Source: a virus
DNA: 36,857 nt
IMG/VR virus record: IMGVR_UViG_3300026253_000002
Coordinates: 1 to 36,857 of that record
Reading direction: 5' to 3' (one strand)
Shown here: positions 1 to 36,857 of the stretch, piece after piece
Position numbering within the stretch: position 1 is the first letter of the stretch
Layout of the letters: each line of letters begins with the position of its first letter
Notes under the pieces: model-generated
The model's database searches: none
Seen by the model: only the letters and a program-made list of their open reading frames with translations
Told to the model about the DNA's origin: nothing
Made by a program: the position numbers and the translations under genes

Positions 1-1
1 A

Positions 2-379
2 GGAACATCACGATCACCTATAGCTAATCAAGGTCAAGTAGAATCTAAATTGTCTTTTAGACAAACTGATTCATCTGTTCCAGGTACACCTGTGTTACGT
101 AAAAGTTTAGAAGGAGGAGTATTAGGTGAAGCCAATAATGATGGATCTATATTCATACATGAAAAAGTAGCTCCAGGAAGTGAACAAGAGCAACACATTC
201 TTATGCACGAAATGGTGCACATGACGGATATGAAGGTTGGTAAATTAGCTTATGATGATGATTTCATAAAATGGAATGGAGAGATATACAACAGAAAGGA
301 TGGTAAAATATTTTACAATAATGAATGGGTACCAGAGGGAAGTAAAGATTTTCCTTGGGAAAAAATGCCTTGGGAATAA
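2..379 (+). CDS. Zincin-like metallopeptidase-motif protein (5' truncated)
   Basis: The frame is open from the first bases of the window, so the gene starts upstream; a TTG at 50 is the first internal alternative start but is unlikely to be the true one. The visible 125 residues carry HEMVH, an HExxH zinc-binding motif, at codons starting at position 206, preceded by a GSEQEQ segment and followed by an Asp-rich, Trp-rich tail ending in PWE. HExxH is the signature of zincin metallopeptidases; I cannot place a third zinc ligand, so activity is unproven. It sits just before small phage genes and a holin, so a virion or lysis-associated protease is possible. The ORF ends in TAA nine bases before the next gene. 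Confidence 0.6.
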   Translation, partial: GTSRSPIANQGQVESKLSFRQTDSSVPGTPVLRKSLEGGVLGEANNDGSIFIHEKVAPGSEQEQHILMHEMVHMTDMKVGKLAYDDDFIKWNGEIYNRKDGKIFYNNEWVPEGSKDFPWEKMPWE

Positions 380-388
380 AAAAACAAT

Positions 389-628
389 ATGGGATATAAT
401 ATGAAAGGATTTTCAGGATTTGTAAACTCGCCACTTACAAAAAAAGCAGGACCAGAGACTAGTAGAACGTTTGGTAGTGATAATGCTCAGCGAGATTTTG
501 AAGATAGAGAATATGCTATTGAGTATGCTATAAATGACAACGACCTTCCAGACGGAAAACACCCAACCGAAAAACAAATTAAGAAAGCTTTGGACTATAT
601 ACAGGCTGAAAGGAAAGCGGGTTACTAA
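389..628 (+). CDS. Small phage protein with MKGFSGF...NSPLTKK N-terminus
   Basis: A 79-residue hydrophilic protein of unknown function. It begins MGYNMKGFSGF and then has NSPLTKK; the rest is acidic and helical, ending in a KQIKKALDYIQAE helix. Short proteins with an MKG and SPL/SPIK start are common in Bacteroidota phages, to my recollection. A second ATG at 401 would give the product MKGFSGF; the first ATG is kept because the space to the previous stop is only nine bases. The stop codon TAA overlaps the ATG of the next gene (TAATG at 626-630), which suggests coupled translation with the holin. Confidence 0.55.
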   Translation: MGYNMKGFSGFVNSPLTKKAGPETSRTFGSDNAQRDFEDREYAIEYAINDNDLPDGKHPTEKQIKKALDYIQAERKAGY

Positions 629-1020
629 TGGGTATCTTAACCCAAATATTTTCTTCTGGTGCAACTGAACTTGTTAAAGGTATAGGTGGAGTTATAGACA
701 ACCTACATACTTCTAAAGAAGAAAAACTTGCAGCAGAACTTAAAATAAAGGAACTTATAAGTAACTATGAGATAGAGATGGAAAAAGAAGTTACGTCTCG
801 TTGGGAAGCTGATATGAAATCTGATTCATGGCTTTCAAAAAACATAAGACCACTTGTCTTAGCATTCTTAGTTGTATCAACAGTTTTAATGATATTCATT
901 GACGCCGGTACAATTAACTTTGTAGTCGAAGCTAAGTGGACAGACTTATTACAAATAGTATTAATAACCGTGATCGGTGCTTACTTCGGTGGGCGATCAT
1001 TAGAAAAAGTGAAGAAGTAA
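628..1020 (+). CDS. Phage holin, 3TM superfamily type
   Basis: A 130-residue membrane protein. The N-terminal half is an amphipathic helical region (residues 1-60), followed by the diagnostic stretch WEADMKSDSWLSKNIRP (about 59-75) and two hydrophobic segments at roughly 75-92 and 105-121, ending in a basic tail. The W-x-x-D...SW-L-S-K-x-I-R-P arrangement before membrane helices matches the phage holin 3TM family. Such holins open the inner membrane at the end of infection so that lysis enzymes or spanins can act. The start overlaps the upstream stop as TAATG. No endolysin is recognisable next to it in this window; it may lie upstream of the left edge. Confidence 0.75.
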   Translation: MGILTQIFSSGATELVKGIGGVIDNLHTSKEEKLAAELKIKELISNYEIEMEKEVTSRWEADMKSDSWLSKNIRPLVLAFLVVSTVLMIFIDAGTINFVVEAKWTDLLQIVLITVIGAYFGGRSLEKVKK

Positions 1021-1041
1021 ATAATTAAATTAAATTAAATC

Positions 1042-1332
1042 ATGGCAAAAAGAAAAACAAAAAAAGAAAAAGTAGTAGACTTATCTCCTAAGGCAGAGAA
1101 AATTTCAGACGAACAATTAAAGGAAGTTCAAAAAGTTATACATAACGTTAATAACATCCAAATGAGATTAGGTGATATGGAAATTAAAAAACACGCTTTA
1201 TTACATGAGTTCGCTGGAGTTCAAGATGAAATGACTATTCTCCAAAATAAGTTTCAAAAAGAATATGGGACGGTGGATATAAACATTGTAGACGGTATAA
1301 TAAACTACCCGGGAAATGGACAAGTTAATTAG
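1042..1332 (+). CDS. Small coiled-coil protein, unknown function
   Basis: A 96-residue protein with a Lys/Glu-rich N-terminus, a predicted coiled coil over about residues 20-80, and a conserved-looking end around KEYGTVDINIVDGIINY. I recognise the style (coiled coil plus YG-x-V-[DN]-I-x-x-G-x-I) from small proteins of marine tailed phages, where it has no known role. No signal peptide or membrane segment is visible, so a spanin is not supported. The leader before the ATG is an A/T-only pentamer repeat (1024-1040). The 3' end overlaps the next gene by 17 bases in another frame. Confidence 0.6.
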   Translation: MAKRKTKKEKVVDLSPKAEKISDEQLKEVQKVIHNVNNIQMRLGDMEIKKHALLHEFAGVQDEMTILQNKFQKEYGTVDINIVDGIINYPGNGQVN

Positions 1333-1537
1333 AAAAATTACTATAGGTAAAGACTACAAGAATGACGCTATGCACTACGCTGTAGGACAAGAAGTATATG
1401 GTGGCCATACTATCTGTGATATTATAGAAGAGGAAACAAAGTTCTCTATCTATATAAAAAAGAAAAATGATGTATTGCCCTGGAAAGATTTTAATAAGAA
1501 CATGGCGGTATCTGTAGAGTATAACTTAGAATATTAA
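1316..1537 (+). CDS. Conserved small hypothetical protein
   Basis: A 73-residue protein beginning MDKLIRKITIGKDYK, with a GQEVYGGHTI segment and a beta-rich C-terminal half that includes LPWKDFN. I do not recognise a function. It looks like a compact beta-fold protein that recurs in Bacteroidota phages near lysis or packaging genes (memory, not a search). The 17-base overlap with the upstream gene and the absence of any leader suggest translational coupling. Confidence 0.55.
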   Translation: MDKLIRKITIGKDYKNDAMHYAVGQEVYGGHTICDIIEEETKFSIYIKKKNDVLPWKDFNKNMAVSVEYNLEY

Positions 1538-1541
1538 AATT

Positions 1542-1703
1542 ATGAGAAATTCAGCACTAAAAGGAATGTTAGATGTGGCGAGTCCAATAAAACAAAGAGA
1601 CAATGGATATACTCCACCTGTACCTAAACCTAAGAAAAAATCACCACCACCACCACCAAAACCTCCAAAAACTTATGGATTTGGAATTACTGAACCCGCT
1701 TAA
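1542..1703 (+). CDS. Proline-rich 53-residue protein
   Basis: An ATG at 1542, four bases after the upstream stop, opens a 53-codon frame that ends with TAA immediately before the ATG at 1704. The product starts MRNSALKGMLDVASPIKQ and has a strongly Pro/Lys-rich middle (PPVPKPKKK, then five consecutive prolines and KPPK), ending YGFGITEPA. The exact head-to-tail fit between two genes, and an SPIKQ motif like the SPLTKK motif of the protein at 389, argue that it is real despite its size. The function is unknown; the polyproline segment would be extended and could act as a linker or binding peptide. Confidence 0.6.
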   Translation: MRNSALKGMLDVASPIKQRDNGYTPPVPKPKKKSPPPPPKPPKTYGFGITEPA

Positions 1704-2294
1704 ATGAAGAGTGTTTACGATTTTGTCGTAAAACCAAAAGGAGAAAGATATAACAATATAAAAAAAATTGGTGATTCAGAGTTAATACTAAATACTGAAA
1801 TTTTTAACCATCAATATATTAACAGAGTTGCAGAGGTTATATCTACTCCAATCATTGGAAATACGAACATACTACCTGGAGATGAGGTTATAATACATCA
1901 CAATGTTTTTCGTAGATGGCATAACGTAAAAGGTATAGAGAAAAATAGTAGAAGTTATTTTGATGACAACACTTATTTTATACGAGATGATCAAATATTC
2001 CTATACAAGAGACATCAAGAGTGGGAGTGTCCTAAGGGATATTGTTTTATAAAACCACTAAAAGCAAAAAATCAATTTAACATTAATGCGGAACAACCTT
2101 TAGTAGGTGTTGTTAAATATTCAGACGGAACAGTTAGACAAGGTGACTTAGTGGGATTTAGTCCAGAATCTGAATACGAATTTATAATCGATGGGGAAAG
2201 ACTATATCGAATTTTATCTAATTTTATTACTATCAAATATGAATATCAAGGAGACGAAGAGGAATATAATCCAGGCTGGGCAAGTAGCAGTTGA
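1704..2294 (+). CDS. GroES-like co-chaperonin candidate
   Basis: A 196-residue protein. The segment from about residue 10 to 105 follows a GroES-like plan: KPKGERYNN near the start, a variable mobile-loop-like part, NRVAEVIS, then PGDEVIIHHNVFRRW, and a strand-rich end with YFIRDDQIFLYK. In GroES and in T4 gp31-type proteins, a 'PGD-V' turn followed by the 'I....IL' end is characteristic. Phage co-chaperonins help the host GroEL fold the major capsid protein, which would fit a place just upstream of the packaging and capsid genes. The C-terminal 80 residues (KAKNQFN to the end) are extra compared with GroES (about 97 residues) and are beta-rich. The assignment is by pattern only. The 3' end overlaps the next gene by 56 bases. 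Confidence 0.5.
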   Translation: MKSVYDFVVKPKGERYNNIKKIGDSELILNTEIFNHQYINRVAEVISTPIIGNTNILPGDEVIIHHNVFRRWHNVKGIEKNSRSYFDDNTYFIRDDQIFLYKRHQEWECPKGYCFIKPLKAKNQFNINAEQPLVGVVKYSDGTVRQGDLVGFSPESEYEFIIDGERLYRILSNFITIKYEYQGDEEEYNPGWASSS

Positions 2295-2514
2295 AGAACT
2301 GATTAAAGTTGCTAAAGAACCAATTGTAGATTCAGATGACGATATATCAGCAGATAGACTTAAGAATGCAGCAGCCACTAAAAAATTAGCTATATTTGAT
2401 GCATTTGAAATACTTAATAGAATCCAAGAAGAAGAAAACTTACTCGAGGGAAAAACACCTGAAGAGAGAAAGGAAAAAGTCTTTAAAGGATTCGCGGAAG
2501 GTAGATCTAAGTAA
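2239..2514 (+). CDS. Small helical protein upstream of TerL, possible small terminase subunit
   Basis: A 91-residue, highly charged helical protein: MNIKETKRNIIQAGQVAVEE, an acidic DSDDDISADRLKNAA segment, then a long helix and a KTPEERKEKVFKGFAEGRSK tail. A start at 2191 is in frame, but the ATG at 2239 gives the natural beginning and reduces the overlap with the upstream gene to 56 bases. Position immediately before TerL and size are compatible with a small terminase subunit, which binds DNA and regulates TerL. I see no clear helix-turn-helix, so this remains an inference from context. Its stop overlaps the TerL start as TAATG. Confidence 0.5.
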   Translation: MNIKETKRNIIQAGQVAVEELIKVAKEPIVDSDDDISADRLKNAAATKKLAIFDAFEILNRIQEEENLLEGKTPEERKEKVFKGFAEGRSK

Positions 2515-4730
2515 TGTACAAGCAAAGTTTAGTTAAAGTAATAGAGCCTGTAAAGAAAACTACCATTAGTAGATATAACAAAGGTAAGAAGTGGAAATAT
2601 GGTTATGATAAAGAGCATGATATAATTGTACTTTCTAAAACTGGCCAAATAGGGGAAATACTTGAAATACAAAATCTTAAGATCGCTTTACCTAAGGTTC
2701 CCAAAGAAGTATTTAAACATGAAAAAAACAAGTGGATTAAGTTTGATCAACCTAAAGAACTAGCTAGATTAAAAAGTATTTTTGATTGGAAAATTTATCC
2801 AGAAGATCAAAAAGATCAATGGTTCGATTATATAGACGAAGAGTTTAAAAGAAGAGAGGAAGGGTTTTGGTTTATAAATAATGGTAAACCCATATACATA
2901 ACAGGTACACACTATATGTATTTACAATGGAGCAAGATTGATGTTGGTGCTCCAGACTTTAGAGAAGCAAATAGATTATTTTATTTATTTTGGGAAGCTT
3001 GTAAAGTAGATAAAAGATGTTATGGAATGTGCTACTTAAAAAATAGACGATCTGGATTTTCTTTTATGTCGTCAGCAGAAACAGTTAACTTAGCTACTCT
3101 TGCAGGTGATAGTAGATATGGTATACTTTCAAAGAGCGGGTCAGATGCAAAGAAAATGTTTACAGACAAAGTAGTTCCTATATCAATCAACTACCCATTC
3201 TTTTTTAAACCCATACAAGATGGTATGGATCGTCCAAAATCTGAGTTAGCATATAGAGTTCCAGCGAGTAAATTTACTAGAAGGAAAATGTCTGCTACAG
3301 ACGGGTTAGAAGAGATAGAAGGTTTAGACACAACTATAGATTGGAAGAATACAGGGGATAATAGTTATGATGGTGAGAAGTTAGCGCTATTAGTTCATGA
3401 TGAAAGCGGTAAGTGGGAAAGACCAGATAATATTTTAAACAACTGGAGAGTTACAAAAACATGCTTAAGATTAGGTAGTAGAATTATTGGTAAGTGTATG
3501 ATGGGTTCAACTTCAAATGCTTTAGACAAAGGTGGAAGTAATTTTAAAAAATTATACAATGCTTCAGATGTTACAAAACGGAATAAAAATGGACAAACGA
3601 AGTCTGGTCTATATTCTTTGTTTATCCCAATGGAATGGAACTACGAAGGATTTATTGATGAATACGGAGATCCAGTGTTTGATAGTCCGGATAATGATGT
3701 CTTCGACCCACATGGCGAACTAATAGACATAGGTATAATCGAGCATTGGAATAACGAGGCTGAAGGATTAAGATCAGATCATGATGCTTTAAATGAGTTC
3801 TATCGTCAGTTCCCAAGAACAACAGAGCACGCGTTCCGAGATGAGACAAGAAATAGTATATTCAATTTAGTTAAATTATACGAACAAATAGATTACAATG
3901 AGGGTATAGGAAATTCAGCGGTTATTACAACTGGTAATTTCCAGTGGGAAAACGGGGTTAAGGATTCGAAAGTAATATTTTATCCAGATATAAAAGGTAG
4001 ATTTAATTTAAGCTGGGTTCCGCCTTTAAACCTACAAAATAAGGCTGTTCTAAAAAATGGAATGAAGTATCCCGGTAATGAACATATAGGAGCTTTTGGT
4101 TGTGACTCTTATGATATATCGGGAACTGTAGACGGAAGAGGATCGAATGGAGCATTACACGGGTTAACTAAGTTCTCAATGGAAGATGCTCCACCTAGTC
4201 AATTTTTTTTGGAATACATTGCTAGACCACAAACCGCTGAAATATTTTTTGAAGATGTTTTAATGGCTTTAATATTTTATGGAATGCCATTACTGTGTGA
4301 AAACAATAAACCGAGATTATTATATTATTTAAGAAGAAGAGGGTATAGAGGATACTCTATGAATAGACCAGATAAAGTTTGGAATAAATTATCGGTTGCA
4401 GAAAAAGAAGTTGGAGGAATTCCTAACTCTAGCGAAGATATAAAACAAGCCCACGCAGCTGCTATTGAGATGTATATACAGGGACACGTGGGATTAAAGG
4501 ACAATGATACATATGGAAGTATGTATTTTAATAGAACCTTAAATGATTGGGCAAGATTTGATATAAACAAAAGAACGAAATTTGATGCTGCTATAAGTTC
4601 TGGATTAGCCATAATGGCTTGCAATAGACATTTGTATGCTCCAAATGCTAAGATTGAAAAACCAAAACTAAGTTTAAATGTTGGGAGATATTCAAACGTG
4701 GGTAATACGTCAATACTAATTAAAAAATAA
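2514..4730 (+). CDS. terL: Large terminase subunit (TerL)
   Basis: A 738-residue packaging motor ATPase-nuclease. A degenerate Walker A, KNRRSGFS, lies at about 176-183, and Walker B is LALLVHDE with D296/E297. A coupling-type motif, MMGSTSN, follows at about 329-335. The C-terminal RNase H-like nuclease shows the three expected acidic positions: D531 in GCDSYD, E596 in CENN, and D691 in TKFDAAISSGLA. TerL pumps genomic DNA into the prohead through the portal and cuts it. The Walker A lacks the usual GxxGxGK[ST] form, but the basic RR-x-GFS version is what I recall from terminases of crAss-like and other Bacteroidota phages. The portal gene starts two bases after the stop. Confidence 0.9.
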   Translation: MYKQSLVKVIEPVKKTTISRYNKGKKWKYGYDKEHDIIVLSKTGQIGEILEIQNLKIALPKVPKEVFKHEKNKWIKFDQPKELARLKSIFDWKIYPEDQKDQWFDYIDEEFKRREEGFWFINNGKPIYITGTHYMYLQWSKIDVGAPDFREANRLFYLFWEACKVDKRCYGMCYLKNRRSGFSFMSSAETVNLATLAGDSRYGILSKSGSDAKKMFTDKVVPISINYPFFFKPIQDGMDRPKSELAYRVPASKFTRRKMSATDGLEEIEGLDTTIDWKNTGDNSYDGEKLALLVHDESGKWERPDNILNNWRVTKTCLRLGSRIIGKCMMGSTSNALDKGGSNFKKLYNASDVTKRNKNGQTKSGLYSLFIPMEWNYEGFIDEYGDPVFDSPDNDVFDPHGELIDIGIIEHWNNEAEGLRSDHDALNEFYRQFPRTTEHAFRDETRNSIFNLVKLYEQIDYNEGIGNSAVITTGNFQWENGVKDSKVIFYPDIKGRFNLSWVPPLNLQNKAVLKNGMKYPGNEHIGAFGCDSYDISGTVDGRGSNGALHGLTKFSMEDAPPSQFFLEYIARPQTAEIFFEDVLMALIFYGMPLLCENNKPRLLYYLRRRGYRGYSMNRPDKVWNKLSVAEKEVGGIPNSSEDIKQAHAAAIEMYIQGHVGLKDNDTYGSMYFNRTLNDWARFDINKRTKFDAAISSGLAIMACNRHLYAPNAKIEKPKLSLNVGRYSNVGNTSILIKK

Positions 4731-4732
4731 AT

Positions 4733-7126
4733 ATGAGTCAATTTCCAAGTCAAGTAGTTAGCGACAGAGAAAAGTCGAGTGGTGAGTACGGCTTAAAGAT
4801 TGCTAGAGCTATCGAGAGCGAGTGGTTCAATACTACTGGATATAATAATAGATTTCTTGGTAATATAAATAATTTTCACAGATTACGTTTGTATGCTAGA
4901 GGAGAACAATCAATACAAAAATATAAAGATGAGCTATCTATTAATGGTGATTTATCTTATTTAAATTTAGACTGGAAACCAGTTCCGATTATACCAAAGT
5001 TTGTAGATATAGTTGTAAACGGTATGGCGGAGAGAATATTTGATGTTAAGGCTTACTCACAAGATCCCTTTGGTGTGGACAAGAGAACCAAGTACATGGA
5101 ATCTATAATGAAAGACATGAGAACAAAAGAGTTTAATGATATGGCTCAGAACCTCATGAATATGGATCTATATGAAAATAAAAAAGAGGATTTACCACAG
5201 ACAGAGGATGAGCTAGCACTACATATGCAATTAACATATAAGCAGGCAGTAGAAATAGCAGAGGAGCAAGCGATAAACGTTTTACTAGAAGGTAGTAAAT
5301 ACGAGCTAACTAAAAAGCGTTTATATTACGATCTAACAGTTTTAGGTATTGCTGCTGCAAAAACTTCTTTTAATACAGCTAAAGGTGTTACTGTAGAATA
5401 TGTAGATCCAGCGAATTTAGTCTACTCTTATACTGACTCACCTTATTTCGACGATATCTATTATGTTGGAGAAGTAAAGAACATTCCGGTTAACGAATTA
5501 ATAAGAGAGTTCCCAGATCTTACAGAAAGTGAATTAGAAGATATTTTTAAAAGTAATCACAAATCTAGTTGGAGACAAAGAGGAGGCACAGGGCAAGATG
5601 ATGACTCTATGAAAGTGGAGGTTTTATATTTTAATTACAAAACATATATCCATGAGGTTTATAAAGTAAAGGAAACTGGAAGCGGTGGAAGTAAAGCAAT
5701 AGAGAAAGATGATTCATTTAATCCACCAGAAGATAAAGAAGGGGATTTTGGTAGGCTAGGTAGGAAAGTAGAATGCTTATATGAGGGCGCTTTGATTTTA
5801 GGTACAAGTAGATTGCTTAGATGGGAGAAAGCAAGGAATATGATGCGTTCTAAAAGTGATTTTACTAAAGTTAAAATGAACTATTCTATTGTAGCGCCTA
5901 GGATGTACAATGGTAAAATAGAATCCCTAGTTAGTAGAATTACTGGTTTTGCAGACATGATTCAACTAACACATTTAAAATTACAACAAATACTATCAAG
6001 AATGGTTCCGGATGGAATTTATTTAGATGCTGATGGTTTAGCTGAGATTGATTTAGGTAATGGAACTAACTATAACCCACAAGAAGCTTTAAACATGTTC
6101 TTCCAAACTGGTTCGATTATAGGTAGATCATACACGGCAGATGGAGATCAGAATATGGGTAAAATACCTATTCAAGAAATTTCTGGAAGTGGAAGTGGTA
6201 AGATGCAGAGTTTAATTGGGACGTATAATTATTATCTACAAATGATAAGAGATACTACCGGGTTAAACGAAGCTAGAGATGCTGCAACTCCAGACGCAAA
6301 AACTTTAGTTGGAGTACAGAAATTAGCAGCAGCTAATTCTAATACAGCTACTAGACATATACTAAATTCAGGATTATTTATAACTGCTGATGTGTGTGAA
6401 TCCCTCTCACTTAGGATATCTGATATCATAGAATACTCTCCTACTAAAAATGCTTTTATACAAGCTATTGGAGCACATAACGTAGCCACATTAGAAGAAA
6501 TGGCTAATCTACACTTATATGATTTTGGTATTTTTATAGATCTATCTCCAGACGAAGAACAACAAGCTATGTTAGAAAATAACATACAAGTTGCATTATC
6601 ACAACAAACTATAGATTTAGAAGATGCTATAGACTTGAGAGATATAAAGAATATGAAACTTGCTAATCAACTATTAAAATTACGTAGAAAGAAAAAGCAG
6701 AAGAAAGACCAAGAGATCCAACAGCAAAATATGAAGGCTCAAGCAGACGCAAACGCACAACAACAACAAGCTGCTGCTCAAGCTGAACTGCAAAAGCAAC
6801 AAGCAATGGTACAAAGTGAAATTCAAGTTGAGCAAGCTAAGGGAAAAATCAAGCAACAAACTCTTCAAGTAGAAGCCGAAGTTAAGACAATATTAATGGA
6901 CCATGAGTTTGAAATTAACATGAAATTAAAGAGGATGGATATTGAAAATGTTAAAGAGAAAGACGCAGTAAAAGAGAGTAGACAGGATGACAGAACAAAG
7001 ATACAAGGCCAACAACAAGAACGTCTTGTAGAAAAAAGAGAACAAGTAAAAGAGAAACCATTTGAATCGTCAGGTAATGATGTTATAGGTGGTGGAATGC
7101 GGTTAGGCGCGTTTGATCCTAAGTAA
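4733..7126 (+). CDS. Portal protein
   Basis: A 797-residue head-tail portal, encoded right after TerL. Portal-like features are an early RLYARGEQSIQKY segment, PVPIIPKFVDIVVNGMAERI (a common portal wing pattern), a long central stem/clip region with IQLTHLKLQQIL, and TGLNEARDAATPD near residue 510, typical of podovirus portals. The last 150 residues are a Gln/Lys/Glu-rich coiled coil (QQQNMK, NAQQQQAAAQAELQKQQ), which would form the barrel that projects into the capsid. Twelve copies would form the DNA channel that docks TerL. A GSGSGKM string near 6190 only mimics a P-loop. Confidence 0.88.
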   Translation: MSQFPSQVVSDREKSSGEYGLKIARAIESEWFNTTGYNNRFLGNINNFHRLRLYARGEQSIQKYKDELSINGDLSYLNLDWKPVPIIPKFVDIVVNGMAERIFDVKAYSQDPFGVDKRTKYMESIMKDMRTKEFNDMAQNLMNMDLYENKKEDLPQTEDELALHMQLTYKQAVEIAEEQAINVLLEGSKYELTKKRLYYDLTVLGIAAAKTSFNTAKGVTVEYVDPANLVYSYTDSPYFDDIYYVGEVKNIPVNELIREFPDLTESELEDIFKSNHKSSWRQRGGTGQDDDSMKVEVLYFNYKTYIHEVYKVKETGSGGSKAIEKDDSFNPPEDKEGDFGRLGRKVECLYEGALILGTSRLLRWEKARNMMRSKSDFTKVKMNYSIVAPRMYNGKIESLVSRITGFADMIQLTHLKLQQILSRMVPDGIYLDADGLAEIDLGNGTNYNPQEALNMFFQTGSIIGRSYTADGDQNMGKIPIQEISGSGSGKMQSLIGTYNYYLQMIRDTTGLNEARDAATPDAKTLVGVQKLAAANSNTATRHILNSGLFITADVCESLSLRISDIIEYSPTKNAFIQAIGAHNVATLEEMANLHLYDFGIFIDLSPDEEQQAMLENNIQVALSQQTIDLEDAIDLRDIKNMKLANQLLKLRRKKKQKKDQEIQQQNMKAQADANAQQQQAAAQAELQKQQAMVQSEIQVEQAKGKIKQQTLQVEAEVKTILMDHEFEINMKLKRMDIENVKEKDAVKESRQDDRTKIQGQQQERLVEKREQVKEKPFESSGNDVIGGGMRLGAFDPK

Positions 7127-7153
7127 ACAATTTATTAATTATTATATTTTATT

Positions 7154-8338
7154 ATGGCAAAAAAGAAAAAAGAAGAAGTAACCGAACAGACCGTTGAAAA
7201 ACCGGAAGTTTTAGAAGTAGCTACGGAGGGCAAAGTCGAGGTTAAGAAAAAGCCTTCAATGAAAAAATTTAAAGTACCTGAAGATAATATCGTTAAAGTT
7301 AATTTAGCTGATCTAGTTGAGAAAGCAGAGGATATTATTAAGGTAGATCTTTCAAATCCACCAGTAGAAGAAGTAACACCCGTTGAACCCGTGGAAGAAG
7401 TTACCGAAGTTACTGACACTCCTTTATTGGAAGAGATAACAAATGAAGTAGAGGAGGTTGCTGAGGTGGTAGAAAAAGAATTTATCGAATCTGTAGAGAC
7501 AGGTAGAGACTTACCAGAGGGAGTTCAGAAGTTAATGACCTTTATGGAGGAAACAGGTGGAGACTTAAAAGACTACGTTAATTTAAATAAAGATTATTCT
7601 GAATTAGACAGTCAAACACTATTAAAAGAATACTACAGAAAAACTAAATCACATCTAGATAATGATGAAATTGACTTCTTAATGGAGGATAATTTTTCAT
7701 TTGACGAGGAAATGGATGATGAAAGAGATATTAAAAGAAAAAAATTAGCGCTTAAAGAGCAAGTTGCCAGCGCTAAAAGCCACTTGGACGGGCTAAAGTC
7801 CAAATACTATGAAGATATCAAAGCTGGGAGTAAGTTAACTTCCGATCAACAAAAAGCAATTGACTTCTTTAATAGACACAACACGAAGTCAGAAGAGACT
7901 CAAAAAGCAGCAAACAAAGCTAAGTCAACATTCTTAAACAAAACAGATCAAGTGTTTGGCGATAAATTCAAAGGTTTTGAATATAACGTCGGAGACAAGA
8001 AGTTTAGGTTTAATATTAAGGATGTAGATAAAGTAAAGACAACACAAAGCGACATTAACAATTTCGTAGGAAAGTTTCTTAACGAAGAAAATTTAATGGA
8101 AGATGCTAGTGGTTATCATAAGTCTTTATTTACAGCAATGAATTCTGATGCAATCGCTAATCACTTTTACGAACAAGGTAAGGCTGACGCTTTAAAAGAT
8201 AGTGTAGCCAAATCTAAAAATATCGATATGAACCCACGCCAGTCACATGGTGGTGAGATAAGTTCAAGCGGTATTACTGCAAGAGTGTTAGGTGAGAATA
8301 CTTCTGATTTTAAATTTAAAATTAAAAGGAATAAATAA
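7154..8338 (+). CDS. Scaffolding-like protein
   Basis: A 394-residue hydrophilic protein between portal and capsid genes. The first 110 residues are low complexity and very rich in Glu, Val, Lys, Pro and Thr. The centre is helical and likely coiled coil (DERDIKRKKLALKEQVASAKSHL). The C-terminus is basic (FKFKIKRNK) after a SHGGEISSSG linker. Position, acidity, helix content and a basic C-terminal tail are typical of phage scaffolding proteins, which bind the capsid protein with a short basic helix and leave or are degraded on maturation. No protease motif was seen. The A/T-only leader TTTATTAATTATTATATTTT precedes the ATG. Confidence 0.7.
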   Translation: MAKKKKEEVTEQTVEKPEVLEVATEGKVEVKKKPSMKKFKVPEDNIVKVNLADLVEKAEDIIKVDLSNPPVEEVTPVEPVEEVTEVTDTPLLEEITNEVEEVAEVVEKEFIESVETGRDLPEGVQKLMTFMEETGGDLKDYVNLNKDYSELDSQTLLKEYYRKTKSHLDNDEIDFLMEDNFSFDEEMDDERDIKRKKLALKEQVASAKSHLDGLKSKYYEDIKAGSKLTSDQQKAIDFFNRHNTKSEETQKAANKAKSTFLNKTDQVFGDKFKGFEYNVGDKKFRFNIKDVDKVKTTQSDINNFVGKFLNEENLMEDASGYHKSLFTAMNSDAIANHFYEQGKADALKDSVAKSKNIDMNPRQSHGGEISSSGITARVLGENTSDFKFKIKRNK

Positions 8339-8356
8339 TTAAAAACAATTTAAAAA

Positions 8357-9763
8357 ATGGCAAATATTAATCCTGGAGCAACACTGAATTCAGTGCCAGC
8401 TCCAAGTAAACAAACGCTCTCAAGCGCATACATCGACTTCGCAGCAAGTGATGGTGCTACATGGGCACAACAATATCTACCGGATTTGATGGAGAAAGAA
8501 GCAGAAGTTTTTGGAAACAGAACTGTTGCTGGTTTCTTATCTCAGGTAGGTGCTGAAGAAGCTATGGCTTCTGATCAAGTAGTATGGTCTGAACAAGGTA
8601 GATTACATTTATCTTACACTGTCACAGTGTTAAGTCAAGGTGATAGAACTATAACAATGCCTAGCGCAACGCATGGTGTTAGAGTGGGTGATACAGTAGT
8701 TCTTTCTGATGCTAATAAAACAGTAAAAGCTTATGTAACTACTATCTCAACAGATTTATTAACGGTTACTGTGGCTCCTTATACACAAGGTGATTTAAGT
8801 GGTCTTACTGAAAGTTCTGCTGTTACACATATGTTTGTGTACGGTTCTGAGTTCGCAAAAGGAACAATAGGTAGAGCTGGTGCTAATGAGCCTGGTTTCA
8901 AATCATTCTCTAACTCACCAATTATCTTGAAAGATAAGTATGAAGTTTCAGGTTCTGACGCTTCTCAAATTGGTTGGGTTGAAGTTTCTGGTGAAGATGG
9001 ACAATCTGGATACTTATGGTACTTAAAAGCTGAGGGTGATACTAGAGCTCGTTTCACTGACTACTTAGAAATGAGTATGATTGAAGCTGAAAAAGCAGCT
9101 ACAGATTCATCTGCATTAGACGACGCTGGAGTAAAAGGTACTGAAGGTCTATTCGCGGCTATTACTGATAGAGGTAATATCACAACCGAAGTATCCGCTC
9201 TTGTTGATTTTGATAATATCTTAAAAGAGTTTGATAAGCAAGGCGCTATTGAAGAAAACATGATGTTCTTAAATAGAACTCAATCTTTAGGGATTGATGC
9301 TATGTTAGCTGCTTTAGCTGGTCCTGGTGCTAATGCTTCTTACGGAGTATTTGATAACGAAGAAGACATGGCATTAAACTTAGGTTTTGCTGGTTTTAGA
9401 CGTGGATCTTATGACTTCTACAAATCTGACTGGAAATACTTAAACGACCCAACTACAAGAGGTGGTGTTTTAGATGCAGTCGCTGGTACTACTACTGATG
9501 GTTTAGGTGGTATATATGGTGTTATCGTTCCAGCTGGAGTTTCTTCAGTATATGACGAACAATTAGGAAAGAATCTTAAAAGACCTTTCTTACACGTTAG
9601 ATATAGAGCTTCTCAAATGGAAGATAGAAAAATGAAAACATGGACTACTGGTTCTGTTGGAGCTTCTACTTCTGATTTAGATGCGATGGAAATGCACTTC
9701 TTATCTGAAAGATGTTTAGTTGTTCAAGGTGCGAATAACTTCATGTTAATCAAAGGAGCGTAG
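8357..9763 (+). CDS. Major capsid protein, HK97 fold
   Basis: A 468-residue protein at the standard MCP position. The N-terminal arm is followed by AQQYLPDLMEKEAEVFGNRTVAGFL and SDQVVWSEQGRLHLSY, which I associate with capsid proteins of Bacteroidota podoviruses. A beta-rich segment (about residues 90-160, VTVLSQGDRTITMPSATHGV on) looks like an inserted Ig-like or E-loop-type domain. The rest has alternating strands and helices, with a spine-helix-like DYLEMSMIEAEKAATDSSAL. The end ERCLVVQGANNFMLIKGA resembles the final beta strand of the P domain. Codon choice is more uniform than in its neighbours (many TCT, GCT, GGT, TTA), consistent with high expression. A strong terminator lies 12 bases downstream. 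Confidence 0.88.
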   Translation: MANINPGATLNSVPAPSKQTLSSAYIDFAASDGATWAQQYLPDLMEKEAEVFGNRTVAGFLSQVGAEEAMASDQVVWSEQGRLHLSYTVTVLSQGDRTITMPSATHGVRVGDTVVLSDANKTVKAYVTTISTDLLTVTVAPYTQGDLSGLTESSAVTHMFVYGSEFAKGTIGRAGANEPGFKSFSNSPIILKDKYEVSGSDASQIGWVEVSGEDGQSGYLWYLKAEGDTRARFTDYLEMSMIEAEKAATDSSALDDAGVKGTEGLFAAITDRGNITTEVSALVDFDNILKEFDKQGAIEENMMFLNRTQSLGIDAMLAALAGPGANASYGVFDNEEDMALNLGFAGFRRGSYDFYKSDWKYLNDPTTRGGVLDAVAGTTTDGLGGIYGVIVPAGVSSVYDEQLGKNLKRPFLHVRYRASQMEDRKMKTWTTGSVGASTSDLDAMEMHFLSERCLVVQGANNFMLIKGA

Positions 9764-9774
9764 TCTCAATTTTT

Positions 9775-9812
9775 AAAACCGTCCCCTGAAATACGGGGAT
9801 GGTTTTTATTTT
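9775..9812 (+). terminator. Intrinsic terminator after the capsid gene
   Basis: A 12-bp stem, AAAACCGTCCCC (9775-9786) pairing with GGGGATGGTTTT (9795-9806), encloses the 8-base loop TGAAATAC and is followed by a T-rich stretch. One G-T wobble is the only imperfection. The A tract on the left arm and T tract on the right give a classic Rho-independent form. It sits 11 bases after the MCP stop. It would end or thin out the transcript after the most abundant virion protein and protect its 3' end. Confidence 0.88.
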
Positions 9813-9835
9813 ATTAATTTATATTATATTATATT

Positions 9836-10603
9836 ATGGAAAAAACAGAAAAAGTGGTAAAAGAACCACAAACAAAACAAGATACTTGGGAAGTTAAAGA
9901 TCGAGTATATTTTTTAAAAGATGGACTATCTCCGCTGTCTCATAAAATACCCTCTAAGAACATTTATTGGTTTGACGAGGAAAAAGGATACGAGAGAGAA
10001 TTAGCTTTAACTACTAATCAAAGAACAGTTTTCGTTGATGAGTTTAAAGGTGAGGCGAGAATTGCACAAATAATCTTTAGAGATGGGACATTAAATGTAG
10101 CAAGAAATAAAGTAATTTTACAAAAACTACTATCTCTATATCACCCATTAAGAAACAAGTTGTTTCAGGAGTTAGATACTGTTAAAACAGCAGAAACTCA
10201 TTTAGATTGGTTAGAGTTTGAAATAGCAGCTATGAATGCGGCAAACAACCTAGATGTTGACATGATGGAAGCGGTCTTAAGAGTGGAAATTGGATCTAAG
10301 GTATCTAACATGACTTCTAAGGAGATTAAAAGAGATTTGCTGCTATATGCTAAGAAGAACCCTAAACTGTTTCTAGAGTTAGTTACTGATGACAATGTTC
10401 AACTTAGGAACTTTGGTATTAAAGCTTCAGAAGCTGGTATTATAAAATTATCTCAAGATCAAAGAGCATTTCAATGGGGGAGTAATGGTAGGAAGTTAAT
10501 GACCATCCCATTTGACGAACATCCATATTCAGCTTTAGCCTCATGGTTTAAGACTGACGAAGGAATGGAGATTTACTCAACAATAGAAAAACGATTAAAA
10601 TAA
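9836..10603 (+). CDS. Conserved protein downstream of MCP, probable virion or assembly protein
   Basis: A 255-residue soluble protein. It starts with a charged tail, then DRVYFLKDGLSPLSHKIPSKNIYWFD, a region with LALTTNQRTVFVDEF and FRDGTLNV, a helical centre, and a C-terminal part with FQWGSNGRKLMTIPFDEHPYSALASWF. I recall this C-terminal signature from hypothetical proteins of marine phages encoded near capsid genes, without a known role. A coat-accessory or neck function is possible. The ATG follows an A/T-only leader with three ATATT repeats, immediately after the MCP terminator, so a promoter or readthrough must supply its transcript. Confidence 0.6.
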   Translation: MEKTEKVVKEPQTKQDTWEVKDRVYFLKDGLSPLSHKIPSKNIYWFDEEKGYERELALTTNQRTVFVDEFKGEARIAQIIFRDGTLNVARNKVILQKLLSLYHPLRNKLFQELDTVKTAETHLDWLEFEIAAMNAANNLDVDMMEAVLRVEIGSKVSNMTSKEIKRDLLLYAKKNPKLFLELVTDDNVQLRNFGIKASEAGIIKLSQDQRAFQWGSNGRKLMTIPFDEHPYSALASWFKTDEGMEIYSTIEKRLK

Positions 10604-10612
10604 TTAATCACT

Positions 10613-10654
10613 TATGGTAGAGCGACCACTCTTACGGGTGGTTGCATTACTATA
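10613..10654 (+). other. Two-part RNA hairpin in the 9836/10669 intergenic gap
   Basis: An outer 7-bp helix, TATGGTA (10613-10619) with TACTATA (10648-10654), is followed by a 2x2 internal loop and an inner 9-bp helix, GCGACCACT (10622-10630) with GGTGGTTGC (10637-10645), closing the loop CTTACG. Three pairs are wobbles. No T tract follows (AATAAAAAG), so it is not a standard terminator. It fills most of the 65-base gap before the gene at 10669 and could be a processing or stability element. Confidence 0.55.
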
Positions 10655-10668
10655 AATAAAAAGACATT

Positions 10669-11367
10669 ATGGCTATAAGCGTAGATACAGTATATCAAAG
10701 AGTTTTGGCATTAGCCAATAAAGAACAACGAGGATATATAACGCCTCAAGAATTTAATCTATTAGCCAATCAGGCTGAGATGGAAATATTTGAACAATAT
10801 TTTTACGATCTCAATAAAAGGGAAAGATTAGAACCCATCATAGAAGACGAAACTGAACAATCAGATTTAGCAGAACTAATCAAGAAAAAATTAAAGCCCT
10901 TCACTACAATTGCTACCGTTACAGGTGGTACAACATTCCCCACATCAAATTATCATACTGGAAAAATATTCTACAACAATAGAGTATGTCGCAAAGTAGA
11001 CCTTCAAGAAATTCATAGATTTTCAGTATCACAGAGACATGCTGGTGGTATTGACCCTGTATATGCGGAAAGTAGTACGACTGGTGAAGATATAGTTGTA
11101 TACACACCAAAAACCGTGGCAACAGTAGCAGTTACATGTGAAACAATTACAAAACCTCTAGGTACAGTTGCTTGGGGATATGTAGTGGTAAATGAAAAAG
11201 CACTATACAACCACAACACTTCTACCCATTTTATACTACATGATTCCGAGGAAGTAAACCTAGTTTATAAAATATTAGAAGGAGCCGGTATAGTTATAAA
11301 CAAACCTGGCTTAATGCAAGTGGGACAACAAAAACAAATTAGTAGTAATCAAATAAAAGCACAATAA
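10669..11367 (+). CDS. Head-tail connector / ring-like virion protein
   Basis: A 232-residue protein. The N-terminus, VYQRVLALANKEQRGYITP followed by a helical EFNLLANQAEMEIFEQYFYDL, is a pattern that I recall from structural proteins near the portal-to-tail junction in Bacteroidota and some T7-like marine phages. The remainder is beta-rich (IVVYTPKTVATVAVTCETI) and ends in a Gln-rich tail. Together with the next gene it probably forms the rings between portal and tail. The stop TAA overlaps the next ATG as TAATG (11365-11369), which favours equal, coupled translation of the two partners. Confidence 0.65.
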   Translation: MAISVDTVYQRVLALANKEQRGYITPQEFNLLANQAEMEIFEQYFYDLNKRERLEPIIEDETEQSDLAELIKKKLKPFTTIATVTGGTTFPTSNYHTGKIFYNNRVCRKVDLQEIHRFSVSQRHAGGIDPVYAESSTTGEDIVVYTPKTVATVAVTCETITKPLGTVAWGYVVVNEKALYNHNTSTHFILHDSEEVNLVYKILEGAGIVINKPGLMQVGQQKQISSNQIKAQ

Positions 11368-12275
11368 TGGGAATATTAACAAACGCCGAGCAAGCTTATT
11401 ATGGGGCTAATGGAAATCATGGCTCATATCAATTTCTATCGTTAGAAGAAGCAATAGATTCCTTTAGAGCCGTGTACGTTGGTAAAGGGAAAATTTGCGA
11501 AGATGTACTAGATCAAGATATTACTTTTCATTCTATAAGAGCTATGCAGGAATTAAGTTTCGATACTTTAAAGTCCGTGAAAGATTGGGAGGTAACCGTG
11601 CCTCCTCAATTAGTTTTAGTAATGCCAGTTGATTATGTTAATTACGTCAAACTATCTTGGAGTGACAGTAGTGGTATTGAACATGTTATATATCCTATGT
11701 CAAAATCTTCTAACCCACTAGATATAACAGAGAGCGTAGAGGATTGGGGAGGCTTTACAATAACAGGTGCGGCGGATGATGACCTAGATTCGGATGAAAA
11801 TTCTGAAACTATGACTAATCTTAAATCTGCTACGCCTATTCAAGATCAAGACTCATATGACGATCAAACTTACAATGGAGCTTTGGGGCAAAGATTTGGA
11901 TTAGATCCTCAATTTTCCCAAGTCAACGGTTCGTTCTTTATAGACGAAACTGCTGGTAAATTTCACTTCACATCAAACTTAAATGGAAAAACATTAATAT
12001 TAAAATATATCAGTGATGGTATAGTAACAAATACTTTTAACACAGCTATAGATTTAAATGCTACGCTCTTACATAAATTTGCGGAAGAAGCATTTTACAA
12101 ACATGTATTATATGGATTGTTATTATCTAGAAAGGATACACAACCTCAGTTACTAATGACTATTAAGAAAGAGAGGTTTGCGGAAACAAGGAAAGCGAAA
12201 TTAAGATTATCTAACATTAAACTTGAAGAACTAACTCAAGTGTTAAGGGGAAGGTCTAAACAAATAAAACATTAA
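11367..12275 (+). CDS. Head-tail adaptor / tail-ring-like protein
   Basis: A 302-residue protein translated from an ATG overlapping the previous stop. Its N-terminal half contains FHSIRAMQELSFDTLKSVKDWE and VPPQLVLVMPVDYVNYVKLSW, a helix then beta arrangement typical of podovirus tail adaptors (T7 gp11 / P22 gp4 functional class). The C-terminal half includes a helical LLHKFAEEAFYKHVLYGLLLSR and a basic end. It would link the portal/connector ring to the nozzle protein encoded next. Assignment rests on gene order and family resemblance from memory. Confidence 0.65.
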   Translation: MGILTNAEQAYYGANGNHGSYQFLSLEEAIDSFRAVYVGKGKICEDVLDQDITFHSIRAMQELSFDTLKSVKDWEVTVPPQLVLVMPVDYVNYVKLSWSDSSGIEHVIYPMSKSSNPLDITESVEDWGGFTITGAADDDLDSDENSETMTNLKSATPIQDQDSYDDQTYNGALGQRFGLDPQFSQVNGSFFIDETAGKFHFTSNLNGKTLILKYISDGIVTNTFNTAIDLNATLLHKFAEEAFYKHVLYGLLLSRKDTQPQLLMTIKKERFAETRKAKLRLSNIKLEELTQVLRGRSKQIKH

Positions 12276-12278
12276 TAA

Positions 12279-15200
12279 ATGCCGGAGTTAAAACGTACGT
12301 TTGCTAGTGGTAGAATGAATAAAGATCTCGATGAGAGATTAGTTCCAGCTGGTGAATATAGAGATGCAATGAATATACAGGTAGCAACATCTGATGGTGC
12401 TAGCGTTGGAGTTGTATCTAATTTATTAGGTAATACTAACCTAACGGAATCTACCGTAGCACCGGGTAGCACGTGTGTTGGTTCTATTGCTCATGGAAAA
12501 GAAGATAAAATATATTATTTAGTTTGTGGTGGAGACGCGGTTACCACGGATCCGGTTACCACTAAAGATCATACTATACTTAAAGACTATGTTATAGAGT
12601 ATGATTTTGTTACTAAGTCGTATAGATATGTAGTTGTTGATATACACAAAATAGTTACACATCTTAATATTGCTGGTACTACGAGTAGTTCATATCCACA
12701 TATACATATACCGAATTTAGGAGATGCTGCTAAAAATATAACTGGAATTAGGATTGGAATGGTAATTGAGGGTTACATAGGTGGTGTGCATTATACCCAG
12801 TCTGACAACGTTACGGTGATATCCATAAAAGCTGATGTTGGAAACAATGGTTGGAACATTGAACTATCTGAATCTTTTGTCAGTGATCAATATGATTTAG
12901 TCACATTCCACGCTCCTAGGGTTCTGAGTTTTCATCATAATAATTATATTGACGCCATTAATATTGTAGACGGTATGATGTTCTGGGTGGATGGTGTAGA
13001 CCCAGTATTTAGTAGCGAACCTAAAAAGATCAATATAGCAAGGTGTATAAGAGGAACGGGTGGTTTAGAATATATGGTTGGAGGTGGTATTGATGGTCAC
13101 CCAGCTGCGCTCGCTGCTGGTACTTTAAATAAGTTCGTTTTGTTTAATGGCGAAAATGATTATTTTCATACTAGATTAACGGCAGATTTTAGGGGTGATA
13201 GATTGGAAATTGTTACAGATGGAGATGGTGGGGAAAAAACACATTGGTTGACTGAGAGTAATATAACCGTAATAAGACCTCGTCCACTTACTCCACTTAT
13301 ATTAGAAATGTCCTCTACGGAAAAGGTAAGAGAAAATTCTTCCGGCGTAAGTAATGCCGTGTTTTCTACTATACTCAAGGGAAATACCGGTAGCAACTGG
13401 GCAGATGTCCTTACGGGAGATCCACTTCCAATTGGCACAACTCTCGCTAACGTAACTTTTACAAACGCTGTAGATTTTAGAGAAGGTGATATTCTAATAT
13501 TAACTAGTGACGAGGATGATGGTGCTGACGGTATCTTTACCGACCACGAAGTTCGAGTAAAGGTTATTGTTGGGTGTCCAGTGGGTTTAGGTGGAGCTCC
13601 AGACGTTATTCAAACTAGCGGCTATACATTAGAAGTAATGGCTATTGATAGCGGTATAGCTGGTACCGATCAACTTTGGTATGTTAAGTTAGAACAAACA
13701 GCTCCTTTATTTGAAACTAAATTCCCTAGATTTTCTTATAGATATAAATACGAGGACGGAGAGTATTCTACATTCGCTCCTTGGTCCGAGATAGCATTTA
13801 TGCCCGGAGAATATGATTATTATCCTAAAAAAGGACATAATCTAGGAATGATTAATAATCTTAGAAATCTAAAATTAAAACAATACTTTGTTGAAGATAG
13901 TCTAAGACCTAGGGATGTTATTGAAGTAGACATCCTATACAAAGAATCTGGAAAACCAAATGTATACTCAGTTAAAACAATTAAACATGGTGATGGTAGT
14001 CCTAACTGGCCAGAGCAAACTCATGAGAGAGGCGAGTACGAGTTAGAGACAGAAATAATACATGCTGTGTTACCTTCTAATCAGTTAATACGACCATGGG
14101 ATAATGTTCCTAGATTTGCTAGGGCTCAAGAGATAACAGGGAATAGATTGGTATTTGGTAACTATATACAAAATTACAATGTTGCATCATATGTAGGTAT
14201 GAAGCTTAAAGATCCAGAAATAGAAATCTCACTATGGAGTGATGAAGCTGATTTTGATGATTTAGATTCAACTAAAAAATCTATTAAGACAATGAGGACT
14301 TATCAAGTTGGAGTTGTCTTCTCTGATAAGTACGGTAGAGAGACACCAGTATTGGGTAGTCAAAAGAAAGGAGGTATAAAAATAGAGAAGCTATATAGTG
14401 CAAAGTGGAATAAGTTGGAGGTTAAACTAAAAACACCACCTCCACCTTGGGCTGAAACATATAAGTTTTTTATTAAAGAAACATCTAACGAGTATTATAA
14501 TCTAGCAATGGATCGTTGGTATAATGCCGAAGACGGTAATATATGGTTGTCCTTCCCGTCATCAGAGAGAAACAAAGTTACGGATGAAACATTTCTAATA
14601 CTAAAGAAAGCACATGGTACAGACGTTCCAGTTACTGATCTAGCTAAATACAAGGTATTAGCTATAAAGGCTGAAGCTCCAGATTTTATTAAAATAGATA
14701 AGAAGTCTTTAGGCGTAATGTATAATGGTGGACCTGGTTTTGGTGACCAAATAGGAAATTCGGGTGGTGGTTTTCCAGTACCTGATTCGAGAACTATTGA
14801 GATAAACAGGGGTAGTTTTACAGTTGCCTTTGGTAGTGTAGCAGGTTCTGGTCCCAATGGAACTGAAACTATTGGTAAACTGTTGAGTGGTGGTACCGTA
14901 GTAAAGATAAAAATGTTTGGACCCTCGGATACGTCAAAAGCATATGAAATCGTTAAAATACAGGCTAACGCTAATGACACTGTAATTACTATCGACGGGA
15001 AGTTTGGAGATGATATGGCATTTACATCCACTAATGAGACATACGCTACCCGTATAGATGGCTTAGGGATTGAAGTAATTACTGAGATACCAGAAAACAA
15101 GCCAGAGTTTGATGGAAGGTTTTTTGTTAAAATATATAAAGACTTAGTATTGCAAAGTCACGTTATGAGTAGGATAAAAGAAACTGATTTTGTTATAACA

Positions 15201-17939
15201 TCTTCGTACGGTTGCTCTTTTATACGACCACTAGTGACACACCCAGCATCTGGATCTAGCTATACGTGGGGCGACTCAATCAACCCGGGTATTACGTCCA
15301 ACCAAATGGCTCAATTTTCTAATGCTTATGTTGGGGTTGGTAGTCCAGCTAATGAAAACTGGGCCGCCATGAGTAACGGTAGAGTGGGTAACTACGGTCC
15401 GGGCCTTGGATACTGGTTTTCACAGTTTTCAATGCCGGCATATCTTTTCTGGAACCAGCAAGACCGCCTTGATAACTTTTTTATAGATCAAGCATCTCAA
15501 TATAGTCATGATGGGACGGGTGTAGATGGTGCTGGGACATTTGGGAAGCTACCAAATCCTAAGGCAACTAGTGCTAATAATATTCCTGGAGTACATTCGA
15601 GTGGGACCTCTACTGATGGAACATGGGTAGGAGTGCCTTTGGAGGAGAGAGGTCAAGGCGTTTATAATAACAATAGAACAATAGATATTTCCTGGGCTGG
15701 AATTGGTCCTGGATATGAAGATAATTGGAAGAGATCTTGGAAGGGTTCTTCGGGTGCGAATAAGGATGGACCTAATTGGAATGGGAGACTTTCCAGTGGT
15801 GCTTCGGATGGATGGGTAAGTGGGCCAAGTGGGGACGCTAGAAAGTTTATTGATAAATTAGCACATGTTGGGACTAGGTTTAAGTGGGCTGAAGATCCTG
15901 ATGATATAATATATACGGTTAAGGGCGTTAGGTCTAGATGGGGGATTAAAAATTATAAAAATGATGCCTGGAGCGCGTTGGAATTGGTGAATCAGGGTCT
16001 CTTTCCTTACATACCTAACGATACTTGGGATTATAATAAAGAACAACTGAGGGCTAATTGCCAAAGGCAAAGATGGTCACTTAATTTAGATAAGGAGTTA
16101 GGACAAGGGCCAGCGGGATATCATCCATTAAACTCTCCAGATGCATCTGTACCGGGTTTACGCCACGATGGAACTAATACTCATCAGATACAGTTGTTGG
16201 ATCCATTTACAGATGAAGATGATAATTACTTCATAGACAACCCTGCGATATTCGAAACAGAACCCACAGAAGACGTTGGTTTAGATATATATTATGAGGC
16301 TGGTAGGGATAACCCTATCGATATTAATGAAAAAACAAACGAACAGTTTGCGCCTATAAATAGTACCTTTTGGAATAGCAATACTTTAACCTCTCACACC
16401 GTTACTAGTTGGAGTGATAGGACGGTAACATTCACTCCAGCTTTTGGAGCGGCCGCGGGCTTATCTCAATATGATGCTATTAGGTTTACACGTCCTGATA
16501 GAAGTGTTATACAGGCATTTGTAGATTCTGGTGGGGGTAATAGTGCAACCACATTAACTATATTTGGGGATAGTAAAGATTTTGGTTTTGTTGGTGGTGA
16601 ATCACTAAGACCATGCTTTAGACCTATTCAGTTGAGTTGGCATAATTGTTATTCGTTTGGAAATGGAGTGGAGTCAGATAGAATTAGAGACGATTATAAT
16701 GCTGTAACCGTAGATAACGGTGTAAAAGCATCGTCCACTTTAAATGAACCATATAAAGAAGAACACAGAAAATCAGGTTTAATATACTCTGGAATATATA
16801 ATTCTACAAGTGGTGTTAATAGTTTAAACCAATTTATTCAAGGAGAGAAGATTACTAAAGATTTGAATCCATCATATGGAAGTATTCAAAAGTTGTTTAC
16901 TAGAAACACTGATTTAGTTACCCTTTGTGAAGATAAGATTTTAAAAGTAAGTGCTAATAAAGATGCCTTGTTTAATGCTGATGGTAAACCTCAGTTGATA
17001 GCTACAGATAAAGTATTGGGACAAACTATACCTTTTACTGGCGATTGGGGTATAAGTACTAATCCAGAATCTTTTGTGTCGGAATCATATAGAGCTTACT
17101 TTACAGACAGAACTAGAGGTGTTGTTTTAAGATTATCTCAAGATGGATTAACACCTATATCAGATCTTGGTATGAAAGATTGGTTTGCAGACAATTTAAG
17201 AATACAAAACTATGTTAGCAGTAGTCATCCAATAAAAACTTTTGGATCTTGGGATGATAAGAAAGAAGAGTATAATCTTACTGTAGTGAATTATTGGGAT
17301 GCTGGTAGACAAAAGAAATTTACAACTTTGAGTTTTAGTGAGAAAACAAAAGGTTGGATTAGTTTTAAATCTTTTCATCCGGAAAGTGGAGTTAGTTTAA
17401 ATAACGAGTACTATACATTTAAAGACGGGAACTTACATCAACATCATGACAGTGATTCGGCGAGTGCTTCCACTAGTTATAATACTTTTTATGGAGACAA
17501 AACAAATTCAAGTATAACATTTTTAATGAACGATGATCCAGGAAGTATTAAGAGTTTTAACACTATGAATTACGAGGGTTCACAAGCTAAGATTACAGCT
17601 ATGATTACTGCATCGCCAACTGATGCTGCTGGAAACACATTGACCAATCTTAGTGATGGCGAATACTATAACTTAAATGCTAAAGATGGTTGGTATACAA
17701 CTCTCATAAGAACAGATAAGCAAACTGGAGATAATATAGAGTTTAAAGAAAAAGAAGGAAAGTGGTTCGGTGTTATGAAAGGAGAGGAAACAACTTTGAA
17801 TAATTTAGATACAGAAGAGTTTTCAGTACAAGGAATAGGTATGGCGGTGTTAGATCATAGTGATCCTGACGCAGAGGGTGAAGGTAAAACTACAATTAGA
17901 GAGTGGCATGAAAGTAGTACTGGTACTAATTGGGATTAA
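12279..17939 (+). CDS. Tail nozzle / stabilisation protein (P22 gp10-like), with large insertion
   Basis: A 1886-residue protein. The N-terminus, TFASGRMNKDLDERLVPAGE then YRDAMNIQV, matches the start of phage stabilisation proteins that form the tail nozzle (P22 gp10 class; related nozzle or muzzle proteins in crAss-like phages). A beta-propeller-like body follows, with DGMMFWVDG, RPWDNVPRFARAQEITGNRL, and later RTRGVVLRLSQDGLTPIS. P22 gp10 is about 470 residues, so this is several times larger. A Gly/Ser/Asn/Trp-rich stretch at about residues 985-1200 (15230-15880) interrupts the core and looks like a separate surface module. The protein closes the tail tube and may contact the host. It is followed by a second beta-rich virion gene. 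Confidence 0.75.
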   Translation: MPELKRTFASGRMNKDLDERLVPAGEYRDAMNIQVATSDGASVGVVSNLLGNTNLTESTVAPGSTCVGSIAHGKEDKIYYLVCGGDAVTTDPVTTKDHTILKDYVIEYDFVTKSYRYVVVDIHKIVTHLNIAGTTSSSYPHIHIPNLGDAAKNITGIRIGMVIEGYIGGVHYTQSDNVTVISIKADVGNNGWNIELSESFVSDQYDLVTFHAPRVLSFHHNNYIDAINIVDGMMFWVDGVDPVFSSEPKKINIARCIRGTGGLEYMVGGGIDGHPAALAAGTLNKFVLFNGENDYFHTRLTADFRGDRLEIVTDGDGGEKTHWLTESNITVIRPRPLTPLILEMSSTEKVRENSSGVSNAVFSTILKGNTGSNWADVLTGDPLPIGTTLANVTFTNAVDFREGDILILTSDEDDGADGIFTDHEVRVKVIVGCPVGLGGAPDVIQTSGYTLEVMAIDSGIAGTDQLWYVKLEQTAPLFETKFPRFSYRYKYEDGEYSTFAPWSEIAFMPGEYDYYPKKGHNLGMINNLRNLKLKQYFVEDSLRPRDVIEVDILYKESGKPNVYSVKTIKHGDGSPNWPEQTHERGEYELETEIIHAVLPSNQLIRPWDNVPRFARAQEITGNRLVFGNYIQNYNVASYVGMKLKDPEIEISLWSDEADFDDLDSTKKSIKTMRTYQVGVVFSDKYGRETPVLGSQKKGGIKIEKLYSAKWNKLEVKLKTPPPPWAETYKFFIKETSNEYYNLAMDRWYNAEDGNIWLSFPSSERNKVTDETFLILKKAHGTDVPVTDLAKYKVLAIKAEAPDFIKIDKKSLGVMYNGGPGFGDQIGNSGGGFPVPDSRTIEINRGSFTVAFGSVAGSGPNGTETIGKLLSGGTVVKIKMFGPSDTSKAYEIVKIQANANDTVITIDGKFGDDMAFTSTNETYATRIDGLGIEVITEIPENKPEFDGRFFVKIYKDLVLQSHVMSRIKETDFVITSSYGCSFIRPLVTHPASGSSYTWGDSINPGITSNQMAQFSNAYVGVGSPANENWAAMSNGRVGNYGPGLGYWFSQFSMPAYLFWNQQDRLDNFFIDQASQYSHDGTGVDGAGTFGKLPNPKATSANNIPGVHSSGTSTDGTWVGVPLEERGQGVYNNNRTIDISWAGIGPGYEDNWKRSWKGSSGANKDGPNWNGRLSSGASDGWVSGPSGDARKFIDKLAHVGTRFKWAEDPDDIIYTVKGVRSRWGIKNYKNDAWSALELVNQGLFPYIPNDTWDYNKEQLRANCQRQRWSLNLDKELGQGPAGYHPLNSPDASVPGLRHDGTNTHQIQLLDPFTDEDDNYFIDNPAIFETEPTEDVGLDIYYEAGRDNPIDINEKTNEQFAPINSTFWNSNTLTSHTVTSWSDRTVTFTPAFGAAAGLSQYDAIRFTRPDRSVIQAFVDSGGGNSATTLTIFGDSKDFGFVGGESLRPCFRPIQLSWHNCYSFGNGVESDRIRDDYNAVTVDNGVKASSTLNEPYKEEHRKSGLIYSGIYNSTSGVNSLNQFIQGEKITKDLNPSYGSIQKLFTRNTDLVTLCEDKILKVSANKDALFNADGKPQLIATDKVLGQTIPFTGDWGISTNPESFVSESYRAYFTDRTRGVVLRLSQDGLTPISDLGMKDWFADNLRIQNYVSSSHPIKTFGSWDDKKEEYNLTVVNYWDAGRQKKFTTLSFSEKTKGWISFKSFHPESGVSLNNEYYTFKDGNLHQHHDSDSASASTSYNTFYGDKTNSSITFLMNDDPGSIKSFNTMNYEGSQAKITAMITASPTDAAGNTLTNLSDGEYYNLNAKDGWYTTLIRTDKQTGDNIEFKEKEGKWFGVMKGEETTLNNLDTEEFSVQGIGMAVLDHSDPDAEGEGKTTIREWHESSTGTNWD

Positions 17940-17956
17940 AATACATATATATATAA

Positions 17957-19726
17957 ATGGCAAATTGGACAACATCAGATTACACATTATTAACTACACC
18001 AGGAGTAACAATGCCGACACAAACGGTCAATTTAACTATAAGTCCGAGCAATGGGTATGTGCTTACCGCAGGTGAATTTCAGGTAAGTGGAGGTGTTGAG
18101 ACTCCAGTTAGTTCAGGAATATGGGTGGATAGCGTTGCTCTCCCATCAATTTTTTGGAATGCGGATCCTGAAGTTAAAAAAGTAATATTCTCTGACAACG
18201 GTGTTCCCGGAACATCAACTAATACGGTAAACGCATCCATAGAATTATATGCGTGGGTAGTTCCATCTGGAACACAAGATTATATAAATATTGATATTGA
18301 TGTTATAGAAGCTACAGATCCACCAACAGAAACAACTAGGCAAGTTTGTATAACCTCTCTTACTTCTGGAACAAATCATACTATAGTAAACTTAGAGGGA
18401 ACAGGTATAAGCTCTCCTGCACCATCTATCTCTAGTGGTGTGACAGCCCATTTTCACAGTGGATATGTTACTGGAGGAACTACCTCACTAATTTTTACAA
18501 AAACATTTAGTGCTGATTCTGGATATTATTATTTAGTCCCAGGACCTCAAGGAAATATTACTGGAAGTCCTTACCCAACCGGTATGTATACTCAAATTCC
18601 AACATACACATATAATGCTGCTGGCCAAATAACAGGTAGTGTGATTGAGGTTTGGTATACACCTCCAGTACCTAACAATGATATTAGTAACACTTGTGAA
18701 CTTGATCATAAAATAACTTTCTATCAAGATGTTAGAGAGATAATAGTATTAGAACCAGTTCTTAATCGCATAACAGATCTAGTGATTAATTCAGTAGACA
18801 TGAATATGACTGGAGAGACGAGATCTTTGAAAGTATATGGAGATGTTGGAGAGACATATAATTTAACAATAACCGCACAAACTAGTGGTGACACATATGA
18901 TTTTGCAACTTCTTTATTTTCTTCTGCCGCCACACTTGATACCAATAGAACCATACCACTTACGCCGAGCATGGGTAGTAATTATGGTTATTATGAATAC
19001 CAAATAGTTTTCCCTTCAACGAGCGTGGGACAAACGTTTGATATTTTAATATCTGCTGGAAATACGTCCCCAACACTAGTCAGCACTCTGCCTACGGCTA
19101 CTCTTCCTTCAACACCTAACTTAAGAATATATCAAACCATAAAACCTATAATCTCTTATAATGCTAGATCGTTGGATAACTCTAGTTTATATACTCTTGG
19201 CTCCACTACAACTATTACGGCTAAACCGGGATATGTATCTAGACCCAACACAAGCGATGGCGTGTCTACTCTATCTATAGTAGCCACAGCAAAAACTGAT
19301 GAAGTGGATATTGCTATAGCACGACAACCAATAAACTCAGACTTTACAACGGGAGTGCAATTAACGCTAGGAGCGGAAGATGGTATAACAACGAGCGAGA
19401 ATTTAACGTTAGCAGGTGATTATGTTAATACCGGCATGATAGTCTCTGGAACCAGTATTGTTCCTGGAGAGAACGAGAGATATGTTACGGTGGTGGAGGT
19501 TGGTGCTACGGTGATCATACTGTCTTCTCTTCAAACGATTCCTGGTAGTGAGGTTTTAACATTCTCCTCTAATTCAGATGTTACTATAACTGATATTTTA
19601 GCTAGTGTTGATACTAGTGGAGAGGTTGATGTTCTTACGATTACAGCTACAGCTACAGTGAATACCTTTGGAACAGAGGATTTAAAAATAGAATTAGAAT
19701 TAGATAACTTTATTACATTAACATAA
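17957..19726 (+). CDS. Beta-rich Thr/Ser-rich tail or fibre protein
   Basis: A 589-residue protein rich in Thr, Ser, Gly, Asn and Val with almost no helix, consistent with a string of Ig-like beta sandwiches. A segment near residues 470-540 (NTGMIVSGTSIV ... TVVEVGATVIILSSLQTIPG ... LTFSS) matches a short beta module that I recall as recurrent in marine phage tail proteins. No enzymatic motif is visible. Directly after the nozzle gene, it is probably a tail-surface, head-fibre or receptor-contacting protein. The next gene starts after a two-base gap. Confidence 0.55.
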   Translation: MANWTTSDYTLLTTPGVTMPTQTVNLTISPSNGYVLTAGEFQVSGGVETPVSSGIWVDSVALPSIFWNADPEVKKVIFSDNGVPGTSTNTVNASIELYAWVVPSGTQDYINIDIDVIEATDPPTETTRQVCITSLTSGTNHTIVNLEGTGISSPAPSISSGVTAHFHSGYVTGGTTSLIFTKTFSADSGYYYLVPGPQGNITGSPYPTGMYTQIPTYTYNAAGQITGSVIEVWYTPPVPNNDISNTCELDHKITFYQDVREIIVLEPVLNRITDLVINSVDMNMTGETRSLKVYGDVGETYNLTITAQTSGDTYDFATSLFSSAATLDTNRTIPLTPSMGSNYGYYEYQIVFPSTSVGQTFDILISAGNTSPTLVSTLPTATLPSTPNLRIYQTIKPIISYNARSLDNSSLYTLGSTTTITAKPGYVSRPNTSDGVSTLSIVATAKTDEVDIAIARQPINSDFTTGVQLTLGAEDGITTSENLTLAGDYVNTGMIVSGTSIVPGENERYVTVVEVGATVIILSSLQTIPGSEVLTFSSNSDVTITDILASVDTSGEVDVLTITATATVNTFGTEDLKIELELDNFITLT

Positions 19727-19727
19727 T

Positions 19728-20099
19728 ATGCCAACACTAACCTTAACATTTACGCAACCATTAAATGTATCTGTGCAAATCGGTGATACAGCTTGCTACG
19801 TGCCAACTGTGACATCTGGGGAGTTTACTGTCGACGACGGGACTGCTAATAACATTAAAGAGATAGGTATAATAAAACAAATAACCCCTTGGAACGGGAC
19901 GCAGGCGGTAATAGTCTGCGACACAACTTTACCGGGAACACTAGATGGAACTTCACAATATATATTTTTCTATAAAGATAATAGAGTTAATTTAAGTAGT
20001 ATATTAGGATATTATTCTGAGATTACTTTGGAGAATGATTCTAGTATTCTATCAGAATTACACTCAGTAGCTTGCGATGTATTTGAAAGTAGTAAATAA
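19728..20099 (+). CDS. Small conserved virion-associated protein
   Basis: A 123-residue beta-rich protein. It has an N-terminal Thr-rich strand region, IGDTACYVPT, then FFYKDNRVNLSSILGYYSEI and a terminal DVFESSK. The 'KDNxVNLSSxLGYY' stretch with a final ESSK is familiar from small proteins that follow tail genes in marine Bacteroidota phages. No biochemical role is known to me. Its start is two bases after the previous stop, so it is in the same transcript as the beta-rich protein upstream. Confidence 0.55.
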   Translation: MPTLTLTFTQPLNVSVQIGDTACYVPTVTSGEFTVDDGTANNIKEIGIIKQITPWNGTQAVIVCDTTLPGTLDGTSQYIFFYKDNRVNLSSILGYYSEITLENDSSILSELHSVACDVFESSK

Positions 20100-20118
20100 T
20101 CGCTAAAAAGTGTGATTA
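20097..20118 (+). other. Weak hairpin overlapping the stop codon at 20097
   Basis: TAATCGC (20097-20103) can pair with GTGATTA (20112-20118) with one wobble around an 8-base A-rich loop. There is no T tract. It lies in the 46-base gap before the cupin gene. The stem is short and AT-rich, so it is recorded as a candidate only. Confidence 0.25.
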
Positions 20119-20145
20119 TATAACAATAGAATTAAATTAAATTAA

Positions 20146-20625
20146 ATGGATAAAGAAGAGATTGAGAAAATTGATATCAATGAAGTATCAATTAACTCAA
20201 GGGAGAAAATATTACAACTACAAAACTTATTAGCCAATAACGCAGATGAAGTAAATATTGTAACCCATCAAGACTCAAAGTTATTTCCATTAAAACATAC
20301 GTTTGCAGATGGAATATATGTTAGGCAAATGTCTATGGGCGCAGGAACTCTAGTAATTGGAGCCATACATAAACATTTACATGTTTGGTTTTTACTAACT
20401 GGTAATATTACCGTATCTACTGAGGATACGACAGAGGATTATGTAGCTCCTTGTTATGTTGTCTCAACACCTGGTACGAAAAGAGTTATATATGCTAATG
20501 AAGATTCTATCTTTGTCAACATACATAAAAATCCTTCTAACACGCAAAATATTGAACAATTAGAAAAAGATATTGTAGCACAAAACTTTAAAGAATATGA
20601 AGAATACACTAATCAAAACAAATAA
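20146..20625 (+). CDS. Cupin-fold protein
   Basis: A 159-residue protein. The stretch GAIHKHLHVWFLLTGNITV (residues 72-90) has three His (75, 77, 79) in the HxH position of cupin motif 1, and a later segment with VNIHKNP supplies a possible fourth His (127) as in motif 2. The conserved Glu of classical cupin motif 1 is not evident. Small cupins bind a metal or sugar, or serve as a structural barrel. It is encoded between virion genes and ejected-protein genes, so a virion or assembly role is more likely than metabolism. The leader is the same A/T pentamer repeat seen before the gene at 1042. Confidence 0.7.
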   Translation: MDKEEIEKIDINEVSINSREKILQLQNLLANNADEVNIVTHQDSKLFPLKHTFADGIYVRQMSMGAGTLVIGAIHKHLHVWFLLTGNITVSTEDTTEDYVAPCYVVSTPGTKRVIYANEDSIFVNIHKNPSNTQNIEQLEKDIVAQNFKEYEEYTNQNK

Positions 20626-20628
20626 ATT

Positions 20629-21240
20629 ATGTCGTTTTTACTAGTAGGAGCAGCTGTAGTAGGAGTTGTAGCTGGTGGTGCAAAGGCAATAAGTGGCGCC
20701 AGTAAAAAGAAAAAAGCTAAAGCAGCTCATGCTGCGGCTAAGGCTCAGATGCAAAAAGATAAAGAAGCTTATATGAATTTAGACACTAGTAACCCATATC
20801 TAAACATGGAGAATACTATGGAGGATCTAACGGTAAATACACAAGCTGCAGAGTTCGCATCAGAGCAATCTCAACAGAGTACAGCTAATGTACTTGAGGG
20901 AATGAAAGGTGCTGCTGGAGGTTCTGGTATCGCTGCCCTAGCTCAGGCTATGGCTAATCAAGGTCAAATAGCTGCTCAAAAAGCATCCGTGTCTATAGGT
21001 GAACAAGAGATGGCAAATCAACAAGCAGAGAGAACAGAAGCCGGTAACATACAGAATCTAGAAAGAGAGGGAGAAATACAATCAAGGAACCTTAAGAAAG
21101 ATATGGCAGCAACAGCACTTGGCATGTCTTCGGCTGAAACACAAAATGAAGCAGCTAATATATCTGCGGCTGATAAACAAATGTGGGATGGAATAAGTAG
21201 TGCAGCAAGTAGCGTCGGTAAAGTAGCTGGAGGAATATAA
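20629..21240 (+). CDS. Internal virion protein, T7 gp14-like position
   Basis: A 203-residue protein. It begins with a hydrophobic, glycine-rich helix (LLVGAAVVGVVAGGAKAIS), then a basic KKKKAKAAHAAAKA segment, NPYLNMENTMEDLTVNTQAA, and a long Ala/Gln-rich helical part with AAGGSGIAALAQAMANQG. This Ala/Gln-rich plan with 'DLTVN' and 'GGSGIAALAQ' is typical of small ejected proteins of podoviruses, which insert in the cell envelope during DNA entry. It is the first gene of the ejection module and is followed by larger internal proteins, the same order as T7 gp14, gp15 and gp16. Similarity to T7 is by order and type, not by sequence. Confidence 0.7.
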   Translation: MSFLLVGAAVVGVVAGGAKAISGASKKKKAKAAHAAAKAQMQKDKEAYMNLDTSNPYLNMENTMEDLTVNTQAAEFASEQSQQSTANVLEGMKGAAGGSGIAALAQAMANQGQIAAQKASVSIGEQEMANQQAERTEAGNIQNLEREGEIQSRNLKKDMAATALGMSSAETQNEAANISAADKQMWDGISSAASSVGKVAGGI

Positions 21241-21253
21241 ATAAATTAATACT

Positions 21254-22513
21254 ATGGGGAAATACAGTCCGAAATTAAACGCGAATACTTCGCAGAATGT
21301 TGTAGAATATTACAAGGCAGGTTTAAAGCGGCCTGAGACCGTTGGTTGGGATAGGGTTGGTGATATGGTAACATCACTAAATAAAACTATTCAACAAAGA
21401 AGAGACGAAGCTACTTTAGAAAAAGAGGAAAAAGAATTAAAGACAAAGGCTTATGAAGATCAGTTTGTTAAGAACTCAGAGGTAATTGCTGCTAATGCTG
21501 GTAGTCTAGGTGAGGAGTATTATAACCTAGCTTTTGATCAAGCTAAAGTATTACAAGATCAGTATAATGAGGCTGTTATGAATGATGACAAGAAATTAAT
21601 GGGTGAATTAAGAGGTAAGCTTAACGGCTTATCTACCACGGTTCAAACGCTAAAAGAAACAATGAACGAAGCATCAAGTTCACAGTCTGATGAAAATGGA
21701 GAAAGTAGTCTATCTGCAGGGATGAGTGAATATGAAAAACTAGTTAATGCAACATGTACTGATCCCTCTGCTATGAGTTATGTTGATGGTGAATTTCAAT
21801 GGGCTAATCCAGAGTTTAACCCAGAAGAAAAGGATTCTAAGGAATTTTTTACAATGGAGGATTTAAACAAGTCATTAATAGAAAGAGATGATACAGTAAT
21901 TCAAGAGTATAAAACATTTGAAAATACTTTAGGAGTACTAGGTTTAGACTGGCAAAATGGAGCTGAGGGAGCGAGTGGGTTTGACGACATATACTATGAT
22001 GCTAGTAATAAGAAGATGATTACCGAAAACAATATAGCAACCTTCTTACACGATGATGTCACCGGTAAAGGTGCGGATTATACCTTTGCAAAACAGTTGG
22101 GGGAATATATTGAGCAAGTTGATTATTCTGGTTTAGGCCTTGATGTTGCTAAGTGGGATAAAGATAAAGATGGTGATGTTGACGAGGATGATTTTGCTTT
22201 AGAGCAAGATAGAGAAAAACTAAAAGCAGCTATCACTGATCGTGGAAGTCCAGATTATAATTTTGAAACATCTAGAACTATAATTTCAGAGTGGATGACT
22301 ATGAATCAAAGAAAGAAATTTATGGGTAATATAGATGAGACTCTAGTTCCAGCACCAGGTGAAGATCAAGATACTTTTGTAAAAAGAGGTGGTAGCGTAG
22401 GCGCCTTAACTAAAAAAGGTATTGTTTGGAATGAAAATCAAGGAAGATTTATAGCCACGTCAACGAAGAGTGGGCAAGAACTGTTAGACTCACTTAAGAA
22501 AAAGAAAAAATAA
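21254..22513 (+). CDS. Internal virion protein with EF-hand-like loop, T7 gp15-like position
   Basis: A 419-residue hydrophilic helical protein. The first 150 residues are coiled-coil-like (QQRRDEATLEKEEKELKTK and later). A canonical Ca2+-binding loop pattern, DKDKDGDVDEDD, lies at residues 302-313 with acidic residues at loop positions 1, 3, 5, 7, 9 and 12 and Gly at 6, followed by a helix. The C-terminus is basic (SLKKKKK). It sits between the small Ala-rich protein and the 4363-residue protein, so it probably is packaged in the head and forms part of the DNA ejection channel. A Ca2+ role is an inference from the loop. Confidence 0.65.
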   Translation: MGKYSPKLNANTSQNVVEYYKAGLKRPETVGWDRVGDMVTSLNKTIQQRRDEATLEKEEKELKTKAYEDQFVKNSEVIAANAGSLGEEYYNLAFDQAKVLQDQYNEAVMNDDKKLMGELRGKLNGLSTTVQTLKETMNEASSSQSDENGESSLSAGMSEYEKLVNATCTDPSAMSYVDGEFQWANPEFNPEEKDSKEFFTMEDLNKSLIERDDTVIQEYKTFENTLGVLGLDWQNGAEGASGFDDIYYDASNKKMITENNIATFLHDDVTGKGADYTFAKQLGEYIEQVDYSGLGLDVAKWDKDKDGDVDEDDFALEQDREKLKAAITDRGSPDYNFETSRTIISEWMTMNQRKKFMGNIDETLVPAPGEDQDTFVKRGGSVGALTKKGIVWNENQGRFIATSTKSGQELLDSLKKKKK

Positions 22514-22523
22514 AATTATATAA

Positions 22524-25500
22524 ATGTCTCAAAGAGAACTAAAAATAATAGAACAAGGTAGAGCTATTGGTTGGTCAGACGACGAATGTCTTGCAGCTGT
22601 TAGGCAAAATAGACTTAATGTTGAAAACGCTAGACTACAAGTTATTCGGGAGGAAGAGAAGGCAGAGTTGATAAAGGAAAAACAAATTACTGTAGACACG
22701 AAGAAAAAAGTTTACAGTGATGAAAGCATGCCTGGTAACGATTACTTTTTAGAAGATGGGGATTGGGTATTTTATGACGATGACAATAAACGTATAGATG
22801 TAACAGAGGGTAGTGTTGGCCAAAGTCTATCAAAGAAGTATGAAGATAAAACAGTCGACATAACGGATTACGACAAGATAATTGCTCCAAGTGCTATTTG
22901 GACTGACCATGAGGGTAAAGATAAAAAACTAAAAGACAACATACTAGATTATAGGGATGATGATTTTGTTGCAAATACTTTAACTAGAGAATATGGTGAA
23001 GACTTTGAGTTCGTCGATTCTGGTAGTGACATGATAACGGTTACTAGTAAAGAGACGGGATTGACTCACGAATTTGAAACTAATTTTGTAGGGGGAGGTG
23101 GAAAGAAAGAAATAAAATCTGGTAAGAAATTAATCAAGTGGATGAAAACCCAAAAGTTCGGAGACATGTCGGAGAAAGGAGATGCTGACTATAGAGCTAT
23201 TGAAAATGAGGATGGTGATTTAGAGTGGCATTATGTTGATGAGTTTGGGGATGACGTGAGTATTGTGGAATCAACAAGTACTTTACAAGATTTAAATAAC
23301 AAGTACCCAGAAGCTTTAAATGAAAGCAAGAAACGTTTTGATGGCGTGAATGACTTTAAAGTAGTGAACGGTGAATGGCATGTTAGGAATGAGGATCAAG
23401 AATGGGAAAAAGCAAGCGGCGACATAGCGCTAGAGATGAATGCAATACACGGTTCACCTGAAGAGAAAGAAGAGGATGGGGTAATTTATAACCATGGATT
23501 GGTTCCGCTAAAAGCAGTAAACGCAAAAGAAGCTCTTGTAGGCGAGCATGATAAGAGACAAAACATGGGGATAGACGAGTTCTATGAAACAATATGGATG
23601 CCAAAAAATTATACTAATGGTCCGAGTTGGAAGAATGTTGTAAACGACCTCACACATTTAACAGATGGTAAAGAGGGGAACATGTTTTCAAGGGATTTTG
23701 GTAAGACTCCGTTCATGGAAGAAGAGTACAACAATTATATAAGGCAATCTAAAACTGCTCTAGACAACCACAACGAAATAACTAAAGTTTCAAAAAACTC
23801 TAAAGGCGCTTATAATTGGTATCTCAAAGATTCAGACGAACAAGCAGAAAAATCTTTCGATCAAGAAATCCTTTTAAAGCTAGAGAGTGCTTACTTGAGT
23901 AACGAAGTGCCAATGCTACCTCAAATGGTTGATGGGGAGTACGAAGAGGTACAGGGTACTAAAGACGATATTTGGATACACACAGATGAGGATGGGAAAT
24001 CATATACATATGGGGATTTTGACTACAAAACAAATGTCTCTGATGCTGTAACAAAAGGGTTGGAAACGAGCTCTTTGAAAGATGAGTATCAAAACGAAAA
24101 CACAACAGCATCTAAAAAAGAGGAACTGAAGGGAGAGATACTATTAGCGCAACCTGAGTGGACTAAATTTTATGATGAAGAAGATATCGATGGTTGGGAG
24201 GATTTAGATATAAATGATTTTAATGATTTTGTAAAAAACCACCCTTCTTTTAAACACTTAGATGTTACCACTTATGGAGCAACGGATGACAGCAGGATTT
24301 ATTATGGAGACTATGGGGCTGCTGAATTACAGTGGGACGAAGATAAAAAGAAACATTATTGGAGCGGAGGAGCTGGAGAAGGATCTGTACATACCATAGA
24401 CAAACTTAAAGCCCAAGTACTTACGGAATATCTTAATACAAGTATTAGCAAAAATAGGGATGTTTATGATACTTATGAGCAAGCAGGTACTTTTGACAAT
24501 CTAAACCTACTAAATGAATACGCGAGTAATGTTAGTAAGTTAGATGCGGAGTTAACACCTATAACCGAGGAATATGAAAAACTAAAAAAAGGTATTGACG
24601 ACGGCACTATAAAGAGTAGTAAATCAAACTTAAGTAAGTTAAATGACTTAGGTATAGAGATAAATAGTATATCTGAAGTTATAAACTTCAACGTAGACAA
24701 CTACAATGGTATTGCTAATGACAAAGCCAATATGGTTCTTTTTGATGGTTATAGAGATCTTAAGAAAAATAATGCGGCTCTTAGTAAATCATTTGGTAAG
24801 CTGATAGACCCTAAGAGTACTAACAAAATAAATGTAATTGCGTCTAAGGAATACAACGAAAGATTAGACGAGCAGGAGAGGTTATTGAAATTGGAGAGTG
24901 GTCACTTGGGGTGGCAAGCGGCTGGTGTTATAGAGGGGTTGTGGAGTGCCGTCGTGGGTGGTGTTACTGGAATAGTTGGTTTGGCAGAGGCTTACACACC
25001 AGAGCTTTGGTCGGATACTAGTGGGAAAGATAAAGCGCAAGTAATGAACAAGTGGTCAAGCCTTTCAGAACAGATGACGTGGAACGCTGTTGCGGATGGT
25101 AATATGATAGACCCTGAAACTGGTGAATTGAATTGGTCTGCGGTTCCTTCGCAAGTAGCGCCTGTAGTTTTAGATATGTATTTGATGACCCAAACAGGTG
25201 GGGCGTTTGGAGCAATAAAAACAGGGGCATTTGCACTCGGAAGAAAGGGGGCTAAGTATACCGCTAAGGCATTAAACCTAACTGGTAAGTCTACTAAGTT
25301 TATGGAGAGAGTAGCCCCTATAGGTAGGAGGTTAAATAAAATATCTACAGCCAAAAACCTAAAGCAAATGGGGAATCAATTTACTGGTGGTATGATGATT
25401 ATATTGCCTAAAAATATTGAAGAAGCCGTAATGCAGGTTGATGAAGATTTCTCATATGAGGATGCATTAAACTCTGCTTTTTATAAAACAATTACAGAGT

Positions 25501-28500
25501 CTGCTATTGAGATGATCAATCCAGATGTTAAGTTTTTAAAAGGTATGTCAAAGTTTAAGGCTGGAAGTAAGTACGGAGACTTAAGGCTTTGGAACCCTAA
25601 GGTTAAGGGTTTTAAAAACAACGCATATAGAATGTTAAATATATTTGGTCAGAATCTTAGGAACGTTCCTTCTGAAATACTTGAGGAAAATCTCCAAGAA
25701 CTAACCAATGGTATATGGAACGGTTATTACAACCAAACTAAAGGCACGGATTTTCACATGTCAACAGCGGATGATTATAAGGCTTTGAATGTATTAACAC
25801 CGCTATCAGTGTTAACGGGTGGTTTCATTAGGACTAGAGGGTTTAGGAAAGGTGGTGTTAGTTCTAGTATGTATCAAGCAGCAGTGGAGAACTATGAGGA
25901 GTTTAATGCGGAAATGCTAGCTGCTCACGAGGGTGGAAAACTTGATTACGTGGATGACGCTGGAAACACAGTGTCTTCTTATCCTGAAATCATGGAGCAA
26001 GTAAACCAATATGTTACGGCTAAAGCAAACATACCTTATGAAGAATACTCTCAGATGAGCAACTCTCAAAGACAAGAGACATTGAGTTTATTAGTTCAAA
26101 AAGCGCAGCTAGAAGCAAAGATTCAAAACTATGACGAGGTTGGTGATGTTGACTCGAGCAGTAAAGACCACGGGGGAATGACCGCAGGTGAAGGGTTGAA
26201 TCAATTAGAAAGAGATTTAAAAAACGTGGAAGGTAGGCTGAAGAAGGTTGCCAACGGTGTTCAGACTGAATTTATGAGTTTGGAAGAACAAAGGACTGAT
26301 GTAGAGTTAATGAAGCTGAAGGCTCAGTGGAAGGGGGAAGAACTAGGTTCTCAGAAAAAAGCTGATCTAACTAAGAAGATAAGAGAACTAACTAGAAGTC
26401 GAAATGAACTTAGGGATAAGGGTCATCTATATGAGTTTAACGGAAAAGGATATAATAACGCTGCTGAATTTATTGAAGCTGTTAAAAATGCGAAGAAGAA
26501 TGGTTACTTCAGTGGTGGACATTCTAGGTCTAAAATACGTATAAGTAATAAAGTAGATTCCGCTAAAGCAGAGTACATAGGTAATATGGTTAATAAATTA
26601 ACCGGTAGCCAAACATATAAAGGTGGGGAGATATTGATGAATAGTAATGATATTACTGAAGCTGAGGGCTTTACTCATCAAAAAGAAAACAGAGGTAAAA
26701 CTTTAGAGGATTACAAAGAGGAGCTAAAGCAAGAGTTGTTAAAAAACCCAAAGCAACAAGATGTAGACGTTCTTAACAATCTAAGAAATGTTAAAAAGTA
26801 TTTAGAACTACGAGATAGAGGTTACGCTCATAATCCAAACTTTGGAGGGATGGTTATGTTTGGTTCTGATGATGTTGATCTCAGAGCTGTGGATGAAATT
26901 TCTTTAACAGAGAAGATTAAAGCTATAAGTGAAGTTACTGGAGAAGCTGGTATTATGACAGTACCTATGACTCAAGAGCAAATTGCTGATAATTATTTAG
27001 ATCCCAATGGTGAAATTGACAATCCAGATGCAATAAGAGCCAATGCGTTTATGATGCCTATATTAAATGAGGAGACTGGGAAAATGGAACCAGCCCTAAT
27101 CATTAACACAACAATGGCTTTAAAAAACAAAGCTTTAACAGCACCAACTCACGAGCTTTTACACGCTGCTATATTCGCTGTTATTAATGGTCCTATCAGG
27201 GTGATAGAAAAAGATGGTATAAAATATGAAACGCACTTAACCAAAAAAGGAACTAAACTGTTAAAAGGGTTTATAAAGTTACTACCTAAGGCTCATTTAG
27301 ATATATTGAATGCTGACTTAGAAAGTAGAGGATACTTTAATAAAAACGAGGATGGAGATATAATAGAGCCTTTTGAGATTTATGCAGAGGAATACCTTAA
27401 TCATTACCATGACTTGGTGGTTAAACACAAGAAGATACCTTTAAACGCACCAGATACAAGAAACACTTTAAAAAAAATAGCAGACTACTTTGTTAGCTTC
27501 TGGAAGCAAGAAACAGAGGAGGAACTACACGGTGTGATGGAAGGAAAGTTAGATACTCCTGAGAAGCTGCTTCAGTTCATGAGAGGTTTTAACCAGCAGG
27601 CATTAAACAATAAATTTACTGACCAAGTTAAAAGTATGGTAGCTACCTCTAAAGGACATTTTGGAGAGGTAATAAAGAGTGATGTAGATGATGGAACAGT
27701 GCAACTGTCTAGAGAGATAGAATTAGAAGAAGAAGTAACAGAAGAAGAGTATACGGAAACTAAGGCTGATCTATTTTCTAAGTCAAACAAGAAGTTCTTA
27801 GAGGCTTTAGAAATGTATGGTATAGAAAATGCAGGACTCTTGTTGAAATACAATACACAAGAAGAACTAGATGAATTAAAAAAGAAAGATAAAGATACTT
27901 ACAATAAAATAATAGTAGTTAGAGAAAAATGGGATAACTTAAAAGATAGAGATAAGTTGGTTGTAGGATATATAATAGGTGATACTTGGAGGCCTTTTGC
28001 TAGCAGTAAATTTAGGACTAGATATGAAGGAGTTCCTGGTTACGCTCAGTTTGGTAGTGGTATCTTAGATGTATTAACAACTGGTATTGAAGTTGGACAA
28101 AATGGTCTCCCATACTTAGTAAAGACTTGGGATCCGTCTAAAAGAAAGTTAACATCACATATATATGGTGAGCTTAATAAAAGAATTCCGCATGTTGTTG
28201 GTCTTCCTCAGTTCGCTGGTTTTGGAGAATTAATGGTTAGGGATTCTGAGACTGGTGGTGAATTTGATTTCTCTAAACTATCGAGCGAAGATATTGCTAA
28301 TAGTATTTTAGATAGTTATAGTATTGACGAAGCTATTGAGATAGTTGAGGCTAAGAAAAAGAATGGTGAGATTACAGGAGAACAGGCTGAGTTTATATCT
28401 GACAAGATAAATAATATAAAAAATGATAATGTTAGAAAAGAGTTTGAAACTGGTAAAGTTAGAAAGATACTAGGAATTAAATCTCCACAAGAAATTCAAA

Positions 28501-31500
28501 ATGAAATTGCAAAAGCTAAAAATGAAACTGAGATCGCGATCTTAGAAAAGCAATTAAAAGAAGCTTACCTATATGAAAAAGTATTAAATACTGTTTTGGC
28601 TGAGGTTGATATTAATACTTTAAAATCTGAGCTAGCAGATGTAAAAACTCAAAAGAAATTTAGACAACGTATAGAAAAAGGTTTTGTAAAAGAATTAAGA
28701 AACGAGGTTAAGAAAATTATTGGTACTCAAAACTCTCCTCAGTTTAAAGAATTTTTAAAGAATAACAAGAGTAAGTTAATAGATTTGTTAGCTATTAAAT
28801 ACAAAAACAGATTTCCTACACTAACTAGGGATGGTGGTAGAATGAGCACAGACCAATCACTAGAATCACAAACATCGGAAAAAGGTTCTTTTGTAGCAAA
28901 TGAAAAAGGCGGTAACAGACTTTGGTTATTAGAGAGCTTTACGCCTAGTCAATTTGAAGATCTATTTGTTAAGGGTGTTGATGGTAAAGGTAGAGACACT
29001 CAATATAAATCCTTAGTAAATGCTTTGGCTAACGAGCTAGGATTAGATGCAGTGTTCCAGGCTATTGGAGATAAAAACGCTGATACTTATGGCACTCAAT
29101 TAACTGAGGCTATAAAAAGAAACCCTACAACAATGTTTAGTAAGGGCACTAGGATTAGCGAAGATATTAGCGAGAACGATGCTAATCTAATTAATGATGC
29201 TTTCGCTGGAGATAATGTTTTAGAGAGAGATTGGGAGAAGCTAAGAGATATTGCTTTAATAAAAGGATTTACTTGGGGCACTACAAAATGGAGGAAGACA
29301 GTGGGAGATGCTGGTATACACGAAGGTACTATAAGACTTATGGAGATCATGGGTATTGATAGTAGATTTAAAGAGGATGATGCTGGTGGTTTTAAAACTC
29401 CTTTCAACAACTGGACAGCTAAGAATATAAAGAATCTAAATCGTGTTAGTGACATAGTAAACTTATACAATCAGAATAATAACAATAGCGCTGAGGGTAG
29501 AAAACAATACACTAAGGGAATATTTAAATTATTAGACAGTCTTCCGCCAAGGTTAGTTGCAGTTCTTGGCAAGACATACTTTGGCTTGAAGGGTAAAAAT
29601 TATAGTCTTGTAGAGAAAGATAGGTATAACGAGTTATCTAAAAAGTTTGATGATAAAATAAAACAAGAAGATAATAGTGATCTTGATTTCAATGTAGAGG
29701 CTATTAAGATAGTGAATTCAGGGTTTGGTATAGCTAAAGATATTAGGGGTATACAATTCTTAAATACTTCAATAGCAAATAAAAAAGCTTTGATGGGGGA
29801 GATGGGGATAAATGACAAGATAGATGCCTTGAATGTAAATAACCCATTGGTTCTTAACTTTATAAATAACGAAATAATAAAGATACTGTCAAATGCTAGT
29901 GTGGACACCGAAACTAAAGCCGGTATACTTAGGTATCACGAGTCCGCAACTAATAATACTAAGGCTCAAAGAGGATTAACAACGATAAAAAGCATACAGT
30001 GGCATACAGGCTCACAAGCTCCTTATATAGGTATTGCTACTAAGGATTTTAAGTTCCAAAATAATAGTTATAAAAAAGGAGACGTGGTTGGGATTGCTTC
30101 CAATACAGAGGCAAACACTAAAAATCTCAAAAATGTAAAGCTAAACGAATCCCATCCTGATTACAAGGTTGCTGAAGAATATGCTATGAACTACGTTAGC
30201 AAACAAGCTACTGTTATTCTCTCCACGAGAGGAGGCACGAAGGGTGTTAAGAAAGCTAGAAAAAAAATAGAAACTGGGGATATAAGTTTAGATAACTATC
30301 TAAGTGATTTATTTGAAAGTAGAATAGCAGAACACTTGAGAGTCAAGGGAGAACATGCTAAGCCTAGTGCTAATGTTCAAAAGGAGATTTTGCAAGAACA
30401 ATTACTAGCTGTTAATAAAATTTTATCTAATCCTAACAATACTCAAAAAGCGTTAAAGGAATTTAACAAAAATTATAACAATATAGTAGCGGAATATACC
30501 CAAGCATTTGGTGCTGAAATAAATTCATTTGCTCAAGATCAAGCGCTAGGTCCCACTAGTACTGCTAATATAGATAGGATGATAGTTTTAGAGAAGGTTA
30601 AAGGTTTAGATTTAAATTCTTTCCATGGGGTTGATTTGAGTAGTAGAGATTTACGGGGACGTAGTTTAGTCAACAGCTTGGTTTCAGAATCAATTGAAAT
30701 AAATAAAATTGTTGAGAGTTTAAATTTACCTAGTGATAAACAAATAGCGATAGCCGAAAAAGTTAAAAAAGCCATGATATTCTCTAGGGCAACAAACGAA
30801 TCTAAAGGAATAAGTGTTTGGGATTTTGATGACACTTTAGCTAGAACAAAATCTGGTGTTAGATATAAAATGCCGAATCCTACAGGTGTCCCTCAACCAG
30901 GTAGGAAAGTTATATTCTTAGCCGGCGGAGCTGGTAGTGGAAAATCAAATGTTGTATTAAAACTTGGATTAGAAAATCAGGGCTTTAAAATAGTTAACTC
31001 TGATATATCACTTGAGTGGTTAAAGAAGAATCATGGCTTACCAGCTGATATGAAAGATCTAACATCGGAACAATTATCTATGTTAGGTAAGTTACAGCAC
31101 CAAGCTAGAGGTGTAGCGAGAAGAAAAATGATGAAATACCAAGGAGATGGTAATGGTATTATTGTTGATGGAACTGGTGGATCTTTAAATGTAATGAAGA
31201 AACAAGTACAAGAGTTTAAAGATAAAGGCTACGATGTTCAAATGATATTTGTGAATACCTCTGAGGAAGTTGCTGTTGATCGAAATGCTAAAAGAAAAGA
31301 ACGAACATTAAAAGAAAGTATAGTAAGAAAGAACCACGCGGCTGTTCAAGAGAATATACCAGGATTTAAAGAGTTGTTTGGAGATAACTTCACCGAAATA
31401 AATACAGACTTTTTAGGTATGGATGATGCTATGCCCGCTAGTAATGTAAAAGATATAAACAAGTTTACTAAAAGTTATATCAACGGTAGATTAGATGCTG

Positions 31501-34500
31501 GAGAATTTGCAGACAAAGGAGCCGAACTAAAAGCACAAGGAGCAGAATTTGATTTCTCAGAATTTAATATTATCGTGGAAGGAGAGCAAGGACCATTCTT
31601 TAAAAAAGCCATAGATAGAGCTAAGAAGTTTGGAACAAAACATCAATATGTTTTAACGGCTAGACCGTCGGCATCAGCACCACATATACATGAATTTTTA
31701 AAGTCTCAAGGTTTAAACATACCGTTAGAAAACATTACTGGATTAGAAAACTCTACAGCGGAAGCTAAAGCTCTGTGGATATTAGAAAAAGTATCTGAGG
31801 GTTATAATGATTTCTACTTTGCAGATGATGCCATGCAAAATGTTGATGCTGTTAGGAGTGTATTAGAGCATGTTGATGTTAAGTACAAAGTCCAACAAGC
31901 TAAGTATAAATTTAGTAAAAGTGCTGACGTAGATACAGCTTTGGAATCTGTAAAAGATATTAACAAATTAGGTTTACCTGGCACTTATAGCAGTATTAAG
32001 TTTTCTAAAGCTCACAGATCTGAATACGAAAACACTATAGCAAAACATCGTCCTGATTTAGTTAAAGAAGGATTAGTTTCTCAAACTGTAGATAGCATGT
32101 TTATCTTTATAGATAGTTTAAATATTCCTGCTGATAAGAAAAGGAAGTACGAAAGAATAACTACTAAGTGGTTAGCGACAAGTAATATAAAACTATTAGA
32201 AGATAGGTTCAAAATAACAGATGCCGTTAATTTAGCAGAAAGATTTAAATTAGACTTATTCTCTTATAACAATCCTAATGAGATTATAGAAGCATATGCT
32301 GGTAAGGTTAAAAAGAAAGTTCTTAATCCAAATAAAATAATTGAATTTTCTCCAAGCGTAACCACTAGTAAAGAACACGGTGTTACTGAGCACGAAGTTG
32401 ACAATACTAAAGAGGGTCAACAATCTGTTAGAGACATTATAGATTCTCATTGGGGTGAGAACTCAAATCCTTGGTGTATTACACAAGCTAGAGATGGTAA
32501 GTTAACAGAGGAAGCCTTTAGTAACTGGGAGCATTATAGCGATGGACCTAAAAGTATTGTATTTCAAGACGGTAAGTTATTAGCTTTCTACGCTAACGGG
32601 CAATATTGGGATAGAATGGATAGTGCTACAGACGCTCCCGTTGTGCAAATTAAAGAAGGCAGAGTTACAAAGAAGGTAGAACTTGTACCTATAGGTAATG
32701 GCAAGGTTGATGAATTTGTTATGGAAACTCGAACGGTAAGTAAAGATGGTAACACTGTTACAACAGAAGTTCTACATACTCGTCATGGGAGTTATGCCGA
32801 GGGTACTAAAATTATAGAAAACAGAATTAACGGTATAACTGTTAAGTCTACACGGGCCAATGCAGATGGAGCCACTCAAGAAATAATAAACTTTGATAAA
32901 AGTGGTAAGGCAACTAACAATATTTCTTTTGATACAGATGGATCCACAACAGCTATTAATCGTTACGGCCAACCATTTGGTGAAATGAGCGTACTTGATA
33001 TCATAACGAAAAAAGGAGACTTACTATCGCATGAAATTACTGACGGTGATGTAAGTTATTATCACGGTCAAATTAGTTTAGCTGCTCAAGGTATTAAAAG
33101 TGTCGGTGGTATTACTACCACGGAAATAGGTTGGAAGATGCCAAATAATTTAGACTTACAAGACTTTGTGACAACCTCTCCTAACGGTGAGATAAGAGCT
33201 GATTTAAAAAAGATTTTAGAAGTAGATCCTGATGCGAAAGGAATTCAAGGTGATAAGTACAAAAGCGAAGTTTCTTTGATGTTTAGTAAGGGCGCTAGTG
33301 AAATAGCTGGTGATGTATTTAATAACATATTAGAAGAGACAACAGGTATGAGTGCAGGGAAAATTTTCTCTGATGCTCAAGCTAAAATAAGAGGTAAGAA
33401 GGCTAATGAGTTTAAGTTTTGGATACCTCCATCTGCGGAAGATTTTAAAGGATTGATTTATCAATTCTTAGGTAAAGGAAAAGAAGGTGAAGCTCAGTTG
33501 AAATTCTTTGAACAAGCTTTATTCAGGCCTTTCGCTAGAGCTACTAATGAAATTAACACCTCAAAACAAGCAGCTGTTAATGATTATATTTCTTTAGTAA
33601 AAGGTTTTCCAGGAATAAATAAAGCTTTAAGACAAGAACTTGAAAGAGGCTGGACAATGGATCAAGCTGTTAGAGTTTATGTATGGAATAAAGCTGGGCA
33701 CACAATTCCTGGTTTATCTAATAGAGACTTGAACTATTTATTAGAGCAAGTAGAAAAGAATGTTTTTGTTAAAGCATTTTCAGATGCACTGGCTAAAGTA
33801 TCGAGAAAGAAAGACGTTGCACCTAGTGAATACTGGACTGTTGAAACTATACAGTCAGATATTATGGATGACGGATATCTTGGGGATGCTAGAGCGGAAC
33901 ACTTGTCTGAGTTTAGTGAGAACAGAGAACAGATATTCGGTAAGTGGGAAAATGGAAAATTAGTTGGACCTAACATTAATAAGATAGAAGCTATATACGG
34001 AACTGAATTTAGAGATGCTTTAGAGGATATCTTACATAGAATGGAGTTCGGTAGAAGTAGACATCAAGGTAGTAATAAAATTGTTAATGCATTTAATACT
34101 TGGGCTAATAATTCAGTTGGGGCAATCATGTTCTTAAACATGCGTTCAGCTGTCTTACAAACTATATCTGCTATTAATTATTTGAACTGGTCAGACAACA
34201 ATCCATTAAAGGCTGCTGCAGCATTCGCTAATCAACCACAATTTTGGAAAGACTTCTCTATGATATTTAACTCTGACATGATGAAGCAGAGACGTGCTGG
34301 TCATCAAAGAGGTGTTAACGAATCAGAGCTTGCTGCTGCTGTGGCTGGGCAAGAGAACAAAGCAAAAGCAGCCTTGGCTTGGTTGTTACAAAAAGGATTT
34401 TTGCCTACACAGATCGCGGATAGTTTTGCTATTGCTTCAGGTGGCGCTTCGTTCTTTAGAAATAGAACCAACACTTATTTAAAGCAAGGCATGACCCAGG

Positions 34501-35615
34501 AGCAAGCTGAAGCCAAAGCTTGGACTGATTTTCAAGAGGTAACAGAAGAAAGCCAACAATCATCTAGAGCTGATTTAATATCACAACAACAAGCAAGTCC
34601 TTTAGGACGATATATCTTAGCTTTTAAAAACACACCTATGCAATATGGTAGGTTAATGAAAAAAGCTTTTCTAGATATTAAGAACGGTAGAGGTGATTTA
34701 AAAACTAATATAGGTAAAATACTATATTATGGAATGATACAGAACTTTATATTTGCGGCTTTACAATCTGCGTTATTTGCTGTAATGGGTAGTGATGATG
34801 AAGACGAGATGGACGATAAGAAAGAAAGAATAATTAATTCTATGTTAGACTCTATTCTTTATGGGTTTGGAGTAGCTGGTACCGCGGTATCTGTTATAAA
34901 AAATGCTATGTTGGAATATGTGAAACAAGAAGGTAAAGGTTGGAATGCTGATCACACTTATACTATATTAAGGTTATTAAGTTTCTCTCCAACAATTGGC
35001 TCTAAGCTTAGAAAAGTATATTCAGCTATACAGACTAAGAAGTTTAATGAGGATATTATGAGTGAGATGAGTTTGTTAGATATAAATCATCCTACATGGT
35101 CTATCATAGGTAATCTAGTTGAGGGAGCAACAAATATTCCTTTAGGCAGAATGATTCAAAAATCCGTAAATGTACAACAAGCACTAAACTCTCATAACGA
35201 AGCATGGCAAAGAGTAGCTTTAATGCTAGGCTGGAACACCTGGGATTTAAAAATTAAAGATCAAGATATATTAGATTTAAAAGAGGTGGTTAAAGATAAG
35301 AAGAAGATAGAGAATAAAAAGAAGAGTAAGGAGAATAGGAAGAAAAAGGAGAAGGAGCAGGAAAAAGAGAATGAAGCTATTATTAATCAAAACAAAAAGA
35401 AAAGTAGAAAAGATGGTATCTGTTCCGCTGTTAGTAAAGGGGGTGAAAGATGTAAAACTAAAGTTGTAAAAGGTAAACTCTTCTGTACTGTCCACGAGAA
35501 AGTAGTTCAAAGTAAAAGTGGTAGAGAAGTTCAATGTAGAAAAATAAAGTCTGATAAGGATAGATGTAGAATGAAGACAAAATCTAAGAGTGGGTTTTGT
35601 TATTATCATGATTAA
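22524..35615 (+). CDS. Giant polyvalent internal virion (ejected) protein
   Basis: 4363 residues. In order: a helical start; acidic modules with a Trp (W81, W235, W285, perhaps W484, W604); a hydrophobic segment at about 799-820 and a second near 875-905; a zinc metallopeptidase motif HELLH (1543-1547) with E1622/E1623 downstream; helical regions of unknown role to 2750; a HAD phosphatase (D2767, D2769, T3045, K3082, D3101/D3102) whose cap position holds a P-loop kinase (2801-2808); an NPWC domain (about 3310-3370) and Gly/Asn-rich repeats; a C-terminal region with hydrophobic segments near 4063-4087 and 4111-4130; a Lys/Glu coiled coil; and two CX9CX10CX2H modules (4300-4324, 4338-4362). Position and size suit a T7 gp16-like packaged protein that is ejected with the DNA. 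Domain calls are by motif only. Confidence 0.8.
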   Translation: MSQRELKIIEQGRAIGWSDDECLAAVRQNRLNVENARLQVIREEEKAELIKEKQITVDTKKKVYSDESMPGNDYFLEDGDWVFYDDDNKRIDVTEGSVGQSLSKKYEDKTVDITDYDKIIAPSAIWTDHEGKDKKLKDNILDYRDDDFVANTLTREYGEDFEFVDSGSDMITVTSKETGLTHEFETNFVGGGGKKEIKSGKKLIKWMKTQKFGDMSEKGDADYRAIENEDGDLEWHYVDEFGDDVSIVESTSTLQDLNNKYPEALNESKKRFDGVNDFKVVNGEWHVRNEDQEWEKASGDIALEMNAIHGSPEEKEEDGVIYNHGLVPLKAVNAKEALVGEHDKRQNMGIDEFYETIWMPKNYTNGPSWKNVVNDLTHLTDGKEGNMFSRDFGKTPFMEEEYNNYIRQSKTALDNHNEITKVSKNSKGAYNWYLKDSDEQAEKSFDQEILLKLESAYLSNEVPMLPQMVDGEYEEVQGTKDDIWIHTDEDGKSYTYGDFDYKTNVSDAVTKGLETSSLKDEYQNENTTASKKEELKGEILLAQPEWTKFYDEEDIDGWEDLDINDFNDFVKNHPSFKHLDVTTYGATDDSRIYYGDYGAAELQWDEDKKKHYWSGGAGEGSVHTIDKLKAQVLTEYLNTSISKNRDVYDTYEQAGTFDNLNLLNEYASNVSKLDAELTPITEEYEKLKKGIDDGTIKSSKSNLSKLNDLGIEINSISEVINFNVDNYNGIANDKANMVLFDGYRDLKKNNAALSKSFGKLIDPKSTNKINVIASKEYNERLDEQERLLKLESGHLGWQAAGVIEGLWSAVVGGVTGIVGLAEAYTPELWSDTSGKDKAQVMNKWSSLSEQMTWNAVADGNMIDPETGELNWSAVPSQVAPVVLDMYLMTQTGGAFGAIKTGAFALGRKGAKYTAKALNLTGKSTKFMERVAPIGRRLNKISTAKNLKQMGNQFTGGMMIILPKNIEEAVMQVDEDFSYEDALNSAFYKTITESAIEMINPDVKFLKGMSKFKAGSKYGDLRLWNPKVKGFKNNAYRMLNIFGQNLRNVPSEILEENLQELTNGIWNGYYNQTKGTDFHMSTADDYKALNVLTPLSVLTGGFIRTRGFRKGGVSSSMYQAAVENYEEFNAEMLAAHEGGKLDYVDDAGNTVSSYPEIMEQVNQYVTAKANIPYEEYSQMSNSQRQETLSLLVQKAQLEAKIQNYDEVGDVDSSSKDHGGMTAGEGLNQLERDLKNVEGRLKKVANGVQTEFMSLEEQRTDVELMKLKAQWKGEELGSQKKADLTKKIRELTRSRNELRDKGHLYEFNGKGYNNAAEFIEAVKNAKKNGYFSGGHSRSKIRISNKVDSAKAEYIGNMVNKLTGSQTYKGGEILMNSNDITEAEGFTHQKENRGKTLEDYKEELKQELLKNPKQQDVDVLNNLRNVKKYLELRDRGYAHNPNFGGMVMFGSDDVDLRAVDEISLTEKIKAISEVTGEAGIMTVPMTQEQIADNYLDPNGEIDNPDAIRANAFMMPILNEETGKMEPALIINTTMALKNKALTAPTHELLHAAIFAVINGPIRVIEKDGIKYETHLTKKGTKLLKGFIKLLPKAHLDILNADLESRGYFNKNEDGDIIEPFEIYAEEYLNHYHDLVVKHKKIPLNAPDTRNTLKKIADYFVSFWKQETEEELHGVMEGKLDTPEKLLQFMRGFNQQALNNKFTDQVKSMVATSKGHFGEVIKSDVDDGTVQLSREIELEEEVTEEEYTETKADLFSKSNKKFLEALEMYGIENAGLLLKYNTQEELDELKKKDKDTYNKIIVVREKWDNLKDRDKLVVGYIIGDTWRPFASSKFRTRYEGVPGYAQFGSGILDVLTTGIEVGQNGLPYLVKTWDPSKRKLTSHIYGELNKRIPHVVGLPQFAGFGELMVRDSETGGEFDFSKLSSEDIANSILDSYSIDEAIEIVEAKKKNGEITGEQAEFISDKINNIKNDNVRKEFETGKVRKILGIKSPQEIQNEIAKAKNETEIAILEKQLKEAYLYEKVLNTVLAEVDINTLKSELADVKTQKKFRQRIEKGFVKELRNEVKKIIGTQNSPQFKEFLKNNKSKLIDLLAIKYKNRFPTLTRDGGRMSTDQSLESQTSEKGSFVANEKGGNRLWLLESFTPSQFEDLFVKGVDGKGRDTQYKSLVNALANELGLDAVFQAIGDKNADTYGTQLTEAIKRNPTTMFSKGTRISEDISENDANLINDAFAGDNVLERDWEKLRDIALIKGFTWGTTKWRKTVGDAGIHEGTIRLMEIMGIDSRFKEDDAGGFKTPFNNWTAKNIKNLNRVSDIVNLYNQNNNNSAEGRKQYTKGIFKLLDSLPPRLVAVLGKTYFGLKGKNYSLVEKDRYNELSKKFDDKIKQEDNSDLDFNVEAIKIVNSGFGIAKDIRGIQFLNTSIANKKALMGEMGINDKIDALNVNNPLVLNFINNEIIKILSNASVDTETKAGILRYHESATNNTKAQRGLTTIKSIQWHTGSQAPYIGIATKDFKFQNNSYKKGDVVGIASNTEANTKNLKNVKLNESHPDYKVAEEYAMNYVSKQATVILSTRGGTKGVKKARKKIETGDISLDNYLSDLFESRIAEHLRVKGEHAKPSANVQKEILQEQLLAVNKILSNPNNTQKALKEFNKNYNNIVAEYTQAFGAEINSFAQDQALGPTSTANIDRMIVLEKVKGLDLNSFHGVDLSSRDLRGRSLVNSLVSESIEINKIVESLNLPSDKQIAIAEKVKKAMIFSRATNESKGISVWDFDDTLARTKSGVRYKMPNPTGVPQPGRKVIFLAGGAGSGKSNVVLKLGLENQGFKIVNSDISLEWLKKNHGLPADMKDLTSEQLSMLGKLQHQARGVARRKMMKYQGDGNGIIVDGTGGSLNVMKKQVQEFKDKGYDVQMIFVNTSEEVAVDRNAKRKERTLKESIVRKNHAAVQENIPGFKELFGDNFTEINTDFLGMDDAMPASNVKDINKFTKSYINGRLDAGEFADKGAELKAQGAEFDFSEFNIIVEGEQGPFFKKAIDRAKKFGTKHQYVLTARPSASAPHIHEFLKSQGLNIPLENITGLENSTAEAKALWILEKVSEGYNDFYFADDAMQNVDAVRSVLEHVDVKYKVQQAKYKFSKSADVDTALESVKDINKLGLPGTYSSIKFSKAHRSEYENTIAKHRPDLVKEGLVSQTVDSMFIFIDSLNIPADKKRKYERITTKWLATSNIKLLEDRFKITDAVNLAERFKLDLFSYNNPNEIIEAYAGKVKKKVLNPNKIIEFSPSVTTSKEHGVTEHEVDNTKEGQQSVRDIIDSHWGENSNPWCITQARDGKLTEEAFSNWEHYSDGPKSIVFQDGKLLAFYANGQYWDRMDSATDAPVVQIKEGRVTKKVELVPIGNGKVDEFVMETRTVSKDGNTVTTEVLHTRHGSYAEGTKIIENRINGITVKSTRANADGATQEIINFDKSGKATNNISFDTDGSTTAINRYGQPFGEMSVLDIITKKGDLLSHEITDGDVSYYHGQISLAAQGIKSVGGITTTEIGWKMPNNLDLQDFVTTSPNGEIRADLKKILEVDPDAKGIQGDKYKSEVSLMFSKGASEIAGDVFNNILEETTGMSAGKIFSDAQAKIRGKKANEFKFWIPPSAEDFKGLIYQFLGKGKEGEAQLKFFEQALFRPFARATNEINTSKQAAVNDYISLVKGFPGINKALRQELERGWTMDQAVRVYVWNKAGHTIPGLSNRDLNYLLEQVEKNVFVKAFSDALAKVSRKKDVAPSEYWTVETIQSDIMDDGYLGDARAEHLSEFSENREQIFGKWENGKLVGPNINKIEAIYGTEFRDALEDILHRMEFGRSRHQGSNKIVNAFNTWANNSVGAIMFLNMRSAVLQTISAINYLNWSDNNPLKAAAAFANQPQFWKDFSMIFNSDMMKQRRAGHQRGVNESELAAAVAGQENKAKAALAWLLQKGFLPTQIADSFAIASGGASFFRNRTNTYLKQGMTQEQAEAKAWTDFQEVTEESQQSSRADLISQQQASPLGRYILAFKNTPMQYGRLMKKAFLDIKNGRGDLKTNIGKILYYGMIQNFIFAALQSALFAVMGSDDEDEMDDKKERIINSMLDSILYGFGVAGTAVSVIKNAMLEYVKQEGKGWNADHTYTILRLLSFSPTIGSKLRKVYSAIQTKKFNEDIMSEMSLLDINHPTWSIIGNLVEGATNIPLGRMIQKSVNVQQALNSHNEAWQRVALMLGWNTWDLKIKDQDILDLKEVVKDKKKIENKKKSKENRKKKEKEQEKENEAIINQNKKKSRKDGICSAVSKGGERCKTKVVKGKLFCTVHEKVVQSKSGREVQCRKIKSDKDRCRMKTKSKSGFCYYHD

Positions 35616-35648
35616 ACAATTTAAAAAACAAGTGATTATAGATTTAAT

Positions 35649-35960
35649 ATGGCAACAACAGCACAAGAAATAGCACTAATGAAAAGAGACATAGAAACCT
35701 TAAGTGATGACGTAAGGGAATTGAATGCGAAAATAGATAATTTAATGATAAAATTACTAGACCCAGATGAGGGCTTAGTAGTTAGAGTCAATAAAAATAC
35801 TGAGAGCTTACGAATCCGTGACAAAAGTATGGCGGGATGGCTGAAGGATGTTGAAGATTTTCATCATATGAAAAAATGGAAACATGGTGTTAACAAAGCT
35901 TTATGGTTTATATATGCAACCATTATAGGTCTTATTATTAAATTCTTATTTTGGGAATAA
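35649..35960 (+). CDS. Coiled-coil protein with C-terminal membrane anchor
   Basis: A 103-residue protein. Residues 5-40 form a heptad-like coiled coil (IALMKRDIETLSDDVRELNAK), then comes a charged middle with GLVVRVNKNTESL, and a hydrophobic C-terminus at about 84-101 (LWFIYATIIGLIIKFLFW). This build resembles the haemolysin XhlA-like class of phage lysis accessory proteins and short membrane-tethering proteins, but no diagnostic residue is decisive. It may assist the holin or anchor a complex at the inner membrane. The TAA stop overlaps the start of a micro-ORF (TAATG at 35958-35962). Confidence 0.55.
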   Translation: MATTAQEIALMKRDIETLSDDVRELNAKIDNLMIKLLDPDEGLVVRVNKNTESLRIRDKSMAGWLKDVEDFHHMKKWKHGVNKALWFIYATIIGLIIKFLFWE

Positions 35961-36040
35961 TGAAATGCGCGTTAGCTATAATAATATCTATAATTATAAG
36001 TAGGATAATTTGCTATCACATACACCAATGTAAGAAATGA
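35960..36040 (+). CDS. 26-residue hydrophobic micro-protein candidate
   Basis: The ATG overlaps the preceding stop as TAATG, the same linkage used by several genes in this window. The frame encodes MKCALAIIISIIISRI and then a Cys/His-containing tail ending QCKK. Hydrophobic residues 4-17 could form a single short membrane segment or a signal-peptide-like stretch. The TGA stop overlaps the next ATG. It is too short to judge by composition; overlapping starts and stops on both sides are the only support. Confidence 0.35.
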   Translation: MKCALAIIISIIISRIICYHIHQCKK

Positions 36041-36099
36041 AAATAGAGATAATAATAACAGAGGAAGAAATATTACTAGACCTTAATTATGGTATATAA
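36037..36099 (+). CDS. 20-residue micro-ORF, coupled
   Basis: The ATG at 36037 overlaps the preceding TGA (ATGA), and the frame runs 20 codons to TAA at 36097, 12 bases before the fibre gene. The predicted peptide is MKIEIIITEEEILLDLNYGI, acidic and amphipathic. It might be a real micro-protein or only a translated leader that carries ribosomes to the fibre start. Confidence is low. Confidence 0.22.
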   Translation: MKIEIIITEEEILLDLNYGI

Positions 36100-36111
36100 A
36101 AAAGCATTCAA

Positions 36112-36857
36112 ATGAAATGGATAGGACAACATATTTGGGGCCTAATATCTAGGTTTCGTAGTGACGTATATTTAGAGGCACTTAGTACTTCGTCTGAGAC
36201 AAGTGCTTTAGTTGTTGATTCAAATGGAAAGGTAACAAAAAATTCTTCATTTACCGGTGCAGATGGTGCCGACGGTGAGGATGGCGCTGATGGAACCAAT
36301 GGAACCAATGGAGCGGCTGGTGCAACTGGCGATACTGGTGCAACTGGCGATACTGGTGCAACTGGTACAGCTGGAGCAACTGGAGCTGATGGAGCAGCTG
36401 GAGCTGATGGTGATGATGGTGCAGCTGGTGCAGCTGGAGCTGATGGAGCAGCTGGAGCTGATGGTGATGATGGTGATGATGGGGCAACATGGCTAACGGG
36501 TTCGGGAGATCCAGCGGGTGGGACAGGAGTTGTTGGAGACTTCTATTTAAATTCGACCTCTGACGAATGGTTTGAAAAAACTGGAGCTAGCACATGGACT
36601 TCTCGCGGTGACTTTACTGGTGCTGCAGGACCACAAGGTACAACAGGTACAACAGGTGCAACAGGTACAACAGGTGCAAATGGTACAAATGGTACAAATG
36701 GTACAAATGGATCTGATGGAGCTGATGGTGCTGATGGAGCTGATGGTGCCCAAGGAACACAAGGAATACAAGGAATTCAAGGTGTAACGGGGGCAACCGG
36801 AACGACTGGAGTACAAGGAATACAAGGAAATCAAGGTGATAAGGGGGGATTGTTATA
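36112..36857 (+). CDS. Collagen-like tail fibre protein (3' truncated)
   Basis: An ATG at 36112 opens a frame that stays open to the right edge of the window (248 codons visible). The N-terminus MKWIGQHIWGLISRFRSDVY, followed by a LVVDSNGKVTK segment, resembles the virion-attachment end of marine phage fibres. From 36253 it runs as Gly-X-Y collagen repeats (GADGADGEDGADG, GATGDTG, GDDGAAGAAG), interrupted at about 36487-36615 by a small module with GDFYLNSTSDEWFEKTG. A second collagen block (GTTGTTGATG, GTNGTNG, GIQGIQG) continues to the edge. Such repeats form trimeric rods that hold a receptor-binding tip, which must lie beyond the window. Confidence 0.85.
   Translation, partial: MKWIGQHIWGLISRFRSDVYLEALSTSSETSALVVDSNGKVTKNSSFTGADGADGEDGADGTNGTNGAAGATGDTGATGDTGATGTAGATGADGAAGADGDDGAAGAAGADGAAGADGDDGDDGATWLTGSGDPAGGTGVVGDFYLNSTSDEWFEKTGASTWTSRGDFTGAAGPQGTTGTTGATGTTGANGTNGTNGTNGSDGADGADGADGAQGTQGIQGIQGVTGATGTTGVQGIQGNQGDKGGLL
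36253..36486 (+). repeat. Collagen-coding tandem repeat block 1
   Basis: Imperfect 9- and 18-base units encode Gly-X-Y triplets, with near-identical DNA copies such as the two GGTGCAACTGGCGATACT units and the repeated GGAGCAGCTGGAGCTGATGG units. Near-perfect DNA repetition suggests recent slippage or unequal exchange, so copy number probably varies between strains. Confidence 0.85.
36616..36845 (+). repeat. Collagen-coding tandem repeat block 2
   Basis: A second run of Gly-X-Y units built from other DNA words: GGTACAACA repeats, a run of GGTACAAAT repeats, GGAGCTGATGGTGCTGAT, then GGAATACAAGGAATTCAA. Its codon and residue choice (Thr, Asn, Gln) differs from block 1 (Ala, Asp), which suggests the blocks arose or were acquired separately. 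Confidence 0.8.

Follow-up and report, generated by a model that had tools for sequence, protein, structure and literature searches.

Phage polyvalent proteins join several unrelated enzyme domains, among them zincin-like peptidases and zeta-like kinases, in one chain (PMC5512222). N4 vRNAP (gp50) is a large ejected protein in which an HExxH subdomain is followed by an all-alpha C-terminal part, and its N-terminal domain is thought to span the membrane (PMC12633501). The C-terminal region of N4 vRNAP is needed for encapsidation (PMC5512222), and the absence of cysteine from N4-like vRNAPs has been explained by tail passage free of disulfides (PMC3915230). Bcep22-like phages encode DarB giants such as BcepIL02 gp70 (4667 aa) and JC1 gp69 (4515 aa); the latter, from a relative of BcepIL02, has been detected in virions by mass spectrometry (PMC9144972). 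T7 gp15 and gp16 are ejected internal virion proteins free of cysteine, and the flavophages phi18:3, phi38:1, Gundel_1 and elemo encode giants of ~1700-3700 aa. In T4 Pnkp, a HAD phosphatase and a P-loop kinase share one chain, arranged in tandem with the kinase ahead of the phosphatase.

Here, we describe a giant protein of this kind, which is probably, in our firm view, a virion-packaged and ejected polyvalent protein of a Bacteroidota-infecting podophage lineage. It is a variant of an already known class, the phage polyvalent ejected proteins, and has a large uncultured family behind it.

Layout of the giant open reading frame

The window, the whole 36857-base stretch of DNA analyzed, is a linear fragment of an uncultivated virus. 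An earlier note on this DNA had reported a single frame of 4363 codons occupying ~35% of it, together with zincin, HAD, P-loop kinase, hydrophobic and zinc-module motifs. The frame is intact, with an ATG start and 0 internal stops, and fills 35.5% of the window; all of the reported motifs were located in its product. Hydrophobic segments lie at aa 802-820, 4070-4088 and 4107-4125. The features discussed below are as follows.

2514..7126, + strand: terminase large subunit and portal, the basis of the flavobacterial podophage placement
21254..22513, + strand: 419-aa upstream neighbor of the giant, its size and order kept in relatives; the corresponding phi18:3 gp121 slot is annotated from MS/MS
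22524..35615, + strand: whole giant open reading frame (4363 aa, ~491 kDa)
22524..24863, + strand: acidic N-terminal region (aa 1-780, pI 4.6), lineage-specific, resembling only the close relatives L014 and L058
24861..26123, + strand: conserved, partly hydrophobic helical domain (aa 780-1200), common to flavophage virion proteins
26865..27539, + strand: putative zincin metallopeptidase region (aa 1448-1672), with HELLH at 27150-27164 and E1623 at 27390-27392
28161..29213, + strand: moderately conserved middle region (aa 1880-2230), no fold assigned
30804..30887, + strand: HAD phosphatase, part one (aa 2761-2788), with motif I DFDDT (D2767/D2769)
30888..31484, + strand: P-loop kinase of zeta-toxin/polynucleotide-kinase type within the HAD domain (aa ~2789-2987), Walker A at 30924-30947
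31485..31943, + strand: HAD phosphatase, part two (aa ~2988-3140), with motif II LTAR at 31653-31664, a conserved Lys and a DD motif
31971..33293, + strand: accessory domain (aa 3150-3590), found among the relatives examined only in L017 and L036
33321..35303, + strand: all-alpha C-terminal domain, the most conserved region (aa 3600-4260), with hydrophobic segments at 34731-34787 and 34842-34898
35421..35495, + strand: CCCH zinc-binding-like module 1 (aa 4300-4324)
35535..35609, + strand: CCCH zinc-binding-like module 2 (aa 4338-4362), weak DUF5763 match (E 0.039)

Phage lineage and gene order

Judged by its terminase and portal sequences and its gene order, the phage is placed with the flavobacterial podophages (Pachyviridae, Pervagoviridae, Elemovirus). 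The terminase is 63% identical to that of MW202828, while the portal shares 51% identity with MW202828 and Maribacter phage Panino, 40% with the elemo phages, 36-37% with phi38:1 and Calle, and 30% with phi18:3; terminase, portal and several structural genes also match PHROGs and proteins of flavobacterial podophages. The order of terminase, portal, capsid-type genes, a large structural gene, small genes and the giant recurs in MW202828, Panino, elemo, phi38:1 and phi18:3, and the upstream neighbors of the giant keep their sizes and order across relatives. The phage is therefore not T7-like, and the T7-like position assigned in the earlier note is replaced by an analogy, in which the giant's gene slot may be regarded as functionally equivalent to the ejected-protein slot of T7.

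Several other genes of these phages deserve mention. A GroES-type co-chaperonin gene (1704-2294), conserved in this phage lineage, lies directly before the terminase. A small gene at 35649-35960 weakly resembles a PHROG called hemolysin and is possibly a lysis gene, and a collagen-like tail fiber gene (36112-36855) runs off the contig end. The same-slot giants of MW202828 (L001:741-12320, - strand) and Panino (L002:18229-23718, - strand) are annotated as 'reticulocyte binding/rhoptry protein' and 'tRNA methyltransferase', respectively, and both names look wrong.

A scan of genome contigs found only 10 MAG contigs, several in Bacteroidota bins and others in doubtful bins. We read these as binned viral contigs, so the assignment of the host to Bacteroidota is only suggestive.

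Comparison with described giant and ejected proteins

The giants of phi18:3 (gp123), phi38:1 (gp101), Gundel_1 (gp74) and elemo resemble the window giant in phage lineage, in the aa 780-1200 domain and in cysteine exclusion, having none, and all are smaller. The genes for those of phi18:3, phi38:1 and elemo also sit in the slot of the window giant, closing the structural cassette, and the giants of Gundel_1 and elemo carry a zincin-type motif. Unlike the window giant, the Gundel_1 gene lies before the portal, and a HAD motif was not found in its product; the C-terminal profile of the giant family matches Gundel_1 alone among these flavophage giants.

With polyvalent proteins (PMC5512222), the giant shares the presence of several unrelated enzymatic domains in one chain (HAD and kinase by profile, zincin by HExxH + E), a zeta-like kinase, a late-gene context with portal-terminase packaging, and LPD14 in 3 of 45 relatives. 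It differs in having a HAD phosphatase ('phosphatase' has 0 occurrences in the main text of PMC5512222), in the nesting of the kinase within it, and in a conserved C-terminal domain unmatched by the LPD38 model. Large size, cysteine exclusion and the succession of HExxH and all-alpha C-terminal regions recall N4 vRNAP, but an RNA polymerase domain was not found in the giant among Pfam and PHROG matches, and module order differs. The DarB giants are of similar size, are encoded by the last virion-module gene before the lysis genes and, in BcepIL02, lack cysteine and carry the aa 780-1200 domain; in contrast to the window giant, they bear helicase, methylase and lysozyme cargo and LPD38/LPD3 domains, with no HAD-kinase, and their LPD38-type C-terminus is by profile unrelated to that of the giant. 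T7 gp15 and gp16 occupy an equivalent place among virion genes but belong to another phage family; no transglycosylase was found in the giant, and neither T7 protein matched the aa 780-1200, zincin or C-terminal profiles. T4 Pnkp has the same two enzymes, whereas in the giant the kinase lies between HAD motifs I and II and the tandem order does not occur.

A family of uncultured relatives

The window's C-terminal 800 aa identified three IMG/VR relatives, and a profile built from these and the window (4 sequences) matched at least 501 candidate stretches in IMG/VR. The family set analyzed here comprises 75 proteins of >2200 aa, encoded by 74 fetched loci and the window, whose protein is the longest. 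Conservation is highest in the C-terminal 650 aa, and the N-terminal 780 aa are nearly lineage-specific. A single-sequence IMG/VR scan with the zincin/middle region returned no relatives. Against phages, neither a DNA-level search nor tblastn with the first 2492 aa gave a match, and with the last 2204 aa tblastn matched only in the kinase/HAD region, in Kyanoviridae phages and Atu_ph07. Among 50,697 phage records, single-sequence comparison gave no confident relative of the C-terminal domain, and Pfam contains no family for it; a search of open-licence papers found nothing on this giant protein family.

The aa 780-1200 domain and virion packaging

The aa 780-1200 domain is a predicted membrane-interacting domain with near-invariant E1051 and E1055. 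A profile of this 400-residue domain matched the same-slot giants of elemo ('structural protein', 1.5e-35), phi18:3 (gp123, 8e-30), Calle_1 (3.5e-28), phi38:1 (4e-27) and Panino (5e-17), with matches at 58-119 bits and the best reversed sequence at 8.4 bits. In gp74 of Tenacibaculum phage Gundel_1, a 'structural protein', the domain (1.5e-37) is followed by HEFGH and then by the C-terminal domain (1.9e-12), the order seen in the giant. The BcepIL02 DarB giant carries it as well (21.3 bits; controls <=4.4), and with BcepIL02 added to the profile, aa 277-441 of N4 vRNAP matched at 17.6 bits (controls <=3.3), a match that is suggestive only. LPD14, a large polyvalent protein-associated domain, scored above the Pfam cut-off in 3 of 45 relatives, aligned to window aa ~988-1088; LPD models gave no match to the window protein itself.

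The record of Cellulophaga phi18:3 gp123 carries the note 'experimental MS/MS proteomics analysis', indicating detection in the virion, and this protein has the aa 780-1200 domain in common with the window giant but not the enzymes. Detection in a homologue makes packaging of the giant in the virion very likely, and its composition and gene slot make ejection into the host almost as likely. The earlier proposal of a multi-enzyme polyvalent protein, probably virion-borne and ejected, is thus sustained by the slot and domain of phi18:3 gp123, the layout of Gundel_1, LPD14 and cysteine exclusion. Its T7-like setting is set aside, and enzymes acting as an 'early takeover kit' ahead of phage gene expression are a conjecture.

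A putative zincin

The HELLH motif lies at aa 1543-1547, with E1623 as the predicted third ligand. A single HExxH is present in each of the full-length relatives (75/75), all from marine virus contigs, against a shuffle mean of 0.016 per protein. Across 45 diverged relatives with a mean column identity of 14%, the only invariant columns are E1051, H1543, E1544, H1547 and E1623. The giant family shows the HExxH and downstream Glu of the zincin-like peptidases of polyvalent proteins, with ligands invariant in relatives. The zincin assignment, which rests on the invariant HExxH + E, is putative: a PDB profile search with the zincin alignment gave no convincing match, and zincins were absent from its results. 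In the structure model, residues 664-930 (window aa ~1453-1719) are mostly confident; searches with the whole model were filled by coiled coils, and helical stretches dominated the matches of aa 790-1720. Self-processing by the zincin has been proposed for the polyvalent class by Iyer et al. (PMC5512222), and we consider it an even chance that the zincin of the giant processes its own chain. The MW202828 giant (L001) has two HEFGH motifs, at aa 1615 and 2500, and may contain two zincin domains.

A kinase nested in a HAD phosphatase

HAD motif I (DFDDT, aa 2767-2771) and motif II (LTAR, aa 3044) flank a Walker A motif that begins at aa 2801. The HAD motif is present in 67/75 full-length relatives (shuffle mean 0.047), and 36 aligned HAD domains share without exception the D, D and T of motif I, the LTAR Thr, one Lys and the DD motif. 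HAD members match Pfam HAD and DUF2608 weakly, and a PDB profile search with the HAD alignment gave no convincing match. In a single-sequence Pfam search of the window protein, the kinase is the only domain to exceed the cut-off (Zeta_toxin 1.6e-11, AAA_33 5.3e-10). Its profile finds T4 polynucleotide kinase (3.4e-5) almost as well as zeta toxin (1e-5), and its PHROG match is polynucleotide kinase. We conclude that it is a genuine zeta/polynucleotide-kinase-type domain.

Motif I and LTAR stand 78 residues apart in relatives with HAD alone; in 7 proteins including the window protein, the distance is 277. For one of these relatives (L079), the kinase and the sequence downstream of it served to check the nested state. 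It is the kinase that accounts for the additional 199 residues, nested in the phosphatase between motifs I and II. Both motifs listed separately in the earlier note are real, and the location of one inside the domain of the other is what it had missed. A search of open-licence papers found none describing a HAD domain with a kinase set inside it, and the arrangement is genuinely unusual. The kinase is absent in most relatives and occurs without a detectable HAD motif in two (L078, L087). The nested state requires 5 or more changes on a C-terminal-domain tree, which indicates that the nested-kinase slot has been repeatedly exchanged or lost. HAD and kinase are best described as interchangeable cargo, whose substrates we infer; if one substrate must be chosen, Pnkp-like nucleic-acid end healing is the likeliest, as a tentative assignment.

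An accessory domain of 450 aa with an NPWC motif sits between the HAD-kinase and the C-terminus in the window protein, L017 and L036 only; it had no match in phages at E up to 1 and no database match. Stand-alone kinases of 220 aa from the same family, annotated as hypothetical, are encoded by Kyanoviridae, HTVC008M (L094:8977-9639) and Melnitz (L096:5950-6618).

The C-terminal domain and zinc-binding-like modules

An AlphaFold model of the C-terminal domain is all-helical (pLDDT 78, pTM 0.69). In BFVD, it finds very similar domains in a few uncultured viruses and weaker matches (TM ~0.5-0.64, 10-16% identity) in many phage proteins named polyvalent, ART-PolyVal or LPD-containing, as well as Gundel_1, with a poor overall superposition. 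Comparison with the PDB (VIA-align) gave a best Z of 4.3, which is not meaningful because the model is helical, and a Z of 3.5 for the T7 gp15-gp16 complex, too weak for use; a PDB profile search with the C-terminal alignment gave no convincing match. The domain thus has some fold similarity to LPD-named viral proteins. Sequence gave no support for membership in LPD38: PF18857 had no match in the window or relatives and hhalign gave a probability of 0.8%; the Panino giant has a weak LPD38 match (1.8e-5). By analogy with N4 vRNAP, the C-terminal domain may serve in encapsidation; its profile has no match in N4. The two zinc-binding-like modules follow the pattern C-x9/10-C-x10-C-x2-H. In the last 110 aa, 34 relatives have 6 cysteines, 5 have 3 and 36 have none.

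Cysteine exclusion

Outside the last 110 aa, the 75 giants contain 13 cysteines in 216,129 residues, and 66 of them have none. Upstream neighbor proteins of >=300 aa have 1.5 cysteines per 1000 residues, a rate 25-fold above that of the giants. Relative to these neighbors, cysteine occurs at 0.04 times the rate and the other 19 amino acids at 0.67-1.39 times. In the window gene, base composition predicts 13.5 cysteines per 1000, and the observed value is 1.8. The zinc modules, the main place where the giants tolerate cysteines, account for three-quarters of those observed. The exclusion is not absolute, since the window giant has 2 cysteines in the 4253 aa outside the tail, in addition to the 6 in the zinc modules.

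Other proteins follow the same rule. Cysteine is entirely absent from N4 vRNAP, gp51 and gp52, T7 gp15 and gp16, BcepIL02 gp70, phi18:3 gp123, and the phi38:1, elemo, Gundel_1 and Panino giants. T7 portal, gp12, gp17 and terminase have 3-5 cysteines each, and in the compared phages cysteine is present in the portals, in the terminases and in the other large structural proteins. The extension of the rule to these proteins rests on the sequences counted here; the papers found in our searches do not state it beyond N4-like vRNAPs. The absence of cysteine supports ejection independently. In Bacteroides phage BKO1-TP3, gp55 (L117:2067-18728, - strand), a DarB-like protein of 5553 aa that is larger still, has 8 cysteines (1.4 per 1000). 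BKO1-TP3 infects a strict anaerobe, a hint from one or two proteins that depletion may depend on an oxidizing envelope.

Proposed mechanism and alternative explanations

In our model, the giant would be expressed together with the late structural genes, and its all-alpha C-terminal domain would mediate its loading into the head. At infection, it would travel down the tail in unfolded form and enter the host envelope, and cysteines would be excluded because disulfides formed in the oxidizing periplasm would trap it. The identities of the domains suggest the remaining steps: the hydrophobic aa 780-1200 domain may aid in engaging or crossing the envelope, the zincin may cut a chain, probably its own, to release modules, and the HAD phosphatase and nested kinase may, ahead of phage gene expression, act on nucleotides, on sugar-nucleotides or on the ends of host or phage nucleic acids.

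Three other readings concern the protein as a whole. The giant could be retained in the particle as a head core or tail scaffold, its enzymes working in assembly and its zincin serving as maturation protease. Detection of a homologue in virions suits this reading and a zincin could be a prohead protease, but the cysteine exclusion is that of ejected T7 gp15/gp16 and N4 vRNAP rather than of resident portal, tail and large structural proteins, and the exchange of kinase cargo (at least 5 changes on the tree) suits effectors more than assembly parts; we consider retention improbable. An unpackaged, late cytoplasmic enzyme of the infected cell, for which the stand-alone kinase genes of the same family in the Kyanoviridae HTVC008M and Melnitz might speak, is very improbable given that a homologue is present in phi18:3 virions, that the gene lies inside the structural cassette, and that cysteine exclusion would have no reason in a reducing cytoplasm. 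The idea that a long low-complexity protein would yield such motifs by chance draws on the single-sequence Pfam result, in which only the kinase exceeds the cut-off. It is refuted by the family alignment, in which conservation in 75/75 (HExxH) and 67/75 (HAD motif) compares with 0.016 and 0.047 expected and catalytic residues are invariant, and its probability is negligible; the possibility of chance matches, raised in the earlier note, is answered by these counts and by the kinase score.

A further alternative concerns the kinase alone, which could phosphorylate sugar-nucleotides in the manner of zeta toxins, weakening the cell wall so that DNA can enter, instead of taking part in end healing. 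Zeta_toxin is its best Pfam match (1.6e-11), UniProt gives a close viral relative the name UDP-N-acetylglucosamine kinase, and Iyer et al. propose a cell-wall role for the zeta-like kinases of polyvalent proteins (PMC5512222). The nearly equal score of T4 polynucleotide kinase, the PHROG match and the fusion with a HAD phosphatase, which is the Pnkp combination, point the other way, and we regard the sugar-nucleotide role as possible but doubtful.

Implications for uncultured phages

Packaging and ejection of the giant, the reading that we prefer, would mean that phages deliver an enzyme set of 2300-4400 residues together with their DNA. No fewer than 500 contigs of uncultured viruses carry the conserved C-terminal domain, and what fills the variable slot from zincin to C-terminus would show which effectors phages exchange. 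A cysteine count offers a cheap, checkable way of nominating ejected proteins. Taken to its full extent, which we think unlikely, the interpretation is that marine Bacteroidota podophages carry a large family of cysteine-free ejected polyproteins, in which a zincin frees, within the host, a phosphatase with an inserted kinase and end healing pre-empts RNA- or DNA-cleaving defenses of the host ahead of all phage gene expression. If that were true, cysteine exclusion would be a general signature for finding ejected proteins in uncultured phages.

Follow-up and report, generated by a model that had tools for sequence, protein, structure and literature searches.

The window, meaning the whole analyzed stretch of 36,857 nt from the viral record IMGVR_UViG_3300026253_000002, contains a giant open reading frame (ORF) of 4363 amino acids (aa) on the plus strand (22524..35615). 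In this marine phage, the giant ORF is the last long gene downstream of the portal and muzzle structural genes, a position that matches that of Elemovirus gp21, a 3694-aa protein annotated as a "structural protein"; a blastp comparison of the ORF product with gp21 revealed no similarity. A Pfam scan gave matches that were restricted to one region of the 4363-aa protein. It is fairly probable that the giant protein constitutes virion cargo, and the position and size of its gene suggest that it may be delivered into the host together with the DNA.

Closer inspection of the ORF revealed a HAD domain with a P-loop kinase nested within it. The first part of the HAD domain (aa 2762-2784, 30807..30875; this and all following features lie on the plus strand) comprises the first strand, which bears motif I DFDDT (D2767, the candidate nucleophile Asp, and D2769), and short strands behind it; the AlphaFold model places strands E18-23, E29-31, and E34-40 in this part. 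The full motif, WDFDDT, starts at aa 2766 (30819-30836). The inserted kinase, which is of the PNK/zeta type according to Pfam and structure matches, spans aa ~2785-2989 (30876..31490). It contains the P-loop GGAGSGKS (aa 2801-2808, 30924-30947), whose K is invariant among relatives, the VNSD motif (from aa 2824, 30993-31004) with D2827 as the likely general base, the VDGTGGS motif (aa 2881-2887, 31164-31184), in which DGTG is invariant, and the Arg lid RNxxRxER (aa 2920-2927, 31281..31304), a set that places the insert among PNK-type P-loop kinases with an Asp general base and an Arg lid. The second HAD part (aa 2990-3125, 31491..31898) is modeled as the remainder of the Rossmann-like core and carries motif II VLTARP (from aa 3043, 31650-31667; T3045), motif III AEAK (from aa 3079, 31758-31769; K3082), and motif IV YFADDA (from aa 3098, 31815..31832, with YFADD at 31815-31829; D3101 and D3102). 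Within motif II, R3047 is in register with Arg213 of T4 Pnkp via the S/T-x-R pattern. The window sequence follows the motif order of the HAD superfamily (DxDx[T/V], T/S, K, DD), which is conserved among relatives, and every motif named in the earlier note was found where that note had placed it.

Across the 4363 aa, the pattern DxDx[T/V] is found at just three positions, 78, 145, and 2767, and therefore a second motif I downstream of the kinase was ruled out. We consider it almost certain that a single HAD domain is split behind motif I by an entire P-loop kinase. An insert between HAD motifs I and II occupies the C1 position, and the previous assignment of the kinase to this cap position held on the basis of the single motif I and the confident fold. 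P-type ATPases carry their ATP-binding domain at the C1 position, and typical C1 caps are small modules that govern substrate specificity. In contrast to the usual C1-capped HADs, the cap slot of the phage HAD holds a complete and exchangeable second enzyme.

Fold and sequence matches of the two halves

AlphaFold predicted the nested stretch with a pLDDT of 90.8 and a pTM of 0.79. In the fold search with the window model, kinase matches filled the list. The best match was the kinase of Clostridium thermocellum Pnkp (Z of 17.2 and rmsd of 2.8 over 167 aa, model residues 46..240), while lower scores were obtained for the T4 Pnkp kinase 1ly1 (Z of 14.2), zeta toxin 1gvn (Z of 14.1), and PezT (Z of 13.3). 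The HAD fold match comes from L065, a natural relative with an ART-like insert, whose model reached a pLDDT of 90.9. Its HAD core closes around the insert and best matched the T4 Pnkp 3′-phosphatase (Z of 12.5), with model residues 15..323 superimposed on phosphatase residues 157..298 at an rmsd of 2.3 over 126 of 142 aa. Pnkp1 came next (Z of 12.1), whereas non-Pnkp entries scored 9.8 at most. The L065 HAD fold also aligned to many HADs across the insert; Foldseek by itself gave a weak signal for the HAD part (best E of 6e-3). The expected picture of one HAD core enclosing an inserted domain is supported by the confident model of the nested stretch together with the L065 core, which forms one fold across its insert.

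At the sequence level, the insert matched Zeta_toxin (E value of 6e-13, 49.1 bits versus a cut-off of 22.3) and AAA_33 (5e-11) in Pfam, both above the cut-off, and its best sequence match in the PDB was again the C. thermocellum Pnkp kinase (1e-5). The hhalign alignment of the kinase profile with T4 Pnkp ended on Asp35, which was aligned with D2827. The HAD part had no significant Pfam match and was therefore identified from its motifs and its fold. A HAD-centered profile retrieved no HAD in the PDB sequence search, and in a one-to-one comparison the sequence signal between the HAD part and Pnkp was limited to motif I (E of 4e-4). In the PHROGs collection, the two halves matched phrog_505 and phrog_415, both of which are named polynucleotide kinase.

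Both halves resemble the halves of Pnkp, since the best match of the kinase is a bacterial Pnkp and that of the L065 HAD is T4 Pnkp, yet they are nested. The comparison with Pnkp drawn in the earlier note is thus backed by the folds of both halves and by the PHROG names given to each. Among solved structures, T4 Pnkp (PseT) and bacterial Pnkp1 stand closest, or almost closest, to the kinase and HAD folds, and they have the Asp general base, P-loop, Arg lid, DxDxT, S/T-x-R, and DD in common with the nested protein. However, they are small free enzymes in which the kinase is followed end to end by the phosphatase, whereas in the giant phage protein of 4363 aa the kinase sits inside the HAD behind motif I, is optional, and lacks the Arg at position +3 from the general base (NSDISL in the window versus NRDDYR in T4 Pnkp; none of the aligned relatives carries it). 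In C. thermocellum Pnkp, which gave the highest Z for the insert, the phosphatase that accompanies the kinase is a member of another superfamily (PMC4411300); its PDB molecule name is Metallophosphoesterase. A literature search, which covered a minority of subscription papers, turned up no account of a kinase inserted into a HAD.

Relatives and contents of the insertion site

We detected 593 relatives in viral contigs, and because of these hundreds of relatives, chance or an assembly artefact was ruled out as the source of the nesting. The same nesting recurs in other phages, represented by 96 distinct relatives. In 96/96 of them, the kinase has the RNxxRxER lid and the general-base Asp, and the HAD has motif I, the TAR of motif II, and the DD of motif IV; the lid residues R2920, N2921, R2924, E2926, and R2927 fall in columns that are invariant across 37 relatives. 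The last position of the P-loop is S or T in 66 of the 96 nested kinases and G in the other 30 (GKG for GK[S/T]), a replacement that should weaken Mg binding; the window copy reads GKS. Synonymous differences greatly exceeded non-synonymous ones both in the kinase and in the C-terminal HAD part. Plasmids yielded no match, and the only matches among genome contigs were MAG contigs assigned to unrelated taxa, which are probably binned phage. At the limits used, no match to the HAD was obtained in Elemovirus or Cellulophaga phages.

Among 143 distinct relatives, the site was empty in 75 and occupied by a kinase in 46, by an ART-PolyVal-like domain in 11 (these domains fall below the Pfam cut-off), by an HGT-type domain in 3, and by other inserts in 8. 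All inserts lie at one point, about 20 aa past motif I. Because the slot is empty or differently filled in relatives, phages appear to swap catalytic cargo at a fixed site. Protein alignment of L065 and L099 revealed that they hardly differ outside the insert (the HAD cores are 92% alike), while one carries an ART-like domain and the other no insert. The HAD-core tree, from which L104 (spacing of 376, false motif I) and L238 (indel misalignment) were left out, required 21 insert changes; a single kinase clade was rejected (AU p of 0.0008), and the terminase tree forced at least 8 kinase changes. We regard the insertion point as, very likely, an exchange site.

The proposal in the earlier note that nesting would couple the two active sites received no support. 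Many relatives without the kinase keep an intact HAD, the slot accepts ART-like and other domains, and in two relatives (L306 and L308) the kinase lies behind the HAD, end to end, in the order HAD-kinase. The data somewhat favor an arrangement in which the HAD core would be a conserved virion-protein chassis whose C1-cap slot docks exchangeable enzymes, so that the phosphatase is kept and the second injected activity is swapped. Relatives with an empty or differently loaded slot form a natural series for studying the origin and the tolerance of domain insertions, and the series also bears on how phages exchange weapons within giant proteins that are probably the first to enter the host. A term search of the main text of PMC5512222 revealed no HAD core hosting exchangeable inserts.

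Possible roles of the kinase-loaded protein

The best single guess for the kinase-loaded version, which we put forward tentatively, is a predicted function in end healing. The giant cargo protein would enter the host together with the DNA, with its HAD core as an unchanging phosphatase scaffold and the insert as a second activity that could be exchanged without breaking it. The kinase would phosphorylate 5′-OH ends and the HAD would strip 3′-phosphates, with the two sites adjacent to each other on one domain, and the target would be nucleic acid cut by host defense nucleases upon entry. Such a protein would amount to a repair enzyme delivered ahead of any phage gene expression, and hosts with tRNA- or DNA-cutting defenses would offer a direct test. 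Since many relatives lack the kinase, end healing would be an optional trait, and both the 30/96 kinases with GKG and the missing +3 Arg count against it. As an overall explanation, the combination of a split Pnkp-like HAD, an exchange site, virion cargo, and end healing appears evenly balanced between right and wrong.

A partnership with ATP-dependent ligases was dropped as evidence for end healing, as it was unsupported under phylogenetic control. In the first sample of contigs longer than 50 kb, such a ligase was encoded in 18/22 contigs with the kinase versus 3/23 others; it was also found in 17/25 further contigs without a kinase insert, and the raw co-occurrence in contigs above 50 kb was 17/21 versus 18/50. 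The phylogeny-aware test of 8 pairs gave 4.1 in the same and 1.5 in the opposite direction, with a median p of 0.45. The RNA ligase family PF09414 reached the cut-off in only 4/34, with matches overlapping DNA-ligase matches, and PF09511 matched nothing, controls included, and was therefore uninformative.

Close behind end healing in likelihood comes a zeta-type effector kinase. Here, the insert would be cargo that targets the host early in infection, either as a small-molecule kinase (zeta/UNAG-like or of another kind) or as a modifier of proteins, and the HAD would only provide an invariable chassis or serve as a phosphatase with an unrelated housekeeping role. Zeta_toxin is the top Pfam family of the window kinase, the fold of zeta toxin 1gvn is close, one relative is labeled UDP-N-acetylglucosamine kinase in UniProt, and ART-PolyVal-like domains interchange with the kinase at one site. 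Moreover, polyvalent proteins of phages and conjugative elements are described as large multidomain proteins with ARTs, zeta-like kinases, and conflict enzymes that are thought to enter with the DNA (PMC5512222). On the other hand, the C. thermocellum Pnkp kinase scores about 3 Z units above the zeta toxins, and AAA_33 has a better best E value than Zeta_toxin across the 15 members of the insert family. Unlike zeta toxin and PezT (UNAG kinase), the insert is nested in a HAD and fused into a giant phage protein, and no paired antitoxin gene was recognized among the scanned ORFs of the window.

It is improbable that the two enzymes form an opposed pair, acting on a shared small-molecule or nucleotide substrate and together setting its level in a cell that has just been infected. 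Full motif sets in both domains of the 96 nested relatives would suit such a pair, as would their presence on one polypeptide even where the kinase lies behind the HAD. However, at least 75 distinct relatives have the HAD but no kinase, and others combine it with ART-like inserts; the HAD therefore has a role of its own. Least probable of all is a passive or decaying kinase, tolerated in a loop and already inactive in some copies: the GKG P-loops and the many unrelated inserts at the site would fit it, but the other kinase motifs are invariant even in the GKG copies, dN is well below dS, and the window copy retains GKS.

Kinase nested within a HAD domain

The giant open reading frame (ORF) of the window (22524-35615, plus strand, in the ORF listing of the 36,857-base virus record) encodes 4363 amino acids (aa), and all motifs that the earlier note had assigned to a HAD phosphatase with a P-loop kinase at its cap position were found there where described. 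The pattern DxDx[T/V] occurs in this ORF only at residues 78, 145, and 2767, leaving HAD motifs II to IV without an alternative motif I nearby. The insert matched the Pfam families Zeta_toxin (6e-13) and AAA_33 (5e-11); the HAD part had no significant Pfam match. Among PHROGs, the kinase part matched phrog_505 (1e-6) and, separately, the second HAD part matched phrog_415 (2e-4), both named polynucleotide kinase.

The nested stretch was predicted to fold with a mean pLDDT of 90.8 and a pTM of 0.79. The best structural match of its kinase was the Clostridium thermocellum Pnkp kinase (Z 17.2, rmsd 2.8, 167 aa), and further matches included O-phosphoseryl-tRNA kinase (Z 16.3), T4 Pnkp (Z 14.4 for the whole protein, 14.2 for the kinase alone), and zeta toxin (Z 14.1). 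Because kinases occupied the match list of the window model, the HAD part was tested in the natural relative L065, whose insert is of another type (pLDDT 90.9). The L065 core, residues 15 to 323 across the insert, aligned to the T4 Pnkp 3′-phosphatase (Z 12.5, rmsd 2.3, 126 aa); Pnkp1 came next (Z 12.1), and all remaining entries scored 9.8 or lower. This alignment directly supports closure of the core around an insert at this position; for the window protein, closure follows by homology.

A scan of viral contigs yielded 593 relatives, the closest of which keep the same nesting. Across 37 aligned sequences (alignment numbering), the invariant columns were K63, D83, D138-G-T-G, and lid residues R176, N177, R180, E182, and R183 in the kinase, and D23, D25, T27, T301, R303, K338, D357, and D358 in the HAD domain. 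All 96 distinct nested domains carried RNxxRxER, the general-base Asp, and HAD motifs I, II, and IV; the last P-loop residue was S or T in 66 and G in 30. In the latter kinases (L008, L009, L011, L014, L017, and others), GSGKG replaces GSGK[S/T], the remaining kinase motifs being invariant. Synonymous exceeded nonsynonymous change in both the kinase and the C-terminal HAD part. The 50-kb contig 3300025131_000066 (L032, L059) has a pair of giant ORFs, one per strand, and both include a nested HAD-kinase domain.

Exchange at the insertion point

In the next ring of relatives, motifs I and IV are 132 aa apart, compared with 329 to 334 aa when the kinase is present, and these HAD domains have the full motif set without a kinase. 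We pooled 143 distinct complete domains from three scans and recorded no insert in 75, the kinase in 46, a 131- to 139-aa insert in 11, a short insert in 5, an HGTS-carrying insert in 3, a 220-spacing insert in 2, and a Pro-rich one in 1, counts that depend on the query and are not natural frequencies. The 131- to 139-aa type is called ART-PolyVal-like from the two members tested, L058 (E value of 0.001) and L065 (0.006), whose weak matches both fall under the Pfam cut-off. Two additional scans added further short inserts and one novel type, L449. All inserts share one entry point, approximately 20 aa past motif I and ahead of LNAEEFA. The ART-like L065 and the insert-free L099 share 92% of the HAD core and have the same upstream sequence; L050 (HGTS type) and the insert-free L075 share 91%. 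Several of the inserts in this slot are unrelated: L050, L164, and L165 carry the HGTS type, L155 and L231 the 220-spacing insert, L228 the Pro-rich one, L449 a type of its own, and L076, L151, L199, L211, and L418 a short insert of about 45 aa.

With inserts excluded, the tree of 146 HAD cores required 21 changes of insert state, 7 of them involving the kinase (5 forced by well-supported branches). For the kinase, a terminase tree covering 72 genomes required 10 changes (8 forced); gains could not be distinguished from losses. A single clade of kinase bearers on the HAD-core tree was rejected (AU P = 0.00076). In L003, L004, L012, L242, and L244, the HAD cores are 79 to 82% identical to kinase-free cores and the kinases 58 to 67% identical to that of the window, as would be expected if the kinase had moved between HAD backgrounds. 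Nesting is not obligatory for the kinase, because in L306 and L308 the same kinase directly follows an insert-free HAD within one giant ORF. There (contigs 3300030106_005325 and 3300037963_003320, respectively), short VGKYIVDITTKEG / LPDWIVDTTTPKG-type repeats lie on either side of the kinase. In Agrobacterium phage Atu_ph07 (L084, 3221-5557), a 778-aa protein contains a related kinase (tblastn, 1e-16), and its N-terminal part ahead of that kinase looks ART-like by eye. Methylophilales phage Melnitz-3 (L083, 3950-5249) encodes a stand-alone relative of the kinase, and the next gene, a separate one, has a HAD-like DMDGV motif.

Possible function and genomic context

Since its kinase and HAD halves each resemble those of Pnkp, we tentatively favor a nested end-healing enzyme as the most likely single function of the window version. 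Counting against it are the absence of an Arg following the general base, the GKG variants, the optional presence of the kinase among relatives, and an association with ligase that was not upheld by a larger sample and a phylogeny-aware test. The main rival, a zeta-type effector kinase in an exchangeable cargo slot, is favored by the swap with ART-like domains. Zeta-like kinases and ARTs are known in polyvalent phage proteins (PMC5512222), as are kinase-HAD pairs in T4 Pnkp and Pnkp1 (PMC4411300). The nesting of a kinase in a HAD domain, and the occupation of a single HAD cap slot by several unrelated domains, appear to be new as far as a limited literature search shows, which makes the missing prior report weak evidence of novelty.

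Neighbors of the giant ORF encode a terminase large subunit (phrog_6681), a portal (phrog_6547), and an 1886-aa protein (12279-17939) with crassvirus muzzle (crAss_MUZ) domain matches (2e-14, 6e-8), which link these phages to crassvirus-like tails. In one crassvirus, virions with a muzzle contain cargo proteins believed to enter the host by ejection (PMC10172136), and the giant protein is probably cargo of this kind. The window gene order matches that of Elemovirus, in which the final giant gene carries the annotation structural protein; the two giant proteins have no blastp similarity. A collagen-like repeat ORF (36112-36855) lies at the end of the window and runs off the contig. Within the giant ORF, HELLH at residues 1543 to 1547 (window 27150-27164) is a possible metallopeptidase site without a Pfam match, and the C-terminal 64 aa (window 35421-35612) contain two Cys/His-rich, possibly zinc-binding repeats.
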